Shown one piece after another: positions 1-40,421 of a stretch of 40,421 bases of DNA. Under the pieces are notes generated by a model. That model was not told the DNA's origin. It saw only the letters and a list, made by a program, of their open reading frames with translations, and made no database searches. Source of the stretch: Candidatus Omnitrophota bacterium (lineage in GTDB: Bacteria; Omnitrophota; Gorgyraeia; Gygaellales; Profunditerraquicolaceae); assembly GCA_025453395.1 (NCBI GenBank), contig JALOQK010000003.1, positions 146,711-187,131 of the forward strand. Direction: 5' to 3'. Made by a program: the position numbers and the translations under genes. How positions within the stretch are numbered: position 1 is the first letter of the stretch; every line of letters starts with the position of its first letter.

Positions 1-2
1 TT

Positions 3-773
3 GATGATAAGGCCTTTGAGGTGCATCATGTAGAAATAGAACGCACCTCCCACGCCTCCGGTGTTGAAAAATTTAACCGCGTGATTATGGGCAAAACCCT
101 CATCGGGAAATTCAAATACCTTCTAGGAAAACGTATTGTAAGAAAAGAAGACCTTCCCGATGGAGAATTTCTATCTCTGGAAGTAGTACACGCGCCGGTG
201 CATATCGGTACCCACCTGGATTATTCTTTTCATTATGGTTCGAAATCCGAAGGGAGACCCTCAAAAACTGCAGATGAGATCCCACTTGATTGGTGTTATC
301 AGGATGGTGTAAAGCTTGATCTGTCGCATAAAAAGCCCAACGAAACCATTAAGCAAGAAGATTTAGAAGAGGCTCTTAGTAAAATAAATTATAAATTAAA
401 AAGTCTTGATATTGTATTTTTACAAACTGGCGCAGATAAATTCTACGGCAAGCCCCAATATTTCTCTGAATATCCAGGTGTTGATATATCGGCGATAGAC
501 TATCTTTTAGATAAAGGAATTAAGATTTTTGGGGTAGATACCATGGGTATAGATAGGCCCTATAAATTCATGCTCAAAGAATTCTTGGAGACAAGAGATC
601 CCAAAACTTTCTACCCGGCGCATTTTTATGGACGCAAGCGCGAATTTATTCATATTGAGAGATTAGCAAATTTAGACAAGCTGCCGGATTTTGGTTTTAA
701 GGTGATTTGTTTTCCGGTAAGAATTAAAAACACAGGAGCGGCTTGGTCGAGAGTGGTAGCGATAGAGGAGTGA
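3..773 (+). CDS. Cyclase-family (kynurenine formamidase-like) metal hydrolase, 5' end cut by window
   Basis: The reading frame is open to the left edge, so the gene begins outside the window; the GTG at 21 is only the first in-frame start visible. The signature HIGTHLDYSFH (from base 201) is the HxGTHxD metal-binding motif of the cyclase/kynurenine formamidase family. The ending, with PAHFYGR, then ERLANLDKLP and a final RVVAI strand, also fits that family. Members hydrolyse amides, esters or lactones, or act in polyketide-like ring formation; the substrate cannot be read here. It precedes an SRPBCC cyclase-like gene and an SDR gene by short gaps, so all three probably share a pathway. Family sure, exact reaction unknown. 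Confidence 0.85.
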   Translation, partial: DDKAFEVHHVEIERTSHASGVEKFNRVIMGKTLIGKFKYLLGKRIVRKEDLPDGEFLSLEVVHAPVHIGTHLDYSFHYGSKSEGRPSKTADEIPLDWCYQDGVKLDLSHKKPNETIKQEDLEEALSKINYKLKSLDIVFLQTGADKFYGKPQYFSEYPGVDISAIDYLLDKGIKIFGVDTMGIDRPYKFMLKEFLETRDPKTFYPAHFYGRKREFIHIERLANLDKLPDFGFKVICFPVRIKNTGAAWSRVVAIEE

Positions 774-830
774 TACCCCGCGCTTATAATGAATTGCGCG
801 GGTATGCCCTTGTGGGCAAGGAGGAAAGCT

Positions 831-1271
831 ATGGGGCATACGTGTAACTCAATTATTATTAACGCGCCGTATGATTTGGTTTTTGATATTTCAAATGATA
901 TCCCGCGCTGGACACAGCTTTTCGGCACAGAATACCAAAAAGCCGAAGTCCTGGAGAAAAAAGATAATAAGATTACCTTCCGCTTAACTGATGAAGACGG
1001 CAAATCCTGGGTTTCCTGGAGGCTTTTATTTAAGGATAAACAGTTTACCTATTCTCAGCGCCACGAGCCGCTTTTTCCATTTAAGTATATGAAAATTGTC
1101 TGGTTTTATACTCCCAAGGGTACAGGAACAGAAATGACCTGGATCCAGCATTTTGAAATGGACGAGAAAGCCAAATTCAATGACCAACAAGTGGAAGGGT
1201 TTATTAATGAGGGGTCACAACACAATTTGAAAATATTTAAAGAGATTATAGAAAGAGAGGCAAAGAAATGA
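831..1271 (+). CDS. SRPBCC-family protein (polyketide cyclase/aromatase-like)
   Basis: 146 aa from ATG 831, chosen because AAGGAGG (from 819) sits just upstream; an earlier in-frame ATG at 789 has no such site. The order of a short strand followed by NAPYDLVFDISNDIPRW, alternating strands, and a long C-terminal helix (about residues 115-145) is that of the START/SRPBCC helix-grip fold of TcmN-type aromatase/cyclases and coenzyme Q-binding proteins. The fold binds hydrophobic or aromatic ligands in a central cavity. It overlaps the next SDR gene by 4 bp (ATGA), which implies translational coupling. The pairing of an SRPBCC cyclase with a ketoreductase-like SDR recalls aromatic polyketide tailoring, but no ketosynthase or acyl carrier protein is in view. 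Confidence 0.8.
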   Translation: MGHTCNSIIINAPYDLVFDISNDIPRWTQLFGTEYQKAEVLEKKDNKITFRLTDEDGKSWVSWRLLFKDKQFTYSQRHEPLFPFKYMKIVWFYTPKGTGTEMTWIQHFEMDEKAKFNDQQVEGFINEGSQHNLKIFKEIIEREAKK

Positions 1272-2044
1272 GCGTTGATTTAAAAGGAAAAACCGCGATT
1301 GTTACCGGTGCTAGCCGCGGCATCGGAAAGGCGCTTGCCGCAACTTGCGCAAGTTTAGGCGTTAATTTAACCATTGCCGCGCGCCAAGAAGGTCCCTTAA
1401 AAGAAACTGCCGAAGAAATCTCCAAGAAATACAAAGTGCAGGTTTTGCCTATTGTCTGTGATGTGGCAAAGCTAGAGGATTTAGAGAATTTGGTCAACAA
1501 AACCAAACAGAGGTTTGGGCAAATTGATATTTTGATCAATAATGCCGGCGTTTCCAGCCAGTATCCTTTTCATAAACAGCCCATGGAGGATTTTGAGAAG
1601 TTAGCGCATACCAATTATCTGGGTTATGTGCGTTTAATCCGCTTGGTAATTAACGAGATGATGGAAAAGAAATCCGGGGCTATCATTAATATGGTTTCCG
1701 GGTCCACGCTTTGTGATCCCCTGCCGCGCAATTTTATCGCCTATAGTTCTTTGAAGGTGGGGTTACGCGCTTTTCTAAAAGGGCTTTTCTGGGAAATCCG
1801 TGATTCCGGGATTAAGATAACTTCCCTTCTTCCGGGAGTTACTGATACGGATTTGACCGGAAAACTTCAAGAGATCACCGCGGACACCTCAAGGCTGATG
1901 ACTACCGAGGCAATTGAAAACGCGGTTAAGTTTGCTTTAACTGTTCCAGCCAATGTTTGTCCTTTAGAAATTGCCATTATTAATCAGCAGACACCGTGGA
2001 CCGCGCCGGTAATACCGTTTAAACAGCAACATCCGGAGAAATAA
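1268..2044 (+). CDS. SDR-family NAD(P)-dependent oxidoreductase (FabG-like)
   Basis: 258 aa classical short-chain dehydrogenase/reductase with a Rossmann fold. Visible motifs are TGASRGIG at 13-20 (dinucleotide binding), NNAG at 91-94, a Ser at 144 or 146, and catalytic YSSLK with Tyr159 and Lys163. A PG-V-T segment after strand 6 is also present. The family reduces ketones or oxidises alcohols. Starts inside the stop of the upstream SRPBCC gene (ATGA), so it is co-translated with it. FabG-like ketoreductase is the closest label, but substrate is not readable. A repeat-rich spacer (2045-2085) follows the stop. Confidence 0.9.
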   Translation: MSVDLKGKTAIVTGASRGIGKALAATCASLGVNLTIAARQEGPLKETAEEISKKYKVQVLPIVCDVAKLEDLENLVNKTKQRFGQIDILINNAGVSSQYPFHKQPMEDFEKLAHTNYLGYVRLIRLVINEMMEKKSGAIINMVSGSTLCDPLPRNFIAYSSLKVGLRAFLKGLFWEIRDSGIKITSLLPGVTDTDLTGKLQEITADTSRLMTTEAIENAVKFALTVPANVCPLEIAIINQQTPWTAPVIPFKQQHPEK

Positions 2045-2085
2045 TAGCTTTAAGCTGTAAGCTTTAAGCTATAAGCGAAGGATTA
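2045..2085. repeat. AGCTTTAAGCT-type short repeat in spacer
   Basis: The spacer is made of overlapping AGCT-TTAAGCTGTAAGCT-like words, i.e. an imperfect tandem of about 10 bases that is also locally palindromic. Related words (AGCTGTAAGCT, TCAGCTATCAGC) recur at 13217-13243 and 15670-15695, and a longer relative lies at 2495-2590 and 7168-7267. Confidence 0.5.
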
Positions 2086-2094
2086 AAAATAACG

Positions 2095-2484
2095 ATGCAA
2101 AAACAAGATATAAAAAATCTTAAGAAACGATATTTAGTCTGGTTCTATAAAATCGCCAAAGAGGCGTTGGATAAGGTTGAGCGTAAGTTTACCCAGGCGC
2201 AGGTAGATAGGATGGTTTTAAAAGAGCTTCGTAAAAACCATAATCCCGGGATAAACAGATTTATTGATGATTTTGAAGTTTATATCGCGAACAAAGAAAA
2301 AGCCGGGCTTGAATTAAAACATGGCGTTGACGGCCTAAAGGATGATTATCAATTTTTGTGCCTAAAGATTAACGCTGTGGAGAAAACCATTATTTCTGTT
2401 TTGGGCAAGAAAGCCCTAAAAGAAATAAAAGCCCTTTATGAAAAAGAAATGACCGAGCGAATACTAAAGAGTACGGAACACTAA
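2095..2484 (+). CDS. Hypothetical charged helical protein
   Basis: 129 aa that I do not recognise. It is rich in Lys and Glu, has no signal peptide or membrane segment, and appears almost wholly helical, with heptad-like stretches near residues 5-30 and 85-125. A central NPGINRFIDDF segment (about 51-61) may be a turn between helices. It begins about 50 bases after the SDR gene, in the same direction, and is followed by a repeat-bearing spacer before the amidohydrolase gene. Reading-frame length and codon use match its neighbours, so it is probably a real gene, but no function can be assigned. Confidence 0.6.
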   Translation: MQKQDIKNLKKRYLVWFYKIAKEALDKVERKFTQAQVDRMVLKELRKNHNPGINRFIDDFEVYIANKEKAGLELKHGVDGLKDDYQFLCLKINAVEKTIISVLGKKALKEIKALYEKEMTERILKSTEH

Positions 2485-2494
2485 GGAGCGTAGA

Positions 2495-2590
2495 ACGTAA
2501 AGCGAAAAGTGCAAAACTATAATTCAAAACTAAAAATTATTAATTTTACACTATAGTTTTTCGCTTTAAACTTTTAGCTTTGCGCTAGAG
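2495..2590. repeat. AT-rich imperfect inverted repeat (copy 1 of a dispersed element)
   Basis: The left arm has GTAAAGCGAAAA then AAAACTATA; the right arm has TATAGTTTTTCGCTTTA, so the element can fold into a long imperfect hairpin. It is followed by TTTTAGCTTTGCGC. A clearly related element sits at 7168-7267 in another inter-gene gap. It fills nearly all of the 109-base gap between two genes. Confidence 0.6.
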
Positions 2591-2593
2591 ATT

Positions 2594-3502
2594 ATGATAA
2601 TAGATAGTCACTCCCACTGGTTGCCGGAGGAAATTATCAGCAACGCCCATTTCTATCACAAGGTATGGGGAGATGTCCAGGCGCAGGTTAAGGCCATGGA
2701 GCAGGCAGGCGTTAGTAAAGCAGTATTAACTTATCCTACCTCTGATGCGCATCTTAAATTAGGCGGCATGAAAGAAGCCGCGAAAATCTATAACGATAAT
2801 GTTTCAGAGATAGTTAAACGTTTCCCGGATAAATTTATTGGCGCAGCCAGTTTGCCTGCGGATAATAAAGATAATTTGCTTGCTGAATTTAAGCGCGCGA
2901 CAGGAGAATTGGGTTTTAAGGCCTTGTCTTTAGCCTCCAGCTATAATGGGGTTTATCTGGACGATGAGATTTTTTTACCTATATATAAAAAGGCGCAGAG
3001 CAAGAAGATAGTTATTTTCGTGCATTCCCAGATTGTAAATCCTATTGGTTTTGAGCGGGTCAAGGATCCTTTGTTGACGCCAGTCGTAGAATATATCTTT
3101 GATATGACAATTTGCATCGGAAAACTTATGATGTCCGAGGTTTTTGTAAATTATCCGGATGTGAAATTTGTCTTTGCCAATTTTGGCGGGGCAGTGTCAT
3201 TGTTAAAACAGCGTTTTGATGCTACTTACCAGATGCTGCGCAGTGTAAATTTTGTCAAAGACTTGAAGAAGAATCCTTCAGAGCATTTAAACAATATCTA
3301 TCTAGATACCGGTGGTGATACTACCAAACATAATTTTCAATTAGCGTTAGATTTAGTGGGTGCAAATCATCTTGTCTGGGGCAGCGACTGGCCAGCGAAG
3401 AAAGATATTGCCAGTTCCATTGTAGCGGTGAAGGATTTAGATATTTTGGAGGAAGATAAGAAAAATATTCTTGGTGGGAATTTGAAAAGGATATTATCGT
3501 AG
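2594..3502 (+). CDS. Amidohydrolase family 2 (ACMSD-like) protein
   Basis: 302 aa TIM-barrel metal hydrolase or decarboxylase. DSHSH at residues 4-8 gives the N-terminal HxH metal ligands, VHSQ (near residue 144) supplies the next His, and WGSDWP near residue 262 is the typical C-terminal Asp motif of the amidohydrolase_2/ACMSD family. The usual His of the HxGG motif is absent: the corresponding segment reads FANFGGAV. Family members decarboxylate or hydrolyse cyclic and aromatic acids; this one may have changed chemistry. The start ATG follows the 2495-2590 repeat and lacks a strong ribosome site. It could act with the upstream cyclase/SDR cassette. Confidence 0.8.
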   Translation: MIIDSHSHWLPEEIISNAHFYHKVWGDVQAQVKAMEQAGVSKAVLTYPTSDAHLKLGGMKEAAKIYNDNVSEIVKRFPDKFIGAASLPADNKDNLLAEFKRATGELGFKALSLASSYNGVYLDDEIFLPIYKKAQSKKIVIFVHSQIVNPIGFERVKDPLLTPVVEYIFDMTICIGKLMMSEVFVNYPDVKFVFANFGGAVSLLKQRFDATYQMLRSVNFVKDLKKNPSEHLNNIYLDTGGDTTKHNFQLALDLVGANHLVWGSDWPAKKDIASSIVAVKDLDILEEDKKNILGGNLKRILS

Positions 3503-3592
3503 ATCGTAGACGCTTTACGTAAACTATTGGTAGTTATTAGTTTACAAAACAAATCCGGGTTGGCATTACTTTAAAAAAGATAAAGCGGAAAT

Positions 3593-3680
3593 TTTACTTG
3601 ACTGCGGGCATAGTTATGTTAACCTTATCCTATTGGGTTAACATGTGTTAACCTTGATGATGTTGGTTAACAAGAGGAGA
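3593..3680 (+). promoter_or_regulatory. Twin inverted-repeat operators and ribosome site of the toxin-antitoxin operon
   Basis: Two copies of GTTAACC-N11-GGTTAAC are present: 3618-3624 with 3636-3642, and 3647-3653 with 3665-3671. The copies are 29 bases apart and have the same 11-base spacing. A weak promoter (TTTACT 3593-3598, 16 bases, TATGTT 3615-3620) would overlap the first half-site. AGAGGAG just after the last half-site is the ribosome site. The layout is that of autoregulatory operators. Confidence 0.7.
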
Positions 3681-3681
3681 T

Positions 3682-3948
3682 ATGATGCAAGCCAAAGGGA
3701 ATCAATATGTTACAATACCAGCATTAGCCAAGATGCTTGGCTTAAGCAGGATAGCTGTATTTAAGAAAGTGAAGAAAGGCGAAATTGAAGCCATTAAGAT
3801 TGGCAGGACCTATGGAATCCCTAAAAAGAATCTAGATGCGTTATTTGGGAAAGTTTTAGGCGAGCAAGAAAAGAAAGAAATCGACCTCGCCGTAGATAAA
3901 ACCGTCAGCGAATATGGGCAAACGTTGAAACTTCTGGGCAAAGACTAA
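3682..3948 (+). CDS. HTH (excisionase-like) DNA-binding protein, likely antitoxin
   Basis: 88 aa; residues 10-55 contain a winged-HTH of the excisionase/MerR-like kind (LAKMLGLSRIAVFKKVKKGE, then KIGRTYGIPKKNL). The C-terminal 30 residues are charged and helical, a likely toxin-binding tail. The stop overlaps the start of the Doc-like toxin by one base (TAATG), the normal order for an antitoxin-toxin pair. The twin operators just upstream suggest it represses its own operon. A second in-frame ATG is at 3685. DNA-binding fold sure; antitoxin role inferred from position. Confidence 0.8.
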   Translation: MMQAKGNQYVTIPALAKMLGLSRIAVFKKVKKGEIEAIKIGRTYGIPKKNLDALFGKVLGEQEKKEIDLAVDKTVSEYGQTLKLLGKD

Positions 3949-4364
3949 TGAAGCAGCTTACAGTAAAAGAAGTCGAGTATATTGCTTTTAGGTTAGCGCA
4001 GAAGATTTTATCTTTTAATGAGCCGATACCGGATTTTGCCACGCGTTTCCCAAATATTTTGGAAAGTTGCCTGGCTTCACCTTTTGTTACTTTTGGGGGC
4101 GAATCAGGATATTCGTCACTTGTGGATAAAGCAAGCATTTTGTTTTATTTATTAGTAAAAAACCATACTTTCCAGAACGGAAATAAAAGGATTGCTATGA
4201 CAACATTGTTAGTATTTTTGCACAAAAATAGAAAATGGTTCAAAGTGGACACGCAGGAACTCTATAATCTTACAATGTGGATAGCCCAAAGCCCGGCGAA
4301 ATATAAAGAAGAAACAATAAAAGCAATCCAGAAGTTTTTAAAAACCAATATTATTCAGTTGTAA
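3948..4364 (+). CDS. doc: Doc/Fic-family toxin (death-on-curing type)
   Basis: 138 aa Fic-domain protein with the catalytic loop HTFQNGNKR at residues 73-81. The NKR ending is the Doc variant, which in phage P1 Doc phosphorylates the elongation factor EF-Tu, rather than the GNGR ending of AMP-transferring Fic enzymes. An upstream GGESGYSSLVDKAS segment matches the family. Length is close to Doc (about 126 aa). Start is coupled to the HTH gene (TAATG). No inhibitory (S/T)xxxE(G/N) helix is seen within the protein, so neutralisation should come from the partner. Confidence 0.88.
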   Translation: MKQLTVKEVEYIAFRLAQKILSFNEPIPDFATRFPNILESCLASPFVTFGGESGYSSLVDKASILFYLLVKNHTFQNGNKRIAMTTLLVFLHKNRKWFKVDTQELYNLTMWIAQSPAKYKEETIKAIQKFLKTNIIQL

Positions 4365-4396
4365 TAAAAAATAGGGGTGGTTATAATTTTCGCAAT

Positions 4397-5302
4397 ATGA
4401 ACGATTTGTTTCTTGACTCCGGAGATCTAGAAGCCGCTCAAAAGTTTTTGCGCACATTAGATGCGCAAAAACTTTGTCCGTTTGCCGCGCATGCTTTGTA
4501 CCCGTATGTGGTAAGTTTCCAGAATGGAAGTTTCTTCCCTTGGCGCAAGGATAAAGACACAGTTTGCGCGCAATGCCCGAATCCAGATTCATCTGTGTCT
4601 TTTAGGGTAGAGCGCAAAACTGATAAGATCATCGCTGTTGTAGAAAATTTGAAAAGCCCGTGTCAGGCTGGCCACAAGATAGGTGACGTCTTCCAGTTGA
4701 AATTGGTTGGAGATGGCGTTGGTTTCGATGCCTGCAAGATGAATGAACCCGGCGATATAAGACTGGAGATACTTCGTTTTAGCAATAGCTGCCGCTATTA
4801 TCAAAAGCCAGGAAACGTGAAATGGTCAGATCTGTCGCCAGAGGGTTTTTGTTTGTCTTGCTATGCTCAAGGCTATCCCGATGCTTTGGGCCTGCTTTAC
4901 CAGGGCAAAAATAAAGAATTTAATTTGTCTTGTTTCAGAAAAAATGATCCTATAAATTTCCGGGTTTTTTCTAAAGAACATTTTTTATCTTTACCTTTAC
5001 GGCTGATAGAGAAGGCATTAAGGTTAGTTGGTTTTCCGAGTGATGTTATTGATAGAGTAGTGCTATTTAGGGTAAGTGTCTCGGAGAAGAATTGTCCGCA
5101 GAAACTTGAAAAAGGAAAAGTTTCCCTGTTTAATATCTACAACCGCCGTAAGGCGTGCCCGGCTGTGTCTTACACGCTATTTCCGTTTCTTGCCATGGCC
5201 AAAGAAAATATTTTTCCCTATTGGGCAGAAGAAAATAAGATTCTGGATGTGCATTGCCCGGACCCAAACGCAGATGTAGTTTATCGCATAAGAAAATCAT
5301 GA
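4397..5302 (+). CDS. Cys-rich triplicated protein, TIGR04076-like modules
   Basis: 301 aa built from repeated modules. Each ends with CP-x(5)-LYP-x-V/L, an aromatic W segment, and C-x(1-2)-CPDP/NPD followed by a V-x-F/Y-R strand: residues about 27-72, about 82-196 and about 200-301. Module 1 lacks the first half. The pattern resembles the small TIGR04076 proteins, whose function is unknown to me. The many paired Cys could bind metal or redox centres. The stop overlaps the next radical SAM gene (ATGA), suggesting the two work together. A perfect 14-bp inverted repeat lies in its early codons. Confidence 0.65.
   Translation: MNDLFLDSGDLEAAQKFLRTLDAQKLCPFAAHALYPYVVSFQNGSFFPWRKDKDTVCAQCPNPDSSVSFRVERKTDKIIAVVENLKSPCQAGHKIGDVFQLKLVGDGVGFDACKMNEPGDIRLEILRFSNSCRYYQKPGNVKWSDLSPEGFCLSCYAQGYPDALGLLYQGKNKEFNLSCFRKNDPINFRVFSKEHFLSLPLRLIEKALRLVGFPSDVIDRVVLFRVSVSEKNCPQKLEKGKVSLFNIYNRRKACPAVSYTLFPFLAMAKENIFPYWAEENKILDVHCPDPNADVVYRIRKS
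4441..4475. repeat. Perfect 14-bp inverted repeat inside coding start
   Basis: AAAGTTTTTGCGCA (4441-4454), a 7-base loop, and its exact complement TGCGCAAAAACTTT (4462-4475). It lies about 45 bases after the start codon of the Cys-rich gene. No T-run follows, so it is not a standard terminator; it could slow ribosomes or protect the message. Confidence 0.75.
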
Positions 5303-6411
5303 GAAAAACCGTTAACAAAATTTATCGCGGCGCAAAAGCAGTGAATTCGCTTTTAAAATATAAAATAACGCGTAAGCCCTTTCCTTTATGCGCGCATCTG
5401 CAGATTACTAAACGTTGTAATTTACGCTGTATTTATTGTTATGCTGACCCAGCCAACCTTACGAATACTCCGGATCTGGAGTATAAAGAATTCATAAAAT
5501 TAGTGGATGAATTAACTTCTATGGGCACGCGCTGGATACGCTTTTTAGGCGGCGAGCCTTTGATCCGCGAAGACATAGGCCAAATGATTGATTACGCCAA
5601 ATCCAAGGGCGCAGTGACCGAAATGAATACCAACGGATTTTTCATGAAAGAGCGCGCCAATAAGATTAAGAATTTAGATTCCCTGGTGGTTAGCATTGAT
5701 GGTACTAGGGAAACTAATGATAGGTGCCGGGGAATTGGTTCATACGCAAAAGCCATTGAGGCAATTGAGATTGCCAAGGATTTAGGCATGTCAGTGCGTT
5801 TACATGGCTGCCTTTCAAAGTATCATACCCTGCAGGATATTGAGCATTTGGCAGGTCTGGCAGTAAAATACGGCACAGCGTTTAATTTTTCAGCTCCGTC
5901 TCCGATATATTTTCGTGATGATCTGCGCATGGATGGGCATCCATCTCAAGAGCAGGTGGCTATGTTGCATAAGAGGTGTGTTCAATTGAAGTCCCTGGGT
6001 TATCCGTTAACTAATTCCAGCATTTCCGAACAATACGTAAAAAAATGGCCCAATCCGCATAGTGATGTTTTGCGCAAAGAAGATTTCGCCAAGTTGAATA
6101 TCACCCGTGGTAGCTATGTTCCTTGCGCTGCGGGCAAGCTCTATTGCACTATTGACGTAGATGGAAGAGTCTATGCCTGTGCCTCGCTTTGGAAACATGG
6201 GTTAAATTATCGTCAGGTGGGTTTTAAGAAGGCTTGGGAGTATTTGAATAACCTTGATTGCTATTCTTGTAATTATATTGCCAATATTGAATTAAATATG
6301 CTTCTTAGCCTTAATCCCAAGATGCTTTTTGAAGTAGGCTCTTATGTCTTAGGCCAAACTGCCTGTCGGGCTTCTAGAAAATTTAAAAAGGAGAAAATAT
6401 CATGCAGATGA
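5299..6411 (+). CDS. Radical SAM/SPASM-domain protein
   Basis: 370 aa from ATG 5299, which overlaps the preceding stop (ATGA); earlier in-frame starts lie inside the upstream gene. CNLRCIYC at 40-47 is the CxxxCxxC site for the SAM-cleaving 4Fe-4S cluster, and FLGGEP near residue 86 is the SAM-binding motif. The C-terminal part (CAAGKLYC, then VYACASLW and CYSC) carries extra Cys typical of SPASM/twitch auxiliary clusters. Such enzymes modify peptides or small molecules. The substrate is unknown; the partner may be the co-translated Cys-rich protein. It releases 5'-deoxyadenosine, and genes that could salvage it follow directly. Confidence 0.88.
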   Translation: MRKTVNKIYRGAKAVNSLLKYKITRKPFPLCAHLQITKRCNLRCIYCYADPANLTNTPDLEYKEFIKLVDELTSMGTRWIRFLGGEPLIREDIGQMIDYAKSKGAVTEMNTNGFFMKERANKIKNLDSLVVSIDGTRETNDRCRGIGSYAKAIEAIEIAKDLGMSVRLHGCLSKYHTLQDIEHLAGLAVKYGTAFNFSAPSPIYFRDDLRMDGHPSQEQVAMLHKRCVQLKSLGYPLTNSSISEQYVKKWPNPHSDVLRKEDFAKLNITRGSYVPCAAGKLYCTIDVDGRVYACASLWKHGLNYRQVGFKKAWEYLNNLDCYSCNYIANIELNMLLSLNPKMLFEVGSYVLGQTACRASRKFKKEKISCR

Positions 6412-7151
6412 AAAAAGAGGTTCATTTAACCGGTAAAGATTTGACAGAGATGGTGCAGCTAAGGCCGCAGGATGTGGGTAAGTATGCGATTGTTCCTGGG
6501 CCAAAGGACAGGCTAGATGCCTTGATGAAGAAAATTGAGAATCCGGTAAAGAATTTTTCTTTTATGGAATATACTATGTATACCGGCACCTATGAAGGGA
6601 TTAAGCTTACCGGGATAAACGGCGGAAGGTTTTCTACGGATACATCCATTACCACAGAGGTAATGTGCAATGCTCAGATACCCAACATTATCCGTATCGG
6701 AACCTGTGGCGCGCTTGATGAGAATATCAAGGTTGGAGATTTATTTGTAGTAGATGAAGTGATCCGCGGGGATGGAGTCACTCCCTATTATGTGGATAAA
6801 AGCTTTAAAACAGTTTCCGATAAGAAAATCTCTGATATTATGTATGATATAGCCAAAGGTATGGGCCTAACTGTCCATCGTGGAATTGCCTGGACCACCG
6901 ACGCGCTTTTGCGCGAAACCCGCGAAATTGTGGAAGCAAAAAGAAAAGAAGGCGCAAAGGCAGTAGATATGGTTTCTTCTACGCTTTTAACTATTGCCCA
7001 GACCTATAAAATAAAAGCCGGGTCAATCTTGGCGGTAAGCGATAATGTTATTACTGGTGAAATGGGTTTTATGAATCCCTTGTATTATATGGCAGAATCA
7101 AATCTGATTACGATTGCCTTAGAGACAGTTAAAAAACTTGAAAGTAGTTAA
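6402..7151 (+). CDS. Nucleoside phosphorylase (uridine phosphorylase-like, PNP_UDP_1 family)
   Basis: 249 aa. RIGTCGALDENIKVGD (98-113) followed by RGDGVTPYY is the hallmark of hexameric uridine/purine phosphorylases, which split a nucleoside with phosphate. Two usual features are altered: the MES motif that holds the ribose 2'-hydroxyl reads DMVSS (Val191 in place of Glu), and the phosphate loop reads PGPKDR rather than the usual GDP type. AAAGGAGAAAA precedes the ATG at 6402 (6408 is also possible), and the gene overlaps the radical SAM stop by 10 bp. Neighbouring MtnA and aldolase genes suggest a substrate such as 5'-deoxyadenosine or methylthioadenosine rather than uridine; that is inference. 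Confidence 0.8.
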   Translation: MQMKKEVHLTGKDLTEMVQLRPQDVGKYAIVPGPKDRLDALMKKIENPVKNFSFMEYTMYTGTYEGIKLTGINGGRFSTDTSITTEVMCNAQIPNIIRIGTCGALDENIKVGDLFVVDEVIRGDGVTPYYVDKSFKTVSDKKISDIMYDIAKGMGLTVHRGIAWTTDALLRETREIVEAKRKEGAKAVDMVSSTLLTIAQTYKIKAGSILAVSDNVITGEMGFMNPLYYMAESNLITIALETVKKLESS

Positions 7152-7167
7152 ATATATATTTTGTTAA

Positions 7168-7267
7168 CGTAAAGCTTAAAGTGGAAAACGCAAAACCATA
7201 ATTAAAAACTTAAAATTTTTAGTTTTACGCTGTAGTTTTTAGCTTTGCGCTTTTAATTTTACGCTTA
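7168..7267. repeat. AT-rich imperfect inverted repeat (copy 2 of a dispersed element)
   Basis: Fills most of the 137-base gap. It shares with 2495-2590 the order CGTAAAGC, then AAAAC-ATAATT, then TTTTAC-C-TAGTTTTT, then AGCTTTGCGC, and has two arms that can pair. No gene or clear promoter is visible in this gap apart from CTAGGAG, the ribosome site of the next gene. Confidence 0.6.
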
Positions 7268-7288
7268 TCAAGCACTAGGAGTATATCA

Positions 7289-8224
7289 ATGAATTTTTCG
7301 CCTCTATTCTGGCCGGTAGAACTAAAAGGAAACGCCATTTATATCCTTGATGAGACGCTTTTGCCGCAAAAGGTAAAATATATTAAAGTTACCAATTGCC
7401 AGCAGGCGGTGAGAGTTATCAGGCAGATGAAAACCCGGGCTGTGGGGCAGGTGCTTCTGGTGATGTATACTTTTCTTTTGGTGCTAAGCCAAAATAAGAA
7501 TAAGAAAAATTTGCCGCAGATCTTAGAGGAAGTGGCAGATGATTTAAATCATGCCCGGCCAACGCTGCCATTCAAGTTCTTAACTGATATGGTGCTTTCC
7601 TGGGCAAAACAGGGCATGCCCTTAGAAAAAAGTATTCCCGGTTTCTTGGAGGCGCTTAAAAATAAGCGCATCAAGCAGGCAAAAGAAGCAGCTTTGCTTT
7701 TAAAAGACGCGGATGTAGTTTTAACCCATTGCAATATTAGTGGCCTTATGCCATTAATTGCGGAATTTGCGCGTCAGGAGAATAAGAATTTGAGTTTTTA
7801 TGTTACGGAAACCCGTCCTTATTTGCAAGGAGCGCGTTTGACAGCATGGGAACTGCACAGGGCAGGCTTTGATGTCACGGTTATTTCCGATAATATGGTG
7901 GCCCAGGTTATGGAAGAAGACAAAATTACCAAGGTTGTTGTGGGGGCGGATCATTTAGCAAAAAATGGCGATATCGCCAATAAAATCGGTACATACCAGA
8001 TCGCGCTTTTAGCTAAGCATTTTGGAATTCCATTTTACGTAATTTGTCCTCCCGCCTCGCACGCCCAGACCGGAGCGGATATTCAAATTGAAGTGCGACC
8101 AGATAAAGAATTGCTAGAATACCGCGGGATAAAGCTTGCCCCCGAAGGGGTCAAGGCATATTATCCGGCTTTTGATGTAACTGCCAATGATCTAATCACC
8201 AAACACATTTACCTGGAGATTTAG
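7289..8224 (+). CDS. mtnA: MtnA-type sugar-1-phosphate isomerase (eIF2B-alpha/beta/delta fold)
   Basis: 311 aa. LTHCN with catalytic Cys148, ETRPYLQGARLTAWEL (174-189), VGAD with catalytic Asp221, NGDIANKIGTY (226-236) and PAFDVTANDLIT near the end are the S-methyl-5-thioribose-1-phosphate isomerase signature. The reaction turns a ribose-1-phosphate derivative into the ribulose-1-phosphate form. The N-terminal VRGAP substrate motif is changed to TRAVGQ, and GADRIAANG reads GADHLAKNG. The protein is somewhat shorter than usual (about 345-370 aa). Next to a nucleoside phosphorylase and a class II aldolase it fits the DHAP shunt, acting on 5-deoxyribose- or methylthioribose-1-phosphate. Ribose-1,5-bisphosphate isomerase is a less likely alternative. 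Confidence 0.85.
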   Translation: MNFSPLFWPVELKGNAIYILDETLLPQKVKYIKVTNCQQAVRVIRQMKTRAVGQVLLVMYTFLLVLSQNKNKKNLPQILEEVADDLNHARPTLPFKFLTDMVLSWAKQGMPLEKSIPGFLEALKNKRIKQAKEAALLLKDADVVLTHCNISGLMPLIAEFARQENKNLSFYVTETRPYLQGARLTAWELHRAGFDVTVISDNMVAQVMEEDKITKVVVGADHLAKNGDIANKIGTYQIALLAKHFGIPFYVICPPASHAQTGADIQIEVRPDKELLEYRGIKLAPEGVKAYYPAFDVTANDLITKHIYLEI

Positions 8225-8227
8225 TTT

Positions 8228-9226
8228 ATGGATAATGAACATAATTTGAAGGATGAAATTATTAAAGTCGGAAAAAGGCTTTATGAAACTGGCCTTGCTG
8301 TAGCTAAATCCGGGAATATCAGTTGTCGATTAGACGAAGAAAATATTTTAATTACCGCAAGCGGGACTTTTTTAGGCGATTTGCACAAAGAGGATATTGT
8401 AAAAGTTAATCTTGCAAGCGGTTCTTGCTTTTGCCTTGAGAAGCCAAGCTCTGAATTGCCTCTCCACAGCCTTATTTATAAGAATTTCCCGGCGCAGGTT
8501 GTGATTCATGCCCACCCGCCTTTAATTAACGGGTATTTTGCGGTTGCTTCATCTTTAAAGGGGCTGACCTTTGAAACTAAATTTTATTTGGGCGACATCC
8601 CGGTAGTAGAACAGCATACGCCAACAGTAACCCGGCCCGAACCGGTGATTGATGCCCTAAAGACCAACAGCATGGTGATTCTAAGAAATCATGGCGCAGT
8701 AGTTATGGCGGATAAATTTAGTGATGGTTTAAATCTAATAGAAGCTCTTGAGGAGGCTGTGCGCACTGCAGCGGTGGCGCGGCTTTTTCAGAAAGACATA
8801 CTTGATGATTTGGATGTGGCGTTAAAAGAAAAGCTTACCGGAAACGATGTTTCTTACCAAATATTTTCCCGTGAGCATATTCAAGCAATCGTAGAGTTAG
8901 TGAATAAAGACGAATTTATTGCTCAGAAAGGCAAAGAGCTTGATCTGACTGTAAGGCTGGCAATAAAACTTGATAATAGTCCAAATGAATTCTGTTTTAA
9001 CTTTGAAAAAGGAAAAATCACCAAGCTTCAGGATAGTTCCGATGCGCCGTTTGTAATTTCCGCTCCAGCTAATATTTGGGAGCAGGTATTCTTAGGGAAA
9101 TTAGATTCATTTGTCGCGGTTACGCAAGGAAAAATGAAATTACAAGGACAGCTAGGCCAGCTTTCTAAATGGTATGTGCCGTTTACAAGGTTATTTTCTT
9201 TATTCAAACAGATAAAAATAAAATAA
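8228..9226 (+). CDS. Class II aldolase fused to SCP2-like domain
   Basis: 332 aa. Residues 1-210 are a fuculose-phosphate-aldolase-type domain: GNIS (29-32), catalytic Glu76 in SSELPLH, zinc ligands His94 and His96 in HAHPP, and His155 in RNHGAV. Residues about 220-325 look like a sterol-carrier-protein-2 domain: a strand-rich segment, FEKGKIT, the DAPFVISAPANIWEQVFLGK stretch, then VTQGKMKLQGQLGQ. SCP2 domains bind lipids or other hydrophobic ligands. The aldolase part should cleave a ketose-1-phosphate to DHAP and an aldehyde; beside MtnA the likely products are DHAP and acetaldehyde or methylthioacetaldehyde. The gene is 3 bases after mtnA and overlaps the aldehyde dehydrogenase start (TAATG). 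Confidence 0.83.
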   Translation: MDNEHNLKDEIIKVGKRLYETGLAVAKSGNISCRLDEENILITASGTFLGDLHKEDIVKVNLASGSCFCLEKPSSELPLHSLIYKNFPAQVVIHAHPPLINGYFAVASSLKGLTFETKFYLGDIPVVEQHTPTVTRPEPVIDALKTNSMVILRNHGAVVMADKFSDGLNLIEALEEAVRTAAVARLFQKDILDDLDVALKEKLTGNDVSYQIFSREHIQAIVELVNKDEFIAQKGKELDLTVRLAIKLDNSPNEFCFNFEKGKITKLQDSSDAPFVISAPANIWEQVFLGKLDSFVAVTQGKMKLQGQLGQLSKWYVPFTRLFSLFKQIKIK

Positions 9227-10671
9227 TGGAACACAAAGTCATTAATCCTTCCACAGATGAAGTTATTGCGCGTATTCATCTTTCTGCGCCTAATGAAATA
9301 GAATCTATTATCGCGCGCGCCAGGAATGCTTTTGATTCCGGGGTGTGGAGTAATCTTTCTTTTGATAAGCGCAAAAATTATATTCTTAAGATTTACCAAT
9401 GTATTCTGGATAAAGCAGGAGAGCTGGCGCGGCTTGAAACACTAAACACCGGAAAGCCGATCAAAGAATCCACCTTTATGGATGTGCCTTCAAGCGCAAA
9501 GACCTTTGAATATTTCGCAAATAATTTTGAAAAATACCTTACACCAGAAACAATGGGGATTTCCCAAGATACCGCGCAGGTAGAAGCAAGGCTTTTACGC
9601 CAGCCGCTTGGTGTAGCAGTTTTAATTGTGCCTTGGAATTACCCGCTAATTATTGCTTCGTGGAAAATGGCGCAGGCCTTAGCCGCGGGAAACTGTGTCG
9701 TCTTAAAGCCTTCAAGCCGGACACCTTTGACAGCTTTAGAGCTTGGTAAAATCGCGCACGAAGCAGGAATTCCTGCGGGGGTAGTAAATGTGGTAGTGGG
9801 AAAAGGCGATGAAGTGGGCCGCGTTTTGTGTTCAGATAAGCGCGTGGATATGATTTCTTTTACCGGAAGTAACGACGTGGGCAAGAAAATAATGGAATAC
9901 GCTTCGGGAAATGTTAAAAAGATGGTTATGGAATTAGGCGGAAAATCAGCGTCTATTATTTTAGATGACGCGAATGCGGAAGCGGCGGTTAATGGCTCTC
10001 TTTGCTCTGTATTCTTAAATCAAGGCCAGATGTGTACAGCTATGTCGCGTATTCTAGTTCAGGATAAAATATACGACACGTTTGTAAAAAGCTTTGTGGA
10101 GAAAACCAAGCAATTAAAGCTCGGCATAGGAGCGGACTTTGAAGCTCAAATCGGCCCTCTTATTTCTTTAGAGCAACGCAAAAAAGTTTTATCTTTTATT
10201 CAACAAGCTAAGCATGAAGGAGCTAAGCTGGCTTATGGAGGAAAAATCCCAGATGATGCTAATTTGCAAAAAGGTTATTTCCTTGAGCCGACAGTTATTT
10301 TGGATGTCAAGCCCTCTATGAGCGTTTTTCGTGATGAGGTTTTTGGCCCGGTCGCCTGTATCTTAAAATTTTCTTCTATTGATGAAGCTATTCGGCTTGC
10401 CAATGATTCAGATTTTGCTTTGGCTGCCTGTATCTGGTCGTCAGATAAACATAAAGCAGAGCGTTTGGCAGAAAAGCTTAATGCCGGAACAGTTTGGATT
10501 AATACCTATGGTATGTTCTTTAATCAGCTTCCTTACGGAGGTTTTAAACAAAGCGGATTCGGCAAAGAACTGGGCAAGGAAGGGTTTTTGGAATATACCC
10601 GGCTTAAGAATGTAATCACTGATCAGTCATCCGACGGAAAACCGCTCGTTAACTATTGGTATGGAGTATAA
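9226..10671 (+). CDS. NAD(P)-dependent aldehyde dehydrogenase
   Basis: 481 aa from ATG 9226, coupled to the aldolase stop by TAATG. VPWNYP with Asn138, FTGSNDVGK (212-220), MELGGKS with Glu236, and NQGQMCTA with nucleophile Cys270 give a complete active site of the classical, non-CoA-acylating family (betaine-aldehyde-dehydrogenase-like). It oxidises an aldehyde to the acid with NAD(P). Its place between the aldolase and an acyl-CoA-ligase-type gene suggests that it removes the aldehyde released by the aldolase, and that the ligase then activates the acid. That order is inferred. Confidence 0.92.
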   Translation: MEHKVINPSTDEVIARIHLSAPNEIESIIARARNAFDSGVWSNLSFDKRKNYILKIYQCILDKAGELARLETLNTGKPIKESTFMDVPSSAKTFEYFANNFEKYLTPETMGISQDTAQVEARLLRQPLGVAVLIVPWNYPLIIASWKMAQALAAGNCVVLKPSSRTPLTALELGKIAHEAGIPAGVVNVVVGKGDEVGRVLCSDKRVDMISFTGSNDVGKKIMEYASGNVKKMVMELGGKSASIILDDANAEAAVNGSLCSVFLNQGQMCTAMSRILVQDKIYDTFVKSFVEKTKQLKLGIGADFEAQIGPLISLEQRKKVLSFIQQAKHEGAKLAYGGKIPDDANLQKGYFLEPTVILDVKPSMSVFRDEVFGPVACILKFSSIDEAIRLANDSDFALAACIWSSDKHKAERLAEKLNAGTVWINTYGMFFNQLPYGGFKQSGFGKELGKEGFLEYTRLKNVITDQSSDGKPLVNYWYGV

Positions 10672-10672
10672 G

Positions 10673-12184
10673 ATGGATGTTAAGCAGATCTTGGAAGCAC
10701 GCTTAAAAGAGCACAAAGATAAAACCGCAGTTATCTTTCGCGACCAAAAGATAAGTTTTGCGCAAATTTATGATGTGTCTTTAAAATTGGCAGCGTCTCT
10801 GGAGAAATTGGGCGTAAGAAAATCCGACAAAGTGGCAATTTATCTTCCGGCCTGCCCCGAATATATCTATAGCTATTTAGCAATCTGGCTTTTAGGATCG
10901 GTGTCTGTTCCGCTTGACTTTATGCTTACCCAAGATGAACTTGTTTCATGTATTGCGCACTCAGAAGCAAAAATACTCATTGCCAAAGCAAAACACGCCG
11001 TTGATTTTGCTGGTTTAAGCAAAGGCGCTAGCAATCTTAAGCAAATTATTACTTTGGGTGAATCTTCGTCAGAGGCGCTTGATTTGCACAGGCTTATCCA
11101 GGAAGAAAAGCCGTTAAAAGTTTTCCCGCAAATTTCTCCCAAAGACCATGCTATTATTTTTTATACTTCCGGGACAACTGGAAAGCCCAAAGGCGTCTTA
11201 ATCAATTACCAGCAACTCGGCGCTCCTGCTAAGTCTATGAGTTTGTTTGTTAACGGGGACTTGACCAGCAAAGATAATGTTTTATGCGCGCTTCCATTTT
11301 CGCATTTAGGCGGGTTAATTTATATTCAAAACTTAATTTTCTTTGGCTATACATTAATCCTCATGGAACGTTTTATGCCTGTAGAATTTCTAAAGAATAT
11401 ACAACAGTACAAAGTTGCTTGTTTCTGGATTGTGCCTTCGATGTATTATGCGCTTCTGCAGCTAAAAGAGTTTGAGACATTTGATTTATCTAGTTTACGC
11501 TGGATAGTGACATTTGGCGCCTCTAATTCCCCCGATGCTTTAAGGAGATTCCATCAGTTTTGTCCCGGTGCGCATCTTTTAAATGGTTGGGGCATGACTG
11601 AAACCAATGCCCCGACAACTGTTTTGCCCATGGGTTCAGACAATATCGAAAGCGTGGGTCGTTCTGCGCCATGGATAAAGGTTAGAATATTTGACGAGCA
11701 GGATAAAGAAGTTTCACCGGGCCAAGTTGGCGAAGTGGTAGTCCAGGGAGATGTGGTTACAGACGGTTATTACAAAGATGAAGCTTTAACTAGAGAAACT
11801 ATCCGTAACAATTGGTTTTATACTGGCGACTTGGGAAAAATCGATGCACAAGGATTTCTTTATATCGTAGGCAGGAAAAAAGAGATGCTTAAGGTTGCCG
11901 GAGAGATTGTCTTTGAGCCGGAGATCGAAGCGGTTTTGCAAAAACACGAAAGTATCGCGGAAGTCGCGGTAGTGGGGATGCCGGACAAATTAAGAGGAGA
12001 AGTCCCCAAGGCCTATATAGTTTTACGCCAGAACGCAGTTATTTCCGAGGATGATTTGCGCTATTTCTGTAAACAGCATCTGGCGCATTTTAAGGTTCCG
12101 CATTCTTTTGAAATTTTAGCAAGCCTTCCAAAAAATAGGTCCGGAAAAATAAATAAAGAAGAACTACGCAATAAAAATCAATGA
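10673..12184 (+). CDS. AMP-dependent acyl-CoA synthetase/ligase
   Basis: 503 aa class I adenylate-forming enzyme. ATG 10673 is preferred over 10661 because GGAG lies six bases upstream. YTSGTTGKPKG (about 164-174) is the ATP loop, GWGMTETNAPTT the A5 motif, YTGDLG and the GRKKEMLKVAGE hinge follow, and PKNRSGKI near the end carries the catalytic Lys. It should join a carboxylic acid to CoA via an acyl-AMP. In this operon the acid is probably the aldehyde dehydrogenase product; a medium- or long-chain or aromatic acid is possible, as the SCP2 domain upstream hints at hydrophobic substrates. It overlaps rlmN by ATGA. Confidence 0.9.
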   Translation: MDVKQILEARLKEHKDKTAVIFRDQKISFAQIYDVSLKLAASLEKLGVRKSDKVAIYLPACPEYIYSYLAIWLLGSVSVPLDFMLTQDELVSCIAHSEAKILIAKAKHAVDFAGLSKGASNLKQIITLGESSSEALDLHRLIQEEKPLKVFPQISPKDHAIIFYTSGTTGKPKGVLINYQQLGAPAKSMSLFVNGDLTSKDNVLCALPFSHLGGLIYIQNLIFFGYTLILMERFMPVEFLKNIQQYKVACFWIVPSMYYALLQLKEFETFDLSSLRWIVTFGASNSPDALRRFHQFCPGAHLLNGWGMTETNAPTTVLPMGSDNIESVGRSAPWIKVRIFDEQDKEVSPGQVGEVVVQGDVVTDGYYKDEALTRETIRNNWFYTGDLGKIDAQGFLYIVGRKKEMLKVAGEIVFEPEIEAVLQKHESIAEVAVVGMPDKLRGEVPKAYIVLRQNAVISEDDLRYFCKQHLAHFKVPHSFEILASLPKNRSGKINKEELRNKNQ

Positions 12185-13200
12185 AGCCGGATATAAAAGA
12201 CCTCGACCTTGTTAAGCTTCAGGGTGTTTTGCGTCTTTGGGGCTATCCTGTTTTTCACGCCAAGCAGATCTTTCAGTGGATCTATCAGAAACAAACCCTT
12301 GATTTTAATCTTATGTCGGGTTTGCCCAAAGAATTGCGCCATAGGTTAAACGAAGAATATTCTGTTGCAACTGCCACAATTGTCAAAAGCCTTAAATCAA
12401 AAGACGGCACAGAGAAATTTCTTTTAGCGTTGCAAGATAAAAAGGCCATAGAAACTGTGGTTATACCTTATAAAGACAGGACAAGTGCCTGTATCTCATC
12501 GCAGGCAGGATGTAAGTTTTCATGTTTTTTTTGTGCAAGCGCTGCTAAGGGCTTCTCGCGCAATCTTTCAACAGGAGAAATCTTAGAGCAGGTAAGCTTG
12601 GCAAAAAAGAATTTCTCAGGGTTAACCCACCTTGTTTTTATGGGAACCGGAGAGCCGCTTGACAATTATGACAATGTAATCGCGGCAATAAAGATTATAA
12701 ATTCTAAAGATGGTTTTGCCATTGGCGCAAGAAGGATCACCATCTCAACCTGCGGGATTATTCCCGGGATACAGAGATTGCAGGAAGAAGGCCTGCAGAT
12801 AGAGCTTTCCATTTCTTTGCACGCCCCAGATAATGATCTGAGAAGCCGTCTGATGCCGGTAAATAAGAAATACCCTTTGGCAGCCCTTATGAATGCCTGC
12901 AGAGGGTATATTGAAAAAACTAACCGCCAGATAACCTTTGAGTATATTTTGATAAAAGATCTAAATTCTGGTTTGCCAGAAGCAAGAAAGTTAGCTAGAA
13001 TATTAAAGGGGATGCTTGTTAAGGTTAATCTTATTATTGCTAACCCGGTTAAAGAATTAAGAATAGAGCCGCCCGCTCAAGAACAGGTCAATATTTTTAA
13101 AAAAGAGCTTATCAGAGAAGGCGTGCATGTGACTTTGCGCCAAAGCCGCGGGCAAGATATTGATGCTGCCTGCGGGCAGTTGAGGCTAAAATATGAATAA
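12181..13200 (+). CDS. rlmN: 23S rRNA (adenine2503-C2)/tRNA adenine37 methyltransferase RlmN
   Basis: 339 aa radical SAM enzyme. CKFSCFFC (C111, C115, C118) is the cluster site. Cys104 in ACISSQ and Cys331 in DAACGQL match the two additional catalytic cysteines of RlmN (C118 and C355 in E. coli). FMGTGEPLDN is the family's GEPL SAM motif, and SISLHAP and RQSRGQDIDAACG complete the signature. It methylates A2503 of 23S rRNA and A37 of some tRNAs. It is coupled to the upstream ligase gene (ATGA), so a housekeeping gene sits at the end of the salvage operon; it also generates 5'-deoxyadenosine. Confidence 0.96.
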   Translation: MKPDIKDLDLVKLQGVLRLWGYPVFHAKQIFQWIYQKQTLDFNLMSGLPKELRHRLNEEYSVATATIVKSLKSKDGTEKFLLALQDKKAIETVVIPYKDRTSACISSQAGCKFSCFFCASAAKGFSRNLSTGEILEQVSLAKKNFSGLTHLVFMGTGEPLDNYDNVIAAIKIINSKDGFAIGARRITISTCGIIPGIQRLQEEGLQIELSISLHAPDNDLRSRLMPVNKKYPLAALMNACRGYIEKTNRQITFEYILIKDLNSGLPEARKLARILKGMLVKVNLIIANPVKELRIEPPAQEQVNIFKKELIREGVHVTLRQSRGQDIDAACGQLRLKYE

Positions 13201-13876
13201 AGGCAGCTATAATCTATCAGCTGTAAGCTGTAAGCTAAAAATTAAAAGCCATTGGTTAAAAACCACAAACTTTGAATTCTCGATAGCTATCTTAATGTTT
13301 ATAGCTTTAGTTTTCTTAGGGTGCGTTAAACAAGAGATTAAAAATATAAACTCCGCGGGGAAGAATATTGTTTGTTTCGGAGATAGTGTTACTTTTGGTT
13401 ATGGGGTGGAAGAAAAAGATTCTTACCCTGCTCAACTGGCTCGTATGTTGAATAAACCGGTAATTAACTCCGGTATTGACGGGAATACTTCATCAGATGC
13501 CTTAAATAGGATTGAAGAGGATGTCCTATCTAAAGATCCGTATTTGGTTGTTGTAGAGTTTGGAGGAAATGATTTTTTGACCAAAATTCCTATAAAGGAC
13601 ACTGAGAGTAATGTGCGCCAGATCATAGATAAAATACTTGCCAAAGGCTCGATGGTGGCATTGGCTGATGTAAGCGCGGGGTTTGTCTTAAGCGAGTACC
13701 GCCCGGTTTATGCTAAGATCGCCCGCGAAAAAGGGGTTGTTCTTATCCCGGGGTTATTAAAAGGGATAATCACTAACCCTAAAATGAAAAGCGATTTTTT
13801 TCATCCCAATCCCCAAGGCTATAAATTAATTGCCTACCGTATTCTGCGCCAGATAAAACCGTATATTAAAAATTAA
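13193..13876 (+). CDS. SGNH/GDSL-type esterase, probable lipoprotein
   Basis: 227 aa from ATG 13193, which overlaps the rlmN stop. Block I is FGDSVTFGYG (Ser65), block III GGND, block V DFFHPNPQGY with the catalytic Asp-His pair, as in TesA/lysophospholipase L1 enzymes. A hydrophobic stretch (about residues 30-43) ends LVFLGC, an approximate lipobox with Cys44, so it is probably exported and lipid-anchored. The first 20 residues are partly encoded by a repeat (AGCTGTAAGCTGTAAGCT), so an alternative start at ATG 13295 is possible but would leave a signal without a charged start. Hydrolyses an ester or acyl thioester; substrate unknown. Confidence 0.82.
   Translation: MNKGSYNLSAVSCKLKIKSHWLKTTNFEFSIAILMFIALVFLGCVKQEIKNINSAGKNIVCFGDSVTFGYGVEEKDSYPAQLARMLNKPVINSGIDGNTSSDALNRIEEDVLSKDPYLVVVEFGGNDFLTKIPIKDTESNVRQIIDKILAKGSMVALADVSAGFVLSEYRPVYAKIAREKGVVLIPGLLKGIITNPKMKSDFFHPNPQGYKLIAYRILRQIKPYIKN
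13217..13243. repeat. AGCTGTAAGCTGTAAGCT repeat inside the SGNH gene start
   Basis: Two and a half copies of CTGTAAG in tandem, read as NLSAVSCKLK in the lipoprotein N-terminus. The word matches the inter-gene repeat at 2045-2085 and resembles the TCAGCTA repeat in leuS. Confidence 0.55.
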
Positions 13877-13884
13877 AGTATTTA

Positions 13885-13967
13885 TGCTGGAGGAGGGAGT
13901 TGAACCCTCACGAGCGTGAACTCACCAGTTTTTGAGACTGGCGTGTATGCCATTCCACCACTCCAGC
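13885..13967 (-). tRNA. tRNA-Leu (anticodon CAA)
   Basis: 83 nt on the minus strand. Acceptor arms GCTGGAG/CTCCAGC pair perfectly with discriminator A. The anticodon stem CCAGT/ACTGG encloses the loop CTCAAAA (anticodon CAA, codon UUG). The long variable arm with a GAG/CTC stem is the class II form of tRNA-Leu. T-arm GAGGG-TTCAACT-CCCTC. No CCA is encoded after the discriminator. Confidence 0.95.
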
Positions 13968-14001
13968 AATATTGATTGGGAAGTTGCTTGTCGCAAAAAT
14001 T

Positions 14002-14077
14002 TGGTGGAGCTGAGGAGGATTGAACTCCTGACCCCTTGCATGCCATGCAAGTGCTCTCCCAGCTGAGCTACAGCCCC
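14002..14077 (-). tRNA. tRNA-Ala (anticodon GGC)
   Basis: 76 nt on the minus strand including an encoded CCA (14002-14004). Acceptor GGGGCTG pairs with CAGCTCC (one G-U). The D-arm is GCTC/GAGC, and the anticodon stem CTTGC/GCAAG has loop ATGGCAT (anticodon GGC, codons GCC/GCU). T-arm AGGAG-TTCAATC-CTCCT. It lies upstream of tRNA-Leu in the same transcript; unlike that gene it carries CCA. Confidence 0.96.
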
Positions 14078-14093
14078 ATTACAAGCGGAAAAT

Positions 14094-14122
14094 AATATAA
14101 CATAAGACCCCTTTGCCGTCAA
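14094..14122 (-). promoter_or_regulatory. Promoter of the tRNA-Ala/tRNA-Leu unit
   Basis: On the minus strand TTGACG (14122-14117), 17-base spacer, TATATT (14099-14094) with an upstream TG (extended -10). Transcription would start about ten bases before tRNA-Ala. Confidence 0.8.
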
Positions 14123-14135
14123 TCCAATAATGCCC

Positions 14136-14164
14136 TTGACCAGGGCTTACCAATAGTGTATAGT
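14136..14164 (+). promoter_or_regulatory. Promoter of the response regulator gene
   Basis: TTGACC (14136-14141), exactly 17 bases, TATAGT (14159-14164), then AAAGGAAG before ATG 14185. It is divergent from the tRNA promoter, with only 13 bases between the two -35 boxes. Confidence 0.8.
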
Positions 14165-14184
14165 AACAATCTAAAGGAAGAAAA

Positions 14185-14571
14185 ATGGCATATAAAATTA
14201 TGGTGGTTGATGATGAGCAGGATGTGCGCGAGTTTGTCGGCAAGAGGCTTATTTCTGAAGGGTATGATATTATTCTTGCCGCGGACGGTGAAGAGGCGAT
14301 TGAAAAAGCCAGCAAAGAGCGTCCGGATATAGTCCTGTTGGACCTTATGATGCCTAAAAAAGACGGTTTCTCGGTTATGCAAGAGATACGTAAGAACTTC
14401 GCGGACAAGTGGATACCGATTATTATTGTAAGCGCCAAGAATGACCTGGAAGCAGTAAAGAAATCATATCAGATGGAAGCAGACCACTACCTTACTAAAC
14501 CCTGCACTATTGATAAGATCCTGGAAGGCGTTAAGACCATGGTTTCTCTTATGCCTCTTAGGGTAAAATAA
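14185..14571 (+). CDS. Single-domain response regulator (CheY-like receiver)
   Basis: 128 aa made only of a receiver domain. VVDDEQD (7-13) holds the acidic pair, LLDLMMPKKDG (51-61) the phosphorylated Asp53, VSAK the Thr/Ser switch, and LTKPC the conserved Lys-Pro. There is no DNA-binding or enzyme output domain, so it must act by protein contact (as CheY or SpoIIAA-like relay regulators do). No histidine kinase is near. It has its own promoter, divergent from tRNA-Ala, and precedes leuS by 9 bases, so leuS may be read from the same promoter. Confidence 0.92.
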   Translation: MAYKIMVVDDEQDVREFVGKRLISEGYDIILAADGEEAIEKASKERPDIVLLDLMMPKKDGFSVMQEIRKNFADKWIPIIIVSAKNDLEAVKKSYQMEADHYLTKPCTIDKILEGVKTMVSLMPLRVK

Positions 14572-14580
14572 ACCTTTCCA

Positions 14581-16983
14581 ATGAGCTACGAATTCAAACT
14601 TATAGAGCAAAAATGGCAGAAGTTTTGGCAGGAAAATAAGGTTTATCAGGCTTTTATGCAAGAGGGAAAGCCTAAATACTATCTCCTGGAGATGTTCCCT
14701 TATCCTTCCGGTAAAATCCATATGGGCCATGTGCGTAATTATACTATCGGAGATGTTGCCGCGCGTTTTAAAATGCTGCAAGGGTATAGCGTGCTTCATC
14801 CTATGGGTTTTGACGCTTTTGGCCAGCCGGCAGAGAACGCTGCGATCAAAAATAAGACCAAACCCGACGAATGGACGTATAAATGCATTGATTGGATGAA
14901 GACAGAATTAAAAAAGATGGGATTTTCCTATGACTGGGACAGGGAAATTGCCACCTGCGACGCAAGTTATTATAAATGGAATCAGTGGATATTCCTGAAG
15001 ATGCTGGAGAAAAATCTGGCCTATAGAAAAGCCTCTAAGGTGAATTGGTGCTCAAGCTGTCAGACTACCCTTGCCAATGAAGAGGTTGTTGATGGCGGAT
15101 GCTGGAGATGCCACACGCAAGTTGAACAAAAAGATTTAGAGCAGTGGTTTCTGAATATTACTTCTTATAAAGAGCGCCTGTTGGAAGCTTTATCTGCTCT
15201 TAATGACTGGCCGCAGAGAGTTGTTGCCATGCAGTCAAACTGGATCGGAAAAAGTCAGGGCGTAGAGATTTATTTTCCGGTTAAGGATAGCGATCAAGTA
15301 ATCAATGTTTTCACTACCAGGGTGGATACCATTTTTGGCGCCACTTACGTGGTATTAGCCGCAGGGCATGTTTTAGTAAAAGATTTGATCAAGGGTAAGC
15401 CGCAGGAAAAAGAAGTCTTAAGGTTTGTAGAAAAGTCCTTAACCGACAAAAAATCAGCGCGTTCTGATTCAGAGGTAAAAAAAGAAGGTGTTTTTACCGG
15501 TAGATATGCGGTTAATCCGGTAAACGGCGAGGTGATTCCGATTTGGGTGGGTGATTATGTTTTAACCGAATACGGCACTGGCGCGATTATGGCGGTGCCT
15601 GCGCATGATCAGCGCGATTTTCTGTTCGCAAAAGAACATAAATTGTCGATGCGGATTGTAATTCAGCCGTCAGCTATCAGCTATCAGCTATCAGCAGAAG
15701 AATTAAAAGAGGCTTATGAGGGTGATGGGGTACAGGTGAATTCCGCGCAGTTTGACGGACTTTCGAATACCGAAGCAAAAATAAAAATTGCCCAATGGAT
15801 GGAAGAAAAAAAGATCGGCAAAATCCAAAAACATTGGCGGCTGCGCGATTGGCTGATTTCCCGTCAAAGATATTGGGGAACGCCGATTCCGGTTATTTAC
15901 TGCTCTAAATGCGGCATTGTTCCGGTGCCTTACGAGGATTTACCAGTAGGATTGCCTAAGGATGCTGTTTTTACCGGAGAAGGCGGCAGCCCCTTGGGCA
16001 AGGTTAAAGAATTCGTAGAAGTTTCTTGCCCGAAATGCCATGGAAAAGCCCGCCGGGAAACCGATACTATGGCCACCTTTATTGATTCATCGTGGTATTT
16101 CTTGCGTTTTTGTTCGCCTCGTTTTGACAAAGAGCCTTTTGACAAGAAAGAAACAGCTTATTGGATGCCGGTTGACCAGTATATTGGCGGAATTGAGCAT
16201 GCGATTTTACATCTTCTTTATTCGCGTTTTTTTACTAAGTTTTTTCAGGATTTGGGGATGATTGATTTTTCTGAACCGTTTAAGCGGCTTTTGACCCAGG
16301 GCATGGTCTTAAAAGACGGTGAAGTTATGTCAAAGTCTAAAGGCAATATTGTTGATCCGGATTCGATCATTGAGAAATACGGAGCTGACGCCTTGCGGCT
16401 TTTTATCCTTTTTGCCGCTCCTCCTGAAACAGAGCTGGAGTGGGATGACCGGGGGCTTGAGGGCGCGTTTAAATTCTTAGGCCGCGTCTGGCGCATACAG
16501 GATAACCTGCAGGGAGAAACAAATCCCCAGACCCTAAAGGCGCTACATAAAAGCATTAAGAAAATAACCGATGATTTCACGGATTTTAAATTTAACACCG
16601 CCATTGCCAGCATGATGGAGCTGGTTAATGCTATTTACCAATCCGCAGCAGATAGAGAAACTTATTTGAGCTTAATAAAATTAATAGCTCCCATTGCCCC
16701 GCATTTCTCCGAGGAACTTTGGCAGTTGATGGGCCAAAAGGAAAGTATTTTTCTCTCCGCGTGGCCGGAATATGACCCGAAATTGCTTGTAGAGGACACG
16801 ATTACGCTTCCGATTCAGATAAACGGTAAACTGCGCTCCAAGATAGATGTGCCCGCGGGAGCGGATAAAGAGAAACTTAAAAGAATTGTGCTTGCGGATG
16901 AGAAAGTAAAGCAATGGATAGAAGGTAAACCCGTTAGGAATTTTATCATCGTTCCGGGGAAATTGGTCAGTATCGTTATATAA
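14581..16983 (+). CDS. leuS: Leucyl-tRNA synthetase
   Basis: 800 aa class I synthetase. [12 protein letters not shown] (39-50) is the HIGH site, the zinc-like CSSC/CWRC segment and [15 protein letters not shown] editing motif (CP1 domain) are present, WYFLRF and MSKSKGN (583-589) complete the active site, and the C-terminal anticodon and LeuS-specific domains follow. It charges tRNA-Leu; a tRNA-Leu gene lies 600 bases upstream. It is slightly shorter than the usual 820-860 aa. Residues 364-371 (SAISYQLS) are encoded by a TCAGCTA repeat in a variable loop after the editing site. Start follows the response regulator stop by 9 bases. Confidence 0.97.
15670..15695 (+). repeat. TCAGCTA heptanucleotide repeat inside leuS
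   Basis: 3.7 tandem copies of TCAGCTA (15670-15676, 15677-15683, 15684-15690, partial 15691-15695). Three units are 21 bases, so the insert stays in frame. Slippage by one unit would shift the frame of an essential gene. Confidence 0.85.
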
Positions 16984-17020
16984 TTTTTTGTAAGAAAAAT
17001 CTCCCTCTTGCGTCTAATAA

Positions 17021-17079
17021 GATAAGGCACCTGGCGCTTATCGGTGTTGCGCCAGTGTCGCCTTTTCTAGGCGAGGAGG
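17021..17079 (+). promoter_or_regulatory. Structured leader before the comEA-like gene
   Basis: Stem 1 is CTGGCGC (17031-17037) with GCGCCAG (17049-17055). GATAAG (17021-17026) can instead pair with CTTATC (17037-17042) in its loop, giving an alternative fold or pseudoknot. A second stem TCGCC/GGCGA (17058-17062 with 17070-17074) abuts the GAGGAGG ribosome site. It matches no riboswitch class I can name. Confidence 0.4.
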
Positions 17080-17087
17080 GTATTTTT

Positions 17088-17417
17088 ATGTTTGCTTTAA
17101 GCAATGAAGAGAAGCAGGCGGCTTTGTTTCTGGCTGCGGTAATTATTGTAGGCGTAACCTTGAATTTTGTTCTTAAATTAAACCAAGATTTCAAGAAAAC
17201 AGTTTTCCCTTCCCAAGAACAAGTTAAGATTGATTTGAATAAAGCAAGTCTGGCCGATTTCTCTTCCTGCCGTTGTTTAAGCCAGCATCTATCAGAAAAC
17301 ATTATTTCTTACCGCCAAGAGCATGGGGATTTTTCTTCGTTTGAAGAGTTAAAAAAAGTAAAGGGTATCGGTGATGTGCGTTATGAAAAACTTAAGAAGG
17401 TATTTTTTGTCCGATGA
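17088..17417 (+). CDS. ComEA-like helix-hairpin-helix DNA-binding protein
   Basis: 109 aa from ATG 17088, chosen for GAGGAGG at 17073-17079. One membrane helix (about 9-29) is followed by VKIDLNKASLADF and FSSFEELKKVKGIGDVRYEKLK, the paired helix-hairpin-helix of ComEA. It would be a membrane-anchored DNA receptor in natural transformation. The usual first turn (LxxLPGIG) is altered to CRCLSQHLS. It overlaps the ComEC-like gene by 4 bp (ATGA), confirming the functional pair. Confidence 0.85.
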   Translation: MFALSNEEKQAALFLAAVIIVGVTLNFVLKLNQDFKKTVFPSQEQVKIDLNKASLADFSSCRCLSQHLSENIISYRQEHGDFSSFEELKKVKGIGDVRYEKLKKVFFVR

Positions 17418-18802
17418 AACACTTATTTGTTTTTTTGGTGCTTGGGTTTTGTCTTGGCATAATCATTGCCCAGAGGGTTTATTTAAATTATTGGCTGGTA
17501 TTGGGAACGTGTTTTTTAGTATTTTGTGTAAGTTTTATTGCCGCAAAGAAAAGTTTCTGGATTTTGATTACTCTTTTCTTTTGTATCGGACTTTTGACGG
17601 CAAAAAATAATTACACGCTTCCTAAGTGCCATATTCTTAAAGTTATCCCGCGCCAATACGCAAAAGACTGTCAGGCGCAGGGAATTGTAGTTTCTGAACC
17701 GGATTTTTCTAATGGCCGCACTAATTTTATTCTTAAGACTGTTCAGGTTTCAGGGGGGAGAACAAAATCAACCTGTTGCGGGAATGTCCTTGTTTATATT
17801 AGGGGTGAATTTCCGGTTGATTATGGGCAGGAGTTGGTTTTAAGAGGCGCTATTTATTCTCCGCGTTATAATTACAGCCGATATTTAAAAAACCAGGGGA
17901 TTCAGAGGGTGTTGAGCGTAACAGAGAAGGCTTGGATTCCGGTTTTGCCGGGTAATAAAGGCGGTTGGTTGACTAATATGTCGCTTAGGCTTAAGAAAAA
18001 GATCAGGGGTTTTCTTAAGTCAAGCCTTCTTCCGGTAACTAGCGCAATTATGGGGGCGATGCTTATCGGGGACAAAAAAGATATTCCGCCTGTTCTTTAT
18101 CAGGAAATGGTAAGATGCGGCACAGTGCATATTTTAGTAGTCAGCGGTTTTAATGTGGGGTTGGTGTGCATGGTCTTAGTCTTGGGATTAAAAATTCTCC
18201 ACGTGCCTAAATTAGCGCGTTTTTTCCTGGCGATTTTCGCCCTTATTGTTTATTGCATATTATCCGGCATGGCAAATCCGGTATTAAGGGCGACAATAAT
18301 GGCTTTGGTTTTTATGTGCGCTTATTTCTTAAAAAGAGAGCATCCAGAGTATAATTCTTTGGCCTTGGCAGTCTTGTTTATCCTTATCTTTAATCCCCAG
18401 CAGTTATTTGATATTGGCTTCCAGCTTTCTTTTGTAAGCGTCTTGGCAATAGTTTTTTTGTATCCGCGCCTAAAGAAAATATTCTGCGCATACATAAACG
18501 GCCCTAACTTTTTATTTTTTGTGGTAAATTTATTCTTGGTTTCTTTTTCTGCGTGGTTGGGCACTTTGGGCTTAGTAGCGTATTATTTCAGGATTTTTTC
18601 TCCGGTAACGGTTGTAGCCAATATTGTTATTGTGCCCTTGGCGACAATAATGACGTTTTGCGGTTTCGCGCATCTTTTTTTGGGAGCGGCTTATTTGCCG
18701 TTGTCGCATTTTTCATCCGCAGTCTGCAATTTTTCTGTGATGCTTCTTATAAGATCCACTCATTTCTTTAGTTCCATCCCCATGGCAAGTTTTTCATTTT
18801 AG
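17414..18802 (+). CDS. comEC: ComEC/Rec2-family competence channel, short form
   Basis: 462 aa. The N-terminal third has membrane helices and the DUF4131-like OB segment; the Competence domain follows, with GAMLIGDKKDIP and CGTVHILVVSGFNVGL (about 215-265), then 6-7 further membrane helices. It forms the inner-membrane pore for single-stranded DNA in transformation. The C-terminal metallo-beta-lactamase domain found in full ComEC (700-800 aa) is missing; the protein stops just after the membrane domain, and the next gene starts 33 bases on. No remnant is visible in other frames. Confidence 0.88.
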   Translation: MKHLFVFLVLGFCLGIIIAQRVYLNYWLVLGTCFLVFCVSFIAAKKSFWILITLFFCIGLLTAKNNYTLPKCHILKVIPRQYAKDCQAQGIVVSEPDFSNGRTNFILKTVQVSGGRTKSTCCGNVLVYIRGEFPVDYGQELVLRGAIYSPRYNYSRYLKNQGIQRVLSVTEKAWIPVLPGNKGGWLTNMSLRLKKKIRGFLKSSLLPVTSAIMGAMLIGDKKDIPPVLYQEMVRCGTVHILVVSGFNVGLVCMVLVLGLKILHVPKLARFFLAIFALIVYCILSGMANPVLRATIMALVFMCAYFLKREHPEYNSLALAVLFILIFNPQQLFDIGFQLSFVSVLAIVFLYPRLKKIFCAYINGPNFLFFVVNLFLVSFSAWLGTLGLVAYYFRIFSPVTVVANIVIVPLATIMTFCGFAHLFLGAAYLPLSHFSSAVCNFSVMLLIRSTHFFSSIPMASFSF

Positions 18803-18834
18803 TTGGCTGCCATTTTTGTGTTATAATTAAAAAC

Positions 18835-19995
18835 ATGAAAATATGCCTAGTCTCATTATTTCACCCTCAAAGAACTTCCGGCGGGATACAAACTTATTGC
18901 CGATGGCTAATAAAATACTTTGAAGATTCAAACATTGAATACCTCTATATAAGCCCTTTTGACTGCCCCAAGATTCTTGTTTTGCCGGTTTTTTCTCTGC
19001 GGCATATTCTTTTGAAACATTTTAAGACAATAAATATTATTTGGTACAGATCTTGGCATTATTTTTTCTTGAAGATTGCCTTAACCAAAAGATTAAAAGG
19101 GCAAGATATAGATATTGTGCAGGCGCATTGCCCGTTAAGCGCGTTAGCAGCTCTCAAGATAAGAAACAAATTAAAAGCTTCTTGGCCGGTTATTTTAAGG
19201 CTGGGGCTCAATGTTTCGCAGGCAGAGGAAGAAGCCACAAATGATAATATAAAAAGAGGCGGGGTGTATTATAAAAAGATAAAAAATTTAGAAAAAAACG
19301 CTTTTTTAGGCGTGGATGCGATTATCTTTAATTCATTCTATCTGAAAGATAAAGTCCTAAAAGAATATCCGGATTTATTAAATAAAAAAACAATAGTAAT
19401 TCATAATGGGGTGGGCGTTGTTGATAGTAACCGGTCTTTTAAAGAAAAATCTGAAGTTTATAAGTTTATTAATATAGGAGAATTGAGCTTACGCAAGAAT
19501 CAACAATTTTTAATTCATTTGATTAAGGATTTGTCAGGAAAAATACCGAATATAGAGTTGCATTTGGTTGGGCAGGGCCAAGAACATAAAAATTTAAAGA
19601 TGTTAGCTAAGCGCCTTAGGGTTGAGGATAAAATTATTTTTCACGGGCTTGTGCAGGATGCGGCAAAATTAATTCCCGGGAAGTTCCTTTATCTACACTC
19701 TGCCCTTGAAGAATCTTATGGAATAGTCTTGGTGGAAGCTATGTCGCATGGGGTTATTCCTGTTTCTTTTGCAGTCGGTGGCGCGCAAGAAATTATTAAA
19801 CATGGATACAACGGTTTTTTGGTTTCTCCGGGAGATATTAAAACATACGCTGAAATAGTGACAGATTTTATATTAGATAAAGAAAAGCATGCAGTTATAA
19901 GTAACAATGCTAGAGAAGAGTTTAGGAGGAGGTTTGATTATAAGCTTATGGGGGAGGCGGTAATTAATTTTTATAAGATTTTAAAAGTATCCTGA
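18835..19995 (+). CDS. Glycosyltransferase family 4
   Basis: 386 aa GT-B fold enzyme. The N-terminal domain begins with a Rossmann strand and a GGIQTY acceptor loop. The C-terminal donor domain has GELSLRKNQ, VGQGQEHK, FHGLV and EESYGIVLVEAMSHGVIPVSF (E-x7-E motif for the nucleotide sugar). It transfers a sugar to surface glycan or lipid carrier in the cytoplasm. TATAAT (18822-18827) is only seven bases before the ATG, with no ribosome site, so a leaderless message is possible. The 3' end overlaps the convergent nucleotidyltransferase gene by 32 bases. Confidence 0.9.
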   Translation: MKICLVSLFHPQRTSGGIQTYCRWLIKYFEDSNIEYLYISPFDCPKILVLPVFSLRHILLKHFKTINIIWYRSWHYFFLKIALTKRLKGQDIDIVQAHCPLSALAALKIRNKLKASWPVILRLGLNVSQAEEEATNDNIKRGGVYYKKIKNLEKNAFLGVDAIIFNSFYLKDKVLKEYPDLLNKKTIVIHNGVGVVDSNRSFKEKSEVYKFINIGELSLRKNQQFLIHLIKDLSGKIPNIELHLVGQGQEHKNLKMLAKRLRVEDKIIFHGLVQDAAKLIPGKFLYLHSALEESYGIVLVEAMSHGVIPVSFAVGGAQEIIKHGYNGFLVSPGDIKTYAEIVTDFILDKEKHAVISNNAREEFRRRFDYKLMGEAVINFYKILKVS

Positions 19996-20968
19996 AGTAA
20001 TCTTTAGGGTGGATAAGAATAAGCCACTTTGCCCATGAATTAAAAGGCGCGGTTTTATTGATGCCGTTTTTAAATAAATAAAATAATATTTTATTTAATC
20101 TGCTTAAAGGTAATTCTTGCTTGAGCTGTTTGGTGAGCTTGGTATTAAATAGCGTTTCGCAGCAGTAAAGACTAAATACAAGCGGCCCCAGAATCTGCCA
20201 TTTTCTTGCCTGCCTTGCAATATACTTCCAGTTTAATCTATCTCCGTGTTGCAGTATGATTTCATTTATATCGCAAAAACGAAATAGCTTAACTTGCGGC
20301 CAATCAAAACGTACTTGAAGAGGAAGGGTCAAGAGCGTATCTTCCCATGACAATATCGTAACCTTGCGGTTATCAATAACAGCCTCCTTTGAATTCTTCC
20401 AGATAATTTCCATATCAATTGTGCTTAAATTAGGAGGTAAGAAATTCCAGTGCATCTCTATCATCAAGCCTGTTTTTCTAAAAGTATAAATATGCCCAGG
20501 TTGATAAGGATCCCGGATGTATCCCAATTGCTCCATAATTAAACACGCAGAATTTATGTTTTGCTCTTGGATCAGAAAATCAATATCCGCCATAATCCCG
20601 CGCAAGGCTGGGTTATAGTATAAGGTGTTTCCTAAAATAATCCCTTTTAATGGGATTATTTGTATGTTGTTTCTTAAAAACTCCTCATGAATGATCGAGA
20701 ACTCTTTCCATAACTTTAGATTTCTGCCTAACCCGCAGTAGTAATACTCTTGCAATCTATCTATAATTTCTTTTGGGATAGTATCATTTTTCTCTAGAGA
20801 GGAAAGCGCATGATAAGTTAAAGCGGTAATCCCGTTTGTTATGGATAAGCTAACAAATTTATCCCAATCCAAAGCCTTGCCGTATTTTTCTAATATTTTG
20901 GCAACAACGTTTTGGTCAATGGCGGTGCGGCTTAAAGAAAGAAGTAATTTAAATTCCGGCTCAAACAT
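19964..20968 (-). CDS. PF14907-type nucleotidyltransferase family protein
   Basis: 334 aa. PLKGIILGNTLY (about 106-117) followed by LRGIMADIDFLI with Asp128 and Asp130 is the active site of the uncharacterised nucleotidyltransferase family PF14907. In lasso peptide loci such a protein works after an HPr-kinase-like enzyme to attach sugars to a phosphorylated C-terminal Ser (pseudomycoidin); relatives also occur in exosortase-linked exopolysaccharide loci with HprK- and PqqD-like genes. Here it is last in a glycan operon, overlaps the GT4 by 8 bp and converges on the plus-strand GT4. Two HprK-like proteins and a PqqD-like protein are encoded 5-13 kb away, so a shared job is plausible but not proven. 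Confidence 0.8.
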   Translation of the reverse strand: MFEPEFKLLLSLSRTAIDQNVVAKILEKYGKALDWDKFVSLSITNGITALTYHALSSLEKNDTIPKEIIDRLQEYYYCGLGRNLKLWKEFSIIHEEFLRNNIQIIPLKGIILGNTLYYNPALRGIMADIDFLIQEQNINSACLIMEQLGYIRDPYQPGHIYTFRKTGLMIEMHWNFLPPNLSTIDMEIIWKNSKEAVIDNRKVTILSWEDTLLTLPLQVRFDWPQVKLFRFCDINEIILQHGDRLNWKYIARQARKWQILGPLVFSLYCCETLFNTKLTKQLKQELPLSRLNKILFYLFKNGINKTAPFNSWAKWLILIHPKDYFRILLKSYKN

Positions 20969-22196
20969 TTTTTAAAGATAAGTATATTTTTTCTATATCA
21001 GAAACGTGATTTTGGATAGAATATTTTTGTGAATCAAGAAAAGCATTTTCGCTCATTTTTTCTTTCAACCGCGGGTTACTGATAAGTTTCTCTATTTTCT
21101 CATGCAGTTGTTCGGTGTCGTCCGGAGGAACCAAGTATCCGTTAAATCCGTCTTTGATTAATTCAGAGATCCCTCCAATCCGGCTTCCGATAACAGGGGT
21201 TCCCGCGGCGGCGCTCTCCAAAACCACATTGCCCAGTATTTCATAATAAATAGACGGCATAACTGTTACATCGCTTTCCTGGTAGCGCTTCTTTAATTCT
21301 ATCCAAGGGATCTTGCCTAAAAAGGCGATCCTTTGGTCGTTTCCTGCTAATGCCCTTAAATCTCTCTCAAAAAATCCTTCTCCCACGATATTTAAGCGGG
21401 CATTTGGCGAAGTAATGTTTCTAAAAGCTTTGATAAGAATGTGCACGCCTTTGATTTTTACCAGCCTGCCGGCGTAAAGAATTCTGAACAGATTATCGTT
21501 TATTTTCTGGTGCGGATTTTCCGGATCAGTGTCTATGCCATTGGGCAGGACCCGGCAGACAGTGTTATTAAAGAATCCGTGATCCCGGTAAAGTTTTAAG
21601 CAAAATTCCGAAGGAGAAATAACCGTGCTTATTGTTTTTTGGATAAGGATTCTGGACAAAGCAATAAACATTCGGCATAAAACAGGAGGGTTTTGGCATA
21701 TTTTTCCGTTACTGCGCAAGAAATCGCAACGCAGGCAAAGATAGCCATAAGAATGCAGGGATTGGACAATAGGGATTTTAGTTGATTTTAGAAGCCGTAA
21801 TAGGAAAAAAGGGGAGAATCCGTGCAGAATATGGTTATGGATGATATCCGGTTTTTCCTTTTGGACAATAAGCCAGGCAAAGATAGCTGGCAGGGGGTTT
21901 ATTAAATCAATGATCCTCCATAACCCCTTAGCAATTAAGCTTTTTTGGTGTGTGCTGTAAATAGAGAAAATGTTTAGAGGGTAAAAAGAATAAACCCGCA
22001 ATCCTTCCTGGATGGTAAGTTTAGGCAACAGAGAAGAAAGCCCCTGATAAGGCCTTTGAGTGATAACGATTACATTATAGCCTTTTTCAAGAAGCCCGCG
22101 GCTTATCCTTTCGGCGCAGGTTTCCGCCCCGCCTATTTTGGCAGGAGCAGTGGTTTTTTCAGGCGTAAAGGCGTTAGTTATAGTGCAGATTTTCAT
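20961..22196 (-). CDS. Glycosyltransferase family 4
   Basis: 411 aa. KIGGAETCAERISRGLLEKGY near the start is the GT4 acceptor-side glycine loop; the donor domain has YAGRLVKIKGVHIL, VGEGFFER and a late E-x7-E region (EILGNVVLESAAAGTPVIGS). The middle holds a Cys cluster (CLRCDF then CQNPPVLC) like the CxxC segment seen in several GT4 proteins. It is the third gene of the minus-strand operon, overlapping the O-antigen ligase-like gene by 4 bp and the nucleotidyltransferase by 8 bp. Sugar and acceptor cannot be read. Confidence 0.9.
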   Translation of the reverse strand: MKICTITNAFTPEKTTAPAKIGGAETCAERISRGLLEKGYNVIVITQRPYQGLSSLLPKLTIQEGLRVYSFYPLNIFSIYSTHQKSLIAKGLWRIIDLINPLPAIFAWLIVQKEKPDIIHNHILHGFSPFFLLRLLKSTKIPIVQSLHSYGYLCLRCDFLRSNGKICQNPPVLCRMFIALSRILIQKTISTVISPSEFCLKLYRDHGFFNNTVCRVLPNGIDTDPENPHQKINDNLFRILYAGRLVKIKGVHILIKAFRNITSPNARLNIVGEGFFERDLRALAGNDQRIAFLGKIPWIELKKRYQESDVTVMPSIYYEILGNVVLESAAAGTPVIGSRIGGISELIKDGFNGYLVPPDDTEQLHEKIEKLISNPRLKEKMSENAFLDSQKYSIQNHVSDIEKIYLSLKNV

Positions 22197-23449
22197 TGTT
22201 CTGTGCGCGGCATGGTATTATTTTGGCAACCTGCAGTTGCGCCGGCAAGCGCCCAAAATAAATAAAACGGCGTCCACCAGAGAAACCCGTCAAAAGTAGC
22301 CATGTTTATAAGAAGCCCTGTAAAGCCCAAAATTAGCGCAAAAAACATATCTTTATTATCGCCTGCCATTTTTTTATAGGATCCGGCTGCCTTTTTAACT
22401 ATGTGTATTAAGAACAAGACAAGACCCGTAAACCCAATTAATCCAGTCTCCGCTAAATGCATAAGATATATACTATCCGGTATCATCACTTCATGCGACA
22501 GCCTAATCTTGCCGCTATATTGGTTAAAAAGCATTCTGTAATGGTTAAGGCCTATTCCCACGAAGGGATGCGCTTTAAGCATATTGGCGGTGATAGAATA
22601 TTGCATTGTCCTGTGGCTGTATCTTAAATAATTAAATAGATGTTCTATCCCAAAGCGCTTTCCTAAGCTTGCATCGGCAAAGGCCGACGTACTTATAATG
22701 GAGAAAATGATAAACCCGCCCCAGATAAGAAGTATCCAACCATGTTTCTTCTTTAGAAAAGCCCAAATTGATAGCATCAGTAAAAAAGCCAAGTATGTCC
22801 CCCGGGAATAGGTTAAGAATAAGGCAGAAAGAACTAATAAAAATAGGCTTAAATTTAACGCCCGCATCCTTAGGGATTGGGCTTTACGATAAAAATAATA
22901 GGCTATAGGAACGCAGGCAACTAAGTAAGAGCCCAGTATATTCGGATGGATCAAAGTTGACATCATCCGGCCTTCTTTTATAAAACGCTGGTAGAAGAAA
23001 TTATCCACAAAATATTCATAGATAAAATTTTTCTTCAAGAGCATTTCAATATGCCCAAACAGTGATATAACTAAACCGCAAAGGCAAAGGCCGTATAAAA
23101 GTTGTCTTATGTTTTTATTATTTATTTCATTTTTATAGAGAAAATATATGGGGATGGCGCTTAGGCTTAAATCCCGGTAGAAATTCCAGGCTAGGGTTTT
23201 ATCTTCGGCAAACCAGATATTTACTGAAATAAGCGCTAAGTATATCCAAAAAAAGAGGTCACTCTTATTAAAGAAATACTCTTTAACATTGAATTTGTGC
23301 CTGTAAATTGAAAGCAATAAAAAAATAAATAAGGCATATTTGACTTGCAGGCTATATTTAGACTGTAAGGGCTGTGGTATAAAAGTCAGCCACGCAATAA
23401 AGGCCAGCAAAAAAACGATAATCAAGCGGTAACTTATGTTTTTAAACAT
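22193..23449 (-). CDS. O-antigen ligase/polymerase-like membrane protein (second of tandem pair)
   Basis: 418 aa with about ten membrane helices and a large outer loop. The AHPFVGIGLNHYRMLF segment, then PDSIYLMHLAETGLIGF, are the conserved Wzy_C/WaaL-type features (H-x(n)-G-x-G-x-N-x-F/Y, then a His-x-ETG). Such proteins join or polymerise undecaprenyl-linked glycans on the periplasmic face. It is similar in plan and ending (FDGFLWWTPFYLFWA) to the adjacent upstream gene, with which it overlaps by 8 bp, so the pair is probably a tandem duplication that diverged. Confidence 0.87.
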   Translation of the reverse strand: MFKNISYRLIIVFLLAFIAWLTFIPQPLQSKYSLQVKYALFIFLLLSIYRHKFNVKEYFFNKSDLFFWIYLALISVNIWFAEDKTLAWNFYRDLSLSAIPIYFLYKNEINNKNIRQLLYGLCLCGLVISLFGHIEMLLKKNFIYEYFVDNFFYQRFIKEGRMMSTLIHPNILGSYLVACVPIAYYFYRKAQSLRMRALNLSLFLLVLSALFLTYSRGTYLAFLLMLSIWAFLKKKHGWILLIWGGFIIFSIISTSAFADASLGKRFGIEHLFNYLRYSHRTMQYSITANMLKAHPFVGIGLNHYRMLFNQYSGKIRLSHEVMIPDSIYLMHLAETGLIGFTGLVLFLIHIVKKAAGSYKKMAGDNKDMFFALILGFTGLLINMATFDGFLWWTPFYLFWALAGATAGCQNNTMPRTEQ

Positions 23450-24716
23450 TTTCTTTAGTTTTCATTAACGAAGCCAGCATCCCGCAATATATCCAAAATA
23501 GATAAAATGGCACAGTCCAGTATAAGGCATCGTAATTGGCCATGCTCAAAAGCATCCCGCAAATTGCTGTTAGCAAAAATAGAGCTATCTCCTTGTTTTC
23601 GTTATTCCCGCCAAATTTTAAAAACTTAAAACCCATCTTTAATAATCTTGCCATAAAAAGGATAAAGGTAAAAAAGCCCAATAACCCAGTTTCGCCTAAG
23701 ATAGAAAGGTACATATTGTCGGGGACCTTCCAATAATATGGAATCTTTTTTGTTGCGATGTAGTATCTGTCAAAGACATATCTAAAATTGCCTATACCTG
23801 CGCCTGTTAAGGGGTAATCCTTCAAGATGCTGGCAGTTGTAATAATCCTATTTATCCTGTGTTTGTAGGGCAGTATATTTGTCAGGCCCGATACCCTAAT
23901 TTTCCAAGAAGGAAACTGTCTTTTCGATAAGAAAGTAAAACAAGCTATCATTAACGCGAAAGCGATAATAATGAAAAAAACTGTATTTCTATTTTTCTTA
24001 TAATAAAAATACAAGATTGAAGTTACGGCACCCGCCAGAAAAATTATCAGAGTAAGCGTTAAAATAACTCCTATTGATATTAAGATAGCGCATAAAATTG
24101 CAAGTATCTTTATATAGCGTTTTTTTTCATTATAAATCAGGGAATATGCCGCCGGGATGCAGGCAATCAGGCATGTGCCTAAAGCCTGAGGCACTATTTG
24201 GGTTGATACGGCTCTGTGCTCTTTAATAAAGAAATTTTGATAAAATCCGTAATAATTTCTTAAATATAGGTTCTCGTAGATAATATTTTTACGAAAAATA
24301 GTTTCAATTATCGCGATAAAAGCCATAATGCTGGCCAAGATGCAGATGGTGATCATAAGCCGGCGCTTATTTTTTACTAATGGGAATCCATTCTTGAACA
24401 AATAATATATAATCGGGATTGGTACCGCATAACGGATATATTGATTTATTGCAATTTGTCTATTTTGGGCGAAGAAAACGCTTGATGTTACCATTAATAT
24501 GTACGCCCATAAAAATGTATCGGTTTTATCTAGGGGAATGGCCCTGCCCATTGCGCGATTAGCAAGAATAATAAAAGATAAGGCCGCAAATAAAGAAATA
24601 ATAATTAGATGCCCGTATTTACTTTGTATCGGCTCAACAAAAAAAGAAAGCCAGAGCGCCACAAGCAGGGCAAGGGCGCAAAACAAAAATTCAGACACTT
24701 TTTGCAGCTTTTTCAT
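23442..24716 (-). CDS. O-antigen ligase/polymerase-like membrane protein (first of tandem pair)
   Basis: 424 aa with about ten membrane helices. YPLTGAGIGNFRYVFDRYY and PDNMYLSILGETGLLGF are the Wzy_C family motifs; the ending ANYDALYWTVPFYLFWI parallels that of the next gene. It is first in the minus-strand operon. TTGCGG, 17 bases and TATAAT lie just upstream, with the -10 six bases from the ATG, so translation may begin on a leaderless message. Ligase versus polymerase cannot be decided from sequence by eye. Confidence 0.87.
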   Translation of the reverse strand: MKKLQKVSEFLFCALALLVALWLSFFVEPIQSKYGHLIIISLFAALSFIILANRAMGRAIPLDKTDTFLWAYILMVTSSVFFAQNRQIAINQYIRYAVPIPIIYYLFKNGFPLVKNKRRLMITICILASIMAFIAIIETIFRKNIIYENLYLRNYYGFYQNFFIKEHRAVSTQIVPQALGTCLIACIPAAYSLIYNEKKRYIKILAILCAILISIGVILTLTLIIFLAGAVTSILYFYYKKNRNTVFFIIIAFALMIACFTFLSKRQFPSWKIRVSGLTNILPYKHRINRIITTASILKDYPLTGAGIGNFRYVFDRYYIATKKIPYYWKVPDNMYLSILGETGLLGFFTFILFMARLLKMGFKFLKFGGNNENKEIALFLLTAICGMLLSMANYDALYWTVPFYLFWIYCGMLASLMKTKENV

Positions 24717-24722
24717 AGTTGT

Positions 24723-24751
24723 ATTATATTATGCCTACCGGTATCCCGCAA
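24723..24751 (-). promoter_or_regulatory. Promoter of the minus-strand glycan operon
   Basis: On the minus strand TTGCGG (24751-24746), 17 bases, TATAAT (24728-24723). The ATG at 24716 is six bases past the -10, implying a start with little or no leader. The remaining gap up to 24896 must hold the promoter of the peptide operon; TATAAC (24827-24832) is a candidate -10 but no good -35 partner is visible. Confidence 0.6.
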
Positions 24752-24896
24752 TTACTTTAAAAGTGTCAAGTTATCGTGCATATTTTCATTGTTTTTGCAT
24801 GTGGGTTATGTTAAACTTAAATGTAATATAACAGAGTATGGAATACAAATTATTTGATTTGTTTGAGTAATTTTTGTTGAGATTAGGGAGGGCGTT

Positions 24897-25079
24897 ATGA
24901 AAAAAAAGAAATGGGCGAGGCCACAGTTGATTGTAATAACCAGAGGAGATAGGCAGGAAATGGTTCTGCTTAAGTGTAAGACTTTTTCTGGCGGCTCAGG
25001 GACTGGCGCTTTTCATCCGGCGTGTCTGGGGGCTGATAAGGATTGTTGCGCGGGATGCTCGGATGTGATGGACAGCTAA
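24897..25079 (+). CDS. Putative RiPP precursor peptide 1
   Basis: 60 aa, after GGGAGGG. The leader KKWARPQLIVITRG then DRQEMVLLKCK (residues 4-28) aligns without gaps with two other small peptides at 27123 and 28504. The following tail is unrelated to theirs, Gly/Ser-rich, with Cys43, Cys50, Cys51 and Cys54, and ends in Ser60. Conserved leader plus variable Cys-bearing core is what a RiPP precursor looks like. It is the first gene of the operon and is separated by 89 bases from a radical SAM/SPASM gene. Thioether (Cys-alpha-carbon or Cys-beta-carbon) crosslinks are the likely type of product, by analogy with SPASM maturases of Cys-rich peptides; this is inference. Confidence 0.82.
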   Translation: MKKKKWARPQLIVITRGDRQEMVLLKCKTFSGGSGTGAFHPACLGADKDCCAGCSDVMDS

Positions 25080-25168
25080 CCTTAACCCTTGCCCCCTTGG
25101 ATTTTTGATAAATAAGTAGGGAATAGATACTTTCCAATCCAGTCCTTTCTAAGAAGAGATTTTTATAG

Positions 25169-27133
25169 ATGTTAAAAGATTACTCAACATTAAAGAAAGT
25201 AAGAAATTTACCCCGCCTGCCATTAGAAGGCAATATTGATTTTACTTACCGCTGCAATAATAATTGCCGGCATTGCTGGTTGCGTATACCTGCTGATGCA
25301 GCAGAGAAAAAAGAAGAACTCACCTTTACTGAAATAAGAAAGATTGTTGATGAAGCAAGAAAGTTAGGTTGCCGCAAGTGGTTTATTTCCGGAGGCGAAC
25401 CCATGCTTAGGCCGGATTTTGCGGAAATATTTGATTATCTTACCCGCGGCTCTGTTTCGTATTCCCTTAATACAAATGGTGCTTTAATCACTCCGGTTAT
25501 CGCAGGGCTTATGAAACGTAAAGGCTCTAAGATGGTGGCTTTGTATGGAGCCACTGCTAAAGTCCACGACTATATTACCCGTAATCCCGGATCCTTCGAG
25601 GCAACCATACGCGGATTTTATTATCTAAAGGAAGCTGGCACAGGTTTTACAGTCCAACTAATTCCAATGAAGGATAATTATCATCAGCTTCAGGAAATGA
25701 TAAAATTAGCTGAATCTTTGAGCAAGCACTGGAGAATCGGATCGGCATGGCTTTTTTTATCTGCCTGCGGCAGCGTGGAAAGAAACAAGGAAATAATACG
25801 CCAGAGGCTTGCGCCAAAAGAGGTAATTGAGCTGGATAAGCCGGATTTATCGTATGAAGAATCAAGCAGGGATTTACCTGTTCAAAATTGCAGCGCTGGA
25901 AACAAAAAATACCTGCTTTCCTCTTGCATAAAAACAAGGAATGATTTTCATATTGACCCTTACGGTAAAATGACCTTTTGTTCTTTTATTAAAGATCCTG
26001 CCTTGCGTTATGATTTAAGAAAAGGGAGTTTTCAAGAAGGCTGGGATAATTTTATCCCCTCTTTAGCTAACAAAATCAAGATTACCAAAGAATATAAAGA
26101 GCATTGCGGTTCCTGCGCGCTGCGTAAACACTGCCGCATTTGCCCGGTATATGCTTATTTAGAGCATCGCAAGTTTTCTGCCAAAATAGACTATCTCTGT
26201 GCCGTGGCAAAAGAAAATAATAAATTTAAAGAAAATTGGCAAGAAAAACACAGACGATATTATAAGATTGCCGGCATAACCATTCAGGTAGAATCTGATT
26301 TACCGATGGAAGAAAATACCTTTCATCCTAAATTTAAACATTTCGAAGTTGCCGGGCCCGGAGAAGATACTGTCCGCATAAGACATCATTTTTCTCTGCC
26401 GGATTTAGAGGGAAAAGATTTGGGAAAAGAATTATACCGCAAGCCGCCGTGGGCAATTTATAAAAATAATGGTTCTTGGATATATTTAGGTATTTCCCCG
26501 ATACTGGAAGATAAGCAGTTGCATCGGACGGTGGTTTTTAATTCTACTCACACTCGTGCCAGAATTTATAATGATAAGGAAGATGTCTTTCGCAAAGGTA
26601 ACTTGTATTCGCTAACACTGTTTCCTACTGACCAGATTCTCTTAGCCCGGCTTTTGGCAGATAGACAGGGTTGTTTCTTGCATTCCTGCGGAGTCAATCT
26701 TGACGGAAGGGGGCTGCTTTTTGCCGGTCATTCTAGCGCGGGAAAATCTACAATGGCTCAGATGTTAAAAGGAAAAGCCGAAATACTTTGTGATGATCGG
26801 ATTATAGTCAGAAAGCAAAAGTCGGAATTTAAAATCTATGGAACCTGGAGCCATGGAGATGTGCCTGATATCTCTAATGCTTCGACTGCTCTACAAGCAA
26901 TAATGTTTCTTGAGAAATTTGAGGATAATCAGCTTATTCTTATTAATAATAAGATGGAAATAGTTAAAAGATTATTGAGTTGTCTTATTAAGCCATTCCT
27001 TACTGTTGACTGGTGGGAGAAAACTCTTCCTTTAATTGAGAATATTGCTCAGAAAGTACCCTGCTATATATTGAGGTTTAATAAAAACGGTAAAGTTGTA
27101 GAGCTTTTAAGAGGAGGGCTGTATGGCCGATAA
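25169..27133 (+). CDS. Radical SAM/SPASM peptide maturase fused to HPr-kinase-like domain
   Basis: 654 aa. Residues 1-360 are radical SAM/SPASM: YRCNNNCRHCW with C29, C33, C36, ISGGEP for SAM, and a SPASM part with CSF, then CGSC, CRICP and YLC cysteines. Residues about 370-654 resemble HPr kinase/phosphorylase: LFAGHSSAGKST (about 518-529) is the P-loop, and CDDR (near 545) the acidic motif. The first part should crosslink the precursor; the second may phosphorylate a Ser on it, as HprK homologues do in paeninodin-type lasso peptide loci. Precursor 1 is just upstream, and precursor 2 starts within its last codons. No frame break is seen at the domain junction. Confidence 0.87.
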   Translation: MLKDYSTLKKVRNLPRLPLEGNIDFTYRCNNNCRHCWLRIPADAAEKKEELTFTEIRKIVDEARKLGCRKWFISGGEPMLRPDFAEIFDYLTRGSVSYSLNTNGALITPVIAGLMKRKGSKMVALYGATAKVHDYITRNPGSFEATIRGFYYLKEAGTGFTVQLIPMKDNYHQLQEMIKLAESLSKHWRIGSAWLFLSACGSVERNKEIIRQRLAPKEVIELDKPDLSYEESSRDLPVQNCSAGNKKYLLSSCIKTRNDFHIDPYGKMTFCSFIKDPALRYDLRKGSFQEGWDNFIPSLANKIKITKEYKEHCGSCALRKHCRICPVYAYLEHRKFSAKIDYLCAVAKENNKFKENWQEKHRRYYKIAGITIQVESDLPMEENTFHPKFKHFEVAGPGEDTVRIRHHFSLPDLEGKDLGKELYRKPPWAIYKNNGSWIYLGISPILEDKQLHRTVVFNSTHTRARIYNDKEDVFRKGNLYSLTLFPTDQILLARLLADRQGCFLHSCGVNLDGRGLLFAGHSSAGKSTMAQMLKGKAEILCDDRIIVRKQKSEFKIYGTWSHGDVPDISNASTALQAIMFLEKFEDNQLILINNKMEIVKRLLSCLIKPFLTVDWWEKTLPLIENIAQKVPCYILRFNKNGKVVELLRGGLYGR

Positions 27134-27296
27134 GAAAAAGAAATGGGCTGTTCCTCAGTTGATTGTTTTAACTAGGGGCAGAGCAGAAGAAAGGGTATTG
27201 TTAGTTTGTAAAAATCCGCCTAGCTCTTATGGAATGGCGGATGGTTCATGTAAAAAAGGAGGTGTTTATTTCTGTTCTGAAGATGGCTCCTCTTAG
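27123..27296 (+). CDS. Putative RiPP precursor peptide 2
   Basis: 57 aa, with GAGGAGGG (27111-27118) before ATG 27123; it overlaps the end of the maturase gene by 11 bases. Leader KKWAVPQLIVLTRG then RAEERVLLVCK (residues 6-30) matches precursors 1 and 3 at the same spacing. The tail has Cys43 and Cys51 among Gly, Ser, Lys and Tyr, and ends in Ser-Ser. Only two tail Cys, versus four in the other two peptides, suggests a smaller number of crosslinks. A second radical SAM gene begins seven bases after its stop. Confidence 0.82.
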   Translation: MADKKKKWAVPQLIVLTRGRAEERVLLVCKNPPSSYGMADGSCKKGGVYFCSEDGSS

Positions 27297-27303
27297 TTCA
27301 ATT

Positions 27304-28500
27304 ATGCAATACAGAAGTGCTTCTTTATCCCGCGGCTCTTATGTTGTAAGAAAAGATTTGAAGCAGGCTCATATTTGGCATAAATCAAAACTATTTTTAT
27401 ATCAGCTGGATATCGAATTGACAGAGCGTTGCAATAATAATTGCGTCCATTGCTGTATAAATCTGCCCGCCGGTGATTTAGAGGCAAAGAACAAAGAGCT
27501 TTCTACCGAAGAAGTCAAGAATATCCTTAAAGAAGCAGTTTCGCTGGGATGTTTGAGCGCAAGGTTTACCGGAGGCGAGCCGCTTTTAAGGGAAGATTTT
27601 GAAGAGTTGTATATTTTTGCGCGAAAACTGGGCTTAAAAGTCTTACTTTTTACAAACGCTACTTTAATTAACCAGCGTTTGGCGGATTTATTTTCGCGCA
27701 TTCCTCCGCTAGAGAGAATTGAGGTTACGCTTTATGGGATGAAAAAGCAATCTTATGAGGCAGTAACGCGCGTTCTAGGCTCATTTGAAGCGGCATGGCG
27801 CGGGATCCGCTTATTATTAGAGAAAAAAATACCTTTTATGGTCAAAGGCGCGCTCTTGCCGTATAATAAAGGCGAAATAGATGAATTTGAAGCTTGGGCA
27901 GCGAAAATTCCTTGGATGGATAGGCCGCCGTCATATTCTATGTTTTTTGATTTGCGCTGCCGGCGTGATGGCATGAAGAATAAATTAATAAAAAATCTAA
28001 GAGTAAGCCCCGAAGCCGGGTTAAAAATTCTTAACCGTAGAAAAGGTAAATACATAAAAGAAATGAAAGAGTTTTGCGCAAAATTTATCCGGCCTCCCGC
28101 AGATAAACTTTTTTCTTGCGGTTCTGGTAAAGGCGGAGGCTGCGTGGATGCTTACGGAAATTTTCAGCCCTGCATGTTATTAAGGCACCCGGATTACGTT
28201 TATGATTTAAGGAAGGGCTCTTTGAAAGATGCATTAGAGAATTTCTTCCCCAAGTTAAGGGAAATAAAAGCAACCAATTCTGATTATTTAAATCGCTGTG
28301 CGAAATGTTTTTTAAAAGGTTTGTGTGAACAATGTCCGGCAAAATCCTGGGCTGAGCATGGCACGCTGGATACGCCAGTGGAATATCTTTGCGAAGTTGC
28401 CCACGCGCAGGCTGAATTTTTAGGGTTGATAAAAGAAAATGAGAAAGCTTGGGAAGTTGCTGACTGGCAAGAGAGGATTGATAGATTTAGCGGGAGGTAA
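27304..28500 (+). CDS. Radical SAM/SPASM peptide maturase 2
   Basis: 398 aa from ATG 27304, the first start after the precursor 2 stop; an in-frame ATG at 27283 would overlap the precursor, and the frame is open back to 27229, so the start is uncertain. ERCNNNCVHCC gives C43, C47, C50; FTGGEP follows. The C-terminal SPASM part has CGSGKGGGC, CMLL, then CAKCFLKGLCEQCPA and YLCE cysteines. It is a paralogue of the maturases at 25169 and 30149 (same RCNNNC-x-HC and same Cys order). It probably matures precursor 2 or 3, which flank it closely on both sides. Confidence 0.88.
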   Translation: MQYRSASLSRGSYVVRKDLKQAHIWHKSKLFLYQLDIELTERCNNNCVHCCINLPAGDLEAKNKELSTEEVKNILKEAVSLGCLSARFTGGEPLLREDFEELYIFARKLGLKVLLFTNATLINQRLADLFSRIPPLERIEVTLYGMKKQSYEAVTRVLGSFEAAWRGIRLLLEKKIPFMVKGALLPYNKGEIDEFEAWAAKIPWMDRPPSYSMFFDLRCRRDGMKNKLIKNLRVSPEAGLKILNRRKGKYIKEMKEFCAKFIRPPADKLFSCGSGKGGGCVDAYGNFQPCMLLRHPDYVYDLRKGSLKDALENFFPKLREIKATNSDYLNRCAKCFLKGLCEQCPAKSWAEHGTLDTPVEYLCEVAHAQAEFLGLIKENEKAWEVADWQERIDRFSGR

Positions 28501-28503
28501 AAA

Positions 28504-28677
28504 ATGAAGCAAAAGAAATGGGCGAAGCCGAAGTTGACAGTATTAGTCAGAGGTTGTAATAATGAAAAGGTATTATTTGTCTGTAAGGTAGGTGGTGCAG
28601 GCCCAGATATTGGCCAGTGTGGATGCGAGACAAATGCTTCTGGTTGTCCGAAATGCAGCTTAAATATTGGCTCTTAA
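28504..28677 (+). CDS. Putative RiPP precursor peptide 3
   Basis: 57 aa, three bases after the maturase stop, with GGGAGG (28491-28496) upstream. Leader KKWAKPKLTVLVRG then CNNEKVLFVCK (residues 4-28) aligns with the other two precursors with no gaps. The tail carries Cys39, Cys41, Cys48 and Cys51 and ends GS. An additional Cys18 sits inside the leader. Two small hairpins (28679-28694 and 28700-28717) follow the stop before the PqqD-like gene; they could stabilise the upstream message so that precursor is made in excess. Confidence 0.82.
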   Translation: MKQKKWAKPKLTVLVRGCNNEKVLFVCKVGGAGPDIGQCGCETNASGCPKCSLNIGS

Positions 28678-28678
28678 T

Positions 28679-28717
28679 CAATCCTTAGGGATTGTGTGGT
28701 AATTCTAGCTCGAATTA
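28679..28717 (+). promoter_or_regulatory. Twin hairpins between precursor 3 and pqqD-like gene
   Basis: CAATCC-TTAG-GGATTG (28679-28694) and TAATTC-TAGCTC-GAATTA (28700-28717). Short stems without T-runs; possible processing or stability elements between a highly needed peptide and downstream enzyme genes. GGAGG of the next gene follows. Confidence 0.35.
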
Positions 28718-28730
28718 ACAGGAGGAAATA

Positions 28731-29033
28731 ATGAAAATAAGCGTAAGCTTTGATAAAAGCTACAAACCATCCGAAGATGTGGTGGCGCGCCAGGTGCAGG
28801 GAGAATTCATAATTATCCCCATAACCAGCGGAGTAGGGGATGAAGAAGACGCAATATTTACGCTCAATGAGACCGGAAAGGCTGTCTGGGATAAATTAGA
28901 CGGTAAAAAGACCTTAAAAAGCATAATAAATGAACTTGTTAAAGAATTTGATGCCCCTCTTGAAGAAATAGAAAAAGATATTTTAGGAATAACGAGTGAG
29001 TTGTTAAAGAAAAAAATGTTGGTTGAGGCTTAA
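28731..29033 (+). CDS. PqqD-like RiPP recognition protein
   Basis: 100 aa, with ACAGGAGG upstream. Early beta strands (KPSEDVVARQVQGEFIIIPI), then FTLNETGKAVWDKLDGKKTL and two helices ending in ELLKKKMLVEA, are the PqqD fold: N-terminal strands and a winged helix. PqqD-like domains (RiPP recognition elements) hold the leader peptide and present it to the radical SAM enzyme. As one free-standing copy in a locus with three precursors, it probably serves all of them through their common leader. It sits directly after precursor 3. Confidence 0.92.
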   Translation: MKISVSFDKSYKPSEDVVARQVQGEFIIIPITSGVGDEEDAIFTLNETGKAVWDKLDGKKTLKSIINELVKEFDAPLEEIEKDILGITSELLKKKMLVEA

Positions 29034-29037
29034 TGAA

Positions 29038-30144
29038 GTGGCTTGTAAAAACTTTTGCTACCAGGAATTCTGCGCACAGATTTATCAATATGCTCCTGTT
29101 TGCGACGATATAGATAAGAAAAATATCATTTCTTCGTCTTCCTATCCAAATAATCCGTGGGAAACTGGTTTAGTTCTACAAATGTTTGAATTAGGCAGAT
29201 TATTTGTAGAAAAGAAGATGGTTAAATTTTCTCCTGAAGGGGCCTGCATGTATCCTTGCATTCGGCCGAAAGATATTTTACACATTGAGCCCAAAAGCGT
29301 AAGCGAAATTAGAGTTGGAGATATCGCGGTTTACCGTAAGGCAGGCCGATTATTTGCTCATCGCACGATTGCCAAAGGAAATAACGAGGGCCAAGATTAT
29401 ATTATTACCCGTCCGGATACCGCTTATTCCGGAAATGACGGAGCCAGTTTTGAACAGGATATTTTAGGAATAGTTAGCCGCATTCAAAGGCGAGGGGAAA
29501 CTTTAAATACTGTAAAAAAAGATTACCCTTTTGTAAAACGGTTTTTCTTTAATCTTTACCTTAAGCATTATTACTTTAAGCAATATCTGTGGCGTAAAAT
29601 AATTGATTTTATCAGTTATATACAACAGTATAAAGCTTACCGCTGGTTTGCCAGGTTTTTATTCATAAAGTCAAGCAAAGAAGTCCAATTTTCTTTGCAG
29701 GCGCCCATTAGCCCTAAAGCAAACAGCAAATTTTATAAGGAATTCTCTAAAACGGAACTTTTGGAATCTTTAAGCGGAGAGTTTCCTGTTTCGAAGTGGA
29801 CGATTGCGTTAGAGATAAATTCAAAGCCGGCAGGTTATTTATCATTTGTTTTTAAACCTAAAGATTGCCCGTTTTCCGGCTGGTGGCTTTATGAATATAA
29901 GTTAAGGCTTAGATACAGAAGGACTAACTTAGAAGAAAAGCTTTTGCGAGAAGCGGATGATTTGTTTAAGCAGGCTGGCGCAACAGGGATATCCGTAAGC
30001 GTTCTTAAAGGCATGAATTTAGAGAAAAAGATTTTAAAGAACTTGGGGTTTAGAGAAATATCAACGCAAAAAGAAGTTTTCTTTAAAAATAAAGAGCCTG
30101 TTGAGCGCCTGATAATGAAAAAAGAAATTGGATCAAAGATTTAA
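29038..30144 (+). CDS. S26 signal-peptidase-like domain fused to GNAT-like domain
   Basis: 368 aa from GTG 29038 (TGAGG nine bases upstream); the frame is open back to TTG 29023. EGACMYPCIRPKDIL (from residue 67) corresponds to the G-x-SM-x-P nucleophile motif of S24/S26 peptidases, but with Cys70 where Ser is usual. VGDIAVYRKAGRLFAHRTI supplies the GDI strand and a His (108) like the ER/archaeal type, and ITRPDTAYSGND the later acidic motif. Residues about 230-360 look like a GNAT acetyltransferase (YEYKLRLRYRRTNLEEKLL, then KNLGFRE). A role in leader removal or peptide acylation is possible. The first 50 residues contain four Cys and are unrecognised. Confidence 0.72.
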   Translation: MACKNFCYQEFCAQIYQYAPVCDDIDKKNIISSSSYPNNPWETGLVLQMFELGRLFVEKKMVKFSPEGACMYPCIRPKDILHIEPKSVSEIRVGDIAVYRKAGRLFAHRTIAKGNNEGQDYIITRPDTAYSGNDGASFEQDILGIVSRIQRRGETLNTVKKDYPFVKRFFFNLYLKHYYFKQYLWRKIIDFISYIQQYKAYRWFARFLFIKSSKEVQFSLQAPISPKANSKFYKEFSKTELLESLSGEFPVSKWTIALEINSKPAGYLSFVFKPKDCPFSGWWLYEYKLRLRYRRTNLEEKLLREADDLFKQAGATGISVSVLKGMNLEKKILKNLGFREISTQKEVFFKNKEPVERLIMKKEIGSKI

Positions 30145-30148
30145 TTCT

Positions 30149-31276
30149 ATGAAAGATAAATTTATTTCCAAAATTCCTTTGCCTAAATTTAAGCTTTGGG
30201 ATAAGTTTAAGGACGCAGATAGAAAACTGGTTTCTTTTGATCTGGAAATCACTGCCCGCTGTAACAACAATTGCAGGCATTGCTATGTAAATTTATCTTG
30301 TCAAGACAGCAAGGCAAAATCGCGCGAACTTACCCTTGTACAAATAAAACATATAATTGACCAAGCCGCGGATTTAGGTGCCCTTTGGTGCCTTATTACC
30401 GGAGGAGAGCCTTTTTTAAGAAAAGATTTCTTTGATATTTATTTGTACATAAAGAAAAAAGGGCTTTTGGTCTCGGTTTTTACCAATGCCACTTTAATCA
30501 ATGAGAAGCATATAGATTTCTTCAAGAAATATCCTCCCAGAGATATTGAGGTTACTGTTTATGGGGTTACTAAAGAGGTGTATGAGCGCGTTACTAGGAT
30601 CCCGGGGTCTTTTAAAGCTTTTAGGCGGGGGCTGGATTCTTTATTGAAAAATAAAATACCAGTGCGGCTTAAGGCCATGGCGCTTCGTTCAAATGTTAAA
30701 CAGCTGCCGCAAATCGCGCGATTCTGCCGCCAGAAAACCAAAGATTATTTTCGTTTTGATCCGTTATTGCATCTTCGTTTCGACAGGAATCAAAAAAGGA
30801 ACGAAGAAATTAAATCTGAACGCTTGTTACCAGCAGAAATCGTAGCAATTGAGAAAGCGGACTCCGAGCGCTCGCAGGCATTACAAAAAAGCTGCGATAA
30901 ATTTATTATCCCGGAATTATCCCATACCGGATGCAACCATCTTTTTCACTGCGGAAGCGGCAATGGGAGTTTTTATGTCAGTTTTGACGGGTATTTTAAA
31001 TTATGCTCTTCACTTAATCATCCCGATTGTATGTATGACTTAAAAAAAGGATCTTTGGAGCAGGCTTACAATAAATTCGCGCTTAAAGTGCGGGATATGC
31101 GTTCAAATAACCCGGAGTTTCTTGAGAAATGCCGTAAGTGTGAACTTGTCAATCTTTGTCTCTGGTGCCCGGCGCATGCTTATCTTGAAACCGGCAAACT
31201 GGATACGCCGGTTGAGTATTTCTGCGAGGTAGCCCACCAGCGCGCAGAGCCATTATTAAATAACAGATTAAAGTGA
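30149..31276 (+). CDS. Radical SAM/SPASM peptide maturase 3
   Basis: 375 aa from ATG 30149, just after the S26/GNAT stop. ARCNNNCRHCY gives C38, C42, C45; ITGGEP follows. The SPASM end (CGSGNGS, CSSL, CRKCELVNLCLWCPA, EYFCE) mirrors maturase 2 closely, including the HPD-x-x-YDL-x-KGSL segment. No precursor gene lies right beside it, so it may act on one of the three upstream peptides, perhaps as a second step. The following GT2 gene starts within or a few bases after its stop. Confidence 0.88.
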   Translation: MKDKFISKIPLPKFKLWDKFKDADRKLVSFDLEITARCNNNCRHCYVNLSCQDSKAKSRELTLVQIKHIIDQAADLGALWCLITGGEPFLRKDFFDIYLYIKKKGLLVSVFTNATLINEKHIDFFKKYPPRDIEVTVYGVTKEVYERVTRIPGSFKAFRRGLDSLLKNKIPVRLKAMALRSNVKQLPQIARFCRQKTKDYFRFDPLLHLRFDRNQKRNEEIKSERLLPAEIVAIEKADSERSQALQKSCDKFIIPELSHTGCNHLFHCGSGNGSFYVSFDGYFKLCSSLNHPDCMYDLKKGSLEQAYNKFALKVRDMRSNNPEFLEKCRKCELVNLCLWCPAHAYLETGKLDTPVEYFCEVAHQRAEPLLNNRLK

Positions 31277-31284
31277 GTATAAAT

Positions 31285-32280
31285 ATGGCGTATGTTTCAG
31301 TGATTATTCCCAGTTATAACAGCCAGGAAACAATAGAACAGTGTCTTGTGTCGGTGAGGCAGTCTACATACAAAGATTATGAGCTTATTGTTGTTGATGA
31401 TGCAAGCTCTGATGATAGCTGTCCAATCGCCTCAAAATATGCGGATATGGTTATGCGGCTTACCGAACATTTAGGAAGAAGCCAGGCGCGTAATCGCGGG
31501 ATAATGGCTTCGGCGGGCCAGATAATCGTTAACATAGACTCGGATGTCGTTATAAGGCCAGATACCATTGCGCGGATCGCGGATTATTTTATTAAACATC
31601 CTGATGTTTCTGCCGTGAACGGGCTTCTTTCAAAAGAACATCCTCACCCTGGGTTTTTCAGCCAGTATAAGAATCTCTATATGCATTATATATTCAACAA
31701 GCTGCCTGAAAAAGTAACTTTTTTGTATGGTTCAATACATGCTTTTCGGCGCGAAGATGCCTTGCTATATGGTTGTGACGATATGACAGCTGACGATACT
31801 GCTTTGGGGCAAAAGCTTTTGGCTTGGGGCAAACAAATTGGTTTTATAAAGACCCTGGAAGTCGTCCATCTAAAAAGATATAACTGGTTTTCATTTATTA
31901 AAAATGACTTTCAAATTCCTTTTGATTGGGGCAAGATTTTCCTTAAATATCAAGGCTGGAAGCAGCTAGGCAGGAACAAAACAGGCTTTGCTCATTCGCC
32001 AAAGGAACAGCTGATAAGCACGTTGTTAGCCCCCGTAATTATTCTATCAGGCATCTTAAGCCTATCGGGGAATTTAAATTATTTAGTTGTATTATTTTTA
32101 ACTGTGGGGTGGCTCCTTCTTAACGTTAATTTTCTCGCGTTTCTTATTAAAGAAAGAGGATTTCTTTTTGGAGTTCTTGCATTTTTTGTTACTTTCCTTG
32201 ATAATATAGTAATGGCTTGTGGCATTGTCTGCGGGTTTACCGCTTTCTTGCTGCGCAAAAAAATATGCAAAAATCAATAA
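31285..32280 (+). CDS. Membrane-bound glycosyltransferase family 2
   Basis: 331 aa from ATG 31285; GTG 31273 overlapping the previous stop is an alternative. VSVIIPSYNSQETIEQCL, VVDDASSDDS and NIDSDVV (the DxD-like motif) define a GT-A family 2 enzyme; TADDTALGQKL follows. Three or four membrane helices occupy residues 240-325. It lies inside the peptide operon between a maturase and an HprK-like gene, so it may glycosylate the peptide or a lipid-linked sugar used for it; a role in surface glycan is the alternative. Confidence 0.87.
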   Translation: MAYVSVIIPSYNSQETIEQCLVSVRQSTYKDYELIVVDDASSDDSCPIASKYADMVMRLTEHLGRSQARNRGIMASAGQIIVNIDSDVVIRPDTIARIADYFIKHPDVSAVNGLLSKEHPHPGFFSQYKNLYMHYIFNKLPEKVTFLYGSIHAFRREDALLYGCDDMTADDTALGQKLLAWGKQIGFIKTLEVVHLKRYNWFSFIKNDFQIPFDWGKIFLKYQGWKQLGRNKTGFAHSPKEQLISTLLAPVIILSGILSLSGNLNYLVVLFLTVGWLLLNVNFLAFLIKERGFLFGVLAFFVTFLDNIVMACGIVCGFTAFLLRKKICKNQ

Positions 32281-32294
32281 CCGGGGCAGGGTTA

Positions 32295-33344
32295 ATGCGT
32301 TTCGGATTAGACTTACCGGACACAATTCAGTTTTATAGTGCCAAGTTCTCTTTTTATGGATTTGTAATCCAGGTCAAGTGCCAGGATATGCAGACCCTGC
32401 AGAAGATTCAAAGAGACTATTCATTCTTCTTAAATCAAGAAGCATTCCCTGAGGTATTTTTTGAGGTTTTTAACTATGCCCCTGATTACAGCAAGCTTCC
32501 TTGCGTTACGGCGCATCTATACACTCCCCGCAATATCTGTTACAAACAAGAAGGAGTTTCTTTTCTTGATTATTTCGGCAAGGGGTTAATGATTATTAAT
32601 CAGGATAGAGATGTTTATCAGGTTTTTTGCGCGGATGAACATTTAAGGCACGAGATCGTTTTTTTGTCTATTATGTCGCTTGTGGGAGAGAACCTTGATT
32701 CAAGAAATATTCATCGGGTGCACGGCTTAGGCCTTGCGGTAAATAATCAGGGTGTTTTGATCCTTTTGCCAAGCGGTGGCGGAAAAACTACTTTTTTATT
32801 GGATATTATTAAGAATCAATCCGTTAGGCTTTTATCAGAAGATTCCCCGCTTATAGACGCATCCGGCAGGATGTTGGCGTTTCCTCTTAGGATCGGTGTT
32901 TCGCATGAAAATAAGCCTCGCGATATCCCTGAAGGGCAAATGCATCTTATCAATAGAATGGAGTTTGGGTCAAAGTATGTGATAGATGTGGATTTTTTCA
33001 AAGATAAAATCGCCAAGGAGCCGGTTGTCCTGCGGCATATTCTTTGCGGGGTAAGATGTTTAGGCAATCAGTCCGGGATCAAGAAGATATCCAAATATTA
33101 TGCGTTTAAGCAGTTGGTGCAGAATTCAGTAGTCGGATTGGGCCTGTACCAGGGTGTTGAGTTTTTGTTTCAGAGGGGGCTCTGGGAGGCGCTTAAGAAA
33201 AGCGGCGTTATTCTTTCACGGCTTAAAAATAGCTGTAAAATCCTCTCTCAAGCCAGCTCCTATTCGTTTATCATCGGGCCTGATCGCAGCAAGAACGTGA
33301 AGGAATTCATGGATTTTTGCAGGGCCCATGCGGAACGCGTATAA
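32295..33344 (+). CDS. HPr-kinase-like P-loop protein
   Basis: 349 aa from ATG 32295 (GCAGGG upstream, after the GT2 stop); ATG 32265 is an alternative that overlaps the GT2 gene. LLPSGGGKTTF (about 157-167) is the P-loop, LLSEDSPLI the acidic metal/catalytic segment. The N-terminal 150 residues, with HRVHGLGLAVNN just before the kinase core, match HprK-related proteins found next to PqqD-like genes. True HPr kinase phosphorylates HPr-Ser46, but no HPr is in view. In peptide loci such proteins phosphorylate a C-terminal Ser. It is last in the operon and is followed by a palindromic terminator-like sequence. Confidence 0.8.
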   Translation: MRFGLDLPDTIQFYSAKFSFYGFVIQVKCQDMQTLQKIQRDYSFFLNQEAFPEVFFEVFNYAPDYSKLPCVTAHLYTPRNICYKQEGVSFLDYFGKGLMIINQDRDVYQVFCADEHLRHEIVFLSIMSLVGENLDSRNIHRVHGLGLAVNNQGVLILLPSGGGKTTFLLDIIKNQSVRLLSEDSPLIDASGRMLAFPLRIGVSHENKPRDIPEGQMHLINRMEFGSKYVIDVDFFKDKIAKEPVVLRHILCGVRCLGNQSGIKKISKYYAFKQLVQNSVVGLGLYQGVEFLFQRGLWEALKKSGVILSRLKNSCKILSQASSYSFIIGPDRSKNVKEFMDFCRAHAERV

Positions 33345-33357
33345 TAATTCATTGGCG

Positions 33358-33385
33358 CGATACGCGCTATAGCGCGCGTTTCTTA
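33358..33385. terminator. Palindromic hairpin between convergent operons
   Basis: CGCGCTATAGCGCG (33363-33376) is a perfect palindrome; the register ACGCGC/GCGCGT (33362-33367 with 33374-33379) is also possible and is followed by TTTCTT on the plus strand. It covers the stop codon of the minus-strand GT2. Probably ends plus-strand transcription; the minus-strand side lacks a T-run. Confidence 0.45.
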
Positions 33386-34254
33386 AGCATTTTCGGGATT
33401 AAATTTGCGGTTTGAGCCATGCTTTTCAGGAAGAGCTTTGGGCTGTATATCAGACGGTAAAGATCCCTCCAGATGTCGTAAAGAAAAAACACTCCCAGAA
33501 ATCTTATCAGGCCTTCGGGGGATTCATTTTTCAGAATCATCAGATATCTGTTGCGCAAGCTTAGATAAACGGTATCTTTATTATTGCTTCGTGAGATTCC
33601 TCCAAGATGCGTGCATACGGCATCAGGGTAAAATAACGTCCGCCAGCCTTTTCTTTGCAATCGCCAGCTTATATCTACATCTTCAGCTATGCAAAAAAAA
33701 TCTTCATCAAAGTATTCATCTTTATATTTTACCGATTCCAAGGCATCCTTTCTATATAGAACTGCTGCGGCGCATGCTCCAAAAATATACCTTTGTTTGT
33801 TAAATTCAGCGTTATCTAATTTACCTGAGCCGATATCGTAGAATCTGCGTAAAAAAGTCAAGGCTATCCCGGTAGTATCTATGGTTTTCTCATCTTTTTT
33901 AAGTACTTTTGGCTGTATTGCTGCGATATCGTCAGATGTTTCTATGGCGCTCTGAAGGCTTGATAGAAATTTATCTTTCAAGATAACATCATCATTCAAG
34001 CATAAGACATATTTGCCAGTTGCTTTATTTATGCCCTGATTTAATGCTTTGGAAAAACCGTAATTATCAGGGTTTTCTATTAATAGGATTTGCGGGTATT
34101 CTTTCTTAAGGATTACTGGGGTTTGATCTTTAGAGCCATTGTCCACAATAATTATTTCATAATTTTCTTCGTCTTGCTTAAGAACAGAATTAAGACATTT
34201 ACGTATTTGGTTACTGCAGTTATGGGCAGGGATAATTATTGAGATTAAATTCAT
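33367..34254 (-). CDS. Glycosyltransferase family 2
   Basis: 295 aa soluble GT-A enzyme. ISIIIPAHNCSNQIRKCLNS, VDNGSKDQTP and CLNDDVIL (DxD-like) are the catalytic-domain motifs; AAAVLYRKDAL and EDVDISWRLQRKGW are typical of rhamnosyltransferase-like members (WbbL type). It probably extends a surface polysaccharide from a dTDP- or UDP-sugar. It is the last gene of the minus-strand operon, one base after the GT4 stop. Confidence 0.9.
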   Translation of the reverse strand: MNLISIIIPAHNCSNQIRKCLNSVLKQDEENYEIIIVDNGSKDQTPVILKKEYPQILLIENPDNYGFSKALNQGINKATGKYVLCLNDDVILKDKFLSSLQSAIETSDDIAAIQPKVLKKDEKTIDTTGIALTFLRRFYDIGSGKLDNAEFNKQRYIFGACAAAVLYRKDALESVKYKDEYFDEDFFCIAEDVDISWRLQRKGWRTLFYPDAVCTHLGGISRSNNKDTVYLSLRNRYLMILKNESPEGLIRFLGVFFLYDIWRDLYRLIYSPKLFLKSMAQTANLIPKMLKKRAL

Positions 34255-34255
34255 T

Positions 34256-35407
34256 TTATTTGGGTTTCATGGCTAAATCATCATAAATAGCCTCGTATTG
34301 ATCCAGAAGCTTATCCCAGGAATAATATTGTTCGACCGCGGCGCGGCCTTTTTTTGCCATCCTGTTACATTCATCGGGATTCTTTAATAATTCTACCACG
34401 GCATTGGCAAATTCTTTTGGATTATCAGCGATTTTAAGTTCATCAGGATGAAAACCCCTGGCTCCAACTGAAGTCGATACCACGGGGACTCCTAATGCCA
34501 TTGCCTCAATAATTTTATAGCGCATCCCCGTGCCATAACGAATAGGAGCGATAAAAATTTTTGCTTCCGAGTAGGTCCCCGCGAGGTTTTCTATGTATCC
34601 AGATACAGTTATATTTGTATTCTCTTTGGCCAAGCGTATTATACTTTCAGCAGGGTTGCAGCCCGTGATTACAAGAGAAACACTTGGCAGGTTTTTCTTG
34701 ACTAAAGGCAGTATTTTTTTACAGAAATATAATATCGCATCTACATTTGGTGAATGTAAGAAATTTCCGACACAAAGCAGGTCATATCGCGTATTTGTTA
34801 TGTGTTTTGTTTGGTAAGCATTTAGATCTATCCCCAAGGGGATAATTTTGATATTTTCCCTGCCATACCGCGTGCGAATGATATTTCTATCCTGATTTGA
34901 AAATACGACAATCGCATTGAATTTAGCGTACCACCTTTTTTCTTCAAGATATTTCTTTATGCTTCTGGAATATAAAATAATCTTATGAAAAAAGTTATTT
35001 TTAAGTACAGCCTTTTGCAAAAAAGATTCCGATAGTATTTCATGCTCTACTAAAATACGAGGCGCTCTAATGTATTTTGGTATATATCTATTCATATAAG
35101 ACTGTTCGCACTGGATAATATCGATATCCTCATTTTTACACAGTGAAGCAATTTCTTGCTTAAATGCTCTGCAGGTATGCGGGTAGCGCGAATAATCTTT
35201 TAAGAACTCTAGCTTCAAGCTTTTGCAAAAAGGGCTAATTTTATCTATTTTTTCTCTATCATCTTGGCTGCAAAATGAGAAAAGATATATAAGATGCCCG
35301 CGGCAAGAAAGTAGCCTTATGTAATCATAAACTTTCCTAGGGAAAGCAGCGCTATCAAGAGAAGGTAGATAAGGCGAGAATAAGGCAACGCGTAATTTAT
35401 TGGGCAT
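34256..35407 (-). CDS. Glycosyltransferase family 4
   Basis: 383 aa GT-B enzyme. The donor domain has LLCVGNFLHSPNVDAILYF, SGYIENLAGTYSEAKIFIAPIR and GTGMRYKIIEAMALGVPVVSTSVGARGF, giving the KIIEAMA form of the E-x7-E region. The N-terminal domain begins VALFSPYLPSLDSAAFPRKV. The GT4 part of the large fusion protein upstream in the same operon has the same layout (GHMLHYPNIDGLRYF, GSGIKVKILEAMAAGVPVVAT), so the two are probably paralogues. Confidence 0.9.
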   Translation of the reverse strand: MPNKLRVALFSPYLPSLDSAAFPRKVYDYIRLLSCRGHLIYLFSFCSQDDREKIDKISPFCKSLKLEFLKDYSRYPHTCRAFKQEIASLCKNEDIDIIQCEQSYMNRYIPKYIRAPRILVEHEILSESFLQKAVLKNNFFHKIILYSRSIKKYLEEKRWYAKFNAIVVFSNQDRNIIRTRYGRENIKIIPLGIDLNAYQTKHITNTRYDLLCVGNFLHSPNVDAILYFCKKILPLVKKNLPSVSLVITGCNPAESIIRLAKENTNITVSGYIENLAGTYSEAKIFIAPIRYGTGMRYKIIEAMALGVPVVSTSVGARGFHPDELKIADNPKEFANAVVELLKNPDECNRMAKKGRAAVEQYYSWDKLLDQYEAIYDDLAMKPK

Positions 35408-35413
35408 GAAGTT

Positions 35414-36796
35414 TTACTTATCAAAAATTTCTTTGGTAATTACTCTGGCTATATTTTCTGCTAAAAGCTGGTTACCTTTAGCAGTGCAGTGTCCGAAATC
35501 GCCTCCGAACATATCCCTAAAATAGGCCTGGTAATTTTCCTTATCCACAGCGTTTTTAAACACGGCTTCATTATCAACAAATATAATTCCCTCCGGATTG
35601 GGGAATATCTGTTTGAGCGGCAATACGCTACGCATAGGATACTGCACGCAGACTAGGCGCGTACCCTGTTCTTTCAAGATCTGCCACAGCCTATGGTAAT
35701 TATTGATTGTTTCAGCTGCGTAATAAGCTTTTACGGCCTTTGCTGTAAGGAAATCGCTCAAATAATAATTACCTTGAGCGCGGTAAAGCGAAGAAAGCGC
35801 TCCATAAATCTTCGCTGTCCTTATATTAAATTGAATTGCTTTTTGCAAAAGTTTTTCCGCCTTTTCATATTCATTTTGTTTCAGGTAGATTGGATAAAGT
35901 TCAAGATATGGTCTATCATTATAGGGGTCGAGCTCATTGGCCTTTTTAAAAAATTCTTCAGCCAAGGCATATTCGCCAAGGCATTGTTTGACAAGGCCCA
36001 TCCAGAAATATGCATCATAATTGGATGGGTTTACTTTTATTGCTTCCTCAAATGCTTGGTTCATATCAGTAAAACGCTGCTGGTAATAATAAAGCCAGAT
36101 CAGATATCCGTAAGCCCTGCCTCTAGGGTTCAAAACGATTGCTTTCTTTAACTCTATTTCTGCTTCGGCGCGTTTTCCAAGGGAATTATATAGGTGTCCA
36201 AGATTAGCGCATTGTTCTGAGAGCTCCAAAGAATTATTTACAGGGTAAGAATTATTTGTAGAATTCGAAGAATATTTTTTATCAGCGGTTTGTATTTCTT
36301 GTAAAATTCGATTGATATTTAGCCAAAGATAAACCCCTGCTTTATATATCCTCAAGGAAGTCAAAAATGGTTTTTTAACCGAAGTATTTAATAGTTCCAC
36401 GGGGATATAAGCTATTTGGCCATTGTCCATCCTGTCATTAATCCCCATCATTGCGATTACCATATCCGGTCTATACTGTTTTATATTTTGCTCAACATTT
36501 AAAAGTAAATGCGATGTGCCAATTCCGGGTAACCCACAATCTACCACGCTAAATTTAATGCCGAATTTATTTTGGTTTAGTATTCTTTCAAGAAAAGAAG
36601 GATATTCTCCCGCTGTTGTTGATTCTCCGATGCACATGATACGATAAGCACCAGTGTTCTTTATAGAACAGTAATTCCTATATTTTTGAATACTGATAAA
36701 CACAAAGCCAGCTGTTCGTAAGCCCGCTTCGATTAATGCTGTCGACAGTACAAGCCCCAGTATTATTAAGGAGATTTTCTCTAAAACAGGCTTCAT
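35414..36796 (-). CDS. SGNH/GDSL-like hydrolase with TPR insertion, membrane-anchored
   Basis: 460 aa from ATG 36796, which overlaps the stop of the fusion gene (ATGA). One N-terminal membrane helix (about 7-27) precedes an SGNH domain: block I CIGESTTAGEY (Ser nucleophile in GES rather than GDS), block III MMGINDRM, and block V GDFGHCTAKGN near the C-terminus with the Asp-His pair. Between blocks III and V lie about five TPR-like 34-residue repeats (residues about 195-370; e.g. YNSLGKRAEAEIELKKAI, MGLVKQCLGEYALAEEFF). It is likely periplasmic and may O-acetylate or deacetylate surface glycan; the TPRs would bind a partner. Confidence 0.82.
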   Translation of the reverse strand: MKPVLEKISLIILGLVLSTALIEAGLRTAGFVFISIQKYRNYCSIKNTGAYRIMCIGESTTAGEYPSFLERILNQNKFGIKFSVVDCGLPGIGTSHLLLNVEQNIKQYRPDMVIAMMGINDRMDNGQIAYIPVELLNTSVKKPFLTSLRIYKAGVYLWLNINRILQEIQTADKKYSSNSTNNSYPVNNSLELSEQCANLGHLYNSLGKRAEAEIELKKAIVLNPRGRAYGYLIWLYYYQQRFTDMNQAFEEAIKVNPSNYDAYFWMGLVKQCLGEYALAEEFFKKANELDPYNDRPYLELYPIYLKQNEYEKAEKLLQKAIQFNIRTAKIYGALSSLYRAQGNYYLSDFLTAKAVKAYYAAETINNYHRLWQILKEQGTRLVCVQYPMRSVLPLKQIFPNPEGIIFVDNEAVFKNAVDKENYQAYFRDMFGGDFGHCTAKGNQLLAENIARVITKEIFDK

Positions 36797-39700
36797 CTTA
36801 CGATATTTTCCTCCAAATATATGAATTCGATACTGCATTTGCAAAAATCTAATGTGCAGGGCATAGCTTTATCAAGACATCCAAATTCTTTATCTTTGAC
36901 GTTGCCAATTCTAGTTTCGTCACTAGCGCATCTAAAAATTGAGCCATCAGGAGAAACTCGGAAATATGCCATACCCGCTCTGCATAATTTACCTCTAGGG
37001 CTTATATTATTTAAATAATAATCATTAGAGTGATCTTTAATTAACAAAGAAATTAAATCTTTTTCGGCAGTGGTGTATTCCTTGGGGTATGTTCGGGATT
37101 GATATTCTCCCATAAATGGAAGGATGCATACACCAGTGCCTATCTCAAGAAATCTTTTCTGGAAATAAGCTAACTTATCTAATAGTGGAGGATAAGCCAC
37201 TATTATTGGCTCAATAACCCATCCGTTATCTATTAAAGCGCGCATTTTCTTAAGATATTCATCTAAATCTGCGCAATGAGGATGGAAAGATGGATGTAAT
37301 GCTAATCTCTGGGGGGAGAAGATGTTAACGACCTTTCTTATATCAAATGATAAATTAGTGCATATCTCCACGCGGTGCCATAAAGTAATTTTTTTCATTA
37401 ATTCAAAGAAGGCAGGGTAGACAGTTGGTTCCCCTCCGGCAATAACTATTTTAATCTCACCGTATTTCTGATACATTCTTCTCCAGAAGCTTACCCATTC
37501 CTGGAAACTAACTATTAGCTTTCCAGATAAGTCATAGGCAGGGTCACTGTAACTATTGTTAAGACAATAGGGGCATTTATAATTACATTTAAAGGGGAAG
37601 TCCCAGCCCGCAGCTAATCCTGCTGAAGGGATATTAATATTTTCATCAATTGGTTCTTCTTCAGGTTCCATGGTTGATAACATTAGCCTTCTGCGCAACA
37701 ATTCTTCTTGTTCAAAAGTTTTATTCACATCGTAATAATCTTTAATTACCTTTTTGGCATTGCTTGCCATTGTGTTCCTTTTAGTTTTATCCTGTAAAAG
37801 ATCCAAAACCTTATTTGCGAAGTCTTCTCTTGATGAGGCGATATAGAGATCTTTCCCGTTAACAGCTTTTAACCCACTAGCCGCTTCTTCTGTAGCGACA
37901 ACCGGGACTCCCGCAGCCATGGCTTCAAGTATTTTGACTTTTATCCCAGAGCCTAAACGGATAGGTACTACCAAAATTTTTGCCCTTGCGAGATATTCTT
38001 TCACATCCCCAACCTCTCCTGTTACAGAAATATTCTCATTGTCTTTAATGCCGAATTCTTCTTTTCTTAGGCCTGAGCCTATTATATTGAATTTAAATTT
38101 GGGGTTATTTTCCTTAATAAGCGGGAGTATCTTCTTAATAAAATATCGCAACCCATCGATATTGGGATAATGCAACATGTGTCCGATAAATAAAATATCG
38201 ATGTCCCTGGGGCAATCAGAATGTGGTTTGTAATTATCAACATCAATGCTTATTGGGATTATGTTGATTTTATCAGCAGATGTAGCTTTTTGGATAATCC
38301 TCGCGTCTTCATCCGTAAAGGCAATAATCTTATCAAAATAGCGGTAAATATTTTTCTGGAATCTTTTAAAATTCATCCAGTCAAGAAACCGGAAGATCTT
38401 CCCAAAGGCCGGTTTTTCACATGATTTATTCAAGGTATAAATACTGGCATCGTGTTCTACCAATATTTTTGGAATGCCAGAGATGGACTGGGCATAATAT
38501 GCCATATTGGCATATTCAACCTGGACTAAATCTATAGGATGAGCTTGCAGGCAATTCTTAATTGTCTCTTCCATTTCCTTAGAATAAAAATATTTTACAA
38601 ATATAGGCAGGGAAATCTTATCAAAACGGCTCTTCCAGGTAGGATCACAAACAACCGTATGAACCTGTTTACATAGTTTATTTAATTCCGGCAGGTATTG
38701 TTTTTCTTCAAGATGCCTTATGAAAGAAATTAAAATAATATCATATTTTTCAGAAAGTTTATTAAGCGAGGTAAACATCTTGACCTGGCCGCCAGACTTT
38801 ACCGGGAGCGGGAGGAAAGGGGTAATTAACAAAAGGGTTTTGTTGCTTTGCGGGTTATTGGTTAAAAGCTTATTCTTGATGTTGATAGAGTAATTAAAAA
38901 ACTCAAGCGGCTTAGACAATACTTCTTTATCATTGCGTAAGATATGCTGTTCTTCTTTCATCCGATGAGCGATAGTTAATGGCAGCCAGTTTAATGCCAT
39001 CAAGTATCCCCTTAAGAACTGTTTTCGTTCCATCTTTCTTCTTAAGAAATACAAGGGCAAGAATAAGAAATGCTGCATTGTCATATTAAAATCGGTGATA
39101 TTCTTCCAGGTAAACAATAGCTCATTCTTTATCTCAATCGAACGTTTGAATGGCCCGATTGTCCCGTGGACTTTATGGAAGACTGTGCTTTTAGGCTCAT
39201 AAACAACGCGCAGGTTTCTTTTTAATGCCCTGTAGGATAGATCTATATCCTCCCAGCAGTATGGTTTAAAGATTTCATCAAGCCCTCCCAATGCCAAGAA
39301 ATCACTTTTTCTGAAGCAAACCGCACATCCGATACCAAATACTGTTGGTTGAGCAGTATTTATCACGGGATATCCATGAATGTCGCGTTCGTTCCAAATG
39401 TGAATATACCCATGTTGAAAATCTCCTACATACATGCCGGTGGCAAATGTTTTTCTGTCCCATTCGTACAGCCGAGGCGAAACCGAAAAGATGTCTTCAT
39501 TATCAAGATGCGCTATCAGGGGTTTATGAAAATCATCAGAAACAATAATGTCGTTATTAAGCAAAATTATTATTTTATTTCTTGCTTGTTTTATTCCTAG
39601 GTTGCAACTTGCTCCAAAGCCAAGATTTTTCTTATTGCAGATTAAAGTAACTTGCGGAAAATTTTCCCTAACAAAAGCTACGCTATCGTCAGAACTGGCA

Positions 39701-40421
39701 TCATCAACAATTAAAACTTCGTGTTTGTTATCTTGGAAATCACGTATCTTGAATATTGACGAAAGACATTCCTTTAAATAATGACAACCACTATAATTCG
39801 GGATAACAATAGTGATGTTTTTATCTTTATTGTAAATTCTACTTTGGTTAAGTTTGCTGGTATTATTCTTTCGTAATAATATCAATGGCGCCCAGAGCGT
39901 TCTTTCGATCAGCAGAATCATGAAGATAAAAAGATTCATTAAATACAGTGGAGCCAAAATAATAAGATAAACTAATTCTCTAGAAGCGTATTTAATAAAA
40001 CGTACGGCTTCCTTGGCTTTCCATAAAAACAGCCACATGGGCCGTAATAAAAATCGGTATCCTTCAGAAGAATAGATACTCTCAAGTTCTTTTTGTTTCT
40101 GTTGTAGAGTCCTCTCAACTGCAGAAAGATTATCCTGAATCCTGGATATGTTTTGACTTAGTTGCCCGAGTTGATCATGAGCAAGGGATAACTCATCTTT
40201 AGTTTTAGCTGCGGTTGATTTAGATTCAGAAAGCTCTGTTTCTTTTTTAGCCAAGAGGCCTTTAGTCTGGCTAAGTTCTGTTTGCGCTTGAGATAATTCT
40301 TTCTGGGTTAAAGAGAGGTTTTCATTTAGGCTGCCTAAGGTTGATCTGGATTCAGAAAGCTCTGTTTCTTTTTTAGCCAGCAGGTCTTTGGCCTGGGTAA
40401 GCTCTGTCTGGGCTTGAGATA
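36793..40421 (-). CDS. Coiled-coil / GT2 / GT4 / radical SAM fusion protein, 5' end cut by window
   Basis: More than 1200 aa, open to the right edge. In order: heptad coiled coil with a 42-residue repeat (40419 to about 40050); a membrane-hugging hydrophobic segment (about 39990-39880); a GT2 domain (ITIVIPNYSG, LIVDDASSDDS, LLNNDIIVS, CWEDIDLSYR; about 39820-39000); a GT4 domain (LLITPFLPLP, FIGHMLHYPN, KILEAMAAGVPVVAT; about 38870-37690); and a radical SAM domain with CNYKCPYC (cysteines encoded at 37587-37564), IAGGEP, and late CRAG, FRCA and CKC cysteines. No stop or frame shift interrupts it. It probably builds and modifies a surface glycan. The TTG at 40254 is not the true start. Confidence 0.85.
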   Translation of the reverse strand, partial: SQAQTELTQAKDLLAKKETELSESRSTLGSLNENLSLTQKELSQAQTELSQTKGLLAKKETELSESKSTAAKTKDELSLAHDQLGQLSQNISRIQDNLSAVERTLQQKQKELESIYSSEGYRFLLRPMWLFLWKAKEAVRFIKYASRELVYLIILAPLYLMNLFIFMILLIERTLWAPLILLRKNNTSKLNQSRIYNKDKNITIVIPNYSGCHYLKECLSSIFKIRDFQDNKHEVLIVDDASSDDSVAFVRENFPQVTLICNKKNLGFGASCNLGIKQARNKIIILLNNDIIVSDDFHKPLIAHLDNEDIFSVSPRLYEWDRKTFATGMYVGDFQHGYIHIWNERDIHGYPVINTAQPTVFGIGCAVCFRKSDFLALGGLDEIFKPYCWEDIDLSYRALKRNLRVVYEPKSTVFHKVHGTIGPFKRSIEIKNELLFTWKNITDFNMTMQHFLFLPLYFLRRKMERKQFLRGYLMALNWLPLTIAHRMKEEQHILRNDKEVLSKPLEFFNYSINIKNKLLTNNPQSNKTLLLITPFLPLPVKSGGQVKMFTSLNKLSEKYDIILISFIRHLEEKQYLPELNKLCKQVHTVVCDPTWKSRFDKISLPIFVKYFYSKEMEETIKNCLQAHPIDLVQVEYANMAYYAQSISGIPKILVEHDASIYTLNKSCEKPAFGKIFRFLDWMNFKRFQKNIYRYFDKIIAFTDEDARIIQKATSADKINIIPISIDVDNYKPHSDCPRDIDILFIGHMLHYPNIDGLRYFIKKILPLIKENNPKFKFNIIGSGLRKEEFGIKDNENISVTGEVGDVKEYLARAKILVVPIRLGSGIKVKILEAMAAGVPVVATEEAASGLKAVNGKDLYIASSREDFANKVLDLLQDKTKRNTMASNAKKVIKDYYDVNKTFEQEELLRRRLMLSTMEPEEEPIDENINIPSAGLAAGWDFPFKCNYKCPYCLNNSYSDPAYDLSGKLIVSFQEWVSFWRRMYQKYGEIKIVIAGGEPTVYPAFFELMKKITLWHRVEICTNLSFDIRKVVNIFSPQRLALHPSFHPHCADLDEYLKKMRALIDNGWVIEPIIVAYPPLLDKLAYFQKRFLEIGTGVCILPFMGEYQSRTYPKEYTTAEKDLISLLIKDHSNDYYLNNISPRGKLCRAGMAYFRVSPDGSIFRCASDETRIGNVKDKEFGCLDKAMPCTLDFCKCSIEFIYLEENIVR
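40168..40419 (-). repeat. 126-bp tandem repeat encoding a coiled coil
   Basis: Two copies (40419-40294 and 40293-40168). Each starts SQAQTEL, then a TQAKDLL- or SQTKGLL-type heptad, then AKKETELSES; 42 residues, or six heptads. The second copy diverges towards its end. More copies may lie beyond the window edge. Confidence 0.8.

Follow-up and report, generated by a model that had tools for sequence, protein, structure and literature searches.

A likely RiPP cassette joining radical SAM enzymes to an HPr-kinase-like domain in Omnitrophota and other phyla

The DNA analyzed here, a stretch of 40,421 nucleotides from a Candidatus Omnitrophota bacterium (hereafter the window), likely carries a RiPP cassette in which radical SAM enzymes, guided by an RRE, would modify the core at its cysteines, in combination with HPrK phosphorylation of a C-terminal Ser/Thr, leader removal and export. 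The parts of the cassette, their conservation, their co-occurrence and their fusions are read from sequence; the chemistry of each step, the order of the steps and the function of the product are what we infer from them. The initial annotation had described three precursors with a common leader block, interspersed with one PqqD-like and three radical SAM/SPASM genes, and this arrangement was confirmed. Its outline stands but was incomplete, as it had overlooked the HPrK-like half of a 654-residue radical SAM protein, an S26-like gene, an NTP_transf_5 gene and the C-x5-S ends of the precursors.

Gene content of the cassette

Three small genes on the forward strand encode the putative precursors. 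Precursor A1 (24897-25079, 60 aa, KKKKWARPQLIVITRGDRQEMVLLKCK) consists of a leader and a core with four cysteines and ends in CSDVMDS. Precursor A2 (27123-27296, 57 aa), which overlaps the 3' end of the first radical SAM gene, carries two additional N-terminal residues (MADKKKKWA) and a two-cysteine core ending in CSEDGSS, while precursor A3 (28504-28677, 57 aa) has a four-cysteine core ending in CSLNIGS. C-x5-S is thus the terminus of all three.

The other genes of the cassette lie on the same strand. The first, rSAM1::HPrK (25169-27133, 654 aa), encodes a radical SAM domain and a Cys-rich SPASM-like region in its N-terminal part (PF04055, E 6e-20) and an HPr-kinase-like domain in its C-terminal part (Hpr_kinase_C, E 3e-4). 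This domain contains a Walker A P-loop, GHSSAGKST (26726-26752), and a catalytic-type LCDDR motif downstream, at about 26786-26800. The second, rSAM2 (27304-28500; PF04055, E 5e-21), has an open frame from 27229, but the ATG at 27304 is the likelier start; its orthologues in other cassettes are 50-74% identical. The third, rSAM3 (30149-31276; PF04055, E 7e-23; SPASM, E 3e-3), has a frame open from 30128 and an ATG at 30149, and orthologues are also found in other cassettes. The CxxxCxxC motif and Cys-rich C-termini are kept in all three. Between rSAM2 and rSAM3 lie a PqqD-like RRE gene (28731-29033; PF05402 in Pfam, E 1e-14) and a gene for an archaeal-type S26 signal-peptidase-like protein with a GNAT-like C-terminal part (29023-30144), whose start codon is uncertain and whose match to TIGR02228 (E 1.2e-7) is below cut-off. 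The locus therefore displays what is expected of a radical SAM/SPASM RiPP system with an RRE, namely a conserved leader, a variable core and adjoining SPASM maturases and RRE.

On the reverse strand, a nucleotidyltransferase gene of the NTP_transf_5 family (19964-20968; PF14907, E 9e-47) is located 4 kb upstream of the cassette, and two O-antigen-ligase-like (Wzy_C) genes (22193-24716) form part of its setting, with uncertain membership; a related gene adjoins the NTP transferase in locus L036. A glycosyltransferase 2 gene (31273) and a second, divergent HPrK-like gene (32217) follow on the forward strand (31273-33344). Both are absent from other cassettes and were set aside as cassette parts, being probably accessory.

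The leader block and its recognition

The leader, with the consensus KKKWxxPxLIVLxRGxxEExVLxxCK, lies far beyond chance, since a genome-wide search found no such set in the genome besides the three precursors and matches elsewhere reached E values down to 1e-17. A genome-wide scan with the window's three leaders alone gave no matches; a closer alignment of six rows was successful. The leader is present in about eight phylum-level groups, and the order of the cassette is kept in Omnitrophota, Acidobacteriota/Aminicenantes, Deltaproteobacteria, Anaeromyxobacter, KSB1, Calditrichaeota, Chloroflexi and Actinomycetota. In a first phylum sample of 285 genomes, all 8 genomes with the rSAM1::HPrK fusion were among the 11 carrying the leader (P 2e-13); in a second, independent sample of 199 genomes from another phylum, all 9 were among 10 (P 9e-15). 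This co-occurrence, together with conservation across phyla, rules out chance open reading frames or simple paralogy.

The presence of three precursors, named initially in describing the system, does not define it, as other genomes carry between one and seven. Precursors are often dispersed, so the leader is found in places without adjoining radical SAM genes, and many precursors adjoin housekeeping genes. The initial annotation had held that leaders occurring regularly without a radical SAM neighbor would speak against its reading; such leaders do occur locally, but when whole genomes are considered, almost every one with the leader also encodes the maturases somewhere. The exceptions are G225, a clear case with neither an rSAM2 orthologue nor a kinase, and possibly G488.

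The PqqD-like protein would bind the W-x-x-P-x-L part of the common leader and present the precursor to the maturases. One other genome encodes natural PqqD::linker::leader::core fusions, and the AlphaFold model of one of them positions the leader segment with confidence (pLDDT about 90), whereas the linker before it is of low confidence. The best PDB matches of this model are lasso B1-leader complexes. Together with the co-occurrence in two phyla, the fusions and the predicted RRE-leader fold strongly support the original proposal that this is a radical SAM RiPP locus whose precursors share a leader and are recognized by a PqqD-type element.

Core cysteines and radical SAM enzymes

Up to three radical SAM/SPASM enzymes would modify the core at cysteines, most likely by forming at least one crosslink of the thioether or C-C type. 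Cysteine makes up 11% of core residues and its spacing is strongly fixed, the last cysteine standing at position -7 in 42 of 61 precursors versus 4 expected by shuffling. The four genomes that lack rSAM1, which are related, have two-cysteine cores only (7/7 versus 9/54). One cysteine per radical SAM enzyme fits these genomes but was rejected as a rule, because a sister family with a single radical SAM enzyme still has two core cysteines. This family, whose YxxP leader is homologous to that of the cassette, is common in Omnitrophota, and its genomes carry dozens of precursors.

The same cassette could also act without crosslinking cysteines, the enzymes epimerizing, decarboxylating, methylating or altering other residues and the cysteines forming disulfides or binding metal, as a CxxC close to the C-terminus could. 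We give this possibility real but lesser weight. The nearest NCBIfam profiles are indeed mixed (heme b synthase AhbD, mycofactocin, ScmF and StsB), all far under their cut-offs. Against it stand the abundance and fixed spacing of core cysteines and their smaller number in genomes without rSAM1, and thioethers are the usual products of SPASM maturases that act on Cys-rich peptides.

No maturase of the window passed a curated NCBIfam cut-off. Sactipeptides and ranthipeptides likewise combine a Cys-containing core, SPASM maturases and leader recognition; the present cassette differs by having up to three maturases, a kinase and an NTP transferase, with a putative crosslink, and its maturases score 43-82 bits with the corresponding models (StsB, AlbA, PapB) versus cut-offs of 340-850. 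The SynChlorMet cassette (TIGR04248-TIGR04251) also comprises two SPASM enzymes, a PqqD-like ScmD and an HPrK-like ScmC, but matches to its profiles are weak (ScmD, 29 versus 100 bits; ScmE/F, 66-101 versus 400; ScmC, 38 versus 125 for the L077 homologue), and membership was rejected. We know of no SynChlorMet precursor, and the literature searched made no mention of this cassette. GeoRSP membership was ruled out on curated cut-offs. The absence of PQQ signatures, noted initially, held, with PqqD at 41.3 bits versus a cut-off of 46 and PqqE at 61-67 versus 381.

PqqD and SPASM enzymes nevertheless recall the PQQ and mycofactocin systems, and the core is near-invariant across Aminicenantes, as might be expected if the product were a cofactor or an intracellular redox peptide that is not secreted. 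We consider this very unlikely, given the unrelated cores encoded by several precursors of one genome, the dozens of precursors in sister-family genomes and the exporter and signal-peptidase-like genes found in many cassettes.

The C-terminal residue and later tailoring

Of 64 complete precursors, 61 terminate in Ser or Thr. Held-out precursors behaved similarly (Ser/Thr end in 11/11, last cysteine at -7 in 8/11), as did sister-cassette precursors taken without selecting for this end (11/12). This near-invariant residue would be phosphorylated by the HPrK-like domain, which most loci encode as a fusion with the first radical SAM enzyme. Cassette HPrK domains fall below the Pfam gathering threshold, yet the P-loop is kept in 25/25 and LCDDR in 24/24 where read. 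Since a sequence search of the PDB with the HPrK profile did not separate HPrK from ABC P-loops, the fold of rSAM1::HPrK was predicted (pLDDT 91) and searched with Foldseek, which alone separated them and matched PEPCK/HPrK with probability 1.0.

The weak similarity to characterized HPrK and a fold that also resembles PEP carboxykinase leave room for a regulatory, structural or nucleotide-sensing domain, with the C-terminal Ser/Thr serving export or another attachment. The conserved motifs, the fusion to a maturase, the nearly invariant terminus and the precedent set by experiments on lasso and LPP pathways (PMC8498205, PMC13381572) make this unlikely, and argue for a peptide kinase.

In the lasso case, the C-terminal Ser of the precursor is the residue that HPrK homologues phosphorylate (PMC8498205). 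Paeninodin-type clusters resemble the cassette in their WxxP leader, discrete RRE, HPrK homologue for a C-terminal Ser and, in some, nucleotidyltransferase (PMC8498205), and the window likewise pairs an HPrK homologue with precursors ending in Ser/Thr. In place of a cyclase, however, it encodes three radical SAM enzymes, and its cores are rich in Cys. Lasso signatures had initially been called absent. This is correct for the cyclase and the B2 protease only, as a Pfam scan of the genes at 18.8-40.3 kb found no asparagine-synthetase-like cyclase or transglutaminase-like B2 protease, but not for the kinase, NTP transferase, WxxP leader and RRE, which constitute the paeninodin tailoring set.

In the LPP family of 2026, a set of RRE, HprK, SpI, NTP and MsbA makes phosphorylated peptides (PMC13381572). 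The likeness extends to the discrete RRE, HprK-like kinase, archaeal-type signal peptidase, NTP transferase and MsbA-like exporter, as well as to the [Y/W]xxP leader, variable cores and polysaccharide setting (PMC13381572). Four of these five core parts (RRE, kinase, peptidase and NTP transferase) are present in the window and the exporter in related loci. LPP differs in its leader (YxxPxVLxHQxIxFETxxS) and has no reported radical SAM genes, in contrast to the KKKW leader and three radical SAM genes found here; its phosphate is on core S3, near the N-terminus of the core rather than at the C-terminus, and its product is linear and from Bacillota (PMC13381572).

The signal-peptidase-like protein, the only one of its kind in the genome, would cut off the leader. 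In the alignment it has Cys at the nucleophile position (GACMYP) and keeps the His; leader removal may therefore differ in the window, Cys replacing the usual Ser. The PF14907 nucleotidyltransferase, also the only one in the genome, is a probable late tailoring enzyme that would perhaps add a group to the C-terminal phosphate. Elsewhere, members of its family are encoded next to the cassette, and locus L118 encodes an S26-GNAT-NTP triple fusion. An MsbA-like exporter, which would secrete the product, is found in 11 related loci; none was seen in the examined part of the window.

The modified peptide could instead be a tether, its phosphorylated C-terminus being joined to surface polysaccharide by the NTP transferase and neighboring ligases. 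Glycosyltransferases and two Wzy_C genes surround the cassette, capsule loci also harbor the LPP and paeninodin clusters, and the pseudomycoidin phosphate is glycosylated (PMC13381572, PMC8498205). This role appears improbable, as the polysaccharide genes are not conserved with the cassette in other phyla and many precursors have housekeeping genes as neighbors.

No description of the cassette was found in the literature searched, and its RiPP family is apparently undescribed. On balance, we lean slightly toward the view that uncultured bacteria possess a new RiPP superfamily. With an RRE as guide, its peptides would be modified by radical SAM enzymes at Cys and would receive a phosphate, or perhaps a glycosyl-phosphate, on a C-terminal Ser/Thr that is obligatory. 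The superfamily would be modular, with one to three radical SAM enzymes and HPrK often fused to the first, and its dispersed precursors would be served in trans, numbering dozens in some genomes and carrying their own PqqD domain in others. The combination of radical SAM core modification with HPrK-type C-terminal phosphorylation was not reported in the papers searched. The rSAM::kinase fusion, the PqqD::precursor fusion and the near-invariant last residue offer testable handles, and because the number of radical SAM enzymes varies from one to three among natural systems, each enzyme can be matched to a cysteine. Uncultured phyla with small genomes hold a large, apparently undescribed peptide family recognizable by a short leader, and the tailoring set of kinase, RRE, signal peptidase and NTP transferase reaches beyond Bacillota and beyond lasso and linear peptides.

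Gene content and layout of the cassette

In the cassette (window 24897-31276), the three precursors, three radical SAM genes and PqqD-like gene lie at the positions given in the initial annotation, and this precursor set is confined to the window locus within its own genome (1.62 Mb, 14 contigs). Four other features had been overlooked. The C-terminal half of the first radical SAM protein (about 300 aa) carries an HPr-kinase-like P-loop, GHSSAGKST, and an LCDDR motif, hereafter rSAM1::HPrK. The gene that follows PqqD (29023-30144) encodes an S26-like protein related to archaeal-type signal peptidases and ending in a GNAT-like tail; no second match of this type was found elsewhere in the genome. 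The genome's only PF14907 nucleotidyltransferase is found on the opposite strand (19964-20968, -), and all three precursors share a C-x5-S terminus. Separately, a 1153-aa open frame at 36793-40254 (-) combines GT2, a GT4-type glycosyltransferase and one radical SAM domain.

The usual gene order is precursor, rSAM1::HPrK, rSAM2, PqqD, S26-like, rSAM3 and precursor, often accompanied by a PF14907 nucleotidyltransferase and an MsbA-like ABC exporter. Downstream of the deltaproteobacterial cassettes L077, L080 and L084, genes for a DUF5838 protein and for an FAD oxidoreductase lie between precursors. Maturases keep CxxxCxxC; the HPrK P-loop is kept in 25/25 domains and LCDDR in 24/24 where read. 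Most S26-like proteins retain the Ser-His pair, and Cys replaces the catalytic Ser in the GNAT-tailed subtype (the window gene; L073:9406-10434; L075:10698-11654). Because L073 and L075 carry both subtypes as separate genes, the window protein may act as a Cys peptidase, or may not be a peptidase.

Distribution of the leader and its maturases

A strong match to the precursor leader was detected in 11 of 285 genomes of the same phylum as the window. Orthologues of the kinase half of the fusion (at least 53% identity) were found in eight of the 285, all within the 11 leader genomes (P 2e-13). Leader genomes G036 and G262, without the fusion, carry rSAM3, or rSAM2 and rSAM3, on contigs truncated by assembly ends. 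Neither an rSAM2 orthologue nor a kinase was found in leader genome G225; its leader-bearing ORF (L052) may reflect decay, transfer or missing data. In an independent sample from a second phylum, the leader was present in 10 of 199 genomes and the fusion in nine (one counted on its kinase half alone), all within those ten (P 9e-15); the tenth is G488. When one short leader pattern was run against 84,980 species genomes, 34 loci matched, in Omnitrophota, Aminicenantes/Acidobacteria, Deltaproteobacteria, Anaeromyxobacter, KSB1, Calditrichaeota, Chloroflexi and Actinomycetota (Thermoleophilia included). The single, weak archaeal match (L102) is probably due to chance.

In four deltaproteobacterial genomes that have the kinase domain, rSAM1 was not detected anywhere. 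All seven of their precursors have two core Cys, versus 9/54 elsewhere (Fisher p 3e-5, kinship ignored), and by eye the missing residue is the middle one of the usual C..CxxC. rSAM1 may therefore act at this position. The core, hypervariable elsewhere, is almost invariant in Aminicenantes/Acidobacteria precursors (L085, L087, L092-L100), reading TAPPVAPYNHKDNCTSNP.CCQAC...YAS.

Precursor C-terminus and putative role of the kinase

Among 64 complete precursors, the last residue is Ser in 54 and Thr in seven; the other three have damaged leaders or cores. The last Cys is at -7 in 42/61, versus about four in shuffles. Precursors new to the analysis (n=11) gave an S/T end in 11/11 and Cys at -7 in 8/11. 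The predicted fold of the kinase half (pLDDT 91) matched structures of HPrK and of PEP carboxykinase. Lasso precursors are phosphorylated on their C-terminal Ser by HPrK homologues; in the case of pseudomycoidin, the phosphorylated peptide receives a hexose through the action of a nucleotidyltransferase (PMC8498205). Linear polyphosphorylated peptides (LPP) of Bacillota have as core set an RRE, an HprK-like kinase, the signal-peptidase-like LppS, an NTP transferase and an MsbA-like exporter, with kinase and leader-peptidase functions demonstrated through gene deletion (PMC13381572). The present cassette shares this core set, but has radical SAM enzymes in addition. By analogy with these precedents, and given the shared core set, the HPrK domain would most likely phosphorylate the precursor C-terminus.

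HPrK-like genes in other genomes of the phylum belong to a smaller cassette with one radical SAM gene (PqqD, rSAM, precursor, HPrK, S26/GNAT, NTP transferase); at L118:3892-5973, the S26-like peptidase, GNAT and PF14907 nucleotidyltransferase form a triple fusion. Precursors of this sister family have a YxxP leader homologous to the cassette leader (profile comparison: probability 95%, E 2e-8), and 11/12 have an S/T end (search without a C-terminus condition; 0.75 chance hits per pass). The YxxP leader was found in 33/285 genomes; an HPrK match was obtained in 56, which include 31 of these 33 (P 9e-24). The remaining two leader genomes, G207 and G253, each have one divergent HPrK, and each yielded one HPrK-PqqD-rSAM cluster (L201 and L200). 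A first look gave 67 precursor candidates in G207 and 103 in G253; 23 were scored in each and all matched. In the stretches read they are grouped, the groups being scattered over the 1.4-1.8 Mb genomes (L185-L191, L196, L197), and nearly all have a PS or SS end.

Dispersed precursors, leader recognition and product

Some precursors stand among housekeeping genes, apart from maturases, which these genomes encode elsewhere. Genome G017 has five such dispersed genes. Two are complete, each encoding one protein in which a charged linker connects PqqD to the leader and core (L070:186-845, L071:9500-10165); three are truncated by contig ends within the PqqD or linker region, and these further copies suggest that repetition of the PqqD part interrupted the assembly. 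In an AlphaFold model of one PqqD::precursor fusion, the leader (pLDDT ~90; preceding linker ~60) has LIVL as a strand. The PDB structures that matched the model best were those of lasso B1 proteins bound to their leader peptides (TM by target 0.79-0.84, probability 1.0). We infer from this model that the leader would dock on the sheet.

No model in NCBIfam or Pfam fitted the precursors, and a literature search with only small coverage of subscription journals and bioRxiv preprints returned no report combining these parts. The cassette falls within known kinds, namely radical SAM RiPPs and HPrK-tailored RiPPs, and there is a fair chance that it merits its own class. Because of the exporter, the peptidase and the polysaccharide setting, our best guess from gene content is that the product would be a secreted or surface peptide.

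Follow-up and report, generated by a model that had tools for sequence, protein, structure and literature searches.

The phosphorylated peptides closest to the locus examined here are lasso and linear RiPPs. The paeninodin and pseudomycoidin lasso systems (PadeK, PsmK, PsmN) have an HprK-like kinase with an HKDD set and a C-terminal Ser as acceptor, together with a PqqD-type RRE, a [Y/W]xxPxL leader and an NTP transferase (PMC9266682, PMC13381572). The HKDD set (His, P-loop Lys, Asp-Asp) was found to be essential in lasso kinases by site-directed mutagenesis (PMC9266682; see also PMC10368454). Linear polyphosphorylated peptides (LPP), described in May 2026 and said to be restricted to Bacillota, are made by an HprK-like kinase, an NTP transferase, an RRE and a signal-peptidase-like protease encoded in a capsule locus, with no radical SAM enzyme described (PMC13381572). 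The HprK-like kinases LppK (of LPP) and BsfK phosphorylate Ser3 of the core and not the tail (PMC13381572, PMC10368454), so that the site cannot be read from the presence of an HprK-like domain. The SynChlorMet cassette (NCBIfam TIGR04248-04251, ScmC/D/E/F), whose name was absent from the open-licence papers searched, combines radical SAM/SPASM proteins and a PqqD protein with the HprK-like ScmC.

Here we describe a RiPP cassette that probably represents a radical SAM branch of the paeninodin/LPP-type phosphorylated RiPPs, with the last Ser of its precursors phosphorylated by an HprK-like domain. The open-licence papers searched contained no description of HprK-type tail phosphorylation paired with radical SAM peptides, which agrees with the initial annotation in calling the pairing new; the claim is narrowed by LPP, where the same machinery is already described without radical SAM enzymes. 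The machinery is thus known, and the pairing, the tail rule and its breadth appear to be new.

A radical SAM cassette with three small precursors

The window is the whole 40,421-nt stretch of DNA that was analysed, from a Candidatus Omnitrophota bacterium with a genome of 1.62 Mb that is 97% complete. It encodes the following features:

19964–20968, − strand: PF14907 nucleotidyltransferase (E 9e-47), candidate for a second step on the phosphorylated tail
24897–25079, + strand: precursor peptide 1, 60 aa; leader KKKKWARPQLIVITRG..VLLKCK; tail CSDVMDS
25169–26263, + strand: radical SAM/SPASM half of a fusion protein, residues 1–365; CNNNCRHC; PF04055 E 6e-20; NirJ2/ScmF-like
26264–27133, + strand: HprK-like kinase half of the fusion, residues 366–654; His in FLHSC, Walker A GHSSAGKST, CDDR
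27123–27296, + strand: precursor peptide 2, 57 aa; tail CSEDGSS
27304–28500, + strand: second radical SAM/SPASM protein (PF04055 E 5e-21); the ORF opens at 27229 and the likelier start is near 27304, after the stop of precursor 2
28504–28677, + strand: precursor peptide 3, 57 aa; tail CSLNIGS
28731–29033, + strand: PqqD-family protein (PF05402 E 1e-14), likely RRE (leader-binding adaptor)
29023–29667, + strand: archaeal-type signal peptidase-like S26 domain (TIGR02228 E 1e-7, under cut-off), likely leader peptidase
29668–30144, + strand: GNAT-like C-terminal domain of the S26 protein, recurring in other loci; fold judged by eye
30128–31276, + strand: third radical SAM/SPASM protein (PF04055 E 7e-23; weak SPASM match)
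32295–33344, + strand: second HprK/PEPCK-fold protein; ORF from 32217, first 32 residues poorly modelled

With CxxxCxxC enzymes, leader-bearing Cys-rich small ORFs and a PqqD-type RRE, this is a radical SAM/SPASM RiPP cassette. Glycosyltransferases and O-antigen ligases flank it. The S26 domain of the window has Cys (GACMYP) in place of the usual Ser, which is present in most cassettes.

Each of the ORFs at 24897, 27123 and 28504 is preceded by a purine-rich, Shine-Dalgarno-like site, and the three peptides have in common the leader K-x-KKWA-x-P-x-L-x-V-x-x-RG-x3-E-x-VL-x2-CK but no common core. No Pfam model matched the three precursors, no NCBIfam model matched those tested, and viral contigs scanned with precursor 3 yielded no relatives. 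The initial annotation had read their tails as DS, SS and GS, which proved correct (...VMDS, ...DGSS, ...NIGS), and the terminal Ser is written with three different codons (AGC, TCC and TCT in precursors 1, 2 and 3). With Ser at about 10% of core residues, three Ser tails out of three would arise by chance about once in 1000 (~0.097^3, from core composition), so the window by itself is weak proof and its relatives decide.

In its AlphaFold model (pLDDT 94), the kinase half of the 25169 protein is an HprK/PEPCK superfamily fold with a P-loop, resembling the folds of HprK/P and PEP carboxykinase (1kkl, Z 10.7, rmsd 2.8 over 122 residues). PF07475 matches the C-terminal domain at E 3e-4, under Pfam's own cut-off. 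The His, the P-loop GxSxAGKS/T and CDDR align with HprK of L. casei and are kept in almost all kinase-half rows. The domain shares fold, Walker A and Asp-Asp with HPr kinase/phosphorylase, but differs from it in scoring far under the TIGR00679 cut-off (24.2 against 240 bits), in being fused to a radical SAM enzyme and in its linkage to peptide precursors. The initial annotation had counted two HprK-like domains in the locus. The 25169 C-terminal half and the 32217 protein do share the fold, but the latter is no regular partner of the cassette: it occurs in 7 of 334 genomes including the window's own, none of the others being a genome with precursors of the window's leader class, and we rejected it as a second cassette kinase.

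Compared with the described systems, the cassette combines features of several. It has the HKDD kinase and conserved C-terminal Ser of paeninodin-type systems, and differs from the lasso loci in its radical SAM/SPASM enzymes and in the fusion of the kinase to one of them. A lasso B2 leader peptidase (Transglut_core3) was absent from the whole genome, which speaks against lasso peptide membership, and no asparagine-synthetase-like macrolactam cyclase was present among the window proteins scanned (14.6 to 40 kb). With LPP it shares an HprK-like kinase, a discrete RRE, an NTP transferase (PF14907 and LppN being likened as NTP transferases only) and capsule-type surroundings; an archaeal-type signal peptidase-like domain, the likely leader protease, is present too, but with Cys at the Ser of the Ser/His/Asp set of the SpI-type LPP peptidase. 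LPP differ in having no radical SAM enzyme, in their core Ser3 site and in their leader, YxxPxVLxHQxIxFETxxS, and the leader excludes the cassette from LPP. SynChlorMet membership was ruled out by scores far under the curated cut-offs for ScmC (38.7/125 bits), ScmD (29.3/100), ScmE (85.9/400) and ScmF (101.3/400).

A conserved Ser tail across three leader classes

We searched the genomes of 84,980 species with the 25169 fusion protein and found relatives encoded at 49 loci, most matching over their full length, in Omnitrophota, WOR-1/Saganbacteria, WOR-3, Aminicenantes, Acidobacteriota, Victivallaceae, Deltaproteobacteria, Chloroflexota, Chlorobi, Poribacteria, KSB1 and methanogens. Precursors of class 1, the class of the window (leader KKWxxPxLxVLxRGxxEExVLxxCK), adjoin most of these loci and, when collected with an HMM of the leader only, nearly all end in Ser or Thr. 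The records that have both a fusion and a Ser-tailed precursor include one named cultured strain, Desulfofustis glycolicus DSM 9705 (L127). Two further classes were reached through more distant kinase matches in Omnitrophota, from seed peptides chosen by position and Cys content and not by tail; their leaders read YxKPxxxxxxLxPEEAVLxxCK and FxPxITRVKLNPEQAVLxCxC, and their peptides likewise end in Ser. In the loci of these newer classes, genes for PqqD, radical SAM, a small ORF, HprK, S26 and PF14907 stand in a row. Polysaccharide export genes adjoin class-2 loci, and an MsbA-like exporter, as in LPP, is found in two class-3 loci. Together the three classes span Omnitrophota and about ten other phyla, methanogens included.

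The models used to collect precursors covered the leader only (a W..CK HMM and two more) and were therefore blind to the tail. An initial set of 26 precursors, drawn from the window and from related genomes, had Ser as the last residue in 24 cases, and the 197 unique closed ORFs of the three classes ended in Ser (167), Thr (13) or another residue (17), the last group being mostly truncated or frameshifted. The initial annotation had staked its reading on the last residues of homologues not being random, and they are not: of the 166 intact precursors (core of at least 15 aa with 2 Cys), 163 end in Ser or Thr (Ser 151, Thr 12), and one of the three exceptions is a visible frameshift. Ser makes up just 10–17% of core residues. 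Thr accounts for 12 of the 15 non-Ser tails in the intact set, and Ser is less fixed in every internal column than at the last position. In class 1, position −2 is variable, position −7 is Cys in 78 of 107 precursors, giving the ending C-x5-S, and position −6 is enriched in Ser (24/107). The Ser-tail pattern is real and far beyond chance. The rows share descent, and the p-values given below therefore overstate independence.

Within Omnitrophota, the full fusion was found in 12 of 384 genomes and class-1 precursors in 16, and all 12 fusion genomes are among the 16 (hypergeometric p ~1e-19, a value that ignores kinship). Other cases count against tail phosphorylation by this kinase. In two fragmented assemblies with Ser/Thr-tailed precursors (G023 and G024), no kinase of the fusion family was found. 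In Chlorobiaceae, one fusion (L128) has a degenerate P-loop, yet the weak precursor candidate at that locus ends in Ser.

Kinase clades and the probable site of modification

Each leader class goes with a single clade of HprK-like kinase; in the window the kinase is fused to radical SAM/SPASM, whereas the other two classes usually encode it in a neighbouring gene of its own. The nearest named NCBIfam family, at scores under its cut-off, is ScmC, matched by 44 of 45 kinase domains. Some of the same genomes also carry ScmC genes that pass the cut-off, frequently next to S26 and PF14907 genes, and of the small Cys-rich peptides adjoining ScmC-type kinases (picked by eye) only 5 of 15 end in Ser or Thr. 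ScmC-type systems have kinase, S26 and NTP transferase genes, yet lack the Ser tail rule. In a quick maximum-likelihood tree, rooted at the midpoint only, the kinases of the three Ser-tailed classes split from the separate ScmC-type branch with support of 100. Taken with the 5/15 count, this split indicates that the tail rule goes with the clade of the kinase and not with the mere presence of an HprK-like gene.

Sequence comparison, with a Ser tail beside a fused kinase, suggests phosphorylation of the last residue as it occurs in some lasso peptides, and the window system most likely works, by analogy, as a paeninodin tail kinase does, but in the company of radical SAM enzymes. The initial annotation had arrived at the same reading; the tail rule, the lasso-kinase catalytic set and the kinase tree split favour it, while the precedent of LppK and BsfK points to core Ser3 instead, and the ScmC-type systems, with a kinase of this kind but no Ser tail, also count against it. 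That precedent is also the main ground for supposing that a peptidase, an exporter or a radical SAM enzyme reads the terminal Ser as a recognition or end signal, and that the HprK-like domain phosphorylates an internal Ser, for which the cores, with Ser enriched at position −6 of class 1 and further Ser elsewhere, would provide sites. We consider this fairly unlikely: the last Ser is more fixed than any internal one, its chief substitute is Thr, as expected of a hydroxyl acceptor, the tail rule tracks the kinase clade, and the conserved last Ser of paeninodin-type systems is itself the phosphate acceptor (PMC9266682).

It is less probable still that another enzyme modifies the last Ser, by a glycan ester or peptide bond made with capsule-type genes or by GNAT acylation, with the kinase-like domain activating the peptide and leaving no phosphate on Ser. 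The glycosyltransferases and O-antigen ligases around the window cassette, the polysaccharide export genes of class-2 loci and the GNAT-like domain joined to S26 in some homologues would fit such a role, but most cassettes do without the GNAT-like domain (8 matches, against 47 for S26), and the LPP and paeninodin kinases, encoded in capsule loci of a similar kind, are genuine Ser kinases (PMC13381572). That the terminal Ser is a functionless relic of ancestry or base composition seems scarcely credible. Precursors within a class do share leaders and descent, but their cores cannot be aligned and the rule spans three leader classes, distant phyla and archaea; a DNA-level bias was rejected because all six Ser codons are in use at the tail across relatives.

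Under the preferred reading of tail phosphorylation, the PqqD-type RRE (28731) would bind the WxxPxL leader, following the lasso and LPP rule, and two or three radical SAM/SPASM enzymes would modify the Cys-rich core, probably by Cys-based cross-links. The fused HprK-like domain would then phosphorylate the hydroxyl of the C-terminal Ser, with Thr tolerated, a step strongly suggested by the comparison and presumably common to all three leader classes; this would account for a constant last residue among drifting neighbours. The signal-peptidase-like protein would cut off the leader, by analogy with LppS, and PF14907, where present, may add a nucleotide or sugar to the phosphate as in pseudomycoidin. 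On this scheme, one residue is enough to predict where the members of a large unnamed group of peptides are modified. Radical SAM/HprK cassettes in uncultured phyla and in methanogens gain their precursors, and radical SAM RiPPs are connected with the phosphorylated linear and lasso peptides recently described from capsule loci. Because kinase clade and tail residue correspond, the claim can be tested directly.

PF14907 and a possible second step

The initial annotation was right to name a PF14907-type nucleotidyltransferase in the window, and the assignment is certain. The gene lies on the strand opposite to the cassette, ~4 kb from precursor 1. PF14907 is found in 54 of 59 precursor-bearing genomes and in 124 of 325 others (p 3e-15, ignoring kinship), an association that fits a pseudomycoidin-like second step, a role we infer from genomic co-occurrence. 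A wider proposal, that throughout the clan the tail Ser or Thr is phosphorylated and PF14907 then links the phosphate to a nucleotide or sugar, leaving a cross-linked peptide attached by its end to the capsule or cell surface, is one we hold to be rather doubtful. In class 2 the PF14907 gene mostly lies close to the kinase, and the genes for kinase, S26 and PF14907 often stand side by side; of the class-1 cassettes, only about half have it nearby. In the window's genome it is the sole copy, and its best relative (42%) is found in another genome (G290), beside another fusion cassette.

Precursor expansion and dispersal

Two genomes each carry a very large precursor expansion under the second leader model, one of three leader classes of small Cys-rich, Ser-tailed peptides, with 63 first-look candidates in G246 (loci L200 and L226-L230; 21 of the 63 scored) and 95 in G285 (L212, L233 and L235; 21 of the 95 scored). 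Ser was the last residue in nearly all such candidates read from these genomes. In G026 (L078-L088), ~16 class-1 precursors were scattered genome-wide, several standing singly amid housekeeping genes; one modification cassette (L079) was found.

At positions 8449 of L089 and 144 of L092, one open frame (230-234 codons) spans both a PqqD domain and a precursor, a sequence arrangement suggesting that the likely leader-binding adaptor (RRE) is fused to its own precursor.

Kinase variants and ScmC-type loci

Degenerate P-loops occurred in the radical SAM/SPASM-HprK-like fusion proteins of L128 (9866) and L142 (3537); in L142, an intact kinase gene directly follows. The window encodes a second HprK/PEPCK-fold protein (32217-33344). 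Its relatives are scarce among Omnitrophota, where 7 of 334 genomes, counting its own, encode the protein, and outside the window it shows no linkage to class-1 cassettes.

Loci with the separate ScmC-type kinase branch (L257, L259, L260 and L262-L268) encode short peptides, rich in Cys, in which CxxGxxA-like units recur; these are candidates for the precursors that SynChlorMet-like cassettes act on.

Other multidomain proteins

In the S26 signal-peptidase-like domains of window 29023-30144, L099 (9406) and L102 (5874), the usual Ser is replaced by Cys (G-x-CMYP), and a GNAT-like domain is fused to each. A 1153-aa window ORF (36793-40254, minus strand) combines two glycosyltransferase domains with a radical SAM domain.
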